Shown here piece after piece: positions 1 to 64,000 of a stretch of DNA of 64,000 nt (its first letter is position 1; every line of letters starts with the position of its first letter). A program made the position numbers and the translations under genes. The stretch is taken from assembly GCF_022201045.2 (NCBI RefSeq), contig NC_068564.1:26751001-26815000 (forward strand), written 5' to 3'. This DNA comes from Citrus sinensis (taxonomy: Eukaryota; Streptophyta; Magnoliopsida; Sapindales; Rutaceae). The notes below the pieces were generated by a model. That model saw only the letters and a list, made by a program, of their open reading frames with translations, was not told the DNA's origin and did no database searches.

Positions 1-484
1 TGTCTGTTTATTAGTTGAGTATAAATTCTTTTTATGTAGTGCTGGATTTCCATTTCTACAGAACGTAAATTGTGAAGCTCCCTTGGAATCATATCTTGGA
101 TCTTTGCATTATGCTAGTAAATTTCTGCAACAATGTTGGATGGCAATTGTTTTTAATTTTGATCTGGGGGTAGAAAACTTTAGTACCGGACTTTAATGCC
201 AAGTGTTTGACAGTACCTATTTATTCTGTGAGTCTTTTAATTAGTGTTTGATGGAAAAAATTAAAATAAAATTTTATAAATTACCCTAGTTTGATATCAT
301 ACATATTTTGACAGTTTTAAATGTTTGAAATTTCTGTGGGTGACTTCAAATATTGGAGTCAGCAAATGACTCAACACAAGTACCTTCTCATTTATTGGCT
401 GATCAAATTACATAAGACGAACTTAAGGGAAAAAAAAAAGAGCGTGCTTAGGACAAATAAACAAAAGCTTCAAAATGAAAACAT
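1..484. other. 3' flank of the RLP pseudogene, no gene seen
   Basis: AT-rich sequence downstream of the RLP pseudogene stop. A 73-codon open frame at 321-542 (plus) overlaps the RLP 3' end, shows no recognisable motif, and I regard it as chance. No repeat boundary is visible. Confidence 0.5.
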
Positions 485-1711
485 CTACCAACATTTTCTC
501 ACAACCCAAAAATTTTTGTCGCCAAGTCTAGCAAGGAAATGATAATACATAGACCTCCATTTCCTACTGACAAATAAAGGACCCATCACAAACCAGAAGC
601 CAACTACAAATCCCAAAGCCAAGCTTACATAGAACCAATTCACTTCATCTTCATCACCATCATCATTTCCGTCAATATCATCTTCACTTTCATTGTGTGG
701 TGCTGGAGCAGCCACAAAACAGTTGTTAGGAAGTGGAGAACCACAGAGTCGATTTCCAGTAAAAGATGAGGGATCAAAACTTTGAAGCTGTGTGCTTAAA
801 GGAATTTTCCCACTCAAGTTATTATTAGACAAGTTCAAACGACTCAAAAATGTCAAACTTGAAATACTCTGGGGGATTTCACCATAAAGTTGATTTGCAG
901 AGAAATCAATAGACAATATTGATTCCAAAGCACCAATGCTATTAGGAATTCTTCCGGTGAAAGAGTTGCAAGACAAATCCAATGACACCAATGCTCTGAG
1001 ATTCATTATTTCCGACGGAATCTCTCCTGAAAACTTATTTTTGGAGAGGTCGATAAGTCTCATCAACTTAAGAATTGTGTTATATTCAACTGCTTTTCCT
1101 TTCAGCACAAGTAATGCATCCTCAACATACTTTCCTGTGGAAACACTTGGATATTGTACATCAGTGCCTATTGAAAAATTCGCAGTCACCATGGAACTGA
1201 TGTTACTGATACATTTTGGTATGCTCCCAGAAAGATGGTTATCAGCAAGGTCTAAGACATGCAAAGAAGTTAGACCACAGAGTTGGTTTGGTAAAACACC
1301 ACGAAACTTATTTGAACGAAGGTTGAGGATCATTAAGCTTGAAAATCTTATTCCAATCCATGTTGGAACATTTCCTACAAACTCATTTTCACCAATGTCC
1401 AGCATTACCAGCTTTGTGCAATTCTGAAATGACGCTGGTATTTGTCCGGAGAGAGAATTTTTCCGAAGGTTTAATGATTGAAGGGAACTTAACATTCCCA
1501 AAGAGATTGGAATGTTACCGGTAAAATTATTGTTGCCTAAATTCAAGACCAACAAATCTAACCAATTCATCCAGCAATCAGGTATTTTCCCTGAAAAATG
1601 ATTTTCACCAAGTTTGAGAATTCGCATTCCCTTCAATTGATTGATCCCATCACACACGAAATGAGAAATGGATCCTGACAAGGAATTGTTTGAAAGGTCA
1701 AGAGCATACAC
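485..1711 (-). pseudogene. RLP fragment 4: last LRRs, island, transmembrane helix, tail
   Basis: A 408-codon open stretch carries about ten LxxLxLxxN-type repeats. It then has the non-LRR island seen before the last four LRRs in RLPs, a C-cap with an LCGSPL motif and cysteines, and an acidic juxtamembrane stretch rich in D/E/N. A hydrophobic helix starting at about residue 355 follows, then a basic cytosolic tail ending at the TAG at 485-487. The upstream edge is not a start codon: the frame simply runs into the solo LTR at 1712. It is the only piece that shows the complete membrane anchor, including the basic stop-transfer that the neighbouring paralogue has lost. Confidence 0.92.
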
Positions 1712-3227
1712 TGTTGGGAAAATATGCTCTTTAAAAGCATATGTGTTTATTTAATTGTAATAAACAATTTTTCTGATTAATAAAATAAATGAGGTATTTT
1801 ATTCAAATATCTTAATTGCATTAATATTTGTATTAAAGTCCATTTAATCATATTATATGTATTTATGTGATCACCATGTGGATTCACAGAAGACATAAAT
1901 ATAAGTTATCTTATGATTAAATAAATTTAGTTTGCAGTTGATAAATAAAGTTGGGCACTTTATTTAGGTATAGACTGTAATAAATTCATTGAATGATTTG
2001 TCTTAATCATGTATGAATTTATTGATGTAGTACGACTACATTGAACAGGATCACATATGAAATTTAATTAACTTTGTAATAACTGTCAGACTTATTAAAT
2101 CTCATAGGCATTGATTTTACTGTAATCTTAATCTTGAGTTAATTATGATTTCATGATTGTAATTGTTATTCCATTTGAGTTACCAATGGGCACGACACAT
2201 ACTTGTGGTCAAGATTACCCGGTATCTTGGTGGGAGCAATTATGAGTATTGGAGTTATGGATTAACAATATAGAATTTGTACAACACATCTCTTGATGGG
2301 TTTTCGGCACTTGATTATAGAATTCTCTGGCCAGAGTGTGTCAACATATTTAGTATGTTGAAAATGATCATTAGAGAAAACCAGTAAGGATCAAGGAATA
2401 AGATGTTATTAAATTGATTGGACAGTTGAGATATCAATTTAATTAACGATGTGGTACAAAGGATTGTGCAGTAAAGAAATCAATGTGGCTGGGGACGAAT
2501 TATTATTCGAGCATACAATTATGGAAGTCAGTTCCAATCTTTTAGTGGAGTAGATTTGGAATTAAATAATTAGGCTAGTTTAATTACAGGCTTAATTGTT
2601 ATAGCCACTATTGTATGTTCTCAAATGATCCCCGGGTTAGCTCATTTAATTGACTGCACCACTACTGGACTAATAAGCAAGATAACTAGCTATTTGGGTC
2701 AAAAGCCTAAATATATCATTTAGTGGGAGGCTCTATTTAATTAGCTTATGTGTAAGGGGCCTTATGTTATTTTACATGGTGGATCCCCTATTAAATGAAA
2801 AGTAACGTGAGTTTTATTTAGGGCATTATTTGGAGCCTAGGATTTTCACTAAAAGGAGATATATAAGGCTTATTTTCTCTAAAAGAAAAGGGAGAAGCCA
2901 CTTTATACAGATCAGAGAAAAATTTTCTCGTGCTAGTTACTTTGGTAGTGATAAAGGCGTCCACACGTTAAGTGCAGATCGAACCTGAGTCATAACCTAG
3001 AAGATCATTGGAGACAGTTCGTGATCTAACAAGCGTGGTGGTGACGGATCGTGATCTAACAGGAGTGGTGGTGGCGGATCGTGATCTAGGAGCCTAAATC
3101 ACTTCAGCAGAAAAAGCCAACTCGGATTTTCAAGGTACGATTTCTAGAATACAAATTCTTATATATTATATGAGAGCGATCTTCAAAAGGTTTTATAAAA
3201 ATTTAAAAATCTAATTTTTCCCCAACA
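1712..3227 (+). mobile_element. Solo LTR, probably Ty1/copia
   Basis: About 1.5 kb starting TGTTGGG and ending CCCAACA, so the ends are inverted and have the TG...CA form of an LTR. It is flanked by 5-bp direct repeats TACAC (1707-1711 and 3228-3232), the hallmark of LTR-element integration. No gag or pol reading frame lies inside, so this is a solo LTR left by recombination between two LTRs (or a small non-coding element). A TATATAAG at about 2860 followed by a CT-rich stretch looks like the promoter/R region and sets the orientation as plus, opposite to the RLP. The copia assignment rests only on the end sequence and size. The left edge may be off by one base. Confidence 0.85.
3008..3090 (+). 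repeat. 30-bp tandem repeat in the solo LTR
   Basis: Two full 30-bp units (3031-3060 and 3061-3090) of the form GTGGTGGTG-x-CGGATCGTGATCTA, preceded by a partial unit ending in GTGATCTAAC. They lie downstream of the TATA box, in what would be the LTR leader. Confidence 0.7.
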
Positions 3228-3276
3228 TACACATTGAATGAAACAAGAGGTAAGGGACCGGATAAGTTGTTGAAAC
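3228..3276 (-). pseudogene. RLP fragment 3: 49-bp piece between two insertions
   Basis: Only 49 bp of host gene survive between the solo LTR and the hAT element. On the minus strand they encode an LRR segment (N-L-S-G-P-L-P-L) matching the paralogue's NNLSGQLPLL repeat. The piece includes one copy of each flanking TSD (GTTGAAAC at 3269-3276 and TACAC at 3228-3232), so both insertions hit the gene within about 40 bp of each other. Confidence 0.9.
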
Positions 3277-6200
3277 CAGTGGCGGACCCAGGAAATAAAT
3301 TCAGAAGGGGCTTAATATAAATTGATAAAAAAATTCGACAAGATAATAAAAGCCAACTGAAAAAATAATAAGTAAAATATTCAATTTTATTGACATAATC
3401 ATTTTTAAAACTTCTTCAACTGTTCTCGACGTGTTTTCATATTTTGAAAACGTCGAATAATATCTTCATTGTCAATACAAGCAAATACATCTTTTTCTAT
3501 GTATACAACTAAGTTATCATTCAGCCATTGATCACCCATCCGGTTTCGAAGTCGATTCTTCACAAAATTCATGGCTGAAAATACTCTTTCTACAGTGGCA
3601 GTAGCTACAGGTAGAATTAAAGCCAATGTAACCAATTGGTAAACTAACGGGTACACTTTGTCCTTTTTAGTCTTAACCATTGTCCTTGCAAGTTCACCAA
3701 TCCCTTTCAATTCTGAAAATTCTGCACTAGATCGTAAATCCATAATGTATACATCAAGTTGCATCTCAAGTGCTATAAGATCTATTGCAGAAAAATCTTT
3801 AGGATAAAATTCAGCAAGTCGCAGTAATTTTTCCTTGTCAAAAGCTGCAAACAAATCATTTGGATATAGACAAGCCAAACAAATAAGCAACTGAGTATTT
3901 GACTCATTGAAACGATTATTTAGCTCTTGAAGTTGCATGTCTAAGACAGCATAAAATAACTCAACTCGATACCGATGTAAATTTGTGATCTCTCGAGCTT
4001 TACGGCGTGATCGCCCTGGAATTAAAAACAAATCATCCATATCTAAAACATCGATATCATGCTTGCTACAGAAAGTAGAAACTTGACCAAATAAAGAATC
4101 CCATCCACTATCTCTCAACTTCTGAAGGTTATGCTTATAAACTTCAACCAATTTTACAGCATTCAAAATATCTTGATCTTTCCTTTGTAGTGCTCGTGAC
4201 AATTCATTTGCATAGCCAAGAATATTTTTCATTAAGAATAAACAAAATACAAAATCAAATGATTGCATCAACTTCAATAGCGTATTAGCTTGAAATCTTT
4301 GTTCAGAATTTCCTTCAACTTCAATTACCTCAAGCACATCAACCACAGATGGAAACATAGAAATTATGCTCATTAACGTACCATAATGAGAAGACCAGCG
4401 TGTATCAGCAGGACGCTTTAAAGTAATCTCCTGATTTAAACCTTGTCCACTTGAAAGCTCGCCTTTACCTAATGCTTCAATAACTGCAAGAGCATGTTTC
4501 TCATGTAGAATGTCACGACGTTTAGCTGACACTCCAACAACATTAACTAGCATTGAAACTAAATTGAATAAAGAATTAACTTCCTCATGCTTTTTTGCCA
4601 CGGAAATAAGAGCTAACTGAAGTTGATGAGCAAAACAATGAACATAATAAGCAGATTCATTCTCCTCTAAAATGAGCGTTTTCAAACCATTAAACTCACC
4701 CTGCATATTACTTGCCCCATCATAACCTTGCCCACGTAACATTGACAAACTCAATCCAAACCTTGAAAACATATTGTCAAGAGATTCTTTAAGTGAGGCA
4801 GCTGTAGTGCTAGAAACATGTTCAATGCCTACAAAACGTTCAACCACATATCCATTCTTATCCACATAACGTAATACAACAGCCATTTGCTCTTTTGTAG
4901 ATATATCACGAGACTCATCAATTAGAATAGAAAATAATGCACCATCCATCTCTCTAATAATAGCATTAGTAGTTTCAGTTGCAACACAACTTACAATGTC
5001 TTTTTGGATCTTTGGAGATGTCATTTGCAGATTTAGAGGAGTATTTTTGAAAGTAACAGCATTAATATCTTCATTATGATCAGCAAGGAAGTGTAAAAGC
5101 TCAAGAAAATTCCCTTTGTTGCTTGAACCATCAGACTCATCATGCCCACGAAATGCTAGCCCTTGATTTAAAAGAAATCGAATACAATCAACAACAACAT
5201 TCAAGCGAGTTTCATATTCACTTTGAGTTTTCTCGGATTGTCTTTCAAAAAATGTTGCAATATGTTGTTTCTGATTCATCAACCTTTCACATTTCTGCCT
5301 AGCTCGATTATGGGCACTATTGACACCTCCTTCATGAATCTTTAATTTTTCTTTTTTTTTTCCAATTTTTAAATCCTTTCCCAGTAAAAGTATCACTACC
5401 TGCTTGATCACCATTATCTTCTTTGAAAAGATAACAAAAAAGACAATATGCAGACTCTTCTTTTATACTATATTCCAGCCAAGAACCAAATTCTTTGAAC
5501 CAATCCGAAACAAATCGTCGTTGTTGATTTCCAAATTTCTCAAATTTAAAATTGTGCCCCTTAGGTTGAAAAGGACCCCTTTGTAAGTATGTTCTTCGGA
5601 CTTGATCTCAAATATTACAATTATAACTATCAATACAAGGTCGTAAGCCAGGGTCAGCAGGCAAATTTTGTAAATTGACTTCATATGAACCATGACTAGT
5701 TCCTTCTAAAGGAGATGGGAGCTGTGGTTTCTTTTTAAAAATTTTTTCCATATCTGTTTCAAATCAAATAAAACTATTAATTATTAGATTAAATTTCACA
5801 GTAAGGCTAAATCCTAACAAAATAACGAACAAGAATAATTAATTTAATACAAATTTGATATTATAAAAACATTATTTGACAACACACCCAATGGGGCTCA
5901 CGGGAAAGATACATGATTGTAAATTTTACTTTTTCAATTGCTCATTTATTTGCATTAACAAAGTGATTGCTTTTAATTATAATTTATATAATAAATTATA
6001 CACCACTTAAAACTTTCATCATTTCACAGAGCACCCAGTGGGTGCCACCCACTGTCCCACCACTTTCCCTTTCAATTTTAATATTAAAGAATTGCTCACT
6101 TTTCACAAATCAACTTTTACTTTTGGAATTTTGTAGATAGCTATCAGAATAAGAATTGATGAATGAAGTTAGAGAGATGCAGCACATTCATTCGGCCAGA

Positions 6201-6681
6201 ATCATTAGTCAAACTTCAAAACAACATTCAAGCACAATACCTGTTTCAATCTATGGGCTATGGCTGATCTAGCAAGGGACGAAATCATCAAAGGCTCAGC
6301 GATCGCGGCAACAGATAACAACGAGTTGGTGGCAGACTGGCAGCAGGAATGGAAACGTTCGTCGGTGGCGGTGGCCGGTCTTTGTGATTTCGTGATTCAC
6401 AGTTTCATGATTTTGGGGTTTGTTTTTTTATTCCTTTAATTTTTTTATTATTAATATAAAACGATGAGTTTTGTAAGTTAGTTTTAAATTAGAATTTGAT
6501 TAAATTAAAAAGTTTTTATTATTTAAATGGGTTTAATTTCAAAGCCCAAAATACTTTGTTTTTGTTGAGAAAAGTTATTGGACTTAATAATTAAAAGGGG
6601 CTTTATGGGCTAAATTTAAAAAAATTTTAAGGCTCAGGGGGGGCTTAAGCCCCTCCTGGGCCTGAACTGGGTCCGCCCATG
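3277..6681 (-). mobile_element. hAT transposon, DUF4371/TTF-type, decayed
   Basis: A 3.4-kb element with imperfect terminal inverted repeats: CAGTGGCGGACCCAG at the left and, on the other strand, CATGGGCGGACCCAG at the right. It is bounded by perfect 8-bp TSDs GTTGAAAC (3269-3276 and 6682-6689), as expected for hAT. The inverted similarity extends further inward, around a GGGGCTTAA motif on both sides. Its transposase frame is on the minus strand and is broken. The non-coding 5' kilobase (about 5760-6640) holds a GC-richer patch at 6260-6410 and AT-rich sequence. It lies inside the RLP coding sequence. Confidence 0.93.
3405..5752 (-). pseudogene. hAT transposase, TTF zinc finger + DUF4371 + hAT dimerisation domain, broken
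   Basis: The likely start is the ATG at 5752-5750. The first part reads a TTF-type zinc-finger segment (motif DWFKEFGSWLEYS, then CLFCYLF). The main 669-codon frame (5414-3405) gives DUF4371 with the hAT catalytic signature: an ILIDESRD aspartate, GYDGASNM, CFAHQLQL and DTRWSSH. It ends in the C-terminal hAT dimerisation domain (VATATVERVFSAMN). Two lesions are visible: an in-frame TGA at 5608-5610, and a frameshift at an A10 run (plus-strand T run, 5352-5361) that separates the zinc finger from the rest. With nine A's the frames would join. Downstream of the run the frame is open to the stop at 3405, so this element was probably mobilised as an intact copy and decayed afterwards. Confidence 0.88.
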
Positions 6682-7882
6682 GTTGAAACTCAAGTCAAGT
6701 GACTCAAGTTGACTCACCTCAGTTAGATTTGGGATCTCCCCGTATATATAATTGTGAGAGAGATTTAGATAATTAATCTGGGAGAGATTTTTCCAAACCC
6801 AAGTAGGAATTGTATCTACAATTCTTGTATTGGATATATCCAGATAAGTTAAATGCTTTTGTGAATGAAGCCATGGGGGAAATTGATAGCCTAAATCACA
6901 AGATCTCAAACCCAACACTTCAAGTTGAAAAGGGGGGAACCAATCATGACTGACATTGAAGGTTAATGAGTTACCAGACGCTTTAAAGTCCAGCAACCTC
7001 GTGAGATTAGAAAAATGAATTTGAGAAAGAGTTCCATTTAATCTGTTCAAGGAAAGATCTACAACTCTCAATGTTGAAAGTTCACCTAAAGACAATGGAA
7101 CATGCCCAGAAATGAAATTGTCACTTAGATCAAGAGTGTCTAGATTTCTAAATTGCCCAAGTTTATCAGTCAAAGGACCAAAAATGCGGCAATTTCGCAA
7201 AACCAAAATCTCAAGCCCATCAGAAACACATCCTGAGAAAATATCAAAGATTTCAGACATCTCCTGACTCAAGTTGACTCCTGACAAAGATATTGACTTC
7301 AAATTGCAAAGTCTTCCCAAAGATCTTGGAATTTTCCCTTCAAGCCTATTGTTTGAGAGATAAAGCCTATTGATAGAAGTAAGATTTCCCAATGCACCCG
7401 AAACCTTACCTTCCAAGGTATTGGAGTTAAGAGAAACTTGCTCAAGAAGGCTAAGCCTACGGAACCATTTGGGAACGGAAGAATTAAAATGGTTGTTGGA
7501 CAAATAAATGTGTCTAAGGGAAGTCAAGTTCTGAACTCCATCAGGAATTGGACCGCCGAAACTGTTATTTCTAAGATCAAGAGAGACTAAATTATGAAGA
7601 CCGAAAATCCAACTGGGTTCTAAAGACTTTGAAATTGGTTATTGGAGAGATCAAGTGTGGCAAGAGATGAAAATTTTGCAACGGACAGAGGAGGAAAGTA
7701 AGAGAGACGACAACCTGAGAGCCGCAGCGACACTAAGGAAGGGAGTGTGTTCATAACAAGCAACCAGTCAGAAGCTCTGCTAAGGTCTACATTGCTTAAG
7801 TCAAGGTGCTCTAATGAAGAAAGGCCGGATAGCCACCTTAAATTCCCAGCGTATAAACCCAAGTATTTCTGACTGAGGTCAA
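6682..7882 (-). pseudogene. RLP fragment 2: central LRRs, one frameshift
   Basis: About 400 codons of LRRs, read as two overlapping frames: 7877-7620 in one and 7623-6682 in the other. The switch at about 7624-7635 is explained by loss of one base, because upstream and downstream repeats align with the paralogue without other gaps. Motifs include HLDLSNVDLS, RLSYFPPLSVA and repeated LxxLDLSxN. The right edge (7878-7882, GTCAA) is one TSD of the Ty3 element and the left edge (6682-6689) is a TSD of the hAT element. Confidence 0.92.
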
Positions 7883-8546
7883 TGTTGATGCCGAAATCTG
7901 CTCGTCCTTAGACCGACCAGATTCTTTCACCAACGTTTAAGTTATCAACTGCTGCACGAACCGCTAAGGTTGGAATCACCCTCCTTTCTCTCACTAGACC
8001 TGCGTTCACCGAAAACGGATCAGAGACGCCGGTGGTTTTGCCGGCGTAAACCCTCCGATGCCTAAGTTAGCACAAGGTGTTTACGGGAAAACAGTATAAT
8101 TTGGATTTAAGGTGTTTGTTAGAAATTTGTAAGGAAATGGCCTGGTTGCAATTTGGCAGCGTTTTCCCCCTTTTCCGGTTTTCTCTCCTTTTCTTCATCG
8201 ATTTCATCTTCTTTTATAGCCGCTGTCCCCACGTTCCCGTTTGCCCTTCATCCCACCTTTTTTGGGCAGTGGCAGCCCCTCATGGGACTCTAACTGCTGC
8301 ATCATGGGCAAACGTGGGATCTCGCATCTCCCGCAACGGTTCTGGGAAAGCGCAACTGCCGCAATTCTGTGAGATCGTGCTTCCGCTTTTTGGGGTACGG
8401 GTACCGGCTCGGTATATACCTCTGATCAGTATTCGTCTTGGCTCGGCTCGTGTTGCCCCTGCTCTGCTCGTACCATTTGGCTGAGGTGATTCATGCCGGG
8501 GTGGAAATAGTAGCATGACCGACCTGGTGCTTTTATTTACTTAACA
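7883..8546 (-). repeat. 3' LTR of the Ty3/gypsy element
   Basis: 664 bp, nearly identical to 17989-18652 (constant offset of 10106 bp, no indels seen). It is 3' in element orientation because gag-pol reads leftwards. It contains a minus-strand TATAAAAG at about 8211-8218, equivalent to that in the 5' LTR. Confidence 0.97.
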
Positions 8547-8567
8547 CCAGTCCCCTAGTTTCTAGTC
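8547..8567 (-). other. Polypurine tract of the Ty3/gypsy element
   Basis: Directly inside the 3' LTR, the minus strand reads GAAACTAGGGGACTGG before the LTR start TGTTAAG. This is the position and purine-rich character expected for the plus-strand primer. Confidence 0.6.
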
Positions 8568-9146
8568 TTGTGAGTGAAATGAGTCAAGAGTAGAAACTGA
8601 TTGTCAAATCTTGCCAATCCGGGGGCTTCTCCTCTGGTTTTCTACCTACAGGGACGGACCTGAGGATTTCTTTTCTTCAGGGGAGGTTTTGACCTGAGCA
8701 TGGGCCTAAATGAGCATGTCCATTGCGTATCTGGGCTTGCATCTAGCCTGGCTTCTTGTAACAGTTGGTGACGTGGCATCCGCAGACTCTTCATATTTTG
8801 AAATTTGAAATGACGGGCTATCTGTCCTCGATGTACGGTGCGTCTCCATTACTTTAATGCTTTCATTTCCCCCTTTTCGTTTCAAATCCCTAGACTGGAG
8901 TCATCATCATCTTGTTACTCGTTCCTCCGCCGTTAACCAAATTTTCTCTGAACTTTGCTCATACTCCCAGCGTCCGGAGTATCCATTTGCTGGGTGTTGT
9001 CTCTGTCACGGCAGCGCTATCAGTGTCCGTCTGTTCCAGGTATAGCCTTTAACCTTTTCTTTGGTTGTTGTTGATTGGGTTCTGTGTTGCCCCTTTTTGT
9101 ATTCGTGTACTTGGGTTTGTTTTGGTTTTTCTTTTGAGATTCCGAT

Positions 9147-11283
9147 ATGTCAAACCGGAAAAGAAAGTTGATTGTTGATGAAGGTGATGAAGAATCAGGG
9201 GATTCAGGCCTCAACGTGTCAATACCCACCGATTTCTTGGGTCCCTCCAGTAGTGTAGGTCCTTCCCATGGCAGGGATACCCTTGAGTACCCACGCCCTC
9301 TGGTTGCCTCTTCCTTCCCCGAACTAGCGCTTGTAAAAAATAGAGGTGGGCCTGCGTCGGGCTCTGGTGAGAACCACAGCTTTGGTGGGGTTGGGATCTC
9401 TGAAGGAGTTGGCGATGGTGAGGGGAGCAGTTCCGGACCGAGCCGATCTGCTCAGAGAAGAAACCTAGGCCATAGGGTGGAGGCTGATTCCTACCCTATT
9501 GATTTCATGGCTTGTGCCACCACCCCCACTGACCTATTTAAACTTAGGAACCTCTACGACATCCCCAGCGAGGTTCTTCTTGTAGTTCCTGGAAAAGGCG
9601 ATGTCCCTAGTCGGCCTCCAAAAGGGTATGTGACGATGCACTTGGAGAGTTTCAAACTAGGAGCTCGGCTGCCCCTTCAACCTTACTTTGCCAAGATACT
9701 GGGCGGTATGCACCTAGCCCCAGGTCAGCTGCACCCAAATGGGTGGAGGGTTCTCTCGGCGATGTTTGTGTTGTAGGAGAGGTGTGGGTCGGAGGAGCCT
9801 TCTCTTGTCGAAGTGAAACATCTGTATCAGCTGCGGAGTAGCCCAAATGAGGCAGGCTGGTATTATTTTATGTCCAGTTCTGCCAAGAGGAAACCGATCA
9901 CTGGGTTTCTATCTTCATGTAAAAATTGGAAGAACAAATTCTTCTTTGCTGGAGGGAACTGGTGTCCAGCAGTTCGGTCGCTTGGTGGGGACATATATCT
10001 TCCCACCCATTTTGTCACCCCAGGTCGTTCATTTTTGCCTATATTCTTAATTAAACTGCTACTTATTGGGTTCTTTAACCTTTTGTGCTATTTCAGAGTC
10101 GTGGGGTCTGATCGGGGGGCTTGAAGATCGGCCTTTGCTTCAGGTGGAAACGGCTCTATTGTACGCGTCTACCTGCCAAGACCTCCTGTCACCAACAAGT
10201 CTGGTCAGCTCGGGCTTAGTGGATATAGCCGCCGGGATGGATAGCAAGATTCTCAGTGCTATGACCAGAAAGCGTGGTCGGGCTTCGAGCAGCTCCAGCA
10301 ACCCTCCTCCTCCCCCGAAGAAACCTAGCGTTGGTCCTTCCAAGGCGCCTGTTCCTGCTCTGCCCCCACCTCCACCTCGTAAGAGTGTTGGGGAGAAAAC
10401 CTCCGACAAAAGTCCTGAGGTCAGCTTACAGTCTGGGGACCGTTCTTCTCCTCTACTATCTCGGGATCAAGTGGACTACCTGAGCCCGTATCAGAAGGAT
10501 TACAAAAGAGCGGTGGGGCCCAAGATGGTGAAGGACATCAAGAGTATGAACCTCTCCGAATTAGCTGCTTCCGTTCAGAGAGTGTCCTTCAGGTTGGCCA
10601 CCATGGTTTCGTGCTACAAGATTGGGTCCGCGCGCCATGAGAAGAAACTCCAAGCTGACAATCAGGAATTGAAGAAGAAAGCTGAATCTGCTGATCGCTC
10701 TAAGGAGAAGCTGGCTGAGCTGAACAAGCAGGTTATGGAGCTAGAGAAGAGAGTTGCGGTTGCTGAATCCACTTCCTCCAAACTCGAGGTTGAGCTGGGT
10801 GACCTGAGGTCTGATCTCCATGCTACTCAAATTGAAAGGGATACTCTGAGGGCCGCCCTTGAGGGGGAAATCAAATCCTTGGGTGAGCAGCTGGCTGAGG
10901 AGAAAGGCAAATCCGCTGATGTGGACGATCGACTGGATGCCGAGTATGACTCTGGGGTTGCCTTCTCCTATAAGTGCATAATGTCTGTGCTTAAGGAAGA
11001 ATATCCCGAGCTAGACATGAGCAAGCTGGAGGCTGGAGTGGAGAGGTACATGGCTGAGGTCGGCCAGGGTGATAAGGAGCAGGGCGGGCAGGATCAGGTG
11101 GAGGCTCCTTCGGATGGCGTGCAAGAGGGGGAAGCTGGGGGACGCACTCTCGAAGTGGGTCAAGGGTCCATGCCTCCTCCTCTCGGCATTGCTGATCTTC
11201 CACCTCCAGATGTTGCTGATCCCTCACTTCCCGAGCTCGCTGATCCTTCAGCTGCTGGAGCCGTTGATTCTCCTAACCTTTAG
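9147..11283 (+). pseudogene. Antisense extra gene of the Ty3 element (Transposase_28-like + coiled coil)
   Basis: A gene on the strand opposite to gag-pol. Exon 1 (9147-10023) carries a conserved plant block (YDIPSEVLLVVPG ... LHPNGWRVL) that I match to the putative gypsy-type transposon domain family (Transposase_28, PF04195). A 73-bp intron with GT...AG ends (10024-10096) joins phase-correctly to exon 2 (10097-11283). Exon 2 has a proline-rich linker, a coiled coil of about 130 residues at about 10600-10960, and a proline/aspartate-rich tail. Total length is 688 codons. One in-frame TAG at 9774-9776 breaks exon 1. Antisense ORFs at this position are known in Tat-group elements; their function is unknown. 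The intron is my inference from phase and splice signals. Confidence 0.75.
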
Positions 11284-11395
11284 GCCTATTTTTTGTATAA
11301 GCTCTAGATTTGCGTTTGTTTTGTAAACAATTTAAGCATTTATAAAAAAAAAATTTTGAATGCTCTCTATTGGCTTTCCTGTTTGGTTTTTTAGT

Positions 11396-12060
11396 GCATT
11401 GAACAGGAATAGGCATCCGTTTGCCTTAGCGAAATTTTCGCAAAATTGCCTGCTGGTCTTCGGTGACCGAGCAGGAGTAGGCCCTTACTTGCCTTGGTAA
11501 AATCTTCGTAAATTTAGCTGCTGGTCTTTCGTTGACCGAGCAGAAGTAGGCACTGATTTGCCTTAGTAGAATTTTCGTAGCTTTAGCTGCTGGTCTTTCG
11601 TTGACCGAGCAGAAGTAGGCACTTACTTGCCTTGGTAAAATCTTCGTAAATTTAGCTGCTGGTCTTTCGTTGACCGAGCAGAAGTAGGCACTGATTTGCT
11701 TTAATAGAATTTTCGTAGCTTTAGCTGCTGGTCTTTCGTTGACCGAGCAAAAGTAGGCACTGATTTGCCTTAGTAGAATTTTCGTAGCTTTAGCTGTTGG
11801 TCTTTCGTTGACCGAGCAGAAGTAGGCACTTACTTGCCTTGGTAAAATCTTCGTAAATTTAGCTGCTGGTCTTTCGTTGACCGAGCAGAAGTAGGCACTG
11901 ATTTGCCTTAATAGAATTTTCGTAGCTTTAGCTGCTGGTCTTTCGTTGACCGAGCAGAAGTAGGCACTGATTTGTCTTAATAGAATTTTCGTAGCTTTAG
12001 CTGCTGGTCTTTCGTTGACCGAGCAGAAGTGGGCACTTACTTGCCTTGGTAAAATCTTTA
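11396..12060. repeat. 69-bp tandem array in the Ty3 element, two unit types
   Basis: The motif GACCGAGCAGAAGTAGGCAC recurs at exact 69-bp steps: its GACCGAG core starts at 11465, 11534, 11603, 11672, 11741, 11810, 11879, 11948 and 12017. A degenerate first unit begins at about 11396. Units are of two kinds, distinguished by TTACTTGCCTTGGTAAAATC (A) and TGATTTGCCTTAGTAGAATT (B), in the order A B A B B A B B A. The array lies between the integrase stop and the end of the antisense gene and contains no ORF. Confidence 0.95.
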
Positions 12061-12214
12061 TTGATTAGACTAGCAGGGGGATTTCTTGCTGAATTCATCT
12101 TTATTTGAAATTTGAATGCATTACAAGAATACTGAATACATACATGTGCAGCAAAGCCATGATGCAGTTAGCATAGATATCTTGTCAAAATGGGGATTTA
12201 GTAGAGCACTTTGC

Positions 12215-13573
12215 TTACTGGAAATACTTCTTCAGGTGTTCGGCGTTCCATGACCTCTGCACTTCTCGTCCATCTTGGTGCGCTAATTTATAGGCTCTTG
12301 GTCCAGTGGCTCGTATCACCCGGTACGGGCCTTCCCACTTCGGGCCAAGAGCGCCATGGTTAGGATCCCTGGTGTTCTGGTTCACCTTCCTAAGTACCCA
12401 ATCTCCTGCTCGGAACTGCCTCACGCGCACGCTCTTGTTGTAATAACGCATGACCCTTTGTTGGCACTGGGCCACTTTCTGCACTGCCCCTTCCCTTTTC
12501 TCCTCCAGCAGGTCTAGACTTAAGCAAATCTGCTCGTCATTTTGCTCCTTTGTGAAATATTCCGTCCGATGTGTTCCTACACCAACCTCTGCTGGGATTA
12601 CCGCCTCATGACCAAAAGCTAAAGCGAATGGTGTTTCTCCTGTGGCGGTTTTGTGAGTTGTCCTGTAGGCCCACAGTACTCCCGGTAGCTCGTCAACCCA
12701 AGCTCCCTTCTTCTCTCCCAATCTAGTCTTTAGGAGCTTCTTTATCACCTTGTTGGCTGCTTCCACTTGTCCGTTTGCCTGGGGGTGTGCGGGGGTGCAG
12801 AACTTCAGGTCCACCCCCAGGTTTCGGCAAAATTCCCTGAAGTTGCCGTTGTCAAATTGCCTCCCATTGTCTGTGATGATGGCGTAGGGGATCCCATATC
12901 TGCAGATGATATTTTTCCAAATAAAATTTGTTGTCTTCCTCTCTGTGATCTGGCTGAGGACTCCTACTTCCACCCACTTGGTGAAGTAGTCTATTGCCAC
13001 AATTGCATGTGTCGCCGCTCCTCGTCCCTTAGGCAATGGACCAATCAAGTCGATTCCCCATTGAGCGAAAGACCACGGGGATGTCATAGCCGTCAGCTTT
13101 TCCGGGGGTTGTGCAGGAACCTCGGAGAAGCTTTGGCATGTTTTACAATTCTTTGCCATCCTTTTGGCATCCTGGTGCATGGTTGGCCAGAAGTATCCTT
13201 GCCAGAGTGCCTTGAAGGCCAAAGTTCTTGCTCCCGAGTGATTGCCGCATATTCCCTCATGAATTTCTCTCAGCACATAATTCGCCTCCTCATCATCCAA
13301 ACATCTCAAAAGGGGCAAGGTGAACCCTCGGCGGTACAGCACTCCATCCAGTAGCGTATACCTTGCTGCTCGGCATTTTAATTTTCTTGCTTGCCTTTTG
13401 TCCTCTGGTAAAACTCCATCGCTGACATATGCGCGAATCGGGTCCATCCAGGATTCTCCAATACTTATTCTCATCACCTCTGCTTCTTCCTCAATACTTG
13501 GTGAGGTCCTTACCTCTAGTGGAATTGACTTCGGTAATTTAGGATCTGCAATGGCTGCCATCCTAGCCAGCAT
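12215..13573 (-). pseudogene. Integrase of the Ty3 element
   Basis: 452 codons in the same frame as RT. The HHCC zinc finger (IHEGICGNH ... CKTCQ) precedes the catalytic core: AQWGIDLIGPLP (first Asp), ITDNGRQF (second Asp) and ANGQVEAANK (Glu). A GPY/F-type region (LGPKWEGPYRVI) and a short tail (HLKKYFQ) follow, with no chromodomain. The enzyme joins element DNA to the host genome and makes the 5-bp TSD seen here. Confidence 0.95.
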
Positions 13574-13603
13574 ATCTGCTCGGAAGTTCTCATTCCGGGA
13601 AAT

Positions 13604-15301
13604 CTACTTTACCTCCACTGCTTGGAAAAGCCCAACCATCTGCTTCGCCTTCTTTAAATAAAGACCCATCTTCTCTCCCCTTGCTTGGAACTGATCATTG
13701 AGCTGATTACACACCAGTTGGGAATCTGCTCGAATTTCTACCCTCTCTGCTCTTAGAGCGTGTGCAAGTCCGAGCCCGGTGATAAAGGCCTCATATTCAG
13801 CTTGGTTGTTTGTGAGCTGAAAGTCAAACTTCATTGCATATGTTATTTCGGTTCCTTCTGGGCTTCGTATTACAACTCCTGCTCCGGATCCTTGCTCACT
13901 GCATGATCCGTCAACCATTACCAACCACAACCCCTCTGGTTTCTCCTGCTCTGCTGCTTGCTCCTCCCGAATTTCTTTCCCTGTATCGGCTCGGTCAACC
14001 ATAAATTCAGCCAGAGCTTGGGCCTTGATTGCTCCTCGAGGCCTGTAGGAGAGGTCGAACTCACTTAGCTCTACGGACCATTTTACTAGTCGACCCGATG
14101 CATCTGGTTTTTGAAGCGTTTGCCGAAGTGGCTGGTCGGTCATAACAATAACCTGATGGGCCTGAAAATATGGTCGGAGTTTTCGTGCTGCCGTTATTAG
14201 AGCTAGCGCCCACTTCTCCATCAATGGGTATCTAGTTTCCGCCTCTACCAAGGCCTTGCTCGTGTAGTATACCGGATGTTGCTTTCCTTCTTCTTCCCTG
14301 ACTAATACCGAGCTAGTAGCCCATTTAGAGATTGCTAAGTACAGCAACAGTTGGTCACCCTCTCTTAAAGTCGATAACAATGGGGCCCGGGTTAGGTATT
14401 CCTTCAGCTGCCCAAATGCTTCCTCACATTCCGATGTCCACTCCATCTTTTTCCCTTTCTTTATGGTTTGGAAGAAAGGGTGGCGTTTATCTGTGGCCCG
14501 CGAGATGAATCGGTTTAGTGCTGCCAACTTCCCTGTAAGGCTTTGCACCTCCTTAACTGTTCGTGGGGACCTCATTTCTGTCACCGCCCGTATTTTCTCC
14601 GGGTTGGCCTCGATCCCTCGGTGGCTTACCAGGAATCCTAAAAATTTGCCCGAGCTGACCCCAAATGCACATTTCTTCGGGTTTAGTTTCATCTCATACT
14701 TCCTCAGTAATTCAAAGGTCTCTTCTAGATGCTTCACATGATCCGTCGGCTCTTTGAACTTTGTAATCATATCATCCACATATACCTCCATAGTGTATCC
14801 AATCAACGGTTTGAAGATCTTGTTTACCAACCTTTGATAGGTGGCTCCTGCATTTTTTAGGCCGAAAGGCATTACCCTGTAGCAAAACAAACCCATGTTA
14901 GTTATAAAGGCAGTGCTTTCCTCATCCTGCTCGTCCATGGGTATCTGGTTGTATCCAGAAAAGGCATCCATGAAACTGAGCAGACTGTGACCTGCTGTTG
15001 AATCCACCAGCTGATCTATTTGGGGTAGGGGAAAACTGTCCTTTGGGCATGCCTTATTGAGGTCCATGAAATCCACACACATTCTCCACTTCCCGTTGGC
15101 CTTTTTTACCAGGACTACATTTGAAATCCATTCTGGGTACTTGGCCTCCCTTATAAATCCTGCTTTCAACAACTTCTCCACCTCGGCGTTTATGGCCTCG
15201 TACCTTTCCTGGTTGCAGCATCTCCTCTTCTGTCTCACCGGCCTTGCCCCCTTCTTGAATGCCAACTTGTGGCAAGCTACCCCGCGATTAATTCCGGGCA
15301 T
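13604..15301 (-). pseudogene. Reverse transcriptase and RNase H of the Ty3 element
   Basis: 565 codons. RT motifs in order: SNVVLVKKANGKWRMCVDF, DAFSGYNQI, VMPFGLKNAGATYQ, and the catalytic YVDDMI. A linker homologous to the Ty3 RNase H (LLYLAISKWATSSVLVREE) is followed by a second, archaeal-type RNase H (MVDGSCSEQGSGAGVVI ... RADSQLVCNQL). This second domain is a known trait of the Tat group. The stop at 13604-13606 is a nonsense mutation, because the same frame continues into the integrase. Confidence 0.93.
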
Positions 15302-15337
15302 ATCTTCATGAGACCAGGCGAATATATCCGCATGAGA

Positions 15338-17044
15338 CTATAGGCAATTTACCAGCTCGCCTTTTACTGCCCCAACCAATCCTGACCCGATCTTCACTAC
15401 TCTGCTCGGGTTGCTTTTGCTTACCGCAACTTCCTCCAGTTTCTCAACAGGCTCTTGGCGGCCCTTTTTAGACTCTCCTCGATTATCTAGAGAAGTAACC
15501 TGTAGTGTCTCCTTGGCCGCCGTAGCATAACAACTCCTTGCCATCCTCTGGTCGCCTTTTACTACGCCAACCACCCCATTTATTCTGTATTTCAGCGCCA
15601 AGTAATGCGTGGATACAACGCATTGGCTTATCCTCATGAATGGTCTTCCCAGTATCATCTGGTAAGGGCTTCTTTCCTCTACCACGACGAAGTCCAGCAT
15701 CATCGTTCGTTTAAATGGCTTTGTCCCCACCGTAATCGGGAGTTCAATGATCCCCAAGGGAGTTAACCGTCCCCCTTCAAATCCTTTTAAGGAAGTATTT
15801 GTCCGCTCCAGCTTTAAATCTGAAATCCCCATATCATCTAGGGCTGACTTAAATAGAATGTCAACTGAACTGCCCGTGTCCACCAGTATTCGCCGCAATT
15901 CTGTGCTAGCCACTGATGCTTTAATTACTAGTGCATCCTCATGAGGATACAAAATACCCTCTTCATCCTCATCCGTCCACATAATGGGAACTTGTCGCAC
16001 TTTTGCCTTCTTGGTTGCTGGCAAATTGAAAAGCACTTCTTTGCTAGTCAGGGCGTATCTCCCATAGTTTTTCCGTGCCCTGTTCGAATCTCCGGCCAAT
16101 GTTGGCCCTCCTGCTATCACACGGATGGTCGGCTGTTCACGTTCCAGATCCCTCTCAACTCCTTCATCCCGTGTGTACTGTGATTCCATGACAGGGGATG
16201 TTCCATCTACATACTCGTCCAAGTATCGGTTCCTCACTAAGTCCTCCACCTGAATCTTCAGGTCACGACATTGGCTGATAGTGTGACCGTGAGTGTCGTG
16301 GAACTTGCAGAATCTGCTCTTATCCCGTCGGTGAGTCGGTTTTGTTATTGGGGCTGGAGGGTACAGTAGGCCTCGTCCCTCGATCCTCTCATACAATTCC
16401 TCCATGGAGATCTTTAGTGGAGTGTATTGTCTATATGTCAAGCTTTGGTCTACCAGCTGAACTGCTCGGCTATCATGAACGTCACCTCGGGCTGGCATAG
16501 TCGCTAACTGATCTGGTTTTCTAGCCCTGGAATTGGTTGCATATAATGCTCTGGGATTGTTATGATAGGGGTCGGCAGCCATCTGCCGGAATTCTCGCTG
16601 CCGATCCGGGAATGGAGGACGTGGAGGTTGAGCCCGATTGTGTTGGAACTGTTGTGATCTCGGAGCTATGGGGTAAGGGCGGGATCGAGCTGATGTTCCG
16701 CCCCTTACTGAGGGTTCCCCAGCTCGCTTTGCCGACCCGCTCCCATTTGGAGTTCTCCTTTCCTTTCGTCTCAGCTCCTTCAGCTGTTCATTCTTTATCT
16801 TTGCCGATTTTTCTTCTTCGATTTCGATATCTCTCTTTGCCTGCTCATATCCTGCTGAATAATTCTGCACCAGGGGGCTTCTCAGGTTATACCATAGCCG
16901 GCCTATCCTCACACCCTCCTTTAAACCCCTTAACGCCTGCGGGTGATTGAAAGCTCCTAAATCAAGTACGGCTCGGTGGTATCGCTTTACAAAATCCCGT
17001 AGGGACTCGTGCTCCTCCTGTTTCATCCCCATCAGTTCCATCAT
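15338..17044 (-). pseudogene. Gag C-terminal part and aspartic protease of the Ty3 element
   Basis: 568 open codons. The first 60 finish the gag domain (ESLRDFVKRYHRAVLDLG). A basic linker follows, then a zinc-binding-like stretch (CKFHDTHGHTISQC), then the retropepsin active site DTGSSVDILF and the flap region ending ILGRPFM. The frame stops at the TAG at 15338-15340 and resumes directly with the conserved pre-RT segment (DIFAWSHEDMPGI). So one nonsense codon separates protease from RT; the border is not natural. Confidence 0.9.
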
Positions 17045-17203
17045 GTCGTCCTCTGGGGCTACTGCCCCTCAGAACTGCTCGGCCAACTCCTGGCACATCT
17101 GCTCATACCCCTTTATACTTCCTCGGTGCAGCTTGCGGTACTATTCTCGAGCTCGTCCTTCTAGTGTCAACGGGAACGCCCTGCACCTCTGAGCTGATGT
17201 CAG

Positions 17204-17908
17204 CCCCTACACACCCGTCATATCGTTGAAACGCTCAATGTGCACCAGTGGGTCACTTCGCCCGGAGTATTTGAGGTCGGGAAAGCAGAAATCTCTTGGG
17301 ATTATGGTACCCATGATCTCAGTTGATAACGGAGATTCTTCATCTAACATTATCCTCCAACTCGGGGGCTTTCTCTTGCCCTGTATCTCCTCTATCACCT
17401 GCGCCAACCTGCGCACCTCCCCCTCCAATTCTATAGCACGGTTAGGATCACGCGCAGCTATCTGGTCTCGCTCCTGCTCGGCGTTCTGCAACTGTTGTCT
17501 GAGCTCTCCTTCATCGACACTGGCACCTCGGCCTGTATTTTCCAGTACCCGTCCGGGGCGAGGTTGGTCTCTCCCTTCATCCCCGTGTTATCCTGGGACC
17601 TGACCAGTACTTCTGTGGGGATGCACCCCATTAGGTTGGTCTGCGGGCGGAGGAATGTCCTCGACTCTACGTCTCCGGAGGCTGGGTTCTGCTCCGACTT
17701 CATCTCTTCCCACGGGGGTTTCACAATCCCTTCTCCGCTCATCCCTCAGCTCAAACAATATGGACGCGAGAGTTTCCATTTGTTTCTCCATCCGCTCCAA
17801 TCTGTCTTGCATCATCCTCTCTCGGGCTTCATTCGCAATTTCCCGGAGAGTGATTGTTTCCACCGTTTCATTGTCCTCCCTCAAAGTATCCTTTCTTGAC
17901 ACATCCAT
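17204..17908 (-). pseudogene. Gag N-terminal part of the Ty3 element
   Basis: This region is open apart from TAA 17588-17590 and TAG 17207-17209. It begins MDVSRKDTLRE, followed by a charged helical region (RMMQDRLERMEKQMETLASI) likely to be a coiled coil, an arginine/proline-rich linker, and the start of the conserved gag domain (PDLKYSGRSDPLVHIERFND). It makes up the capsid-forming part of the polyprotein. Stops at 17141 and 17069 lie in the centre of the same domain further downstream. Confidence 0.85.
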
Positions 17909-17964
17909 ATCTGATCGTTCGTTGCTTCTCCGGTAACTGCTAATTTGGTGGTAGCTTTTTATTC

Positions 17965-17988
17965 AACTCCCCACAGACGGCGCCAAAA
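17965..17988 (-). other. Primer-binding site of the Ty3 element
   Basis: Immediately inside the 5' LTR, the minus strand reads TTTGGCGCCGTCTGTGGGG. The TGGCGCC start is the complement of a tRNA 3' end carrying CCA and is the usual form in plant Ty3/gypsy elements. I do not assign the exact tRNA. Confidence 0.8.
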
Positions 17989-18652
17989 TGTTGATGCCGA
18001 AATCTGCTCGTCCTTAGACCGACCAGATTCTTTCACCAACGTTTAAGTTATCAACTGCTGCACGAACCGCTAAGGTTGGAATCACCCTCCTTTCTCTCAC
18101 TAGACCTGCGTTCACCGAAAACGAATCAGAGACGCTGGTGGTTTTGCCGGCGTAAACCCTCCGATGCCTAAGTTAGCACAAGGTGTTTACGGGAAAACAG
18201 TGTAATTTGGATTTAAGGTGTTTGTTAGAAATTTGTAAGGAAATGGCCTGGTTGCAATTTGGCAGCGTTTTCCCCCTTTTCCGTTTTTCTCTCCTTTTCT
18301 TCGTCGATTTCTTCTTCTTTTATAGTCGCTGTCCCCACGTTCCCGTTTGCCCTTCATCCCACCTTTTTTGGGCAGTGGCAGCCCCTCATGGGACTCTAAC
18401 TGCTGCATCATGGGCAAACGTGGGATCTCGCATCTCCCGCAACGGTTCTGGGAAAGCGCAACTGCCGCGATTCTGTGAGATCGTGCTTCCGCTTTCTGGG
18501 GTACGGGTACCGGCTCGGTATATACCTCTGATCAGTATTCGTCTTGGCTCGACTCGTGTTGCCCCTGCTCTGCTCGTACCATTTGGCTGAGGTGATTCAT
18601 GCCGGGGTGGAAATAGTAGCATGACCGACCTGGTGCTTTTATTTACTTAACA
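17989..18652 (-). repeat. 5' LTR of the Ty3/gypsy element
   Basis: 664 bp with TGTT...AACA ends, followed by the TSD GTCAA (18653-18657). A TATAAAAG on the minus strand (18324-18317) is the probable promoter. By-eye comparison with the other LTR finds about ten substitutions, eight of them transitions. Confidence 0.97.
18317..18324 (-). promoter_or_regulatory. LTR TATA box
   Basis: TATAAAAG on the minus strand inside the 5' LTR, about 330 bp from the PBS. It is conserved in the 3' LTR and would drive the genomic transcript leftwards. Confidence 0.4.
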
Positions 18653-19135
18653 GTCAAGATGCTGTAGATTAGACAGATTTGCAAGTTGGTGAGGAATCAT
18701 TCCCAAAAAGCCGGCACTTGAAAGATCAAGGTAGCTTAAATTCACCATGGAACCAAGAAATGGAGGAATCTGAATTCCTCCAAAGTCATTAAAGCTTAAG
18801 TCCAAGTAAACCAAATGCTTTAAATGAAGCAAAGAGGGACTTATCTTACCACCCAACATTGATATCTGGGAAGGATTATTTCTGAGTTGAAGCATACGGA
18901 CATGGCCTGTGAAGTTGTCACAGACAACACCAGCCCATGTGCAGCAATCTTCTTCATCACCAATCCAACTGGCAAGCCGGTTCGAAGGATCTATGAGATC
19001 TTGCTTGAACCTTAAAAGTGCCTCTCTCTCACTCCCCATGCAAGCCACATAAGAGCTTCCATTGCAGAAGCTAATATTGATGGTTGCTATGGCAAGTAAT
19101 AACTTGAGAAAAAGCAGGGCAACAACTTCACTCAT
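18653..19135 (-). pseudogene. RLP fragment 1: signal peptide, LRR N-cap, first LRRs
   Basis: 161 codons starting [12 protein letters not shown] hydrophobic signal peptide (residues 1 to about 22) precedes the LRR N-terminal cap with paired cysteines ([17 protein letters not shown] ... [12 protein letters not shown]), then the first LRRs ([18 protein letters not shown]). It is about 75% similar by eye to the paralogue N-terminus. The frame enters the Ty3 LTR at the TSD and resumes without loss at 7877. Confidence 0.93.
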
Positions 19136-20940
19136 GGTTGAATGGTTTAATTTCATAATAATAAGAAAATCGGTCTGGGTGAATCTCCCTTGGTTAGCAT
19201 ACAATAGGCTGTTTATAATGACCACGATTTCCACGTATAAGTTGCAGGAAGTTTCTGCGAGTAATTAAAATGCAGGAAATTATACAGTATATTCAAAGAA
19301 TTTTAATTGTAATGGGTCCAGAAGTAAAGGAATAGACTTTTAAGTCTATTCGAGAGTTTATTTTTTGGGTAAACCCTCAACGTCTCTTCTGATTCGGAAG
19401 TTCTGAAATTTCGTATATCATTTAATAATTGTTAAAAACAAAAAAAAATGTAAAGAATGCTAGTTAAGTTTTTGATTAGCGAGCTGGAGGTCCAAGAGCT
19501 CCATGGACAACAAGAACATTGACATTGAACATCAATCAGTTGATGTTATTACATGGGGTTAACGGGCCGGGTGGTTCTTATCAAATCGTTTCTTTAAGTT
19601 CTATTAATTCCACATGATATTGTTTCCTAATTATGTAATTATTAACTATTACTAATCGTTCAATCTAAGTGTGGAATTTTTCTTTTTTTTTTTTCCGTAC
19701 ATTGATATTTGACAGTAAAAATTCTACTAATATTATCAGATCTCTACTGAAACTAACTTAAATCATAAATATTATGATATAACCTAGAGTTCTTCCTTCA
19801 CTATCGGGAGTTGAGTCCGATGCTTCCTGGGACTTGGAGTCAATACTAACAAGAAACTATATATTTATTTATTTCTTTTTCGTGCAGGTCCCGCACTTTT
19901 TAACGTATTAGTTGAAGTTTTTGCTTTTGAGTGTGTATTTTTATAGACTCAAGTCAAGTCAAGGCTTAATTAATGTATAACAATTATTGAATTGTATACT
20001 TTTAGAGTAATTTCTACATATGCAGGCAAGAAAGACTAAATGGAAAAATGCCAACCGGGAAACTCTACGTGAAGATCAAAGAAACCACAAGGAAAGTCAT
20101 TACTCATGACTTATACATATAAAATAAATAAATTAATGGTTTCTTATCAGTCAGTTGCATGTAACGTGGGCTGATATTATGGCTAAGCCATTTAGTCCCC
20201 AAAGACAAAATTTATGGCTTGTGGCTTGTTATCATCTCCTTTATCATAAAGGTAAATCGTTTTTTGGGGCCAGTATGCTTATAACTAAATCGTCCCGAGG
20301 ATATGAATAATGGTGATTGGAATTAGATGAAGAATTTGAAAAGAATTTCATCCTCCCAAATCAAGAAGATTATGAGCTAAAATTAAGACAATTATGACAT
20401 TCATATTGCCATTTTTCTTACTTAATTCTCTATTGATTGCAGCTGAGTTCTGTAATTTGGCCTCCTTCCTGACTACTCATTTTCTCATTTTCCCTATCTT
20501 TAACGGTTCTAATTCTTAACCTGTAGTAGACACTCTTGCCCTATTTATGTATCCAAATGATTAGTGATCACAAACCCCCCCCCCCCTCCAAAAAAAATTA
20601 TTGATCTATTTTTAGTTTATTTTATGTTTTTTTTTTAATATGCCGACTCCTTTGAACTTCTCCACATTCAATTATTCAAACTAATCGGCATAGTTTATTA
20701 CGGGTAAAACAAGATGCATCAGAACTATGCAGTTCAGCATCTGAATTTTTTTTTCATTCTTCTAATTAAGTTGTTATTGGATAATTCAATTCTCTCTCAT
20801 CTACATGGATTTTATCCAATAACGAGTGTTCTTATTTGAGCCAAAGCTCAATTACTTATTATTATTATTATTTTTTTTCAATTTTATGTTACCCATCTCT
20901 GAACAAACAATTGAAGTGCGAAATTTTTTTTTCCAACAAC
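19136..20940. other. Intergenic region between the two RLP genes
   Basis: AT-rich upstream flank of the RLP pseudogene and downstream flank of the intact-length paralogue. It contains homopolymer tracts (T10 at about 19683, C12 at about 20576, T9 at about 20627). No ORF with recognisable motifs and no element ends were seen. Confidence 0.5.
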
Positions 20941-20972
20941 AATGAGCATCTTTTATTAAGAAATAAGAACTC

Positions 20973-23855
20973 TTACAGTCCAAATAACCACCAAATAAAT
21001 CCCATTGAAAAGCTGACATAAAGCCAGCCCAATACATCTCCAACCCCGTAACCATCTTTTCCTCCTCCATTTTCATCTACAACAGTACACAATTTTTTAA
21101 GTACAGGTCCGCAGAGATATTCATCGCCGATATAAGAGGATGAATCAAAGGTAGCAAATTGAGCTTCGTCTGGAACTTCCCCGCTCAAATTGTTATACGA
21201 TATGTTGAAGTGTGACAAGAACACCAAATTTACCGTATTCTTGGGGATTTCACCCTCGAGTCGGTTAGAAGAGAAATCAAGGGACTCCAATAGCGCCATC
21301 GCACCGATATTCTCAGGAATTCTTCCACTGAAAAAATTATGTGACAAATTCAAAGATTGTAGTTCTCTAAGAACTGTAATTTCTGCAGGAATCTCCCCAG
21401 AAAACTTATTGTTGGAAAGGTCTATATTTGTCAGAAGTCTAAGTACAGCCTTAAATGTCAATGTTTTCCCTTCCAATGTAATTAATTCCTCCTCGACGAA
21501 CTGTTCTGTGATATTGAAAAACTTTCCTGGAAAACTGAAATCGGAAGGATATTGAATGGTATAGATACTATCAGAGCCAAGAAATGTCGCCATGGCAGTA
21601 AAGTTACTGATACATGTTGGTATAGTTCCAGAGAGATTGTTACCAGCAAGGACTAGGATTTTCAGAAAAGCTAGATGGCAAAGCTCTAACGGAAAAACAC
21701 CATGAAATTTATTTGAACGAAGGATGAGAATTATCATCCTTGGAAATCTTTCTCCGATCCATGCTGGAACATTTCCAGAAAACTCATTTTCACTGATATC
21801 AATTGTTTCCAACTCAGTACAATTTCCAAGTGATACAGGCAATGTTCCTGACAGGTTGTTGTTGCGAAGGTGCAATGATCGGAGGAGGCTCAAAGCTCCC
21901 AAAGAGGTTGGAAGTTTCCCGGTAAATTTATTATTATCTAATCTCAAAACCAGCAAGTATCGCCAATTCATCCAACAATCTGGTATTTCTCCTGCCAAAA
22001 GATTGTCTTCAAGGTTGATAATTTGCGTTAGCCTTGTCCCGTTCGTCTCGTGGCAAACAAAATGCAAAATTGATCCTGACAACTTATTTTTGGAAAGATC
22101 CAGGACCATTACATTTGAGGCTAGAAGAGGCAACTGACCGGATAAATTATTAGCACTCAAGTCAAGGGTTCCAAGTTGAGAAACCTCAGTCAAATTTGGG
22201 ATCTCCCCATGGATTTGATTATTTGAGAGACTCAAATAATTGAATTGGGTGATCGATTTCCAAAACCTATTAGGAATGGTGTCTACAATCCCTGAGTCAG
22301 AGATATCTAAATTAACCAAATGATTTTGTGAATGAAGCCATGATGGAAATGGAGGTCCTAGATAACAAGATCTCAAATCTAACTCCTCAAGTTGAAAAAC
22401 AGGAACCCAATTGGGGTTTGCTTTCAAAGTTAATGAGTTTCGAGATGCATAAAAAAAAGTTAGACTCGAAAGATTTGCGAAGTGAATTTCAGAAACTGTT
22501 CCGTTCAATTGGTTATTGGAAATATCTAGATATCTCAAGGAAGAAAGTTTTCCTAAAGACCATGGAACTTGACCAGAAATGGAGTTCTCACTTAAATCAA
22601 CACTGTTTAAAACTTTAAATTTCCCAATTTGATTTGTCAAACTGCCAGAAAGAGTTGTATTACTCAGATCCAATGACTCCAGTACATCTGATACACATCC
22701 TGAGAAAATAGCTAAGACTTGAGATACCTTTTGATGACTCAATTGGATGCCTGACAAGCTAATAGACCTCAAGTTACAGAATCTTGAAAATGACCTTGGA
22801 ATTTTCCATTCAAGTTCGTTGAATGAGAGATCAAGGCTTTGGATAGAACTCAGGTTTTCTAGAAGTACACTTGAAATTCTACCTTGCAAGCGATTGCTGC
22901 TAAGTGAAAGGTACTCAAGACGGCTAAATTTGTTCAGCCATTCAGGTATCAGATAACTGAAATGGTTGCTAGATAAATCAAGATGTCTGAGAGAAGTCCA
23001 GTTTTGAATTGTATCAGGGATTGGACCTTGGAAATTGTTATCACTAAGATCAAGGAAAACCAAATTACAGAGGCCATAAAGCTGAGTAGCAATCAAAGAG
23101 TTATCAAACTGGTTATGGGAAAGATCAAGGGTGACAAGAGATGAAAAATTAGCAACGGATAGCGGAGGAAAGTGAGAGAGTTGACAGCCTGCCAACTGTA
23201 ACACTAGTAAGGAACGAAGTGCATTTGTCACAAGGGGGCCATTGGAAACTTTGCTAAGGTCTACACCACTCAAGTCAAGATTTTCCAATAGAGAAAGATC
23301 GTATAGCCAACCCAAATCCTCAACATACAATCCACCCAGATAATTTGGACGAAGGTTAAGATATTGCAGATTTGAGAGATTCCCGATTTGGTTTGGAATC
23401 ATTCCCACAAACCCAGCTCCAGAGAGATCAAGGAATCTTAAATTTCCCATGGAACCAAGAAATCTAGGAATCTGAATCCCTTTAAAATCGTTATAGCTTA
23501 AGTTCAAGTAAATCAAATGCTCAAAATCAAGCAGAGCGGGATTTATCTTACCAACCAATGCTGAGCTCTCTTTAGCTTGGTGACCATGATCATCTTCCCA
23601 AGGATTTCCAAGGTGGAGCTCAAGCACATGGCCTGTGAAGTTGTCGCAGATAACACCAGCCCATTTGCAACAATCTCCATCGCCAATCCAGGTGGCAAGC
23701 CGGTTTGAAGGATCTTCGAGATCCTGCTTGAAACTTAAAAGTGCTTCTCTCTCACTTTCAACGCAACCCACATAGGAGCTTCCATTGCAGACGCTAATAT
23801 TTAAGGTAGCTATGGCAAATAACTTTAGGAAAAGAAAGGCAACAACAACACTCAT
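20973..23855 (-). CDS. LRR receptor-like protein (EIX2/Cf-type), C-terminally truncated
   Basis: 960 codons, intronless. Signal peptide about 1-22; LRR N-cap with DCCKWAGVICDN at about 55-70; roughly thirty LRRs of the xxLxxLxLxxNxLxGxIP type; non-LRR island at about 756-807 (IYTIQYPSDF ... ITLEGK); four more LRRs; C-cap (YIGDEYLCGPVL); short acidic/glycine stretch; hydrophobic segment 940-960. RLPs of this class perceive extracellular ligands and signal through partner kinases. The frame ends in the middle of the membrane helix (TAA at 20973-20975). In the same frame beyond the stop, FLFLNKRC aligns without gaps to the paralogue's LFVSRKW tail, so the stop looks like a nonsense mutation. The product would lack the basic stop-transfer and tail and may be poorly anchored or secreted. 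It could still be expressed. Confidence 0.88.
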   Translation of the reverse strand: MSVVVAFLFLKLFAIATLNISVCNGSSYVGCVESEREALLSFKQDLEDPSNRLATWIGDGDCCKWAGVICDNFTGHVLELHLGNPWEDDHGHQAKESSALVGKINPALLDFEHLIYLNLSYNDFKGIQIPRFLGSMGNLRFLDLSGAGFVGMIPNQIGNLSNLQYLNLRPNYLGGLYVEDLGWLYDLSLLENLDLSGVDLSKVSNGPLVTNALRSLLVLQLAGCQLSHFPPLSVANFSSLVTLDLSHNQFDNSLIATQLYGLCNLVFLDLSDNNFQGPIPDTIQNWTSLRHLDLSSNHFSYLIPEWLNKFSRLEYLSLSSNRLQGRISSVLLENLSSIQSLDLSFNELEWKIPRSFSRFCNLRSISLSGIQLSHQKVSQVLAIFSGCVSDVLESLDLSNTTLSGSLTNQIGKFKVLNSVDLSENSISGQVPWSLGKLSSLRYLDISNNQLNGTVSEIHFANLSSLTFFYASRNSLTLKANPNWVPVFQLEELDLRSCYLGPPFPSWLHSQNHLVNLDISDSGIVDTIPNRFWKSITQFNYLSLSNNQIHGEIPNLTEVSQLGTLDLSANNLSGQLPLLASNVMVLDLSKNKLSGSILHFVCHETNGTRLTQIINLEDNLLAGEIPDCWMNWRYLLVLRLDNNKFTGKLPTSLGALSLLRSLHLRNNNLSGTLPVSLGNCTELETIDISENEFSGNVPAWIGERFPRMIILILRSNKFHGVFPLELCHLAFLKILVLAGNNLSGTIPTCISNFTAMATFLGSDSIYTIQYPSDFSFPGKFFNITEQFVEEELITLEGKTLTFKAVLRLLTNIDLSNNKFSGEIPAEITVLRELQSLNLSHNFFSGRIPENIGAMALLESLDFSSNRLEGEIPKNTVNLVFLSHFNISYNNLSGEVPDEAQFATFDSSSYIGDEYLCGPVLKKLCTVVDENGGGKDGYGVGDVLGWLYVSFSMGFIWWLFGL

Positions 23856-24815
23856 GATTGGTTTAATTTCATATACTTAACGTACGTAATGATCAACAAG
23901 ATTGGTATTTATTTCCACTAGTCTAAGCAGGGCAATTTCTTTGCATTTTACTTAATTTGCTTATCATTCTTTTTCAAGAATTGACTTCAATTTTCTGCGT
24001 GCAAAGAGCAGGAAATCTCTTAGATAACTACTTTTTGTAAAATATATATAAGACTTTTAATTGCAATGGGTCCTACACAAATAAAGGAGTAGACTCTTGA
24101 GTCAATTTAGAATTTCATTTTTTTTTTAATTTGTTAATCCTCATCATCTCTTCTAAAATTCATGGAACATTTCATATATCATTTAATAACTAAAAAACGA
24201 AAGGAAAAGAATGCTAGCTTAAGATTATGATTAGCAAGCTGAAATCACAAAGCTCCATGGTTAAGAAGAACATATTAACGACCTATGTATACGGAGTAGT
24301 GCTATTAACACTCCTTAATAACAAACTCATAATTAAACTCATCTACCGTTTGTTTTCACTCTCTTCAAACTCTTCGAAGATATGTTAAATTGTTTGTTTT
24401 CTCTTCAAATTCTTTGAATACATCATCAGGGAGGAATTCTCGTCATCAGGGATGTATAGTAGAATTTCTCATAATCAGGAAGTCATTTTCTTTTCTGTTT
24501 TCTGTTTGTGACTCTTCATCTATATCTCATAGTTCAGTTGAAATAATTACCGTTTCTTCCATTTTCTTTACAAATTCATTACTTCCATGTTTCTTTTTCT
24601 TTTAATCAATTATTCTCATATTTATAGAATATTTTAAACTAAAATAAAAATATGCTTATTTAAATCATCAATAAACAAAATTGTAGGAGAAAAGTGACTT
24701 CAATTTTTTTGAGTCAGAAAATTCAAAAAGTAAAAAAAAAAAAAAAAGAAAGAAAAGGGTACCTTTGGTATTAAAACAAGAATAAAAAGGGTTTTATAAT
24801 AATTTTAAAAGAGTG
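23856..24815. other. Upstream region of the RLP gene, no gene seen
   Basis: Putative promoter of the RLP gene, AT-rich, with no clear element ends. An open frame at 24390-24605 (plus) is Ser/Phe-rich low-complexity sequence and is not supported as a gene. A poly-A tract lies at 24727-24748. Confidence 0.45.
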
Positions 24816-24827
24816 TGATAGAAGCTC

Positions 24828-25703
24828 AGATGCAATATAAGGAAAGTTTTAGTCTCCCATGGTCTAAGCTAACATCAAAGAGATCAAACAGATAAAAAAA
24901 AAAGAACTTCGTTTGGATTAATCTAACACCAAGGAAATTGGATAGAATGAAGGAGACAGATGGTGCCTTAATTTGTCGTAGCATATCTCTGACGAGTAAG
25001 GAAAGCTCAGTAGAGAGTTCAAAACAGAAGACGAGATGTGCAAATGTCTCTGTTGCTCTTGGTTCAACTCTGAAGAGAGTAAAAAGATTGATGCCGATTT
25101 TGAAAGAAGAGAAGGAAGTTGGTGATGCTTTTGCTTATGAAAAGCTACCGCTGAGTCTAGTAGCAATGAAGGAATCTGATAATTCCCCTGTTTCTCCTGG
25201 CTTTCCTTCGAATTCTAATTTACTCCAAACAAGGGGTTCAGTTAAGGAAAATAATTTAGCAATTAAAGACTCATTGAAATCCAAGAAAAATAAGAACGTT
25301 GTTCAGAATACAAAAGTTGGCAATGGAGAAAATTTGTCATGCCTATCTCGAACTTTTTGCATATGCATTTATGACCAGCAGTAAAACTTGTAATTTCAGT
25401 GACAGTATTGCTGTTTTAAATTGCGACACATCTGACAAGGCGACAACAGTGACAACGAGGATTTCATAATCAACCCTTTGCAACAGATTGTTCAGCCTCT
25501 GGTCCATCTCGGGAATGTGGAAATAGGGCAAGAAGCAAACTCCTCAGTCCTCAATAAATATTGTTTGGTAATGAAATAAATTCCCAACTTCAGTGCCTCA
25601 AACAAAACTGGAGCGTGAACACAGAAAGATATTTGTGTCTGCATACAACTCTGTTCAAGGACCTTAAAAATATAGTATGATAGTATGATAATACAAACAA
25701 GTT
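24828..25703 (+). pseudogene. Plant-mobile-domain gene 3' fragment, copy 1
   Basis: Nearly the same sequence as about 29558-30466. An open stretch 24938-25384 (148 codons) contains PVSPGFPSNSNLLQT followed by a D/E-K-rich helix. This resembles the VPPGFPP motif near the C-terminus of plant mobile domain (PMD, aminotransferase-like) proteins. The PMD core itself is missing here. The assignment relies on copy 2, which retains a PMD end motif upstream. Frames are broken and no start is supported. Confidence 0.45.
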
Positions 25704-25942
25704 TGTTGGAAACGTGTCTTAGTTGCTTCAGTAACAGATTTGTTAAATAATTGGTCAACAAACCAAGTTTTTAGGAATATTTGGTTAGATGTGGCTTGAT
25801 ATTAGGAAGATATTTTGTTTTCTGTTGTGTTTTCCAGCTTTGTATAAAAGAGTATTGCGGTGAATAACAGTTGTATTCCACTAAAAAATCTCTTTTCCTT
25901 TAGTTACTTTCAAATATTTTTCTTTTATTGTTATAAATTTTT
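25704..25942 (+). repeat. Truncated copia LTR (copy 1)
   Basis: It starts TGTTGGAAACGTGTCTTAG and matches the complete LTR at 30467-30730 up to about its last 25 bp. There it is cut by the 3' LTR of the minus-strand copia element, at ATTGTTATAAATTTTT. Its coding body is absent. Confidence 0.7.
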
Positions 25943-26741
25943 TGTTGGTGCTAAATTTGTGGGGAATGGCAAATGTAGAGAAATACAACAATAATGGTGG
26001 AACTTTACTATGTAAAGTAATGTGTTTACAACTAACTCTGTATGTAGGAAGAAACTGCAGAAATTTTGTGTGCTTAAAGGCACGTTACAAATGTTGCTTT
26101 TCTTAAGACGTTATTTGCCCCCACCAATTGAGTGATGCACATGGGTTAAGCAAATACGCCTCCAGGATACAATGAAGCACTTGTTTGTTTGCTTGAGTTG
26201 TGCATCGACGAAAGCAAACCAAAATACTCTTGAATGTTGTAAGCCTGCCAAGAAACAATATATTGGAATGTGAATGCACAAAAGAAATGAGTGTTTTGTG
26301 TTGAAATTCGTACTAGAAAGGAATGCTAAGAAAAAAGTGGTATAGGATCATTCATTTCATGTCTAAATGGCTTAAACATGACCCTTATTTATAGATATAC
26401 TTGTGCCCCCTCATTTGAGTTATCATCTTTCATGATACCTCTTCATTCATGGCCATTGGATCTAGATTTAATTTTAATCAATGGTCCAAATTGAACCATC
26501 ACCATTTCAAATGAAATGTCACCATGAAATGATGCATCTCTAAGTGAAATGTTGCCATGAAAAGTTATATCATTTAGCAAAAAGATATATTTTCTACAAG
26601 ACAAAATTAAATGGACATGTCCTTACAACAAGACATCATTTAATTAGACATGTCTTTAGTGAAAGGTACCTTTTCTATAAGGCACAATTAATAGAACATG
26701 TCTTTACCATAAGACACATTTATTTTGAACATTTTCCAACA
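25943..26741 (-). repeat. 3' LTR of the minus-strand copia element
   Basis: About 799 bp with TGTTGG at the left and CCAACA at the right, giving TG...CA ends on both strands. On the minus strand it is directly preceded by the polypurine tract AATGGTGGGGGAT at 26742-26755, which fixes it as the 3' LTR. Confidence 0.85.
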
Positions 26742-26755
26742 ATCCCCCACCATTT
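26742..26755 (-). other. Polypurine tract of the minus-strand copia element
   Basis: The minus strand reads AAAATGGTGGGGGAT immediately before the LTR start TGTTGG, a characteristic copia arrangement. Confidence 0.75.
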
Positions 26756-27278
26756 TCAAAATAAATGAATTTTGAAAAATTATCTTGCATAGGCTTGGAA
26801 AACTTATGCATAAATGAAGGTGTCTTTTGGACTTGAACCTTCACTTAGTGACAATACATCAAAGTTAATCAAGGTGGCATAGTAGGCAAGCTTTAAACCA
26901 GCGACCTTAATCGACTAACCGGATATATCTCACACATAAGTTTTCAAATTCTCAAGTATTCCTTAGCCGACACGTGGATTGGCCATGTGTCTATATCCTG
27001 TTTTCATGAGCGCTTTAGTAACCAGCCAAGTTACATAGGAAGCGGCACCACCTCCTACACTCACATAGGTAGACTTATCTAGAATGTCCCTGTAACTAAA
27101 ACATTTATAAGTCCATTAAAAACAAAGTAGCTTAACCTTTCCCATATGTTACAGGTATCAAGCACTAACCTTTGGGACACATCTAAAAATATTATAATGC
27201 TTGCTATCACAACATATGATGTACTTTTGCTCATTGAACCCAAGATCTTGATATTTTAAGTGTTGGGTTGAGTTTCCA

Positions 27279-29206
27279 TCATTGGTGATAAGATGATGCT
27301 GGCTTCAGTCCCATCCCCTTAGAAGTTTTAAATACAATATCCCTTGCAAGGCCTTTAGTTAAGGGGTCTGCCAAATTTTGACATGATTTCACAAAGTCAA
27401 TTGTGATTACTCCATCTGTAAGTAATTGTCTTACATAACTATGTCTTAGACCAATGTGCCTAGACTTTCCATTATAGATTTGACTATATGCTCTTGATAA
27501 AGTTGCCTCACTATCACAATGAATAGATACAGGAGGCATTGGTTTAGGTCAAACAGGAATTTCTATAAGCAAATTCCTTAACCATTCAGCTTCCTTGCAA
27601 CATGAAGCCAAAGCTACAAATTCTGCAGCCATGGTGGAGTCTACTATACAAGTTTACTTCTTTGAGCCCCATAAAATAGCTCCTCCACCAAGATCAAAAA
27701 TCCAACCACTTGTGGATGTATGATCATCTCGATCAGTAATCCAACTAGCATCCGAAAATCATTCCAAAAGTGAAGGATATCCAGTGTAGTATATATCATA
27801 ATCCATTGTATGTTTTAAATATTTTAGAATTCTGTACACTGCTTGCCAGTGTGCTTGGCTTGGATTACTAGTATATCTACTGAGCTTTCCAACAGCGAAA
27901 GCAATATCAGGCCTAGTACAAGTCATCGCATACATAAGACACCCAATAATACGTGCATATTCTAATTGGGATACTGATCTGCCAGTGTTAGGATACAGTC
28001 TTATGTTTGAATCAAAAGGTGTTGACACAGACTTACAATTATAATAATTAAATTTCTTTAAAATTTTCTCAATATAATGTGATTGGGTCAATACTAGGTC
28101 ATTCTCATTTTTTATAATTTTAATCCCCAAAATCACATCAGCAAGTCCCATGTCTTTCATATCAAAATTAGATGACAATAATAATTTAGTGAGTTCAATG
28201 CTCTCACTATCAGTACAAAAAATTAGCATGTCATCTACATATAAACAAATACTCACACATTTATTTCCATTGAATCTGCTATAGACACATTTACCAGATT
28301 CATGAATATTAAATCCATTTGAGACAATCACTTTGTCAAACTTTTCGTGCCACTGCTTTGGAGCTTGTTTAAGACCATATAAAGACTTGACTAGTTTACA
28401 AACTTTATGTTCTTGTCTTGACATAACAAACCCTTCTGGTTGTTTCATGTAAATTTCCTCATCTAATTCTCCATTTAAGAAAGTTGTTTTTACATCCATT
28501 TGATGAATTTCAAATTGATAAATTGAAGCCAAAGCAATCAAGACTCTAATAGTAGCAATTCTTGCAACATGTGCATAAGTATCAAAATAATCAAGGCCTT
28601 CTTTTTGTGTAAAGCCTTTTGCTACTAGTCTTACTTTAAATCTTTCAATTGTTTCATCAACTTTCTTCTTCTTTTGAAAATCTATTTACAACCTATAGGA
28701 TTAGAGCCAGGTGGTAAATCAACTAATTTCCAAGTCTTATTACCCACAATAGAGTCCATTTCATCATTAATGGCCTCTTTCCAAAAAGCAGCATCTTGAG
28801 ACTTCATTGCCTCTTCATAGGTGAGGGGATCAGACTCTATAGTAGATGTGATCATAGTCTGTTTTGATTGTGAGTCTCTTGTCCCCTCAACTAAATAGAC
28901 TATAAAATCTGGTCCAAAAGATTTTATAGTCCTTATTCTTTTACTTCTTCTCAAATGATTTTGCTCATTATTAGCATCACGCTTTTGACCAATTTCTATT
29001 TGTTTATCATTCTCTTGAGAATCAATACTTTTTGGTATAGTGAAAAATCTATTTTCATAGAATATTGCATCTCTAGATTCCCCTATAGTATTGATCTCAA
29101 CAAAGCTATTAGGTTCTGTTACAAGAAACCTATAAGCTTTACTATACTCAGCATATCCCAAAAAATATGCATTCAATGCCCCTTTCTCCTAATTTCTTTA
29201 TCTTAG
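27279..29206 (-). pseudogene. Copia pol: integrase end, reverse transcriptase, RNase H
   Basis: 29176-28682 encodes the integrase C-terminal and linker region (FLGYAEYSKAYRFL, LRRSKRIRTIKSFG, DPLTYEEAMKS, WKEAINDEMDSI, IGCK). RT continues after a TAG and a shift at an AGA repeat (about 28670), then reads LVAKGFTQKEGLDYFDT, HQMDVKTTFLNGELDEEIYM, SLYGLKQAPKQWHEKFD and the catalytic CLYVDDMLIF. RNase H follows after a TGA at 27759 (FSDASW ... IHCDSEATLSRA ... KSRHIGLRHSYVR ... DPLTKGL), with further stops between 27640 and 27540. Clear homology, certainly non-functional. Confidence 0.92.
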
Positions 29207-29378
29207 GTTTTGGTAGTCTTACAATGGCTCGACAACCCCAAACTCTTAGATAAGAAAGATCAGGCTTTCTCTTTTTCCATAATTCATATGGGGTCACCTT
29301 TGTTTTCTTATTAGGCACTCTATTTAAGATATGACATACAGTTTTTATGCTAATTTGTACGTTTCATCTCAACTCTTT

Positions 29379-30466
29379 ATGGTTGATGTTACCATCCGAT
29401 ACTTAAAGTGGTGGAACCAATCATTATCGCGCCTGCAGTGACTCTGATGGGGCTTTGCCACAGAAATGAATTCTCACATGTAATGGAATTAAACCAAGCA
29501 GATCAAGAGGAGCAAAAGAATGAAGATACGCTGCCTTTGATGGGAAGCCGGAGAGAGCAGATGCAATATGAGGAAAGTTTTAGTCTCCCATGGTCTAAGC
29601 TAACATCAAAGAGATCAAACAGATAAAAAAAAAAGAACTTCGTTTGGATTAATCTAACACCAAGGAAATTGGATAGAACGAAGGAGCCAAACAGTGCCTT
29701 AATTCGTCGTAGCATATCTCTGACAAGTAAGGAAAGCTCAGTAGAGAGTTCAAAGCAAAAGAGAGATGTGCAAATGTCTCTGTTGCTCTTGGTTTAACTC
29801 TGAAGAGAGTAAAAAGATCGATGCCGATTTTGAAAGAAGAGAAGGAAGTTGGTGATGCTTCTGCTTCTGAAAAGCTACCGCTGAGTCTAGTAGCAATGAA
29901 GGAATCTGATAATTCCCATGTTTCTCCTGGTTTTCCTTCGAATTCTAATTTACTCCAAACAAAGGGTTCAGTTAAGGAAAATAATTTAGCAATTAAAGAC
30001 TCATTGAAATTCAAGAAAAATAAGAATGTTGTTCAGAATACAAAAGTTGGCAATGGAGAAAATTTGTCATGCTTATCTCGAACTTTTTGCATATGCATAT
30101 ATGACCAGCAGTAAAACTTGTAATTTCAGTGACAGTATTGCTGTTTTAAATTGCGACACATCCGACAAGGCGACAACAGTGACAGCGAGGATTTCATAAT
30201 CAACCCTTTGCAACAGATTGTTCAGCCTCTGTTCTATAAAAAAAAAAATATTGTTCAGCCTCTGGTCCATCTCAGGAATGTGGAAATAGGGCAAGAAACA
30301 AACTCCTCAGTCCTCAATAAATATTGTTTGGTAATGAAATAAATTCCCAACTTTAGTGCCTCAAACAAAACTGGAGCGTGAACATAGAAAGATATTTGTG
30401 TCTGCATACAACTCTGTTCAAGGACCTTAAAAATATAGTATGATAGTATGATAATACAAACAAGTT
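29379..30466 (+). pseudogene. Plant-mobile-domain gene 3' fragment, copy 2
   Basis: It begins with VDVTIRYLKWWNQSLSRLQ (29379-29441), the tryptophan-rich motif at the end of the PMD core, then a TGA. The rest matches copy 1: HVSPGFPSNSNLLQT at about 29920, then a lysine-rich tail. A stretch with no match in copy 1 lies at 29365-29557. An insertion containing an A11 run and a repeated TTGTTCAGCCTCTG (30217-30262) is unique to this copy. No intact frame. Confidence 0.5.
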
Positions 30467-30730
30467 TGTTGGAAACGTGTCTTAGTTGCTTCAGTAACAG
30501 ATTTGCTCAATAATTGGTCAACATACCAAGTCTTTAGGAATATTTGGTTAGATGTGACTTGATATTAGAAAGATATTTTGTTTTCTGTTATATTTTCCAG
30601 CTCTGTATAAAAAAGTGTTGGAGTGAATAATAGTTGTATTCCACTAAAATCTCTCTTCCTTTAGTTACTTTCAAATATTTTTCTTTTATTGTTATAAATA
30701 TTTTGCCTTGTTCTCTGCAATAAATCTACA
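30467..30730 (+). repeat. Complete 5' copia LTR
   Basis: 264 bp starting TGTTGGAAAC and ending AATCTACA. It is followed by the PBS-like TTGGTGTCAAAGC at 30733-30745, a variant of the initiator-Met tRNA site (TGGTATCAGAGC) common in copia elements. Confidence 0.8.
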
Positions 30731-30732
30731 TA

Positions 30733-30745
30733 TTGGTGTCAAAGC
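30733..30745 (+). other. Primer-binding site of the plus-strand copia element
   Basis: TTGGTGTCAAAGC lies two bases after the LTR end. It differs at about two positions from the usual initiator-Met complement. Confidence 0.65.
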
Positions 30746-30902
30746 ATTTTTTTTCTTGAAGGACCTGTGAGTTGTGTGAGTCTAAACATAAAGCAAAAAC
30801 ACAATAACCAAAAAACCACAAATATAATTACCTTGAACTGATTTCTCCCATATTACACCACCAATTTTTTATGGTGATAAATATCAAGTCTGGTCTGTTA
30901 AA

Positions 30903-31697
30903 ATGACAGTCTATCTGGAAGCATTAGATCTTTGGGAAGCTATAGAGGAAGATTATGATGTGCCACCATTGCCGGCAAATCCTACAATGGCTCAACTTAA
31001 GACCCACAAAGAGAGGAAGACAAAGAAATCAAAAGCTAAAGCTTGCCTATTCACTGTTGTTTCAAGCACTATCTTTACAAGAATTATGAATTTGGAGTCA
31101 ACGAAGAGTATATGGGACTACCTCAATAAGGAATACCAGGGCAATGAAAGAACTAAAAATATGCAGGCACTCAACTTGATTAGGGAGTTTGAAATGCTGA
31201 AAATGAAGGAAACAGAAACCATCAAAGACTACTCTGACAAGCTGTAGAGTATAGTAAATGAGGTGAGGTTGCTTGGTAAGGACTTCTCTGATGAACGAAT
31301 TGTGCAAACAATTCTTGTTACTGTGCCTGAAATATATAAGTCTAAAATTTCTTCACTAGAAGAATCTAAGGATTTGTCAAGAATATCCTTGGCTGAATTG
31401 GTAAATGCATTACAAGCACCAAAGCAAAAGAGAATGATGAGAAAAGAAGAAACGATGGAGGGAGCTCTTCAAGCAAGGCAGAAAGTTCAAGAGCAGGTAA
31501 AGACACGAACAACAAAAAGAAAGAAAAAGGCTGGCAACAACAACAACAGGAACAAGGATGAGACCTATCCAGCATGCCCACACTGCAAAAAGACAAACCA
31601 TTCACAAAGGAAGTGTTGGTGGAGGCCTGTGTCAAGTGCAGAAAATGTGGTAAGCAACATGAAAAAGAGCAACTTTTTGTCCCAACATGCTTCGTGA
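30903..31697 (+). pseudogene. Copia gag (UBN2 type) with zinc knuckle
   Basis: 30903-31247 and 31263-31697 are one frame separated by a TAG at 31245-31247. Motifs: YLEALDLWEAIEEDY, then MNLESTKSIWDYLNKEYQGNERTKNM, then KDYSDKL, then DERIVQTILVTVPE after the stop, typical of copia gag. A CCHC knuckle, CPHCKKTNHSQRKC, lies at about 31574-31615. It packages the element RNA. A frameshift at about 31625 separates it from the protease. Confidence 0.9.
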
Positions 31698-32575
31698 CAA
31701 GCAACAGCTCTAACGATTCCTGGTTGATTGACAGTGGCTGCACAAACCACATGACTAATGAGCAAGAGCTCTTCAAAGAACTTGATAAAACAATCATTTC
31801 CAAAGTAAAAACTGGAAATGGTGAATTTATTTCAGCCAAAGGGAAAGGAACAGTGGCTTTAAAAAGCTTAACATGTTTGAAGTTATTACCGATGTTCTAT
31901 ATGTGCCTAATATTGACCAAAACTTGCTTAGTGTTGACCAGCTGATTGAAAAAGGCTTCAAAGTTATATTTGAAGACAAATGGTGCTTGATCAAATACGT
32001 GGAAGGTAGAGATGTATTCAAGTTGAAGATGAAAGCAAAAAGCTTTGCTTTAAATCGATTGGAGGAGAAGGAGCAAATAGCATTTTCCAGCATTGTAACT
32101 AATGCAGAATTGTGGCATAGAAGGCTCAGGCATTTCTACCGTGATGGACTTCTATATATGCAGAAACATAATTTGGTGAAAGGTGTTCCTTTGCTGGAGG
32201 ACAAGCTAGCAAATTGTATGGCTTGTCAATATGGAAAGCAAACTAAAAAATCTTTCCCTCAAACAACATGGAAATCAATACACAAGCTGCAACTTGTACA
32301 CACAGATGTTGGAGGACCTCAGAAAACATTATCTTTAAATGGTAGTAAATATTACGTTGTATTTATTGATAATTATACCAAATTTTGCTGGAAATATAAA
32401 GCTTTAGTGGAGAATCAAAGTGGTTGTATGATGCAAAAGATAAGGTCTAATAATGGGAAAGAATACACAAATGAAACTTTTGATAAGTTCTGCGAAGAAG
32501 CTTGTATTGAACACGAACTCACAACTCATTACACACCATCATCCCAGAGTCTTAGTAAAAACAACCTAAGGTAAA
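31574..32575 (+). pseudogene. Copia protease and integrase N-terminal part
   Basis: The protease active site reads SWLIDSGCTNHM in one frame (ORF 31574-31945). After another shift at about 31870 the next frame (31873-32574) gives VLYVPNIDQNLLSVDQL, the gag-pre-integrase motif LWHRRLRHF with CMACQYGKQ, and the integrase core HTDVGGP, YYVVFIDNYTKFCW and RSNNGKEYTN. About 15-20 residues are missing after KFCW, an internal deletion. The frame ends abnormally at 32572-32574 after TPSSQSL, where unrelated sequence begins. Confidence 0.9.
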
Positions 32576-33100
32576 AAACGCTTAATTCTTTAATCTATGG
32601 ATAAGTTTGCATATCTATGTGTCAATCAACATGGGCACAAGCAAACAATTGTCACCAAACATCACAAGAACAATGACACTTGTCATCAAAATAATTAGGA
32701 CTCAAGTCAAATCAACTTCGCTTATAAATATGTCTTCTATTCTCACTAAAAGATAAGAAAAACAGACTTAAAAGGAGAAACACTGACTTTCTTTCTCTAA
32801 TGTTTCTCTCTCTAAATTTACATATCGAAAAAATCTGGTGACTGACTTGACTGTCTGAGGGTTTATGCCGGCAAAGCGTGCCCTTTGATCTTTTTCTTGT
32901 GCTTATAGAGTATCATTCGGTAAGGACATTTTCACCTCCTAATGAAGTAGACCCAGAAGAGACTCAAAGGCCCATTAAGATCAATTCAAAGGGAAAACTC
33001 ATCATCATTAGATCCAACTAAGAGGAATCCCAGTCCTAAAGGGGGGTCGTCCTTGATTGGAATTTTTACCTAATAAGTTGGGAAAAAATTTACACCAACA
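32576..33100 (+). repeat. 3' part of a Ty3/gypsy-type LTR
   Basis: It ends TTACACCAACA and has a TATAAATA at about 32722. Downstream of that is ACTTGACTGTCTGAGGGTTTATGCCGGC, the conserved leader-like motif of plant Ty3/gypsy LTRs (the 7883 element has a similar GGGTTTACGCCGGC). No LTR start or TSD is visible on the left, where the decayed copia abuts, so it is a truncated remnant. Confidence 0.5.
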
Positions 33101-33341
33101 GATACAAAATTCGTTCTTTTAATAATGTCATACATAATGCGTTATTCATTTATTAATTGATATTGTAATATTATCTCATTAATGATAATACAAAAGGTCA
33201 ACTATTATTAAACACATTGTAATCATTGGTTTGGTGAGACAACATTTATGCATCATTACTGTATTTTGAATTTATAATCTCTAGTTTGCTAAATTGAAGA
33301 TATTGATAACAAAATTATTTTGATTTTTTTTTTTGGGGTTT
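33101..33341. other. AT-rich spacer, no gene seen
   Basis: No ORF, element end or repeat could be identified. Confidence 0.4.
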
Positions 33342-33833
33342 GGAAAATTATCATTTTACTACCAAAGTTATTATGACATATTATGTCAATACCATGGTTT
33401 GCCGAAAAGTACATTTTACTACTAAACATTTGTGCCGTTATCAATTCACTACTATTCCGTTAAAAAAATGTGAATGTTTAACAGAAATTGAATTAAAAGT
33501 CGATTTTACCCCCAAGATTTTAAAAGACAATTTTACCCGTTGTAATTTAAGCATTATATATCAGAATAACTTTAGTAGTAAAATGATAATTCCCCTAAAA
33601 TCTTGGTAGTAAAATGATAATTTATCTATCTAATTAATAAATAATTTTACTCTTACAACTGGAAATGTCTTTGATGCCCTTATAAAATCAACAAGATATC
33701 AACAAATTTTTAACGTTCTTAACAGAATAGTAGTGAATTGATAATGACGCTTGGTAGTAAAATTCATTTTTTGGTAAATTATGGTATTGACATAATATGT
33801 CAGAATAACTTTGATAATAAAATGATAATATCC
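33342..33833. mobile_element. MULE-type MITE with long inverted repeats
   Basis: The left arm from 33342 (GGAAAATTATCATTTTACTACC ...) and the reverse complement of the right arm ending at 33833 (GGATATTATCATTTTATTATC ...) match for about 130 bp, including GACATATTATGTCAATACCAT and TCAATTCACTACTATTC. The flanks TTGGGGTTT and ATGGGGGTT agree at seven of nine positions, a possible 9-bp MULE TSD. Inside, at about 33560-33640, two further copies of the right-end tip (TTGGTAGTAAAATGATAATT) occur, so the element is compound or rearranged. No coding capacity. Confidence 0.75.
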
Positions 33834-34699
33834 ATGGGGGTTTTAATTTCATAATTGTTACAATGGTCTCAAATTATATGGCAAATATTGATGAGGGTGA
33901 TAGAAAAAAAAATAGAAATAATCACAAAAAGCACACATATGATATATGTAGTTCAGTTTTTTAACCCACGTTCACGAGCAAAGAAAAAGAAGAATATTTT
34001 ATTATGAAAATGGAGAATATAAGAATTGGAGTACTTATTTTACAACCCAAAACCTTAGTATACTCAAGCTCTCGAATCGCACAAGAACCTTTTAATTCTC
34101 TCAAATGCTTAGGAATTACTTCTCATAAAATATTCTTTAACTTCTCAAATTGATAGAGAACTTCAACGATACTCCAACGACTCTAGCTTCAAGATCCGTC
34201 TCTATTTATGGGCAAAGTGAACATTCAATTATCAAATAATTCGGGACCCAAATCCACTGAAATAGCCTACATTTGAGCTTAATAATCTTAACTTTTATAA
34301 GCCGCCCAATGAACACAGTAATTGCATGAATAATGGAGCCCAACTGATCTCGCACGCCATCATGCATGAAATGAAGTCATCGAGTATTTATGGAATGTTG
34401 ACTCTTTGCTATAAAAGTGTGGTAGAATGGCCATTTAGCGTAAAAGGTGAAGAAATCGGACTAAAGGCTAAAGGGCTTGTGGTAAAATGAGGTCCAGCTG
34501 TGTTACGAAGGTTGCACCATGCCACACTTGTCGTCAACCATTTAGCGTAAATGTGTCTTCACCTTAACATGAAACACATGTAAAGAAATTCAAATGGAAA
34601 CAGTTTGCGTCATCGCATCACAAGAGTGAATTAGACGGGGATATGAATATGGAAGGAAAATTCATGACATGACCAGGTTGGATATGTTTCTCACATCAC
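33834..34699. other. Intergenic region, no gene seen
   Basis: Mixed AT-rich sequence with no recognisable ORF, element end or tandem repeat. Confidence 0.4.
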
Positions 34700-34845
34700 A
34701 TGCGGGTTTAGAAAGCCCGAATCAAAACCCGGACCGGACCCGAAAAAATCGGGTTTTAACTCGGGTCCGGTCTTGTATTTCTCTCATCCGGTCCGGTCCC
34801 GGGCAACACCAAAACCCGGACCGGACCCGGATTGTGCCAAGCCTA
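34700..34845. repeat. GC-rich hAT-like MITE remnant
   Basis: A cluster of CCGGACCGGACCC motifs in both orientations (for example 34729-34743, 34792-34801, 34814-34829). The right end reads GGATTGTGCCAAGCCTA; its complement TAGGCTTGGCACAATCCGGG resembles the start of the MITE at 60655. The left end is not found. Confidence 0.4.
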
Positions 34846-35218
34846 CTCCTTAGCCCCTCCGGTAGGTAGGGGTGGGCGCGGTTCGGTTCGGTTCGGTTTT
34901 TTACTAAATTTTTCATAATCGTTCGATTACGATTATTTTAAAATCATAATCGCGATTAATTAAATTACCAAAATAATCAAATACTCGATTAATTGAAATG
35001 ATTCGATTCGGTTCGGTTCGATTATTTCGATTATGGGCCCATTTTGGGCTTTTTTTAAATTTAAAATCTTAAATTAATAAATCTACCACAAACATAAAAA
35101 ATTAACAAACAAAAAATCAAAATATGTCTCAAATAATGTTCAATAACACATAACATATTCAAATAACACATAATATGTTCAAATAACAAGTTCAAATCAA
35201 AATAAATCATAATCTCAA

Positions 35219-37428
35219 TTACTCCTCAGCTGCTTGTTCTTGTTGAGCTACTATTGGCCTACCAAATTCTACATTAACAAATTAAACAAAAATATTAGAA
35301 TGATTAGTTAAGAGAGAAATAACTAAAACAACATATCAAAATATAGTAGTAACATATTACCTGCTTCAATAACTTCATAGAATTCAGTTTCCTCCTGAGT
35401 AGGTTGTATTATCCGTTCTCCTAATAGAGTTGAGCGAAGCCAATTTTGAGTGCAAATCAATGACTCAACAGTTTTATGAGTTAAAGAACTTCTAAAAGGA
35501 TCAAGAACACGCCCTCCTGTGCTAAATGCTGATTCCGAAGCTACAGTAGACACTGGAATTGCCAAAACATCCTTGGCAATTTGAGACAAAATTGGATACC
35601 TATGCCCATTCAACTTCCACCAAGTCAAAATATCAAAATGGGCATCACTAGCACTCTCATTAACATCCGTCAAGTACTTTTCAACATCATTTTTCGAACT
35701 AATGTCATCATTTGAACTTTGCTTCATCATTTTGAAAGATGAAAAAAGATCAATTGACATTATATTACTACTAGCACTAGCACCACCACCACCACCACCA
35801 CCACCACCACCACTACTACCATCATAGATATCACCACAACAAACACCACCACTATTCCTCACATCACTCCCACCAATATAGCTATTATATAGCTTCATCA
35901 ACAACTCCTTAATGTTAGATTTCAATTCTTCAACCTTCCTAGATTCATACATGTTACTAAAACAAAATGTAACAAACTCCAATTTACATCTAGGATCAAG
36001 CACATTTGCTACAAATAATAACATGTTAACCTGATCAAAAGAATCACCCCAATATTTGGCAAACTTTTGTTCCATTTTTTCGGCCATTTTTCTTAACAAA
36101 TCATCACTAGAAGTAGCAAGTGACTTCAAATGAATTAGAACTCTTGCCATTTCATTTAAGTAATCATTGGAAGTGACATTAAGAGAGCTACTAAATTTCA
36201 AGGTCACACAATAAAAAACCGATAAAAAATTGACTAACCTCCTTGCATTTCCCCAATCGTCATCGCTCGGTGGCCCCTCCCTCTTCTTTTCACCCTCCTC
36301 CTCAACAAACCAATTAACATAATGTCCATCATCTTCCTTCATCCTATCAAATGCTTTTTCAAACACAACCGCTTTATGCAACATCAAATATGTTGAATTC
36401 CATCTAGTAGGCACATCCAACACCATAAGCCCTCCATATGAGATTTTTTCCCTATCAACACATGTTTTAAACTTTTGCAATCTTGCTGGAGAGGATCTAA
36501 CATATTTTACTGCATTGCGAATACTAGCTATTGAATGATTCACCACCGCCAACCCATCTTGCACAATCAAATTTATTATATGTGCTGAACACCTCACATG
36601 CATATATAAACCATTCAAAATCATTGAATTCACACTCCAATTTGCTAACTTCTTCTTCACATAAGTTATTGCAACTTTATTGGCACTTGCATTGTCCACT
36701 GTAATTGTGAACAATCTCTCAATCCCCCAATCAATCAAACACGTCTCAATTAGCTTCCCAATACCATCTCCTTTATGATTAGCTATAGGTGTGAAACTAA
36801 GAATCCTTTTGTGCAACACCCACTCCGCATCAATAAAATGAGTAGTAATGACCATGTAGTTAGACATTTGAATTGATGTCCACGTATCTGTGGTAATACA
36901 CACCCTCTGCTTGCTTGCACCCAAGACACTTTTTAACAACCCTTTTTCATGCTGATACAATTCAAGAATATCCCTTGTAATTGTTCTTCGCGATGGCACA
37001 TCAAATCTTGGGCAACAAGTTTGCATAAACTCTAAAAATCCTTCGGCCTCCACAAAGCTAAAAGGTAATTCATCCTTGACGATCATCTTCACAAGTGCCA
37101 TTCTACAAGCCTCTTGACTAAATCCGCCACTAACTTTAACAACTCCATCATCTTTATCTTTTCCCTTTTGACGGAAAAGTACTTGTTGCTTCGGATCCCC
37201 TTCAACCTTTACATCTTGATATGACCTACATCTATCCAAATGATTCTTCAAATTAGTGGTATTTCCTCTATTAGCTGCAAAGGTTTTACGGCAATGATGA
37301 CATTTTCCTTTGTTTCCACAAGGTAGTTTGGTAAAATGAGCCCAAACATTTGATCTCAAAGGTATTTTTCTTTTTTTCCCATCATCAACCTCCACCTCTT
37401 GCACTTCCTCCTCATCATAATTTTCCAT
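35219..37428 (-). CDS. hAT transposase (BED finger, RICESLEEPER/ZBED-like), two exons
   Basis: Exon 1 (37428-35361) opens with an acidic leader, then a BED zinc finger (VWAHFTKLPCGNKGKCHHC ... NLKNHLDRC, residues 28 to about 70). The hAT core has TTDTWTS and VDNASANK (aspartates), CSAHIINLIVQDG and TRWNSTYLM. A DUF4413-like segment, a polyglycine run at about residue 540-550, and the C-terminal dimerisation domain (ILTWWKLNGHRYP ... IPVSTVASESAFSTGGRVLD) follow. The unspliced frame stops at 35323, but GCAG/GTAATATG is a good donor. A 92-bp intron (35360-35269) joins in phase to a short exon 2 (35268-35219) encoding FGRPIVAQQEQAAEE. The 56527 copy has a near-identical last-exon ending (QVAEE), which supports this structure. 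Total about 705 residues with no lesion seen. Confidence 0.88.
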
Positions 37429-38006
37429 TCTTCACAAAAAATCAACATCACAGCAGCAACAAATCAACACAACAGCAGCAACAAATAAAAAGAACCTGAT
37501 GCTCAATAATTTTACTAACTAATATCAATTGTACGCACATAGAACAATATATGTACAAGAATTGATTCCCATATTCATTGATAAATATAGACTCCTTAAT
37601 TAATGCACCGAATCAGTGTACAATTTGAGCAACTAGCTGGCTAGGTAAAGTTGTATAATCAAAATTTCATGAATTAAAAGTAGTAAATAACAAAACATCT
37701 GTAAAGGTGGCTTTAAGCTCTTTTATTAATTTTCTTATTTTCCAAAGATCAGAGATCCCTGGAGAATGTTAAAGGTTCATATAATATGATGTTAACAACT
37801 AAGAAGTGTGACTTTTGTCTCTTATTATTTATTTATTTATTTATTTTTATTATTTTTTCTGGCCGTGGTTAGAACTTAGAACTGCTATCTATGAGTTGTA
37901 GCTGGTCAAGTTGACATCTTGCCCATCACGTGGTGTTTTCAATTAACTCAAAGAATGTAAATTGTCCATTCTGAATTTAGAGAACGAACGACCTGGTGGC
38001 ACATAC

Positions 38007-38198
38007 CCGGTCTAGCTTGAGAGCTTCAAGATATGCAGCGTCTTGTTCTTCTCTTAGCTGACGATCTGCTCTTATCTTTTCTTGTTCCCTGGCCCTGGCT
38101 CTTGTCCTTTCTTCCTCCTTTACCGGAGCACCAGCACCACCAAAAGCCAATCCTTGTTCCTCTACTGTTCTTTGCAAGATCTCCACCATCAGCATCAC
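38007..38198 (-). pseudogene. Captured host exon, UBX/FAF2-like fragment
   Basis: Inside the hAT element. The minus strand encodes VEILQRTVEEQG, a charged coiled stretch (EEERTRARAREQEKIRADR) and LREEQDAAYLEALKLDR. The last motif matches the segment between the UAS and UBX domains of FAF2/plant UBX-domain proteins (LRxxQDxAYLxxLxxD). It ends at CCGG/GTATGT, a splice-donor sequence, so genomic DNA with its intron border was captured, not cDNA. It is probably non-coding leader in the element. The family call is from memory of the motif and is moderate. Confidence 0.5.
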
Positions 38199-38269
38199 GT
38201 GGTGAAAAGAAAAAGAAAAAAAAGAGAAAGAAATGAAGAATCAACTCACAAGTTGTAGCTTTGTGGAGA

Positions 38270-38370
38270 TCACGATATTGCCAGATGACAGCGGCTGCAG
38301 CAGCGACGAGCAGCAGCGATGAGCAGCAGTGACGAGCAGCGGCAGCAGCAGCAACTAGCAACGGCGGAGA
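38270..38370. repeat. CAG/GCAGCA-rich low-complexity tract
   Basis: Repeated GCAGCAGCGACGAGCAGCAG-like triplets within the 5' untranslated part of the hAT element. Any reading frame here gives alanine or serine runs and is not supported as coding. Confidence 0.6.
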
Positions 38371-38910
38371 CAAGCGACGGGGACAAGATTCCAGCAACTG
38401 AAGGTCACGAGTTCAGTGGCTGAAGATCAGAACTCAGAACTGAAGGAATTTGAAGTGGACAATTGGTTTACAGAATTAGAATAAGTAGATTTAGGGATTT
38501 CGTATTTCGGTTTATTTTATAATCGGTTCGGTTTTTCGGTTTTTTTTTAAAAATCGAAAACCGAACCGACTGGTTTTACTATTTATACTATATTATTTTT
38601 TCGGTTTTTTGAGAGTAAAAAAACCGCAAAAAAACCGAACCGAACCGATCGGTTCGGTTCGGTTTTTGATTAATCAACTTTTTTTGCCCACCCCTACCGG
38701 TAGGTTATGTTTTTGCTTGATTCGCTTTCGTTTCTACTTGCTTCAACTCATCAGTTCAAGAGGGCCCAAAACAGAGTATACCATGCAAATCATCAAATCT
38801 TCTACTAGTTTTATGGTTGCTTCACCCCATGGGAAAATGAAACTTTTCGTTTTGAAATTGTATTGTGAAGCTTACTCTGCAGTAGAAGAGCTAATTTTAA
38901 CTTACATTTA

Positions 38911-39775
38911 GGCTGTGTTTACTTGCTGGAGTGGGAGTGAGGAGTGTGGATTCCTCCTACTCCAGCATTTACTTCCTTAAAATGGGAAGGGAGTGGGAAT
39001 CCCACTCTGTGGGCCCCATCCATTTTTGGAGTGGGGAGTGGGAGTGGGAATCCACTCCCACCTCTCCCTTTTTTACCCTTTTATTTTTTTAATTTAATTT
39101 AATTTAATATTTTATAATTAATAAAATAAAATAAATAATATTATATTTATTTGAATAATATTATTATATTTATTTGAATAATAATATTATATTTAACTAA
39201 ATAATAATTTACATTAATTTTAAGTTAAAATTATTTTAAAATAATATTATTATATTAATAGAGAATTAATAAATATAATATTATTATATTTATTTTAAAA
39301 ATAATAGTACTATATTTATTTAATAATAATAATAATAAATAGTTTATTCTAAGAAAATATTAATTTTGTACTAAATAATATTATATTATTATTTTATATA
39401 ATAATAAATTTAATATAATTATATTAAATAAAATAAGGTTTCACTTTATATTAAAATTAATAATTTATTGTTCATAATTAAGAATATTAATAATTATAAT
39501 AAATTTAAAAATATAATAAAATAAATATTATTCATTAAATATATTTTTTATTAGTTTTGTAATTAAAAATTATAATTCTTTAAATAAGGATAAAATTATA
39601 ATTTGAAACTATTTACTCACAATCCAAGACAAAATAAATACATAAATTGAATTCTGATCTCTATTCCATACTTCTATTCTAGTGTAAGTAAACAACCTAC
39701 TCCCACTCCACACTCCCAATCCTAAAATTTTCACTCCTCAGGATTTTCAATCCAATCTAAAAAGTAAACGCTACC
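38911..39775. mobile_element. PIF/Harbinger (Tourist-like) MITE
   Basis: 865 bp. The left end GGCTGTGTTTACTT and the complement of the right end GGTAGCGTTTACTT form inverted repeats. Further matching GAGTGGGAGT/TGGGAG motifs lie just inside. The flanks are the 3-bp TTA (38908-38910, 39776-39778), the PIF target duplication. The centre (39080-39600) is almost pure A/T with many TAATAATATT stretches. No coding capacity. Confidence 0.75.
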
Positions 39776-39778
39776 TTA

Positions 39779-40047
39779 CAGTATTCTTTATGAAAGAGCT
39801 ATTATTGTCGTCTTATACAGTTATATTGTCTTCTTCTTATTGGGCGGGCGGAGTATGTATAGCTGAGGCCCACTCTCATCAGATAAAAAAGAAGCGGGAA
39901 AATCATTCAGTTTCCGGCCGTACAAATTTCTGGGTCGGAGCTCAAATCTCTTTTACTTGAGGGGATAAGTTTTCAATTCAGCCCATAAATAATCATCCGC
40001 GACATAGAAGCCTAACCAGAACACCTCCCAAATTTTATTTCAAATCA
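39779..40047 (+). promoter_or_regulatory. Upstream region of the F-box gene
   Basis: Between the PIF MITE and the ATG at 40048. No unmistakable TATA box. The leader just upstream of the start is AT-rich with several TAA stops in frame, which supports the chosen start. Confidence 0.3.
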
Positions 40048-41352
40048 ATGGAAAATGCTCTTCAAAGAAGCCCTAAAATTTCAAAATTGACATGCGGCGT
40101 ATGTTCTAATGTTGGCGGCGAAGATGGTGATAGACTCAGCAATCTTCCAGAGCCCATTGTCCATCATATCTTCTCATTCCTGGAGACAATTGATGTTGCT
40201 AGAGTGAGCGCTGTTTCGCGAAAATGGAGGTACTTGTGGCTTTCAATTCCTTACTTGAACTTCAATATTCAAAATATTTGGTCAAATCCGCTAGAAAGAT
40301 GGTCACTTCAAACAACCAATGAAAAGTTCAAAGATTTTGTCAACTGGGTATTGTTGTTTCAAAATGGTTCCCTTAGTATTCATAGATTTCGCCTTTCTTG
40401 CTTGAATCGCGTCGATGATTATACACTTTACAGATGGATTGCTGTTGTGGCACGACGAAACGTGCAAGTTCTTGATCTTGATATAATTTCAGACGAGCCC
40501 ATTAAGTTGCCCCGTTCCCTTGTAACTTGTGAGTCATTGGTTTCATTGAAGTTAGATTTTGGCAACCGAGAGTACCAGGGTGTCTTAAATCTGCCTACTT
40601 GTGCTGGCTTTAGCCGGCTAAAGTCTCTTGATTTACAACATGTTGATGTATTGGATTACAACTTGTTCCGTGAGTTTCTTTCAAGTTGTCCCCTCCTTGA
40701 GAACTTGTATATGAAAGAGTGTTTTTTCCACAATTTCTTGAGTCTTGATATTTCAACAACCAGTTTAAAGTATCTGACCGTAGATGAGTTTTTATTAAGT
40801 GAACCAAAAGGTTTGCGCAGCTGTAAGGTAATTTGTGAGTCATTGGAGGCACTGAAGTTACATTTTGGTCGGGAGATTGACAAGTGTGTTTTAAAGTTAC
40901 CACCTACTTGATTTGGTTTTAGTTGGCTCAAGTCGCTTGATTTAAAGAATGTCAAGTTATTGGACCATAGTTTCTTTCTTAAACTTATTTCAAGTTCTCC
41001 CCTTCTTGAGAATTTGAAAATGGATTCACGTTGTTTTCCTGATTTGAAGATTCTTGACATTTCTTCCAATAGTTTGAAGTCTTTGACACTTGAGCGTATT
41101 GAGTTTGGTGGTGATGAATTGGACAACTACAAGCTTAAGATTGCTTGCTCAAATCTTGAGTCTTTCAATATTTTTGCTCCACTGTTACCTGACTTCAACT
41201 TGAAGGGCTTAAACTCTTTACAAAATGCTTTCATTTTCTTGGAAACTATCGGGGAGCACATGGGGACTAAAGAAATTTGTCATCGCATATCTAAAATCCT
41301 CAATGGACTTCATGATGTCAAAGTTCTGAAATTGTCCTGTACTCTTTACCAG
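40048..41352 (+). pseudogene. F-box/LRR protein gene (FBD family), first exon with one stop
   Basis: The F-box reads DRLSNLPEPIVHHIFSFLETIDVARVSAVSRKWRYLW at residues 28-65. It is followed by plant F-box LRRs (FSRLKSLDLQHVDVLD, CPLLENLYMKECFF, CESLEALKLHFG and so on). Such proteins are substrate receptors of SCF ubiquitin ligases. The frame is open for 435 codons from 40048 to a splice donor CAG/GTATAT at 41352, except for a TGA at 40909-40911 in a repeat copy of the motif LPTCAGFSRLKS, where the first copy has TGT (Cys). The expected later exons with the FBD domain were not found downstream; copia debris follows at 42140. It may be a pseudogene, or the stop may be a single-allele or sequence difference. 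Confidence 0.75.
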
Positions 41353-42139
41353 GTATATTTTTATATTTTCATTGTGCTAAAGAATGACTTTATCAGAACT
41401 TGTTTATAGCTTTCTTTTTTCTTTTTTTCATTAAATGACTAATTCTCTGCTGTAGTGAACTTCAATTGATCTGAATATACTTTTCTAAACCACGATGACA
41501 TTGAATGATGCCACTAATTCTCTGATTATGTGATTATAATTATCTAGTATGTATTATACTTTGTTCATGATACATAAACATAAATGACATGTATAACATA
41601 TGTCGTCCACACATTCTAAAATGTGGTTTCAACATTTTGCAAGGCCTGAAAAGGTTTTGCAGTGGTAGAAAATGCAGGATCGGCGTAGCCCCAGTCAGTA
41701 CAAAATCTGAAAGAAAATGACTTTTGGGAAACAAACAGGCCTGACTTAAAGATCCACGAAGGGAGAAGGCCTAGGCAATTGGTCCATTTATGATTATGAA
41801 TTAGGGGTTCTTTAATTTGGCGTGGAAATTTTCTTTTGACAATTCAACTGGTTTCGACTTTCGAGAAAGTCTTGTTTGTGTTTGTGTTGCATAACTATTG
41901 CTTTGAGGCATTTAGGTGTTAAGTAATCCCAGCAAGATTAACAGAGAGGTAAAGGAGTTTCCTTGATTGTGGCACTGGAATTTATTAAGCCTATGTATCA
42001 ATTGTTTGATTATTTTGAATTGTGAATTAGAAACACAAAAGAGAATCTATGAAGAAAACGTATTGGAATGAACATTGTTGGATTCGTGTCATGTACATGT
42101 GATACACCTCCCAGCAAATATAGAGCCCTATCAATTTCA
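41353..42139. other. Sequence after the F-box exon, no exon recognised
   Basis: If the gene is intact this would be intron, but no FBD-type exon could be read in any frame. Confidence 0.35.
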
Positions 42140-42424
42140 CTACACGACATAATCTTTAAACCACCCAGGGGGTCTTCTCACTCGTGTGCCTGTGTACCGT
42201 TCATTACGAGTTGCTTCTTCCTCAACATGTGATGTGGCTTCCTTCATGGGCTGCTCATAATTGGACTCATCGATGGGCTGCCCTTCTTGTAAACATTCAG
42301 GTTGATCCAACTGAATGTGGAAGGTTGTATCAACATGTGTATTTTTTAGTACATGAGATTTGATCAGGACATTTTCACAAATATGACCATATAAATTCAA
42401 AGAGAAGATATCATTCATCTTCAT
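42140..42424 (-). pseudogene. Probable copia pol linker fragment
   Basis: 94 open codons ending RVRRPPGWFKDYVV, similar to the RxSxRxxxPPxWLxDYV linker between integrase and RT of copia elements, preceded by an acidic E/Q-rich stretch of the same type. No neighbouring pol motif survives. Confidence 0.4.
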
Positions 42425-44011
42425 CTTTGTTTCTGAATGCCTTCAAAAGCTCATTGCTTTTATATGCAGATCAAAACAAGCTAACTTCTTGTGCTATCCG
42501 GTTTCGTTGCTGCCTATGGATGTAGAAAACAGAGTAAATATGGTGGATTTAGAAGAAAAGATTACTAGCCCGTCATAGTCTACTACTAATTAAGGTTTTG
42601 ATTGATATTGAGGCTGGACAGTTGCAGTTTAAATACTATAACTCTAAAGTGTTTAATAAACACTAGCTGTTATAACTTGAAAACTAAGTTTTGTTCTTAT
42701 ACTTGTATTATGAAAAACCTATAACATCTTTACTTTTTTTTTTATCAAAATTATTATTTAGAAGTTGTATTTACTATAGATTATTAACTTTTATTTCATA
42801 ATTAATTTTTTTTTCTACAGACTTGAAAGTTATAGCATTTCAATATCAAATAGGACATCCATGCTAGTATAGGATGCATCAAAGTTTTGTAGTTGGGTGC
42901 TTAAAAGAAATTTTCTGGACAAATTGTCATCGGCTAAATTCTATACACTCGAAAACGTCAAATGCTTCCATTCAGTTCTCCCATGATATAAGATGAATTG
43001 ATTGTTTAAATCAAATGCTTAAGATGAATCCGAGAGGGATTCATCTTACCAATCAACTTTGACTGATTAATTTTCTTTCAAAAATTCAGATTCCTGAATT
43101 TCATTAGAACTTAACGCTATTATATCTTTGTGGCTTAGTTTGATTACAGTGATTGGATTTTTTAAAATCTTGCAATCACTCCCCATGATCGCTGTTACTG
43201 CACAAAATTGAGCTGCTATCTCCATGTGAATAACGAGATTCCGAATCATCAAGCTAATTGTGTGCTACGGAATTTGGTTATGTCAGAATAATTGTATTAT
43301 ATTGATGGTAATAGCATGGGAAAATTTTATCCCAACACAACTTACCAAGCTAATTGTATTCGCACGTAAAATGTTGTAGTTGCCATCTTTAATTTTTGCA
43401 TTCCTCACAATTCTCAAACCTAAATATAATTTGAGAATACTTTTCTATCTTTGCCCTTTGTTGTAATCTCAAGCAACTGTATAATTTGATATGCAATCCA
43501 AAGTCCTTAGAAGCGATTTTAATTGGTTTTTTATTACTTGATAATTTGGGTTAGATTGAGGAGAATTAAAATTTTTTTTTTTTGGGGAGGTTCGTAACCT
43601 ACTTTTTTTTTTAATTTTTTATTATTCTAACACGAACAAGAAAACCATGTTACGATTTCTTTAGGTTTTCATAATATCAAATCAAAAGAAGAAAAAATCA
43701 TTTAAATGGCAATCACATGATAAATTTTGCATAAAAATAAATAAAAATAATTAGAGAAATGATATGGCTATTTGAACTCACTAAAGGCCAAAACTTCCTT
43801 CCACCGGTTGGAACATACCCGCAATTTTGTCCTATTGTGATTTATCTGTTGGATTCAAGAGTAGTGAAATCGAACGGTCAGTAAAAGAACAGCAAATTAA
43901 AGAAGACAAATGGTGTGGCCGGTAAAAGCAATGTCAAATAACCGAAGGAAAAATAAAAAGAAAAGAAAAGTGTAAGTAATTGGGAAATCAGTCGAAATCA
44001 CTGCATCGCTC
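42425..44011. other. Intergenic region with a short hairpin, no gene seen
   Basis: AT-rich. Contains the inverted repeat at 43021-43047 and T-rich tracts at 43570-43620. The open frame at 43067-43252 (minus) has no recognisable motif. Confidence 0.4.
43021..43047. repeat. Perfect 11-bp inverted repeat
   Basis: AAGATGAATCC and its exact complement GGATTCATCTT flank a 5-base loop (GAGAG). The role is unknown. Confidence 0.8.
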
Positions 44012-44411
44012 GTGGCTGTGGCACAGTGGGGAAGACGTACTAATTGTCTCCTCGCGATCAATGGCAAGACCCCAAATTTGGTGACTGCTCAGGCATGTTC
44101 GGACGCCGATTACATGGACAGAAAGGTAAATCTTTTAGATTTATGTTGGACACCGATTATTGTTCTTACGGATTGTATGAAGAGTTTAATTGTTAGCAGT
44201 CGATATAGTGAAATAAGTGAATAATTGTTATAAAATGAATTGTTGAAGTTATTATTTTCACTTACTTTTACTTCCCATATGCAAAATTATATTATTTTTT
44301 GTTATGCTTGTTAATAACTGGTGGTTGTTGCTTGTGTTGCGAAAGTTGCAGAACTTCATGTCTATGAGATCACCGACTGAGATAATGGCATGGGAGCTTA
44401 ACTTCGAGTAA
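44012..44411 (+). other. Possible small spliced ORF, not recognised
   Basis: An open stretch to GACAGAAAG/GTAAATC (exon end about 44126) joins in phase to TTGCAG/AACTTCATG (exon 2, 44352-44411), ending MAWELNFE. The first exon lacks an in-frame ATG apart from a late one at 44115, so the start is unclear. It could be a fragment or a chance arrangement. Confidence 0.2.
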
Positions 44412-47042
44412 GCAACAAATGTGCGAATTCAGCTGGTGATGTTGTATGTTATAGCAACAAAGTGAGTCAGTTTGTTATGAAGATAAATTTATTTTGAAGT
44501 TGATACAGATCCTCGAACTATGCAAATGAGAACATATGATATATGGCAATAATTGTGGATATCATAATGATTATTAACCATTATGTCTTATTGGGTAAAT
44601 TGCTGTATGTTGCATTTGCAAGAAAACTTGTCATTTAAGAAATTTTGCCTAAATAGTTGATTGAAAGGTACTTTCGACAATTGTATATAACATCCTGAAA
44701 ATGCAGGGAAATTTAGAGAAAAACTGTTATCAGGAAGCCGCGAGAGTATATGGTGTTGACAAGATAGGATGTTTTAGCCCTTTTTTATGTATTGTTTTCC
44801 TTATGCACAGGCAAAACAATGTCTATTGAGGTTCATATGTTGTCAGTCATATATATCAAAATATAATTGGTTAAATCAAAATATATCTGCATATATATAT
44901 ATACATGAAGCAATTGGACTAGTGCTGAGGTGTGAAATATATTATTAAGCATGGATAAATTAAGTATGATGTTGTATACTTAAGAATATTATAGGCCTGA
45001 GTAATGAGAGTAATCTTACTTTTGATTTGTTAATTAAATGAATAATATGAACAATAACATTATAAAAACATATTATAAGCAAATTATGTTAGAATGATAA
45101 CTAAGAAGCTTTGTAGTTAGTAGTTTTGAAATGAAGATACTCTCTTTGTTGTTAAATTAAAATCCTTAATTATTCCAATATATGTGCAATTTTCATATGT
45201 ATTATGGAAATTGGTAAAGTGTTGTGTGCCTGGCAGATGATTATCGAAACCATGATGACTGGCAGTTGATTAAGTTTGTGGAATTATTTAGCTGAAAATG
45301 AAATGACAATAAAATAAAAAATGAAGCAATTTACTACTATTGCTAATAAAATATCTCGACTTGGCTTGATGTTCATCACGTGTTGTTAGTTTCATATACT
45401 ATAGATACAAACCTCTCCGTTTTTTGTCTTTATAAGGTATCTTCGTTTGGACTTTATGTGAATGAAGATGCATTTATGTTCGTAACGTTATTAATGTGAA
45501 ATTTGTTTTTACACATTGAACCAGAAACAATGCACACCGAAATTGGTGCTTGCATTATAGGTAAGCTTTGTGGTAAGTCTTTGGTTGGACCACAATAAAC
45601 TAGTTAGGCAGTATTTCTTTGGGTTTATAAAATTTTTGGTGCTTTTTATTCTATTCTGCTTTATTTTGAGGAGGCCATTCTGGCAATGGCAGTTGCAAAA
45701 TTCGACATCTCTCTTATTTTGATTCGAAGAAGATGGTTATTGCTTTGTTCACGTGTTTGTTATTATGATGTTTAGTATTGTGTATGCATTAAAACATCTT
45801 CATTTAAGTGTCATTGAATCAGCATCGCTTCACGTTGCTTTTAGGTAGTTGTTCCATATGGAATTGAGTACCTGCCTAGAGAAATTAGTACGCTGGGAAG
45901 TTATATAAGTAAACTCATTTATTTACGACGGTGTCTGATACAACATTTTGTCAGATGGTTTAGCTTTATGAATGCTGAGACATTGCAATTGCATGCGACA
46001 TGTGTTGTTTAAGTCTATCAGTATGTCCGTGTGTATCAGTTAGGTGGGTGGCAGGACTACTGTACATTGTCCAATAGAAATGCTTTTCCATTGTGATGAT
46101 GTTGTACTATTGGGTTTATTCTTCAGGTTATTTATATTAGAACCTATGAAATTCTTCTATCAGCAAACAGAGGACCAGTTGAAGATGCAGATTGTCCTTT
46201 GAACAATTAGAAGTATGCATTTATTGTATAAATTTACCCATAGACATGCATTATGTCATCACTTTGTAGTTTATTATGATAGTTATTGTAGTGACTGGGT
46301 AATTATTAGTAGGCAATATCTTTCATTTGTGTGAAGATGTATGTCTTTAGAGAAAGCATCATGGTTAATGGTGATGCTTTTGACAGATCTGACCTATACG
46401 CGTATTTTGGTAGACGCTTAGGTCGCAGCGACAATCAAACATTTCCGGATCTCCAGTTATGATATTAAAAATGCATAACAATTGGAATTTGCCTTGAACT
46501 TGAATTGTTATTGAAGATTGGACACACATTGTTGTGCATTGAAGGAAATAAAAGAACACTAAACTTGGCATAAGTACAATAGTAAATTACTTTAGAGGGA
46601 TTAAAGGTCGATAAAGTAGTGATATCTAGGATTCATCATGCCTTGCACCATGGGAGAGATAAGGAAACCTAGTTACACCCTTGTGACAGATTAAATTTGA
46701 AGAACAAAACATGCAAACTCAGCTCCATGTTTTATCTTTTAAGGACAATTAGAGCACAATTGATGCTGAGGTGTCACGCTACAAGAAATTAATTATTCAG
46801 TGAAATCTTATTCTTAATATTGTCATCATAAGGATGCGTGGTCTCCGTTCGCTTATATGGAAAATTCGTCTTATTTAAAAACCTGCATGCAAATGAACAA
46901 AACTTGAAAGTGAGGGAGCAATATTTGTTGGCGATGAGGAAAAATGTAAAAATCTTACTTATTCTGCCTTCTGTAGAGGCTGAGGTGACGTTACAAGACT
47001 TCATTCGTTATAGAAGCTTTCATGGGCGGATGAGAAATTGGT
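44412..47042. other. Long non-coding stretch, nothing identified
   Basis: About 2.6 kb of AT-rich sequence. Short open frames (for example 46365-46571 and 46789-47004 on minus) lack motifs. It may hold the 3' part of a MULE, including later exons of the transposase, but I cannot demonstrate that. Confidence 0.4.
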
Positions 47043-49505
47043 CTATGATAAATGCAAGTGTTCCAAATATGAGTTGCTAATATTTGCATATTGGAGATAA
47101 ACATAAATAGAGGAAGAAACAAACTTGTTATCTACACTAACCTTAGCACCAGATGCCTCGACATGAGTCTCTTTCGTGTCATTCTGAGTTGGCACCAAAG
47201 TTTGGTCATATAAATCATCAGCAATAAATGATGTGTTGTCTAGTGCGGAGGGCGGCAGGATTTCATCACATAATTTCAGCTGCCATTTAGATCGTTCGGG
47301 AAGTTTATCCATACCTGAGGCATAAGTTGTCCGATATTGGTCCATCGAGAAAAGTTGGTGAACATTGTCTTCAATGTTCTCACCTAGTTCTTCTAAGCAT
47401 CTACAAGCATGAGAACACGGAATCCCTGATAGTTGCCACAATCGACATGTGCAAGTCATTGAAGTAATGTCCACCTCATAAGTCATAGAATCAGTATCCT
47501 CAACTTTCATCTGGCGCCCTGTTGAATATAATATCCTGATTTGTTGACCTTGTATGACACGGTTACGAATTTGCTGCTGAACTGATGGAGTTATTTTATT
47601 CCTCAACCAATTCCAACCTGACAATCGTCGTCGTTCATATGTATCTGCTATGAAAGATGAAATTGCTGCAAACCTATCAGCAATGCTAAGGCTAAAAAAT
47701 TTTGCGAAACTGTTTCGAAGGTATACTGTGAGCATGATGGTTACATTTGTGCATTTGACCCAAACTGGCATGCAATGCAACGCCCATTTCTTCCATTGTG
47801 TTTGAAACAGCCACTGATGGCATTCAATGCTTGAACTTTGTATCATTTTAATGTACCTTGTGAATTGCACTTCCGACGTGCTACGACAGGCAGCCCAGAA
47901 TAAGTCTTTCACAGGTGGATCAGGGAATTGTACCAACATCTGATTGTAAATGCTGCAGCAGCATTGTCTACAGTGAGCCAGAGGAATGCAATCTTCGATG
48001 GCTTCAAGAACCCCATTATCCCCATCTGTGATAATGCATAGTCCCTCTCCATTTTCCCTTCTCAACGCTCGAATTAAATTATTAAGGAAAAAATACCAAG
48101 AGTTAAAGTCCTCTATTTCCACTTCGGCGAGGGCAATTGGTAGAATGTCATTGTTTCCATCAAGAGCAGCAGCAACCAGCATGACACTTTTATGTACGCT
48201 GTTTATAACCCAGCCATCAACTGCGATGAAATTACGAAAGTTCATCTTAAAAGTAAAGGCTGGTTCATGGAAGCATACAAACATCCTATGAAATATTTTA
48301 CTACATCCACTGTCTTCGTCTTTAGTCTCCAACACTACAATGTTGTGGCTGTTTATTCGTTCAATCTCGGTCTTCAACTGTGTAAGCCTTGTATATCCCT
48401 GCACGTGATCTTTGCCCAGAAGTTGTTGTGCACGCTTTTCTGCTTTAAAAATCTTCCATTCCGGGCATACAACTCCGAATGTTTGAATGATTTGTTGCTT
48501 AACCTCTACAGAGGCCGTTTCTGGATTCTGCTTCCATAAATGGAGATAATTTGCAGCTATCCACTTGCTTGTACACTTAAATGCTCGTTTTATATGACAA
48601 GCATGGGTCAGTGAAATATCTTTAACAATGAAAGAGTTCCCTGTTGATATCTTTGCTCCCACAATTTTCCAATCACATCGTAATAAAGAACACTCAAGGT
48701 GGATCAAATCAGGACCATTCTCGATAATGCATAATTTGAATCCCTCCCGAAGAGAAAATACCTCTACAGCCCGTCGAAACTGAAATTCATCCCTAAAAAG
48801 TTGTCCCTGACGCATTATCATTTTGTGATGCACATTATCTTCAAATAAGAAACCAGTAGTATGGTGTATTTCCCGGCAGCGAGGGATTGTGCCTATGTAC
48901 AGTACAGTAACATCAGTGTCCGAGCAGTATCCCTCTAAGTAAGTGACACTGTGATTGTTGTCTGGAATAAAATCTTCCTCATCATCGGAATACGATTGTG
49001 TAGCCCCCTTGTTATGTTCACGAACCCATTGACCTGTCCCTTCATCAATTGCAGAAGCAATGAGGTTTATACAAGTATGTAAATTGTTTATGACATCATC
49101 TTCATCAGCATCAGAAACATCATTCTGTCCAAATGTGTCCATGAGGTCTCTGTGCGATAGCATAATTGTCTTCCCTGTCGGTTTTTCATTACTCTTTATG
49201 GGTCGTTCGGCTATACTAGAAGTTGCAGGGCATTTGCCTAGTTTCAGTGGCTGGTTTTCAAATGATCTACATGATTCTTCTTTCCCATGTTTTCCCCCAA
49301 ACAATTCTCTTCGGACTATTTTTTCCCTCAAATGTCTGGTAATTTTTTCAAAAGTATTTTTTGTTGTGCCCAAATTAAGTGCAGATTGTTGCATATATGA
49401 CCCTACAGAATCTTGTACTGGAGTGAAATTTGCCTTTGATTGAGAGCTCTGATCAGTACATTTTTGCTTTTTATGACGATCAATAGTCTGATCTCTTGCC
49501 TCCAT
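47043..49505 (-). CDS. MuDR-type (Mutator-like) transposase
   Basis: Start chosen at ATG 49505 (MEARDQTIDRH); an upstream TTG frame extends to 49538. Order: low-complexity N-terminus with acidic patches (DADEDDVINN, DDEEDFIP); MuDR DNA-binding domain (FRDEFQFRRAVEVFSLREGFKL ... CDWKIVG) at about residue 240-310; MULE catalytic core with FIAVDGWVINS (first Asp) and LCIITDGDNG (second Asp); SWIM zinc finger CTCRLWQLSGIPCSHA at about residue 715-730. The usual CxxH after the second Asp reads CRQCCCSIYNQ here, apparently without the His. The frame runs to 47043, but GCTAAG/GTTAGT at 47142 is a plausible donor, so the true 3' end may be spliced. No stop or frameshift interrupts it. Confidence 0.85.
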   Translation of the reverse strand: MEARDQTIDRHKKQKCTDQSSQSKANFTPVQDSVGSYMQQSALNLGTTKNTFEKITRHLREKIVRRELFGGKHGKEESCRSFENQPLKLGKCPATSSIAERPIKSNEKPTGKTIMLSHRDLMDTFGQNDVSDADEDDVINNLHTCINLIASAIDEGTGQWVREHNKGATQSYSDDEEDFIPDNNHSVTYLEGYCSDTDVTVLYIGTIPRCREIHHTTGFLFEDNVHHKMIMRQGQLFRDEFQFRRAVEVFSLREGFKLCIIENGPDLIHLECSLLRCDWKIVGAKISTGNSFIVKDISLTHACHIKRAFKCTSKWIAANYLHLWKQNPETASVEVKQQIIQTFGVVCPEWKIFKAEKRAQQLLGKDHVQGYTRLTQLKTEIERINSHNIVVLETKDEDSGCSKIFHRMFVCFHEPAFTFKMNFRNFIAVDGWVINSVHKSVMLVAAALDGNNDILPIALAEVEIEDFNSWYFFLNNLIRALRRENGEGLCIITDGDNGVLEAIEDCIPLAHCRQCCCSIYNQMLVQFPDPPVKDLFWAACRSTSEVQFTRYIKMIQSSSIECHQWLFQTQWKKWALHCMPVWVKCTNVTIMLTVYLRNSFAKFFSLSIADRFAAISSFIADTYERRRLSGWNWLRNKITPSVQQQIRNRVIQGQQIRILYSTGRQMKVEDTDSMTYEVDITSMTCTCRLWQLSGIPCSHACRCLEELGENIEDNVHQLFSMDQYRTTYASGMDKLPERSKWQLKLCDEILPPSALDNTSFIADDLYDQTLVPTQNDTKETHVEASGAKVSVDNKFVSSSIYVYLQYANISNSYLEHLHLS

Positions 49506-51596
49506 TATGTTATCAACAACAATGTACTTGTTGGACAAGTAAAAATGATCAAATTGCCTGCATTGAGCAAAATTGGTGTCTTAACAGACCGAATAGGGGA
49601 AATAATAAGCGAGACATTTTATTAATGAATTTAAACAGTGAATAGATAAGTGATTATATGTCGTTATATACATGTGCAATTTCGGCCAAATAAATATACC
49701 TCTATATAACAATTTATTCTTAATTTTCATGAACATTACATACGGACTAACATTATGTCAAAACACATTCATCATGGCATTGAAAATCATAGCAGTAATG
49801 ATATTATGTGATGTTATTAAAGGAATACCTAAAAAACAACACCTGTTCCTTGCAAACTTAACCTCGCGAAAAGTCACTCATAACCATTGACCCGTGTATA
49901 TTGAGCAATCCCAAACCTCAGTCCATACAATCTTGTCTTCGATCTTCTTCACATGGTTGTTTTTCCAATTGCTTGCATATAAACCCTTTTAGTTCTGTAG
50001 TGGTGTAATTGTAAGTGATAGTGTTCCTGGAACAACAAATATACCACATAGCCTTGGAGATCATGGTTTTATAATAAAGATGTTCATAATATTTCTATTC
50101 GTACGTGGAGTGGACGGCAAGTAACAAGTTATTGGATAGGCATCTGAAGTAAGTACACGTGTCGTCCTCAGTAAATTCTCCTACGCGATACATTTGTTGC
50201 CGCATATTCAACACGAGTTACATTGATTTGCCATTGGCTAAAATTTATACTTGCCTTCACGGTCCTGTTGTTGAAGGATATGCCCTTTAATTGTGTTTCT
50301 CAATTAGTGGAGAGCCCATACAATGAAATATCTCTGGCAGAGTTTATAAATTTGTTCTGAAAGTTGGAATTTTTTGGGCTTAACATGTTAAGGATGAAAT
50401 TTCTGGGCAGGAGCAATAACGGTTCAAATGGTCAAACGACACTGCGTAATAATTTTTATGAGTGAAGAAATGTACTAGCATGTAGGAAAATTTTTAGATT
50501 ATTTATTGGATCGACAATTTCCAAATAAGTGCAGATTATCTATTAAATGTAAGTTTTTGATATAACCTCGTTGTAGGTTGAGCAAATTCGTTAGTGTAAA
50601 AAACAAGAAAATTTTGTATATATTCGAGTATTTGTTTGCTCTTATTCGTAAATTGATTGTAGACTGTCGAATGTTCATTTTATTCTTCCTGTTATGTAGT
50701 GCAGCTTTCAAGGTTCATTTAATTTGCTCGGTGATTTCCTTACGAAGCATAAGATTTGTTCTTGTAACTAGTTAAATAAACAAGTTAAACTTATGAATGT
50801 TTCCGCTCAAATTATCATAAGGCATAACTTAACTTATATTGCTATTGGTCCTCAACCGATAGGTCACCCGTTTCAAAGTAAGAACCTTACTTAGTTTCGT
50901 TTTCTCCCACCTCACAACTTGAATGCATGTGTACCTTGCTGGGACCCTTACATACTGGCTTATAATTTTGCTATGACACGAGTTACAATGGTTTCCATAA
51001 ATTTTTACGAGTGACAATCTTGTGCGGAAAACAATGTCATAACTTTATCATTAACCAGTTACTTTTATGACTTATTGCACTTTTGACAAAATATAATTTT
51101 TTTTGTTATTTGTCGCATACCATTCACCCACAATATTCAAACTCTACTGTTATCAGTGACGACGATGCTCATTACAGCCACCTGCTGACTGAAGCCAATA
51201 AATGTTTAAAAATGGTACACAAGACATTGCAAGCAGCACAAAAACAACGACATATTATTACAACATTAAAACTCGGCAGGTGCAACATTGATAATACTAG
51301 TCACACAACCATCTTACATAACTTTAGTAAAAAGACATATTAATTAACGTAGAGGGGACGATCTCTGGAAGTGGGCCCATTCACTTCAGCTATTGAGATG
51401 TAGGAATTATTTTTGTTGCCACGTCACTGTCTTCGCAGAGCTGTTGCGCTGTCGTTTCCATCTCCTCCTTCAATAGACAATCAGAAATAATTTTTGTTAC
51501 AATTCGAACATTAACAAGCACAAAACAGTAGGTAATTAATTCTGCCTCTACGTCTGCTACTAATAATGAACGGCTGTGAACTGAGGATTCACTACA
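49506..51596. other. Non-coding spacer between the MuDR-type gene and small gene A
   Basis: AT-rich, with short unsupported frames only (for example 51083-51343 plus). No terminal repeats were identified. Confidence 0.4.
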
Positions 51597-52178
51597 TCAT
51601 ACATTAGAAATATTATCAAGTGAAGTACGCAAAAACATCAATTTATGTAATTCTCTCACCCGTTCATGTACAACATTTGGTGATACATCCTCAGGAACAT
51701 TTTGCACTTGTGCAAATCGCTTGCTGGGACCCTCGTCACTCGAACTTATGCTTGGGTTTTCACGCTTTCGATAATTTGATGGTTGATTTGGTGCAGACTT
51801 CGTTGCCGCAACTGTCAATGCATTGGGCTGCATGCCGGTTATCATTGGCGGCTGAAATTGGGTGGCATCTGCATTAGTGAAATATACTCCTATATCGAGA
51901 TTGCGAAGTCCCCTTCTAATGCAACCTTGCACGATTTTGTGAAGCAAGTTGTCAGATATTACGGGTACATCCAAGTTGAATGCCCAAGGGATGTGAACTC
52001 TTGGACGAAAGACATGCTTTCTGGGAGATTCAGGTCGCTTCAGCACCATGGAGGCTACGTTACATAGCTGAAGCATATTGAAGTCGAAGGGCTTGTTAGT
52101 TTTCAGCAGCACCGTTCTATCCATGTATTCAAGGGCAAAAGTAAAGCACTCTTCTGTTGGGACTTGTTCAGCTGCCAT
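51597..52178 (-). CDS. Small gene A, unrecognised, homologous to small gene B
   Basis: 193 codons from ATG 52178 (MAAEQVPTEECFTF). TTTCAG lies seven bases upstream of the ATG, suggesting a 5'-UTR intron acceptor. Residues about 8-105 form a compact domain (ALEYMDRTVLLKT, FDFNMLQLCNVASMVL, HIPWAFNLDVPV, IVQGCIRRGLRNLDIGVYF). It aligns throughout with gene B (LLYMGRIVLLQT, FKVHQLCSLAAMVV, TVPWAHISIDVPT, IVRECILRGFLKLEINVLF). The C-terminal third is polar (NYRKRENPSISSSDEGPSKR) and ends RVRELHKLMFLRTSLDNISNV. It sits 2.1 kb upstream of the MuDR-type transposase on the same strand. I do not recognise the domain; a transposon accessory protein is a guess from context. Confidence 0.65.
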   Translation of the reverse strand: MAAEQVPTEECFTFALEYMDRTVLLKTNKPFDFNMLQLCNVASMVLKRPESPRKHVFRPRVHIPWAFNLDVPVISDNLLHKIVQGCIRRGLRNLDIGVYFTNADATQFQPPMITGMQPNALTVAATKSAPNQPSNYRKRENPSISSSDEGPSKRFAQVQNVPEDVSPNVVHERVRELHKLMFLRTSLDNISNV

Positions 52179-53146
52179 TGATTTGCTGAAATAGACATTT
52201 GAACCCATAATCCATAAGTTACATAATCATTTCACTTGAAGAAGTACACTTACATTAAACACCGACATTATAAAAATGTATAAAAGCATAAGACGATAAC
52301 TTACTTATAAGCTGGAATTTCGTCGTTAGGTTATGCAGTATATGCATAGGTTCACTTGAAGTTGGAGAGATTCATTATTAATATAGGTGATGAAGATGGG
52401 GGATCGTTAGCTTACTTGGGCACCAAGGTTCTTTTTGCTTAGATCACGACCTTTCATTTATTAGCCTAATTTACAAATGGACGGTCACTTGTTTCTTTGA
52501 AAATAAGTTGCTGAGTTGATGAGCGTGAGAGATATTACTCCGCCACCCACATCTCCTACTGAAGTACATTCATTTAACTTAGAAACAATAAATGACATGT
52601 CAATATCAATTATTTTGGTTACTGTTCGAATGCATATTCAACACACTATATGAAAATATTTCAACACTGTGAACGAAACTTATTGTGGACATGGATTTTT
52701 GTCCCTGCTGCGATTTACTGGCCACATTTCTGTCGAAGAAATTAATGGACAACACTATTGGTGCGTTGAAACTTGGGCAGCAAGTACCTTTTCTTATCTG
52801 CCTCTCGAAAGGGCCACGTGGCCTCGTTTCGTGATATTTGTAATCACAATATGTACAAATTACTTTGATGCATTAATGGGGATCTGTGATATTATGCGAG
52901 ATTAACTAATCCCGATATGCAGGGACGGCTCTGTTCGTTCCAAAATTACTGAAATAACCCTATGCATCTGATCCACAGTTGTAGAAAATACATTTGCATT
53001 GTCAGAAAAGACAGTCATTCGAATTTTGAATTTCAAACCTACAGATGGGTGGGATTAGAGATAAACTTAGAATAAATTAATTGTACCCTAGTTTTTATTT
53101 TTAATTATTATAGTCCACTTCAAAGAAAAAAAGAACCAGGGCTTCC
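52179..53146. other. Spacer between small gene A and the GRF gene
   Basis: Probable 5' leader and promoter of gene A (leftward) and of the GRF gene (rightward). A 78-codon frame at 52669-52905 (plus) has no recognisable motif. Confidence 0.35.
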
Positions 53147-53545
53147 ATGGCATCGTCTAGCAGCACCAATGATGGTAGGCCTCTTTACCCCCGAATTAAG
53201 AACAGACACTGTAGGTGCCCTGAACGCAGGCGGTCCATTGTGAGGATTTCAGAATCTTCTGCGAATCCTGGCCGGTTGTATTTTGCTTGTGACACGTGCA
53301 AATTTTAGGAATTTTGGCTGCCAGATATCGAGGAGTGCTACAACATTTATGATTTCGCAGACGCCAGATTGCATGTGTTGCGGGAAATGCATCCACTTCC
53401 TCAAATCAATAATGATGTTAACAGACGCGTTCGTAGGCTAGAGGGTATTGTTTGGTTTTTGGGTACTACTCTGGCCGCTGCATCAGCAGTGGTGGGTGCA
53501 CTAGTCGTCAATGGTTGGTTGTTTCAACCTGGATCTAGTGCGTAA
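53147..53545 (+). pseudogene. GRF-type zinc finger protein with C-terminal transmembrane helix, one stop
   Basis: 132 codons from ATG 53147. Residues about 22-57 carry the GRF zinc-finger pattern: CRCPERRRSIVRIS, NPGRLYFAC, DTCKF, then EFW. A TAG at 53306-53308 falls within the C-x-F-F-x-W end of the finger. The frame then continues with a short helical segment (DVNRRVRRLEGIVWFL) and a hydrophobic helix (GTTLAAASAVVGALVVNGWLF) to the TAA at 53543. This finger-plus-membrane-anchor layout is common in small plant GRF proteins of unknown function. The nonsense codon makes this copy probably inactive. It is oriented away from gene A. Confidence 0.7.
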
Positions 53546-54931
53546 TTAGCATTTGTGCATATATGGCTTTCGTTAGTAATAGAGTATTATCGCACAAATT
53601 GCTCTAAGATAATTATGGAATGTAAGACTTTTGTTCATAACCGTGCAGGTTGGTTCATGGTTTCATATTCGTCGTGTACTTGGTTAAATTTTCGATTAAT
53701 AAACTCAAAGTTATATGATTAAGAGTTAAATTTTCGCAATTTATCCAATTTTTCCGTATCATATTTTCTCTGTATTGGACGTGTGAATTGAGGAAGACAA
53801 AAATATAGGCTGCTTTGATATGCTTTTAACCTCACATCGCATAATCTTTAGAAATTGGAGTTGTCAGCCTCAGCATGAAGACTCACGGAGATTGTTGCAG
53901 TGTTACTTGGTTTTATGAGGAATTTATTAAGGGAACGAAATGAGTGGTGCTTCAATTGTAATAAGTTCAATCAAGTGACTTTTTCCTGTTTATTGCACTC
54001 TTTTTTGCAGAGTGAATTCCGCACTAATCAGACTACACTTTTGTAATGCAGCATACACCCAAGTGGTTTCGACTCCCATTGTACGATTGCATTTTTAGTT
54101 CACCCCACGTATATATGACATTAATATAATTGACATAATTTTCCTGTTATGATAAGGGATGCCACATGCTACGCTACAACATATTGTTAGTGGAGGAGAT
54201 ATTGATTGAGCTGGTGCTGTCTTCTTCAACCATCTATCCATATGAATTCATTAACACATGTTCTTGTATAATATCATTAATGCCTCCGTAAATTGTAATT
54301 AATATAATGATCCAATATCTCATCCATTGGATAAATGCAGTTCATGGGTAAAAGCTCCTTCAATTAATTCTCACCCTGCACATTGAACTCTCACAGCCTA
54401 CTCTTCAATAAGAATCAATATGTCCAAGTGCCTTCAAATAAACCATAAAGATCCTCATGTTCCTATAATATTTCATGACAAAAAAATGATAGTTGGGAGT
54501 TTGTTGAGGCCCATTCAATATTATGGGCCTGTACATTCTTTATATAAACAACATGCCTATGAGATTCATTTGCAAACTAGTAAGGATGGGGTTTTTGGTA
54601 CAGGTGCAACATTCAATTCAAATAATTGCATGCATATAATAGACCTATCAATGTATGTATGATTTGCATTAAACTTTATGTATTAACAGGCAATGCATAA
54701 ATAAGTACAATGAGTTTTATCCAAAACAGCACCAAATATGACAGAAGTGGTATAGTACGACTGTTATTACCATTGATAAAGCCATTACATGATGGCTTAT
54801 CTATAGTATTCTAACATTCAAAAACATTCGACTACGTAAGAAGGACAACTCTTCGGTCAACTTGCTCCTGATTTGTGCCCACTTGGACAATAATAACATT
54901 TACAAAATACACCATCAGGTAGTAGCTACAC
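53546..54931. other. Intergenic region, no gene seen
   Basis: AT-rich with no recognisable motif. An 80-codon frame at 54420-54662 (plus) has no homology I can name. Confidence 0.4.
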
Positions 54932-56320
54932 TTATGTCTGGATGAGCAGTTCCAATAACTTACGAGCTACCCCAAACACAAAGTCAACCCCATTCACCGT
55001 GAAGGTCATTGATAGGTGACGGCCATCTTCCCCCCATGATGCCTCAAATTTTCCAATAGCAGTTGTGAAAGAAAAAGTCCAACAGTTTGCACTGAAACTG
55101 CAAGAGAACTCCAGGTCCATGTTGTTATTTATCCTCCGGTCGCCTGCAATTGGAGGACCATTCACCACTCAGTTATTGGAACTATGGCTAATTTAAACGA
55201 ATCTACAATCGACCCGTATAAAAAACATGAACTGTGTTGTTACAATAGATTAGAAGACCAGGGTAAACCATAAACAAACAATAGGAATACTTAAATTATG
55301 ACATAAACGCCTTCCAAATACATGCTTCACAGAAACACTATCAATAAATTAGATAGTGAACCCTAAATAATTAGAAAAAAAGGACAAAACTTGAAGAAAT
55401 TGGAACTATTATAAATAACCATTTGGCTTAAACCCATGGCTGGCATCTGCTTAGGCATGAAACATACCCTTACAACATGGAGACCATTAATTGAGGTAAA
55501 TGTGGTGGCTGATTGAAACAAAACTGTTACAAATTTATGGTGCATGGGAAAATAACATACCAACATGTTTTAGAATTATTTTGTGAAACAAAAAAATTGT
55601 TAGTTAAGCGAAGAAAAGTACTATGTGCAATAGAAAAAAATTTGATGGGTCGTAAAACATAAGATTTCAACCTTATATGTTAATCATTCACAAATACATA
55701 ATTACAACTGGGAGTGTAACTGGAAACAGATTCGGCTGAAATAAAAAGTTCAATAATTACACTAAATTGGGAACCAACAAACTACATCGCATTAATTACA
55801 GTCAATGTAAAGTTTTGCAGGATCTTTGTTTAACCCAACCATAACTGATTCGTTATGTGTGAATATTTGAAACTGGAATATTCACGGGTAAAGCCCTTTG
55901 TCAACTACCCGAACGGGAAAATAAGAAAACATTTGCATGAATGAGGATCTCACAAATTTATCACAATCAATAGAAGGAAAGATAATGCACCAACCTGACA
56001 TGGTTGGTCCAGAGAGTTAGATCTCGAAGGATGGCTGTATAGTTTGTGAAGTCCAAGATGGAGAGCTTTAGTTGCACCTTTACTTCTCTCAATTGTTATT
56101 CAGGTCATAAGTTGATGCACCCTTTTTAGGCATTTATTGTATGTACATGACGTTGACATGAACGGGAAAAGTTCTCATTACTTACTAGTCTTGGGGCTGC
56201 CGTTGTCACAACGAAGACCATTGGATCAGAATGAAAATGAGATGGCACATATCCGTCGAATTGCGCAACAACCTTGGGGACGTTATTTCACACTTTATTC
56301 GGCCAGACAAAATGACCAAA
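54932..56320 (-). other. Possible multi-exon gene of unknown type
   Basis: Four coding-looking segments on the minus strand carry plausible splice signals: about 56270-56186 (QFDGYVPSHFHSDPMVFVV, donor CTA/GTAAGT), about 56080-55996 (VQLKLSILDFTNYTAILRD, donor AG/GTTGGT), about 55550-55470 (KFVTVLFQSATTFTSINGL, followed by GGTATG) and 55150-54932 (acceptor TTGCAG, then NMDLEFSCSFSANCWTFSF, ending in a TAG). They look protein-like but phases do not all agree, and no family was recognised. Treat as a hypothesis. Confidence 0.25.
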
Positions 56321-56526
56321 ATACCCCAATGTACTTATTTTGTCTAAGTGCGCTCGTTCGCTTGATAGAATTTAAGCTAAATTTTCTTCAATATCAGTTA
56401 CGCAGGAGGAGGTCTTATCATTTCACAATAAATGCAAGATGGAAAAGTGGATCTAAATTATGTAGAATGTCCCATAACAATTATTTTTACTTCGAGGTGA
56501 AGCATTTAAAAATGACACGCTATAAG
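56137..56526. other. Flank of the non-autonomous hAT, no gene on the plus strand
   Basis: A 130-codon plus-strand frame (56137-56529) overlaps the first minus-strand exon candidate and runs into the hAT end. It has no recognisable motif and I do not support it. Confidence 0.3.
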
Positions 56527-57247
56527 TAGGGGTGGGCAAAAAAATCGTAGTCTTAAAAAAACCGAACCGAATCGATGGTTTTTTCGAATTCGGTATGTTT
56601 TTTTAAAAAAAAAAAATGAACGGTACAATATATAAACAAACCGAAATGTCAGTTCGGTATTCGGTTCATTTAACTGAACCGAAAAACCGAATTATTTTTA
56701 AATTTTATTAAAATAAATGTGTTAATTTTTAACTGATTGTGTAAGATAGCTAACATAAACTTGCATACACACAATCAGAGTATATATATATGTTAGTGTT
56801 ACAATTTTGCAAATTTTTATGTCCCAAATTAAACACTAAAATCAAATATATAACAATTTCGTAAATTTTATAAATTTCAATTTCATGAAGAATTTTTTAG
56901 GCCAATGCAATCTCAAGAACAACAGCAAGTCGCTGAGGAGTAAATGATAGTTGATTGATGTTGCTTACCATTAAGTTTTCTTTATTTTTTTTTAAACTAG
57001 CATCTTATTATTATAGATTGTTTATTTAATTATTTATTAATAGTTAGTAAGATATTATTGATAAAATGTGTTTTAAATACTTTGTATTTATTGTTAATAT
57101 TTGTAATGAAATTAGGATGAACTTGTTTAAAAAAATTATTACACTTATGAAACCTAATGGGCTAAAAATTTGAAAATTCAAAATAGCTCCAATAGGCCCA
57201 AAACTGAAAAAACCGATCCGAACCGAACCGAACTGTGCCCACCCTTA
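56527..57247 (+). mobile_element. Non-autonomous hAT element, related to 34867-38696
   Basis: 721 bp with TAGGGGTGGGC at the left and GCCCACCCTTA at the right, subterminal GAACCGAACCGAA repeats, and a perfect 8-bp TSD GCTATAAG (56519-56526 and 57248-57255). Near 56887-56943 it retains a remnant of the transposase last exon on the plus strand (AGGCCAATGCAATCTCAAG, ending GCTGAGGAGTAA). So it is an internally deleted copy of the same family, in the opposite orientation to the autonomous one. Confidence 0.93.
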
Positions 57248-57255
57248 GCTATAAG

Positions 57256-58434
57256 CTAATTTTCAAAATTAGATAATCAAAAGCAATTTAAGCAGGTAGT
57301 AGTCCAGCAAAAGAAGAAGAGTTATCCAATATATCTGTAATAGCTAAATATAACACATACTAACATAAGATCATGGATAATTGTGATGACTATTCATAAA
57401 TGTCAGTATGTTTCAGTGTACTAGATCAGTGCTTATATGTGACCAAATTAACGTGCTCCATTGTGATATAATCAACGAATTGACTACCTCCATTTCCTCT
57501 ACTTCTGGTATGAACGAAGGTGATGATACAACAGATTGCATGGTCTCGTTGATCCTGAGAAGTTAACTCATTACAGTCAATGTAAATGGTGACATTGAAA
57601 TCAGTCAAAATCGTACGGCGTTATCATCGTTCCTTGCTGCCGAAGAAATATGCGGACAAGCTGGGTAACATAAATCTACATTCCGATAACCAAATTGTTT
57701 TGCAGGGAGAATATGTGGATAATATGAAACTATAAAGTTGTTGCCAAACAATCATCTTAAAAAACAATTATCCACCCTGTGGAAGTTGTTGTCAATCATG
57801 GCACCGAAACTGATCTATAGCTTAAATGCAACTCCCAAGGTCATTAAATCAACAATTATGCACCCTATCTGATCACTAGAAATTATTAGACCTAGAAGTA
57901 GGAGTACATCCTAGTTTTGGGCAATGACCCGTTTACCATTTTCTCGTATATGCAACTTGATTAGTTTTTATCTTATTACGTGTAATCAATGCAATGTGCT
58001 TCGGCTTCTTTGTTAAATACAGGTGAATTTTTTTTTGTTTTCTTCTGTAACGCGTGAAAATACGTGGACCCGAACATAACAATTAACTGAGTGGGCTAAA
58101 TGTTGTCAATCAACTACAAAGTAAGCCTGCATTTGCACTGTCAACGAATAGTGTTCGTTGATTTAAAAATAATTAGATGATTCTGTTGCATTCTTGATGA
58201 CCACGAAAGGCAGAACAGTGAATTCTTATAATCGCATATAAATACATGTTATGTCATTTAGGAAAATCGCCAATTACTTCCGATTGAAGTGGATGACTTA
58301 GTTTGAGAGTAGTTTACCATTTCTGTTACTTGTTATTCTCCAATATCTCTCTTTTATTTTTATGTTACAGTTAGATACTTAAAATTCATTGTAACGAACT
58401 CGTGAAAATCATTATTGTGCAGGACCCAAAGGAG
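57256..58434. other. Upstream region of small gene B, no gene proved
   Basis: The minus-strand frame 57426-57608 looks moderately coding-like but has no family match. The acceptor TTGTGCAG at about 58423, just upstream of the ATG at 58435, suggests that the gene B transcript begins here with a leader intron. Confidence 0.35.
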
Positions 58435-59310
58435 ATGGAACAACAAATACCAGAAATCCCCCATCCGCTTTACTTTAGGTTTGAGCTTCTGTACATGGGA
58501 CGCATCGTGCTTCTTCAAACGGTGAGGCCTATGCACTTCAAAGTCCACCAACTCTGTAGTTTGGCAGCAATGGTCGTCGTTGGTGCAACATCACCTAATG
58601 TGCAAGATTTCAATCCAAAGGCAACAGTCCCCTGGGCTCATATATCGATTGATGTCCCGACCGATGATTGTTTGGCAAAGATCGTACGGGAGTGCATTCT
58701 GAGAGGCTTCCTGAAATTAGAAATCAATGTTCTTTTTAGAGGCTATGATGAAGGAGCAGGTTGTAGCCAACAATCACAACCTGCACGGGGCAGACTGGCT
58801 GACCTTGAAGATTTGCCTACTATTGTTGATGGAACCATTAAACATCCAATTTTGAGTCCATCAGTGGGTGGGATCATTCATGCTGACTCTGGTACAAGTG
58901 CAAGAGGAGTCACAACGACCATTCTGGGTAAACGTCGTTACAAGTGCAAGAAGTGCGGGACTGGCGGCCATAGTAAGCGAACGTGCAAGGCCCCTATACA
59001 GGCGACAACCTTTTCATCCCCCGAACCAGTAACTGTTCGGCTCCACCCTTCTTCTATAGGGTCATATATATTTTCATATATAACATTAAGCGACATTATT
59101 TGTCACTTTTTTTTATGCTGCATATTTTATATTAAACTATTGTAAGTTTGCATTAATTTTGTGGTAGCGACTTGTAGTTGTTTATTGCTTGAAATTTAAT
59201 AACTCCTTAATTTCTTGCAGCGCACTCAAGCAAATAATTTGGATCCACATTCTGGGATTGGATCGACTGCCGAGACATCCACCATGCGTGAATATCAGCT
59301 CCTTCGTTGA
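58435..59310 (+). CDS. Small gene B, unrecognised domain plus CCHC zinc knuckle, two exons
   Basis: Exon 1 (58435-59028) encodes the domain shared with gene A (residues about 10-100) and a variable linker. A CCHC knuckle follows, CKKCGTGGHSKRTC (58959-58990), the nucleic-acid-binding type common in retroelement and MULE-linked proteins. GAACCA/GTAACT at 59028 and TTCTTGCAG at 59220 define a 192-bp intron. Exon 2 (59221-59310) continues in phase for 30 codons to TGA and ends TMREYQLLR. Without splicing the frame would read a hydrophobic chance tail to 59145. It has the same upstream acceptor next to the ATG as gene A. It lies 3.2 kb upstream of the FAR1-type gene, same strand. Confidence 0.65.
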
Positions 59311-60654
59311 AAAAGCAGAAAGCATGTAACTTTTGTTATTTTTCGCACCATCGCTGTCAGGAATAGTGTACGTGTTATGTCCATAATAATGTTGTTATGT
59401 AGGCTAGTTAACAAAATGTGGTGTACCGAAGTAGTAGAATGTGAGTAGTGGCTATGAAACTTGTCGACTTATTTTGATGACTTTTATGGGTTAGGTAGGA
59501 ATATGAGAGAAAGTCGGCATTTATATTTTGTATGTAAATTTTATGGAGTATGAATGGAATCATGGCATGTATTGGCTTCTAGTGCAAACCTTAAAGCATA
59601 GGCCCAAATATATCTTTATGTGATTCTTACCACCAAAGTGAAGTCACTACTCGTCGTCATAAATGATACAACGTGGTTTAAATATTTAACGCTGAAAATG
59701 TCACCCATGATGGGAAACAATGAACAAAATGATACGAAGCATACAAACGATATATTGTTCCGGCATGAAAAGGCAAGAGTAACGAAAATGTTGTTATTTT
59801 CCATAACTTTAACACATGAGAGATAATTAATTTCGTCCACGTTTATAACGATAAGTATCTTTGTTAGTATACATTTGCACCGCATAAAAGTGAAGAACAA
59901 TTATTACTGCGTGTTTTATATGTAATCGTGTTTTAACTTTTTTTTTCGCTTTCATAGTTGCAGTTTATACCAATTCATCGAATTTCGTCAATCAGGAGCA
60001 ATTATTGCTAGTTCTGCTTGGTCTCCTGTGCTGAATAACTTATTTTTTAAAGTGATTGGGTGGTGGTCCAGATGTCAACCTTGGTTGGACCATTTTTAAC
60101 ACGGTTAAGTGGTTTAATATTCACTATTCTGCAAATGTTTTTCCAATTGAACAATATAGTTTATTATGCCTATAGAGAAAGATGGTTTTCCCTCATTGTC
60201 TCTCAGCAAACTTTGTAATCCTATCGGCATTTCAAATGAGCTGAAGTTATCCGCTAGTTTATATCTAGTGGCACTAGTATATTTGACTATAGTATGATTA
60301 CGAAGGCTAGTGCAATTATACTTGCCATTTACTTTGTCTATTAAGCACATTCAGAACGAGTTACAGTTTTGTGTGCAACAACCTAAAATGTACTTAATGA
60401 ATTTTGCTCATTATTATTATAAAGTAATATAGTTATTTTCTCATTATGTAATCATCTATTTTAATTTATTGTTATTGTAAAATAAATATATTAATATATT
60501 TATTACGTGTAATAATATATTAACAAAATTATTTATTATAATATGTTAATTAATACCAAATAACGATAATGTTGTGCATTATCATAATTTGGGGAGGGAA
60601 AACGTAGAGAATCCCGAATGGAAGACTTATTTCCACCTCCCTACAGATGGAGGG
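59311..60654. other. Spacer, no gene seen
   Basis: AT-rich; 60400-60570 is almost pure A/T. The sequence GTTACAGTTTTGTGTGCA at about 60360 recurs near 62475, just upstream of the FAR1-type gene. Confidence 0.4.
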
Positions 60655-61085
60655 TAGGGTTGGCAAAACCCTAGGCCGGGTCCGAGTCTCACAATGAGCG
60701 GACCTGACCCGGATGCATAGATGCATGGGCCGAGTTGTGCCGGGCTTTATCCGGGTACTCGGATGTTATATTTTTTAATATGATATGTGTTTTTTTGAAT
60801 TTTTTGGTAATTTTACAAGTTTAAAATTAATTTTAATAAAATTTAACATGAAAATATGAACTTTAAGTGTTTAAAACTTTATATATGTGTAATAAATGAG
60901 TCAAATATAAAATAAAATTTAAAATTATATATATTTTATAATATTTTTTAATAAAATCTGAATGCCAGGTTTATGAAATGATGCCCAAAATCGGGCCGGC
61001 TTTACATCCAGGCCAGATAATACCCTGCCCAAAAACGTAAGGGATGCCACATGTCCGGACCGACAGGGTATTTTTGCCACCCCTA
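60655..61085. mobile_element. hAT-like MITE, 431 bp
   Basis: The left end TAGGGTTGGCAAAA and the complement of the right end TAGGGGTGGCAAAA form inverted repeats, with GCCGGGTCC/GGACC motifs inside. The flanking 8-mers (ATGGAGGG, ATAGAGGC) match at six of eight positions, a decayed hAT-type TSD. Same family as the remnant at 34700-34845. Confidence 0.7.
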
Positions 61086-62513
61086 ATAGAGGCCATTGAT
61101 TCCTAATTTCCTCATTGTGGTACGCCCCATGATTCTTATTTTGATTCCCGAATCGTTTGAATGTTTGTATTCAATAAGTTTTGTATTTGCCTTAATAATT
61201 TATGAATAATTACATCCAGGTAATTACAATTGTTCACTTACTAACACTCATGGTTAAAAAGTGGTGGTTTTTTAGCAAATATAAATAAATTATTCTTTTT
61301 AAGGAATAATACATTATTCCATATGAAAACAACTCAATATAGCTTTTAATTGACCTTGGTACTAACCCAGGGTGCCGGGTTTATATACCACTAGATTTAT
61401 GCTACTTGGATGTAATAATGTGTGTGATGTTATAGAAAAAATCGATAGGAGTTCACAAAGAGTAAGAAGATCGAAAGAAGACTCTAAACTTAAGAAATTT
61501 ATTGTCTACGCTTGTACAAGCGGATTTTATAAAGTATATTGTTCAGATGAAATGAAATGGTCATGCCAATGTCTAATCCAGTAATCATAAAGTAAAGTAA
61601 ATTTCGTTAGTGGTTGAAATTGGAACATTAAAAGACCTTTCATCAATGTAACAGAAAGTTCCCACTAGCCACGCACAGTTGTCATGTTACAAAGTGGAAT
61701 GTGCAATATCAATCGTGGGTGTTAATTATAATTTCGTGGAGAAAATAGTAATGGGCTAGATTTTATAACTTGTTTGAAATGAGTTTGATTTCTCCATCAA
61801 CCTTTTACCATCTGTATTTGGGCCAAAAGACAAATAACGAATTGGGCTTAAGGGCGCTTAATCAATAATGGTGATATTCATTGCGTTGCGAAATGAATAA
61901 GACTGAAGCGCAAAATTGTTTAAACCTCTAAAAATTGGGAAGGAGGGAAATGAAACCGGAGAAGGCGCCAAAAATGTGCTTGGGATGCAAGCAAGTTTTC
62001 GTTGACGCAACGTTGGTGGGTACAACATGTATTATTATAGTCCACATATTTCTGGCATTATCCCGGATGGAGTTAAGAAACAAGACCTTCGAAACGGAGA
62101 CAATGCGCTAGTACAATAAGTTGCTGAAGCATACATTAGAGTTTACTGAATCATAATAGCAGAGGTACAATTTCATTTGCAATTATTATTGTTAATCGAA
62201 TGAACTTAATTGCTTATCAGGCAAACACAGTCAGAAGAAAATGGGGGGGGAGGGGGGTGTATTGTTTCGAAATGTTGCCACTGAAAAATTATAAATATGC
62301 TATATTTTTGTATTCGAACCAACACGAAATGGCACACGTTTTAAACACTCAATTATTCTCCCCACTGTAAACATATAATGAAATTGTACGAATGTACATG
62401 TTTATGGTATATTGTGGGCATATGTTCGGGAGTATAAAACTAGTGTTATTATTAGTGTCTACAGACTCAGAGTTGTTACAGTTTTGTGTGCAGTCTAAGA
62501 TCAACATCAAATT
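61086..62513. other. Upstream region of the FAR1-type gene
   Basis: Mostly non-coding. It contains a G-rich tract (GGGGGGGGAGGGGGG) at about 62243 and short unsupported frames at 61372-61584 and 61950-62111. Confidence 0.4.
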
Positions 62514-64000
62514 ATGGCGTGTACAGACAATGAAAATAGTGGAGCAAACTTTAAAGACGAGATGAATGAGGGAACATCATTCCGGACACAGACGAGTAAC
62601 AGCAATGACTGGACGGATGATGAAACTAGAGAGAACGCAACCAGACTATTACAATCTTCTAATAATCATGATTTAGAGCAACAAATTAACGTCGATGGAC
62701 CAGACGAAAACGAAAATGAGGTTACAGAAACAAGAGGTGTACAAACTCAAGAGACTATAGATAACATGGAATTTGTGGGAAAAGAATTTACAACGGAAGA
62801 CGAGGCCGATCATTTTTACCACGAATACGCAAAGTTCGTTGGATTTGGTGTTCGAAGAAACACCAAAAGATACGATAAACAAGGCATGTTGACTGGAAGA
62901 CAGTGGGTATGCAGTAAACAAGGTTTTCGGCCTCAGAAATACCTTCGACTTGCCAACAGGTCAAGGGAAGCAAGACCTTTAACAAGGACGGGATGTCGAG
63001 CTGAATTTCGAATTTCGCTTAATGAAAGGAAAACTGCATGGGTTTGTACATTTTTTTATGGGAAACACAATCATAATCTAACTCCAATCGGACAAGTACA
63101 CTTCATTCGATCACATAGGAATATAAAGGGTCCAGATTTGATTGCGGCATCCGCATTACATAAAGTTGGAGTAAAACCGTCGCAGATCCATGAGTATATG
63201 GTTGAACGATCAGGTGGCTACAAAAATGTTGGATTCATGAGAAAAGATGTGCAAAATGGGCTTGACTCCATGAGGAGGCAAGACTTAAAAGAAAATGACG
63301 CTGAGACATGTTTGTCGTATCTGGAAGGGAAGAAAAGTGCAGATCCATCGTTCTTTTATGAGTATACTATTGATCAAGAACACAGGTTAGGAGACCTATT
63401 TTGGTGTGATGGAGGGGCACGAGCGGATTATGCTGTGTTTGGAGATGTGTTAGCATTTGATGCAACATATCGAACAAATGCATACAGAAAACCGTTTGTT
63501 GTATTTCTAGGAATAAACCACCACCGAAAGTCCATAGTTTTTGGGTTTGCCTTACTATCGGATGAAAAGGAGCACACTTATGTCTGGTTGTTACAGACAT
63601 TCTTGGCAGCAATGGAGGGAAAACAACCAGCAACTGTTATAACAGATGGAGATCGCGCAATGAGAAATGCTATCATCAAGACTTTTCCGGTCTCAGTTCA
63701 CAGGCTATGTTGTTGGCATTTAGGCCGAAATGCGCAAGCAAATATTCACAACACTGAATTTGTCAATGATTTCAGAAGGTTCATGTTCCAACCATATAAC
63801 GAAGATGAATTCAACCATAAATGGGTATTGATGGTTCAAAAACATAGAGTCGAAACTAATGAGTGGGTGAAGAAGGTGTACGAGGAACGAAAATTATGGG
63901 CAGAGGCATATCTTAAAGGAAATTTCTTTGGGGGAATGCGTAGCACACAAAGGTCAGAGGGAATGAATGCTTATTTGAATCATTATGTCAACAGAAAATT
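62514..64000 (+). CDS. FAR1/FHY3-type MULE transposase-like gene, runs off the window
   Basis: Open from ATG 62514 (MACTDNENSG) to the window edge, 495 codons without a stop or intron. An acidic leader is followed by the FAR1 DNA-binding domain (WRKY-GCM1 fold) at about residue 85-185: EFTTEDEADHFYHEYAKFVG ... WVCSKQGF ... GCRAEF ... FYGKHNHNL. A linker with the block YKNVGFMRKDVQNGL precedes the MULE core: FGDVLAFDATYRTN (first Asp), VITDGDRAMRNAI (second Asp) and VHRLCCWHLGRNA with the CxxH pair intact. SWIM and the third catalytic residue would lie beyond 64000. FAR1/FHY3 proteins are domesticated MULE transposases acting as light-signalling transcription factors. The intronless start and TE-rich setting favour a transposon copy, but a host FRS gene is possible. 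Confidence 0.88.
   Translation, partial: MACTDNENSGANFKDEMNEGTSFRTQTSNSNDWTDDETRENATRLLQSSNNHDLEQQINVDGPDENENEVTETRGVQTQETIDNMEFVGKEFTTEDEADHFYHEYAKFVGFGVRRNTKRYDKQGMLTGRQWVCSKQGFRPQKYLRLANRSREARPLTRTGCRAEFRISLNERKTAWVCTFFYGKHNHNLTPIGQVHFIRSHRNIKGPDLIAASALHKVGVKPSQIHEYMVERSGGYKNVGFMRKDVQNGLDSMRRQDLKENDAETCLSYLEGKKSADPSFFYEYTIDQEHRLGDLFWCDGGARADYAVFGDVLAFDATYRTNAYRKPFVVFLGINHHRKSIVFGFALLSDEKEHTYVWLLQTFLAAMEGKQPATVITDGDRAMRNAIIKTFPVSVHRLCCWHLGRNAQANIHNTEFVNDFRRFMFQPYNEDEFNHKWVLMVQKHRVETNEWVKKVYEERKLWAEAYLKGNFFGGMRSTQRSEGMNAYLNHYVNRK

Follow-up and report, generated by a model that had tools for sequence, protein, structure and literature searches.

LRR receptor-like proteins (LRR-RLPs) of the EIX type function in immune signalling via partner kinases. 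In the rice Xa21 family, duplicated receptor paralogues have been disrupted by transposons. In the 64,000-nt stretch of Citrus sinensis DNA analysed here (hereafter, the window), three transposons have split one RLP gene into four pieces, and the gene has also lost one base, a reading that we regard as almost certain (Table 1). Pfam matches LRRs in pieces 1, 2 and 4, none of the Pfam matches of the receptor is a kinase domain, and a putative transmembrane stretch at the C-terminus is recognizable by eye. The start codon of piece 1 is followed upstream by a further in-frame ATG at 19156, seven codons away. An Rfam search of the whole window yields 0 matches.

Table 1. Features of the broken RLP locus, its inserted elements and its relatives (window positions, except for copies A and C)
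Feature	Position	Strand	Description
RLP pseudogene piece 1	18658..19135	-	signal region, LRRNT (Pfam LRRNT_2), first LRRs; ATG at 19135
RLP pseudogene piece 2	6690..7882	-	LRRs; carries the single-base deletion
RLP pseudogene piece 3	3233..3276	-	44 nt, solo LTR on one side, hAT on the other
RLP pseudogene piece 4	485..1711	-	last LRRs, hydrophobic stretch, short tail, stop
Solo-LTR-like insertion	1712..3227		1516 bp, TG...CA ends, TSD TACAC at 1707-1711 / 3228-3232
hAT transposon	3277..6681	-	3405 bp, 8-bp TSD GTTGAAAC at 3269-3276 / 6682-6689
Ty3 LTR retrotransposon	7883..18652	-	10770 bp, TSD GTCAA at 7878-7882 / 18653-18657
Gene model KPL70_026806 (P0121, Citrus sinensis)	485..19135	-	874 aa; exons 19135-18652, 7586-6690, 1728-485
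Copy A, intact	C9:26684294-26687365	-	981 codons, same ATG, ~64 kb away
Copy C, intact	C9:26826063-26829134	-	981 codons, aligns to copy A gap-free; ~56 kb away
Neighbouring open RLP	20973..23855	-	960 aa, different subfamily member

The three pairs of target-site duplications (TSDs), which the sequence-only reading had reported along with a solo LTR, a hAT transposon and a Ty3 element, are exact to the base, and the ends of the insertions, their TSDs and the protein domains of the hAT and Ty3 elements agree with these assignments. The solo-LTR-like insert wholly contains no listed open frame of at least 90 aa, and its relatives in the 255 kb searched are limited to partial matches of 72-78%. 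The hAT transposon has terminal inverted repeats that are short and imperfect (a count by eye gives 11 matches in the first 13 bases) and a transposase ORF of 685 aa (3405-5462), in which Pfam identifies DUF4371 with a score of 267.1 bits and Dimer_Tnp_hAT with 33.5 bits, against a cut-off of 21.4. The LTRs of the Ty3 element (7883-8546 and 17989-18652), both with TG...CA ends, are identical at 654 of 664 positions, that is, they differ by 1.5% (10/664 sites; 95% interval 0.7-2.8%). Two in-frame stops, at 13604 and 15338, break its minus-strand pol frame, and the Pfam domains RVT_1, RNase H, RVT_3 and rve appear in the order reverse transcriptase, RNase H, integrase. The Tat lineage of Ty3 elements is characterized by a second RNase H domain and by an ORF in antisense orientation that lies between pol and the 3' LTR; in the present element, RVT_3 is accompanied by an antisense ORF at 10051-11283. 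A match to Transposase_28 at 9138-9773 scores 21.8, under the cut-off of 26.2. The coordinates also bear out that no element is nested inside another and that two of them, the solo LTR ending at 3227 and the hAT transposon starting at 3277, are separated by 49 bp.

A script that removes each element together with one copy of its TSD joins the locus into 4291 nt. The minus strand of this joined sequence contains two long overlapping open frames, 19264..7623 and 7638..488, which are the sole ones longer than 80 codons among its three minus-strand frames. With the elements removed, the coding sequence that opens with the ATG at 19135 and closes with the stop at 485 amounts to 2942 nt, one nucleotide less than 981 codons, exactly as the sequence-only reading had it; the single frameshift that it placed at about 7624-7635 can be narrowed to a single-base deletion near 7626, in codon 245, which is the one gap in the alignment of the broken coding sequence with two intact copies of the gene. 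The expectation of few other lesions holds as well, since, besides this one indel, the comparison with the intact copies, which covered 979 of the 980 sense codons, shows no further stop. The locus is classified as a pseudogene because its disabling lesions have no counterpart in the intact homologues, and the frameshift together with the 15.7 kb of inserts suggests that the gene is dead.

Comparison of the window with 191 kb of neighbouring chromosome from the same contig reveals the two intact copies, A and C, each of which is open over 1023 codons from stop to stop in a single frame and is intronless. At the DNA level, piece 1, extended to 607 nt (18658-19264), is 97.2% identical to copy A and 97.4% to copy C; for piece 2 the identity is 97.2% to either copy, and for piece 4, 96.3% and 96.4%, respectively. 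Pieces 1, 2 and 4 match both copies in the same order, the counterparts of pieces 1 and 2 adjoin to the base, and the 44 nt of piece 3 sit between those of pieces 2 and 4, with both copies differing from the window at the same two positions. All three insertion sites are empty in copies A and C, each with one copy of the TSD and uninterrupted sequence. Such single TSD copies and uninterrupted sequence at three sites in both intact copies exclude chance, and the claim that the four pieces are one gene is thus upheld.

The abundance of fragments in RLP clusters, and the several partial or interrupted matches returned by a genome search with the neighbouring RLP as the query (47 of 1677 candidates scored), would fit a locus in which individual genes, or fragments of several RLPs, happen to lie together. 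The four pieces, however, align one after another to the same pair of intact copies, with no gap or overlap except for the one-base lesion, and the empty sites contradict a chance assembly. Nor does a protein search started with the C-terminal piece, including its LTR junction, point to separate genes: with 7977 candidates scored and proteins of 0.55-1.75x query length considered, no protein of at least 90% identity is present among the best 120 of 4344. An empty site lacking the continuous LRR frame, which the sequence-only reading had named as another finding that would refute it, was not encountered in copies A and C, both of which carry the frame. Fortuitous neighbours are therefore so improbable an explanation that they can be practically disregarded. 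A greater, if still low, likelihood attaches to technical causes, namely, that assembly errors lie behind at least one of the junctions, or that the tandem arrangement of A and C is a misplacement of two haplotypes. The published genome description (PMC9832951) calls sweet orange a highly heterozygous hybrid, and copies A and C differ at just 2 sites in 980 codons (1 silent, 1 replacement). Insertions flanked by TSDs are, however, biological signatures that assembly does not produce, and the identity between the longer matching pieces of the A and C units varies from 90 to 99.6%, unlike a simple duplicate, although two haplotypes could vary likewise. Should A and C prove to be a falsely duplicated pair of haplotypes, the broken gene would have one intact partner rather than two.

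The remaining alternative concerns the annotation of the locus. The three exons of the gene model translate to KPL70_026806 letter for letter and are separated by GT-AG introns of 11,065 and 4,961 bp, the first of which comprises the Ty3 element except for one base, plus the frameshifted stretch, and the second, the hAT transposon, piece 3 and the solo LTR apart from 17 bases, which are left in exon 3. The wreck that we consider a pseudogene and this protein-coding annotation thus occupy the same locus. Conceivably, the gene still works, with the insertions spliced out as introns to give the 874-residue receptor. The exact agreement with P0121, the canonical splice sites and a level of protein change in the window copy that is not above that in the intact copies are compatible with this view. 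In addition, the phased Valencia annotation, to which KPL70_026806 probably belongs, drew on RNA-seq and ab initio prediction with BRAKER/Augustus, according to its description (PMC9832951). Against it, the introns of 11.1 and 5.0 kb consist mostly of transposon sequence; the protein is 106 residues short of the 980-codon frame, lacks the frameshifted stretch and gains LTR-derived residues; and copies A and C are single open frames. A working gene of this kind appears very unlikely, and slightly less probable still is the specific outcome that the transposons act as introns, so that a truncated receptor results which carries a small number of residues from the LTR; if real, it would be a new receptor form built from exonised retrotransposon sequence. 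Given that the intact copies have no introns, the simplest reading of KPL70_026806 is a gene-model artefact, and the model is probably false. A literature search on false introns caused by transposons found no paper.

The gene and its surroundings belong to three homologous units, at approximately 26.680-26.717 (a unit with one boundary close to the edge of the sequence examined), 26.742-26.786 and 26.822-26.856 Mb. The window copy lies in the middle unit, which is lengthened by the 15.7 kb of inserts. Among the three copies, it is the outlier. The window copy differs from copy A by 1.7% upstream of the gene, and the difference grows along the locus, to 2.8% over pieces 1 and 2, 3.7% over piece 4 and 11.6% downstream of the gene. 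Such a gradient is suggestive of a mosaic past involving conversion or recombination, so that no age in years is given here.

A protein search started with the read-through translation, with XX at the lesion, scored 7949 candidates, of which 7245 exceeded the threshold; the four best of the 120 listed are P0013, P0016, P0121 and P0122. Many of the listed matches, which are the best 120 of the 7245, are named receptor-like protein EIX1 or EIX2, and the best solved relative is the PDB entry 7drb, "Membrane-localized LRR receptor-like protein". P0013 (WN944_002027 from Citrus x changshan-huyou, 980 aa, with the Pfam domains LRRNT_2, LRR_1 and LRR_8) is 96% identical to the read-through over its full length, and P0016 is 91% identical to the same query. 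P0013, used on its own as the representative of a cluster of 13 sequences, is intact, unlike the window copy, and was considered as the intact allele of the latter. This candidate was rejected: P0013 shares 972 of 980 residues with copy A and 973 of 980 with copy C, compared with 937 of 980 with the window copy, and hence looks rather like the counterpart of the paralogues. Accordingly, of the suggestion that an intact allele may exist, what stands is the presence of two intact copies, which are paralogues, and P0013 is no evidence for the allele. In P0122 (CUMW_240290 from C. unshiu), residues 1-160 are identical to the window copy and the sequence beyond is of the A/C type, with a switch point that adjoins the Ty3 site. 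This hints that C. unshiu may share the Ty3 insertion, a pattern that a join in a draft assembly or a gene model could mimic. The neighbouring RLP at 20973-23855, which the sequence-only reading had proposed as the alignment reference, turns out to be a distant relative (70.7% DNA identity to copy A); at this level it was rejected as a yardstick and served as a comparison and outgroup. A literature search by gene names found no paper, and none of the matched titles names the receptor gene of the window.

Divergence between the window copy and copy A amounts to dS of 0.065 and dN of 0.021, with a ratio of 0.32 (40.5 silent and 47.5 replacement differences). With P0016 as the outgroup, 21 amino-acid changes are assigned to the window lineage, 23 to the A/C lineage and 2 to neither; when P0013 takes the place of A/C, 21 changes are window-derived and 19 are P0013-derived. 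Negative BLOSUM62 scores are found for 8 of the 21 window changes and for 4 of the 19 P0013 changes; the somewhat more radical changes in the window copy would lean slightly against a very recent loss. Polarisation at the DNA level with two distant paralogues as outgroups places 37 of 86 changes (49 remain unplaced), 9 replacement and 10 silent in the window lineage, and 12 replacement and 6 silent in the A/C lineage. A simple model that takes the window copy to have been unconstrained from the Ty3 insertion onwards, sets the background ratio at 0.25 and lets the LTRs and the gene change at equal rates predicts that about 65% of the 44 changes lie in the window lineage. The probability of 21 or fewer is 0.015 at the LTR difference of 1.5% and 0.14 at its lower bound, and the absence of stops in the window copy is uninformative, having a probability of 0.43. 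Thus, the protein sequence of the window copy has changed no faster than those of the intact copies, which fits a recent loss. The proposal that selection was lost recently is supported, albeit not proven, by the single indel, the 21 versus 23 changes and the model; measured against the time at which the copies split, the loss appears recent, with no date in years.

These observations are best compatible with the following scenario. An EIX-type LRR-RLP gene in a tandem RLP cluster would have been triplicated within a segmental duplication, and the single exon of the middle copy would later have received three transposons independently of one another and lost one base, which turned this copy into a pseudogene; the order and age of these events are what we infer. 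The two flanking copies are still open, and redundancy therefore probably made the loss tolerable. The product of the intact gene is predicted to be a plasma-membrane LRR receptor without a kinase and, by analogy with its family, might signal via partner kinases. As a birth-and-death pseudogene, the locus is ordinary in kind and resolved unusually well: the broken copy is flanked by intact ones, so that its lesions can be read directly, which makes this a snapshot of textbook quality of how genes come and go within an RLP cluster. Its value is that of a teaching case and of a warning about gene models, and the practical point outweighs the biological one. The wreck appears to be counted as a normal sweet orange protein of 874 aa in public protein sets, and insertions modelled as introns can inflate the number of receptors reported for transposon-rich clusters. 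False models of this type would come to light on comparison with single-exon paralogues.

With the EIX1/EIX2-type LRR-RLPs and with 7drb, the encoded receptor shares the LRRNT region, the long LRR stretch and the lack of a match to a kinase domain. A parallel to its fate is the rice Xa21 family, which likewise includes duplicates inactivated by transposons; in citrus, in contrast, three elements reside in one gene, and the wreck is flanked by an intact copy on either side.

The copy of the receptor-like protein (RLP) gene in the window, a pseudogene split by transposons, was compared over window positions 1-20527 with its intact paralogues on the same contig, copies A and C. Its divergence from copy A is 1.7% upstream of the gene and increases to 11.6% on the downstream side, a pattern resembling a conversion or recombination mosaic. 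The RLP genes lie in a segmental array of three units on this contig (approximately 26.680-26.717, 26.742-26.786 and 26.822-26.856 Mb), of which the outer two are almost identical within the gene; the unit between them is diverged. This arrangement may stem from a recent duplication, from conversion or from a tandemly placed haplotype.

The RLP pseudogene at window 485-19135 stands in the public record as KPL70_026806, a sweet orange protein of 874 aa; the model of this protein treats the transposons as two introns, and its third exon takes in 17 LTR bases. WN943_001999, a protein model of 573 aa from Citrus x changshan-huyou, is of the A/C type. It is missing an internal stretch of about 210 residues as well as the usual C-terminus, and is perhaps a further copy, either damaged or misannotated.

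Other features of the window are listed below; past its in-frame stop, the F-box/LRR-type frame continues as an open frame of 165 codons.

Additional features of the window
Feature	Position	Strand	Details
Antisense open frames	9138-11283		within Ty3 element
Minisatellite	11321-12148		69-bp unit; within Ty3 element
Open frame crossing the minisatellite	11426-12064	minus	212 codons
Second hAT-type transposase	35323-37431		702-aa open frame; BED zinc finger, RNase-H fold, dimerisation region
F-box/LRR-type frame	39961-41409		in-frame stop at 40909
Mutator-type (MULE) transposase	47043-49580		845-aa open frame; SWIM zinc finger

One of the antisense frames in the Ty3 element yields a sub-threshold match to Transposase_28; antisense open frames of this kind are found in elements of the Tat lineage.
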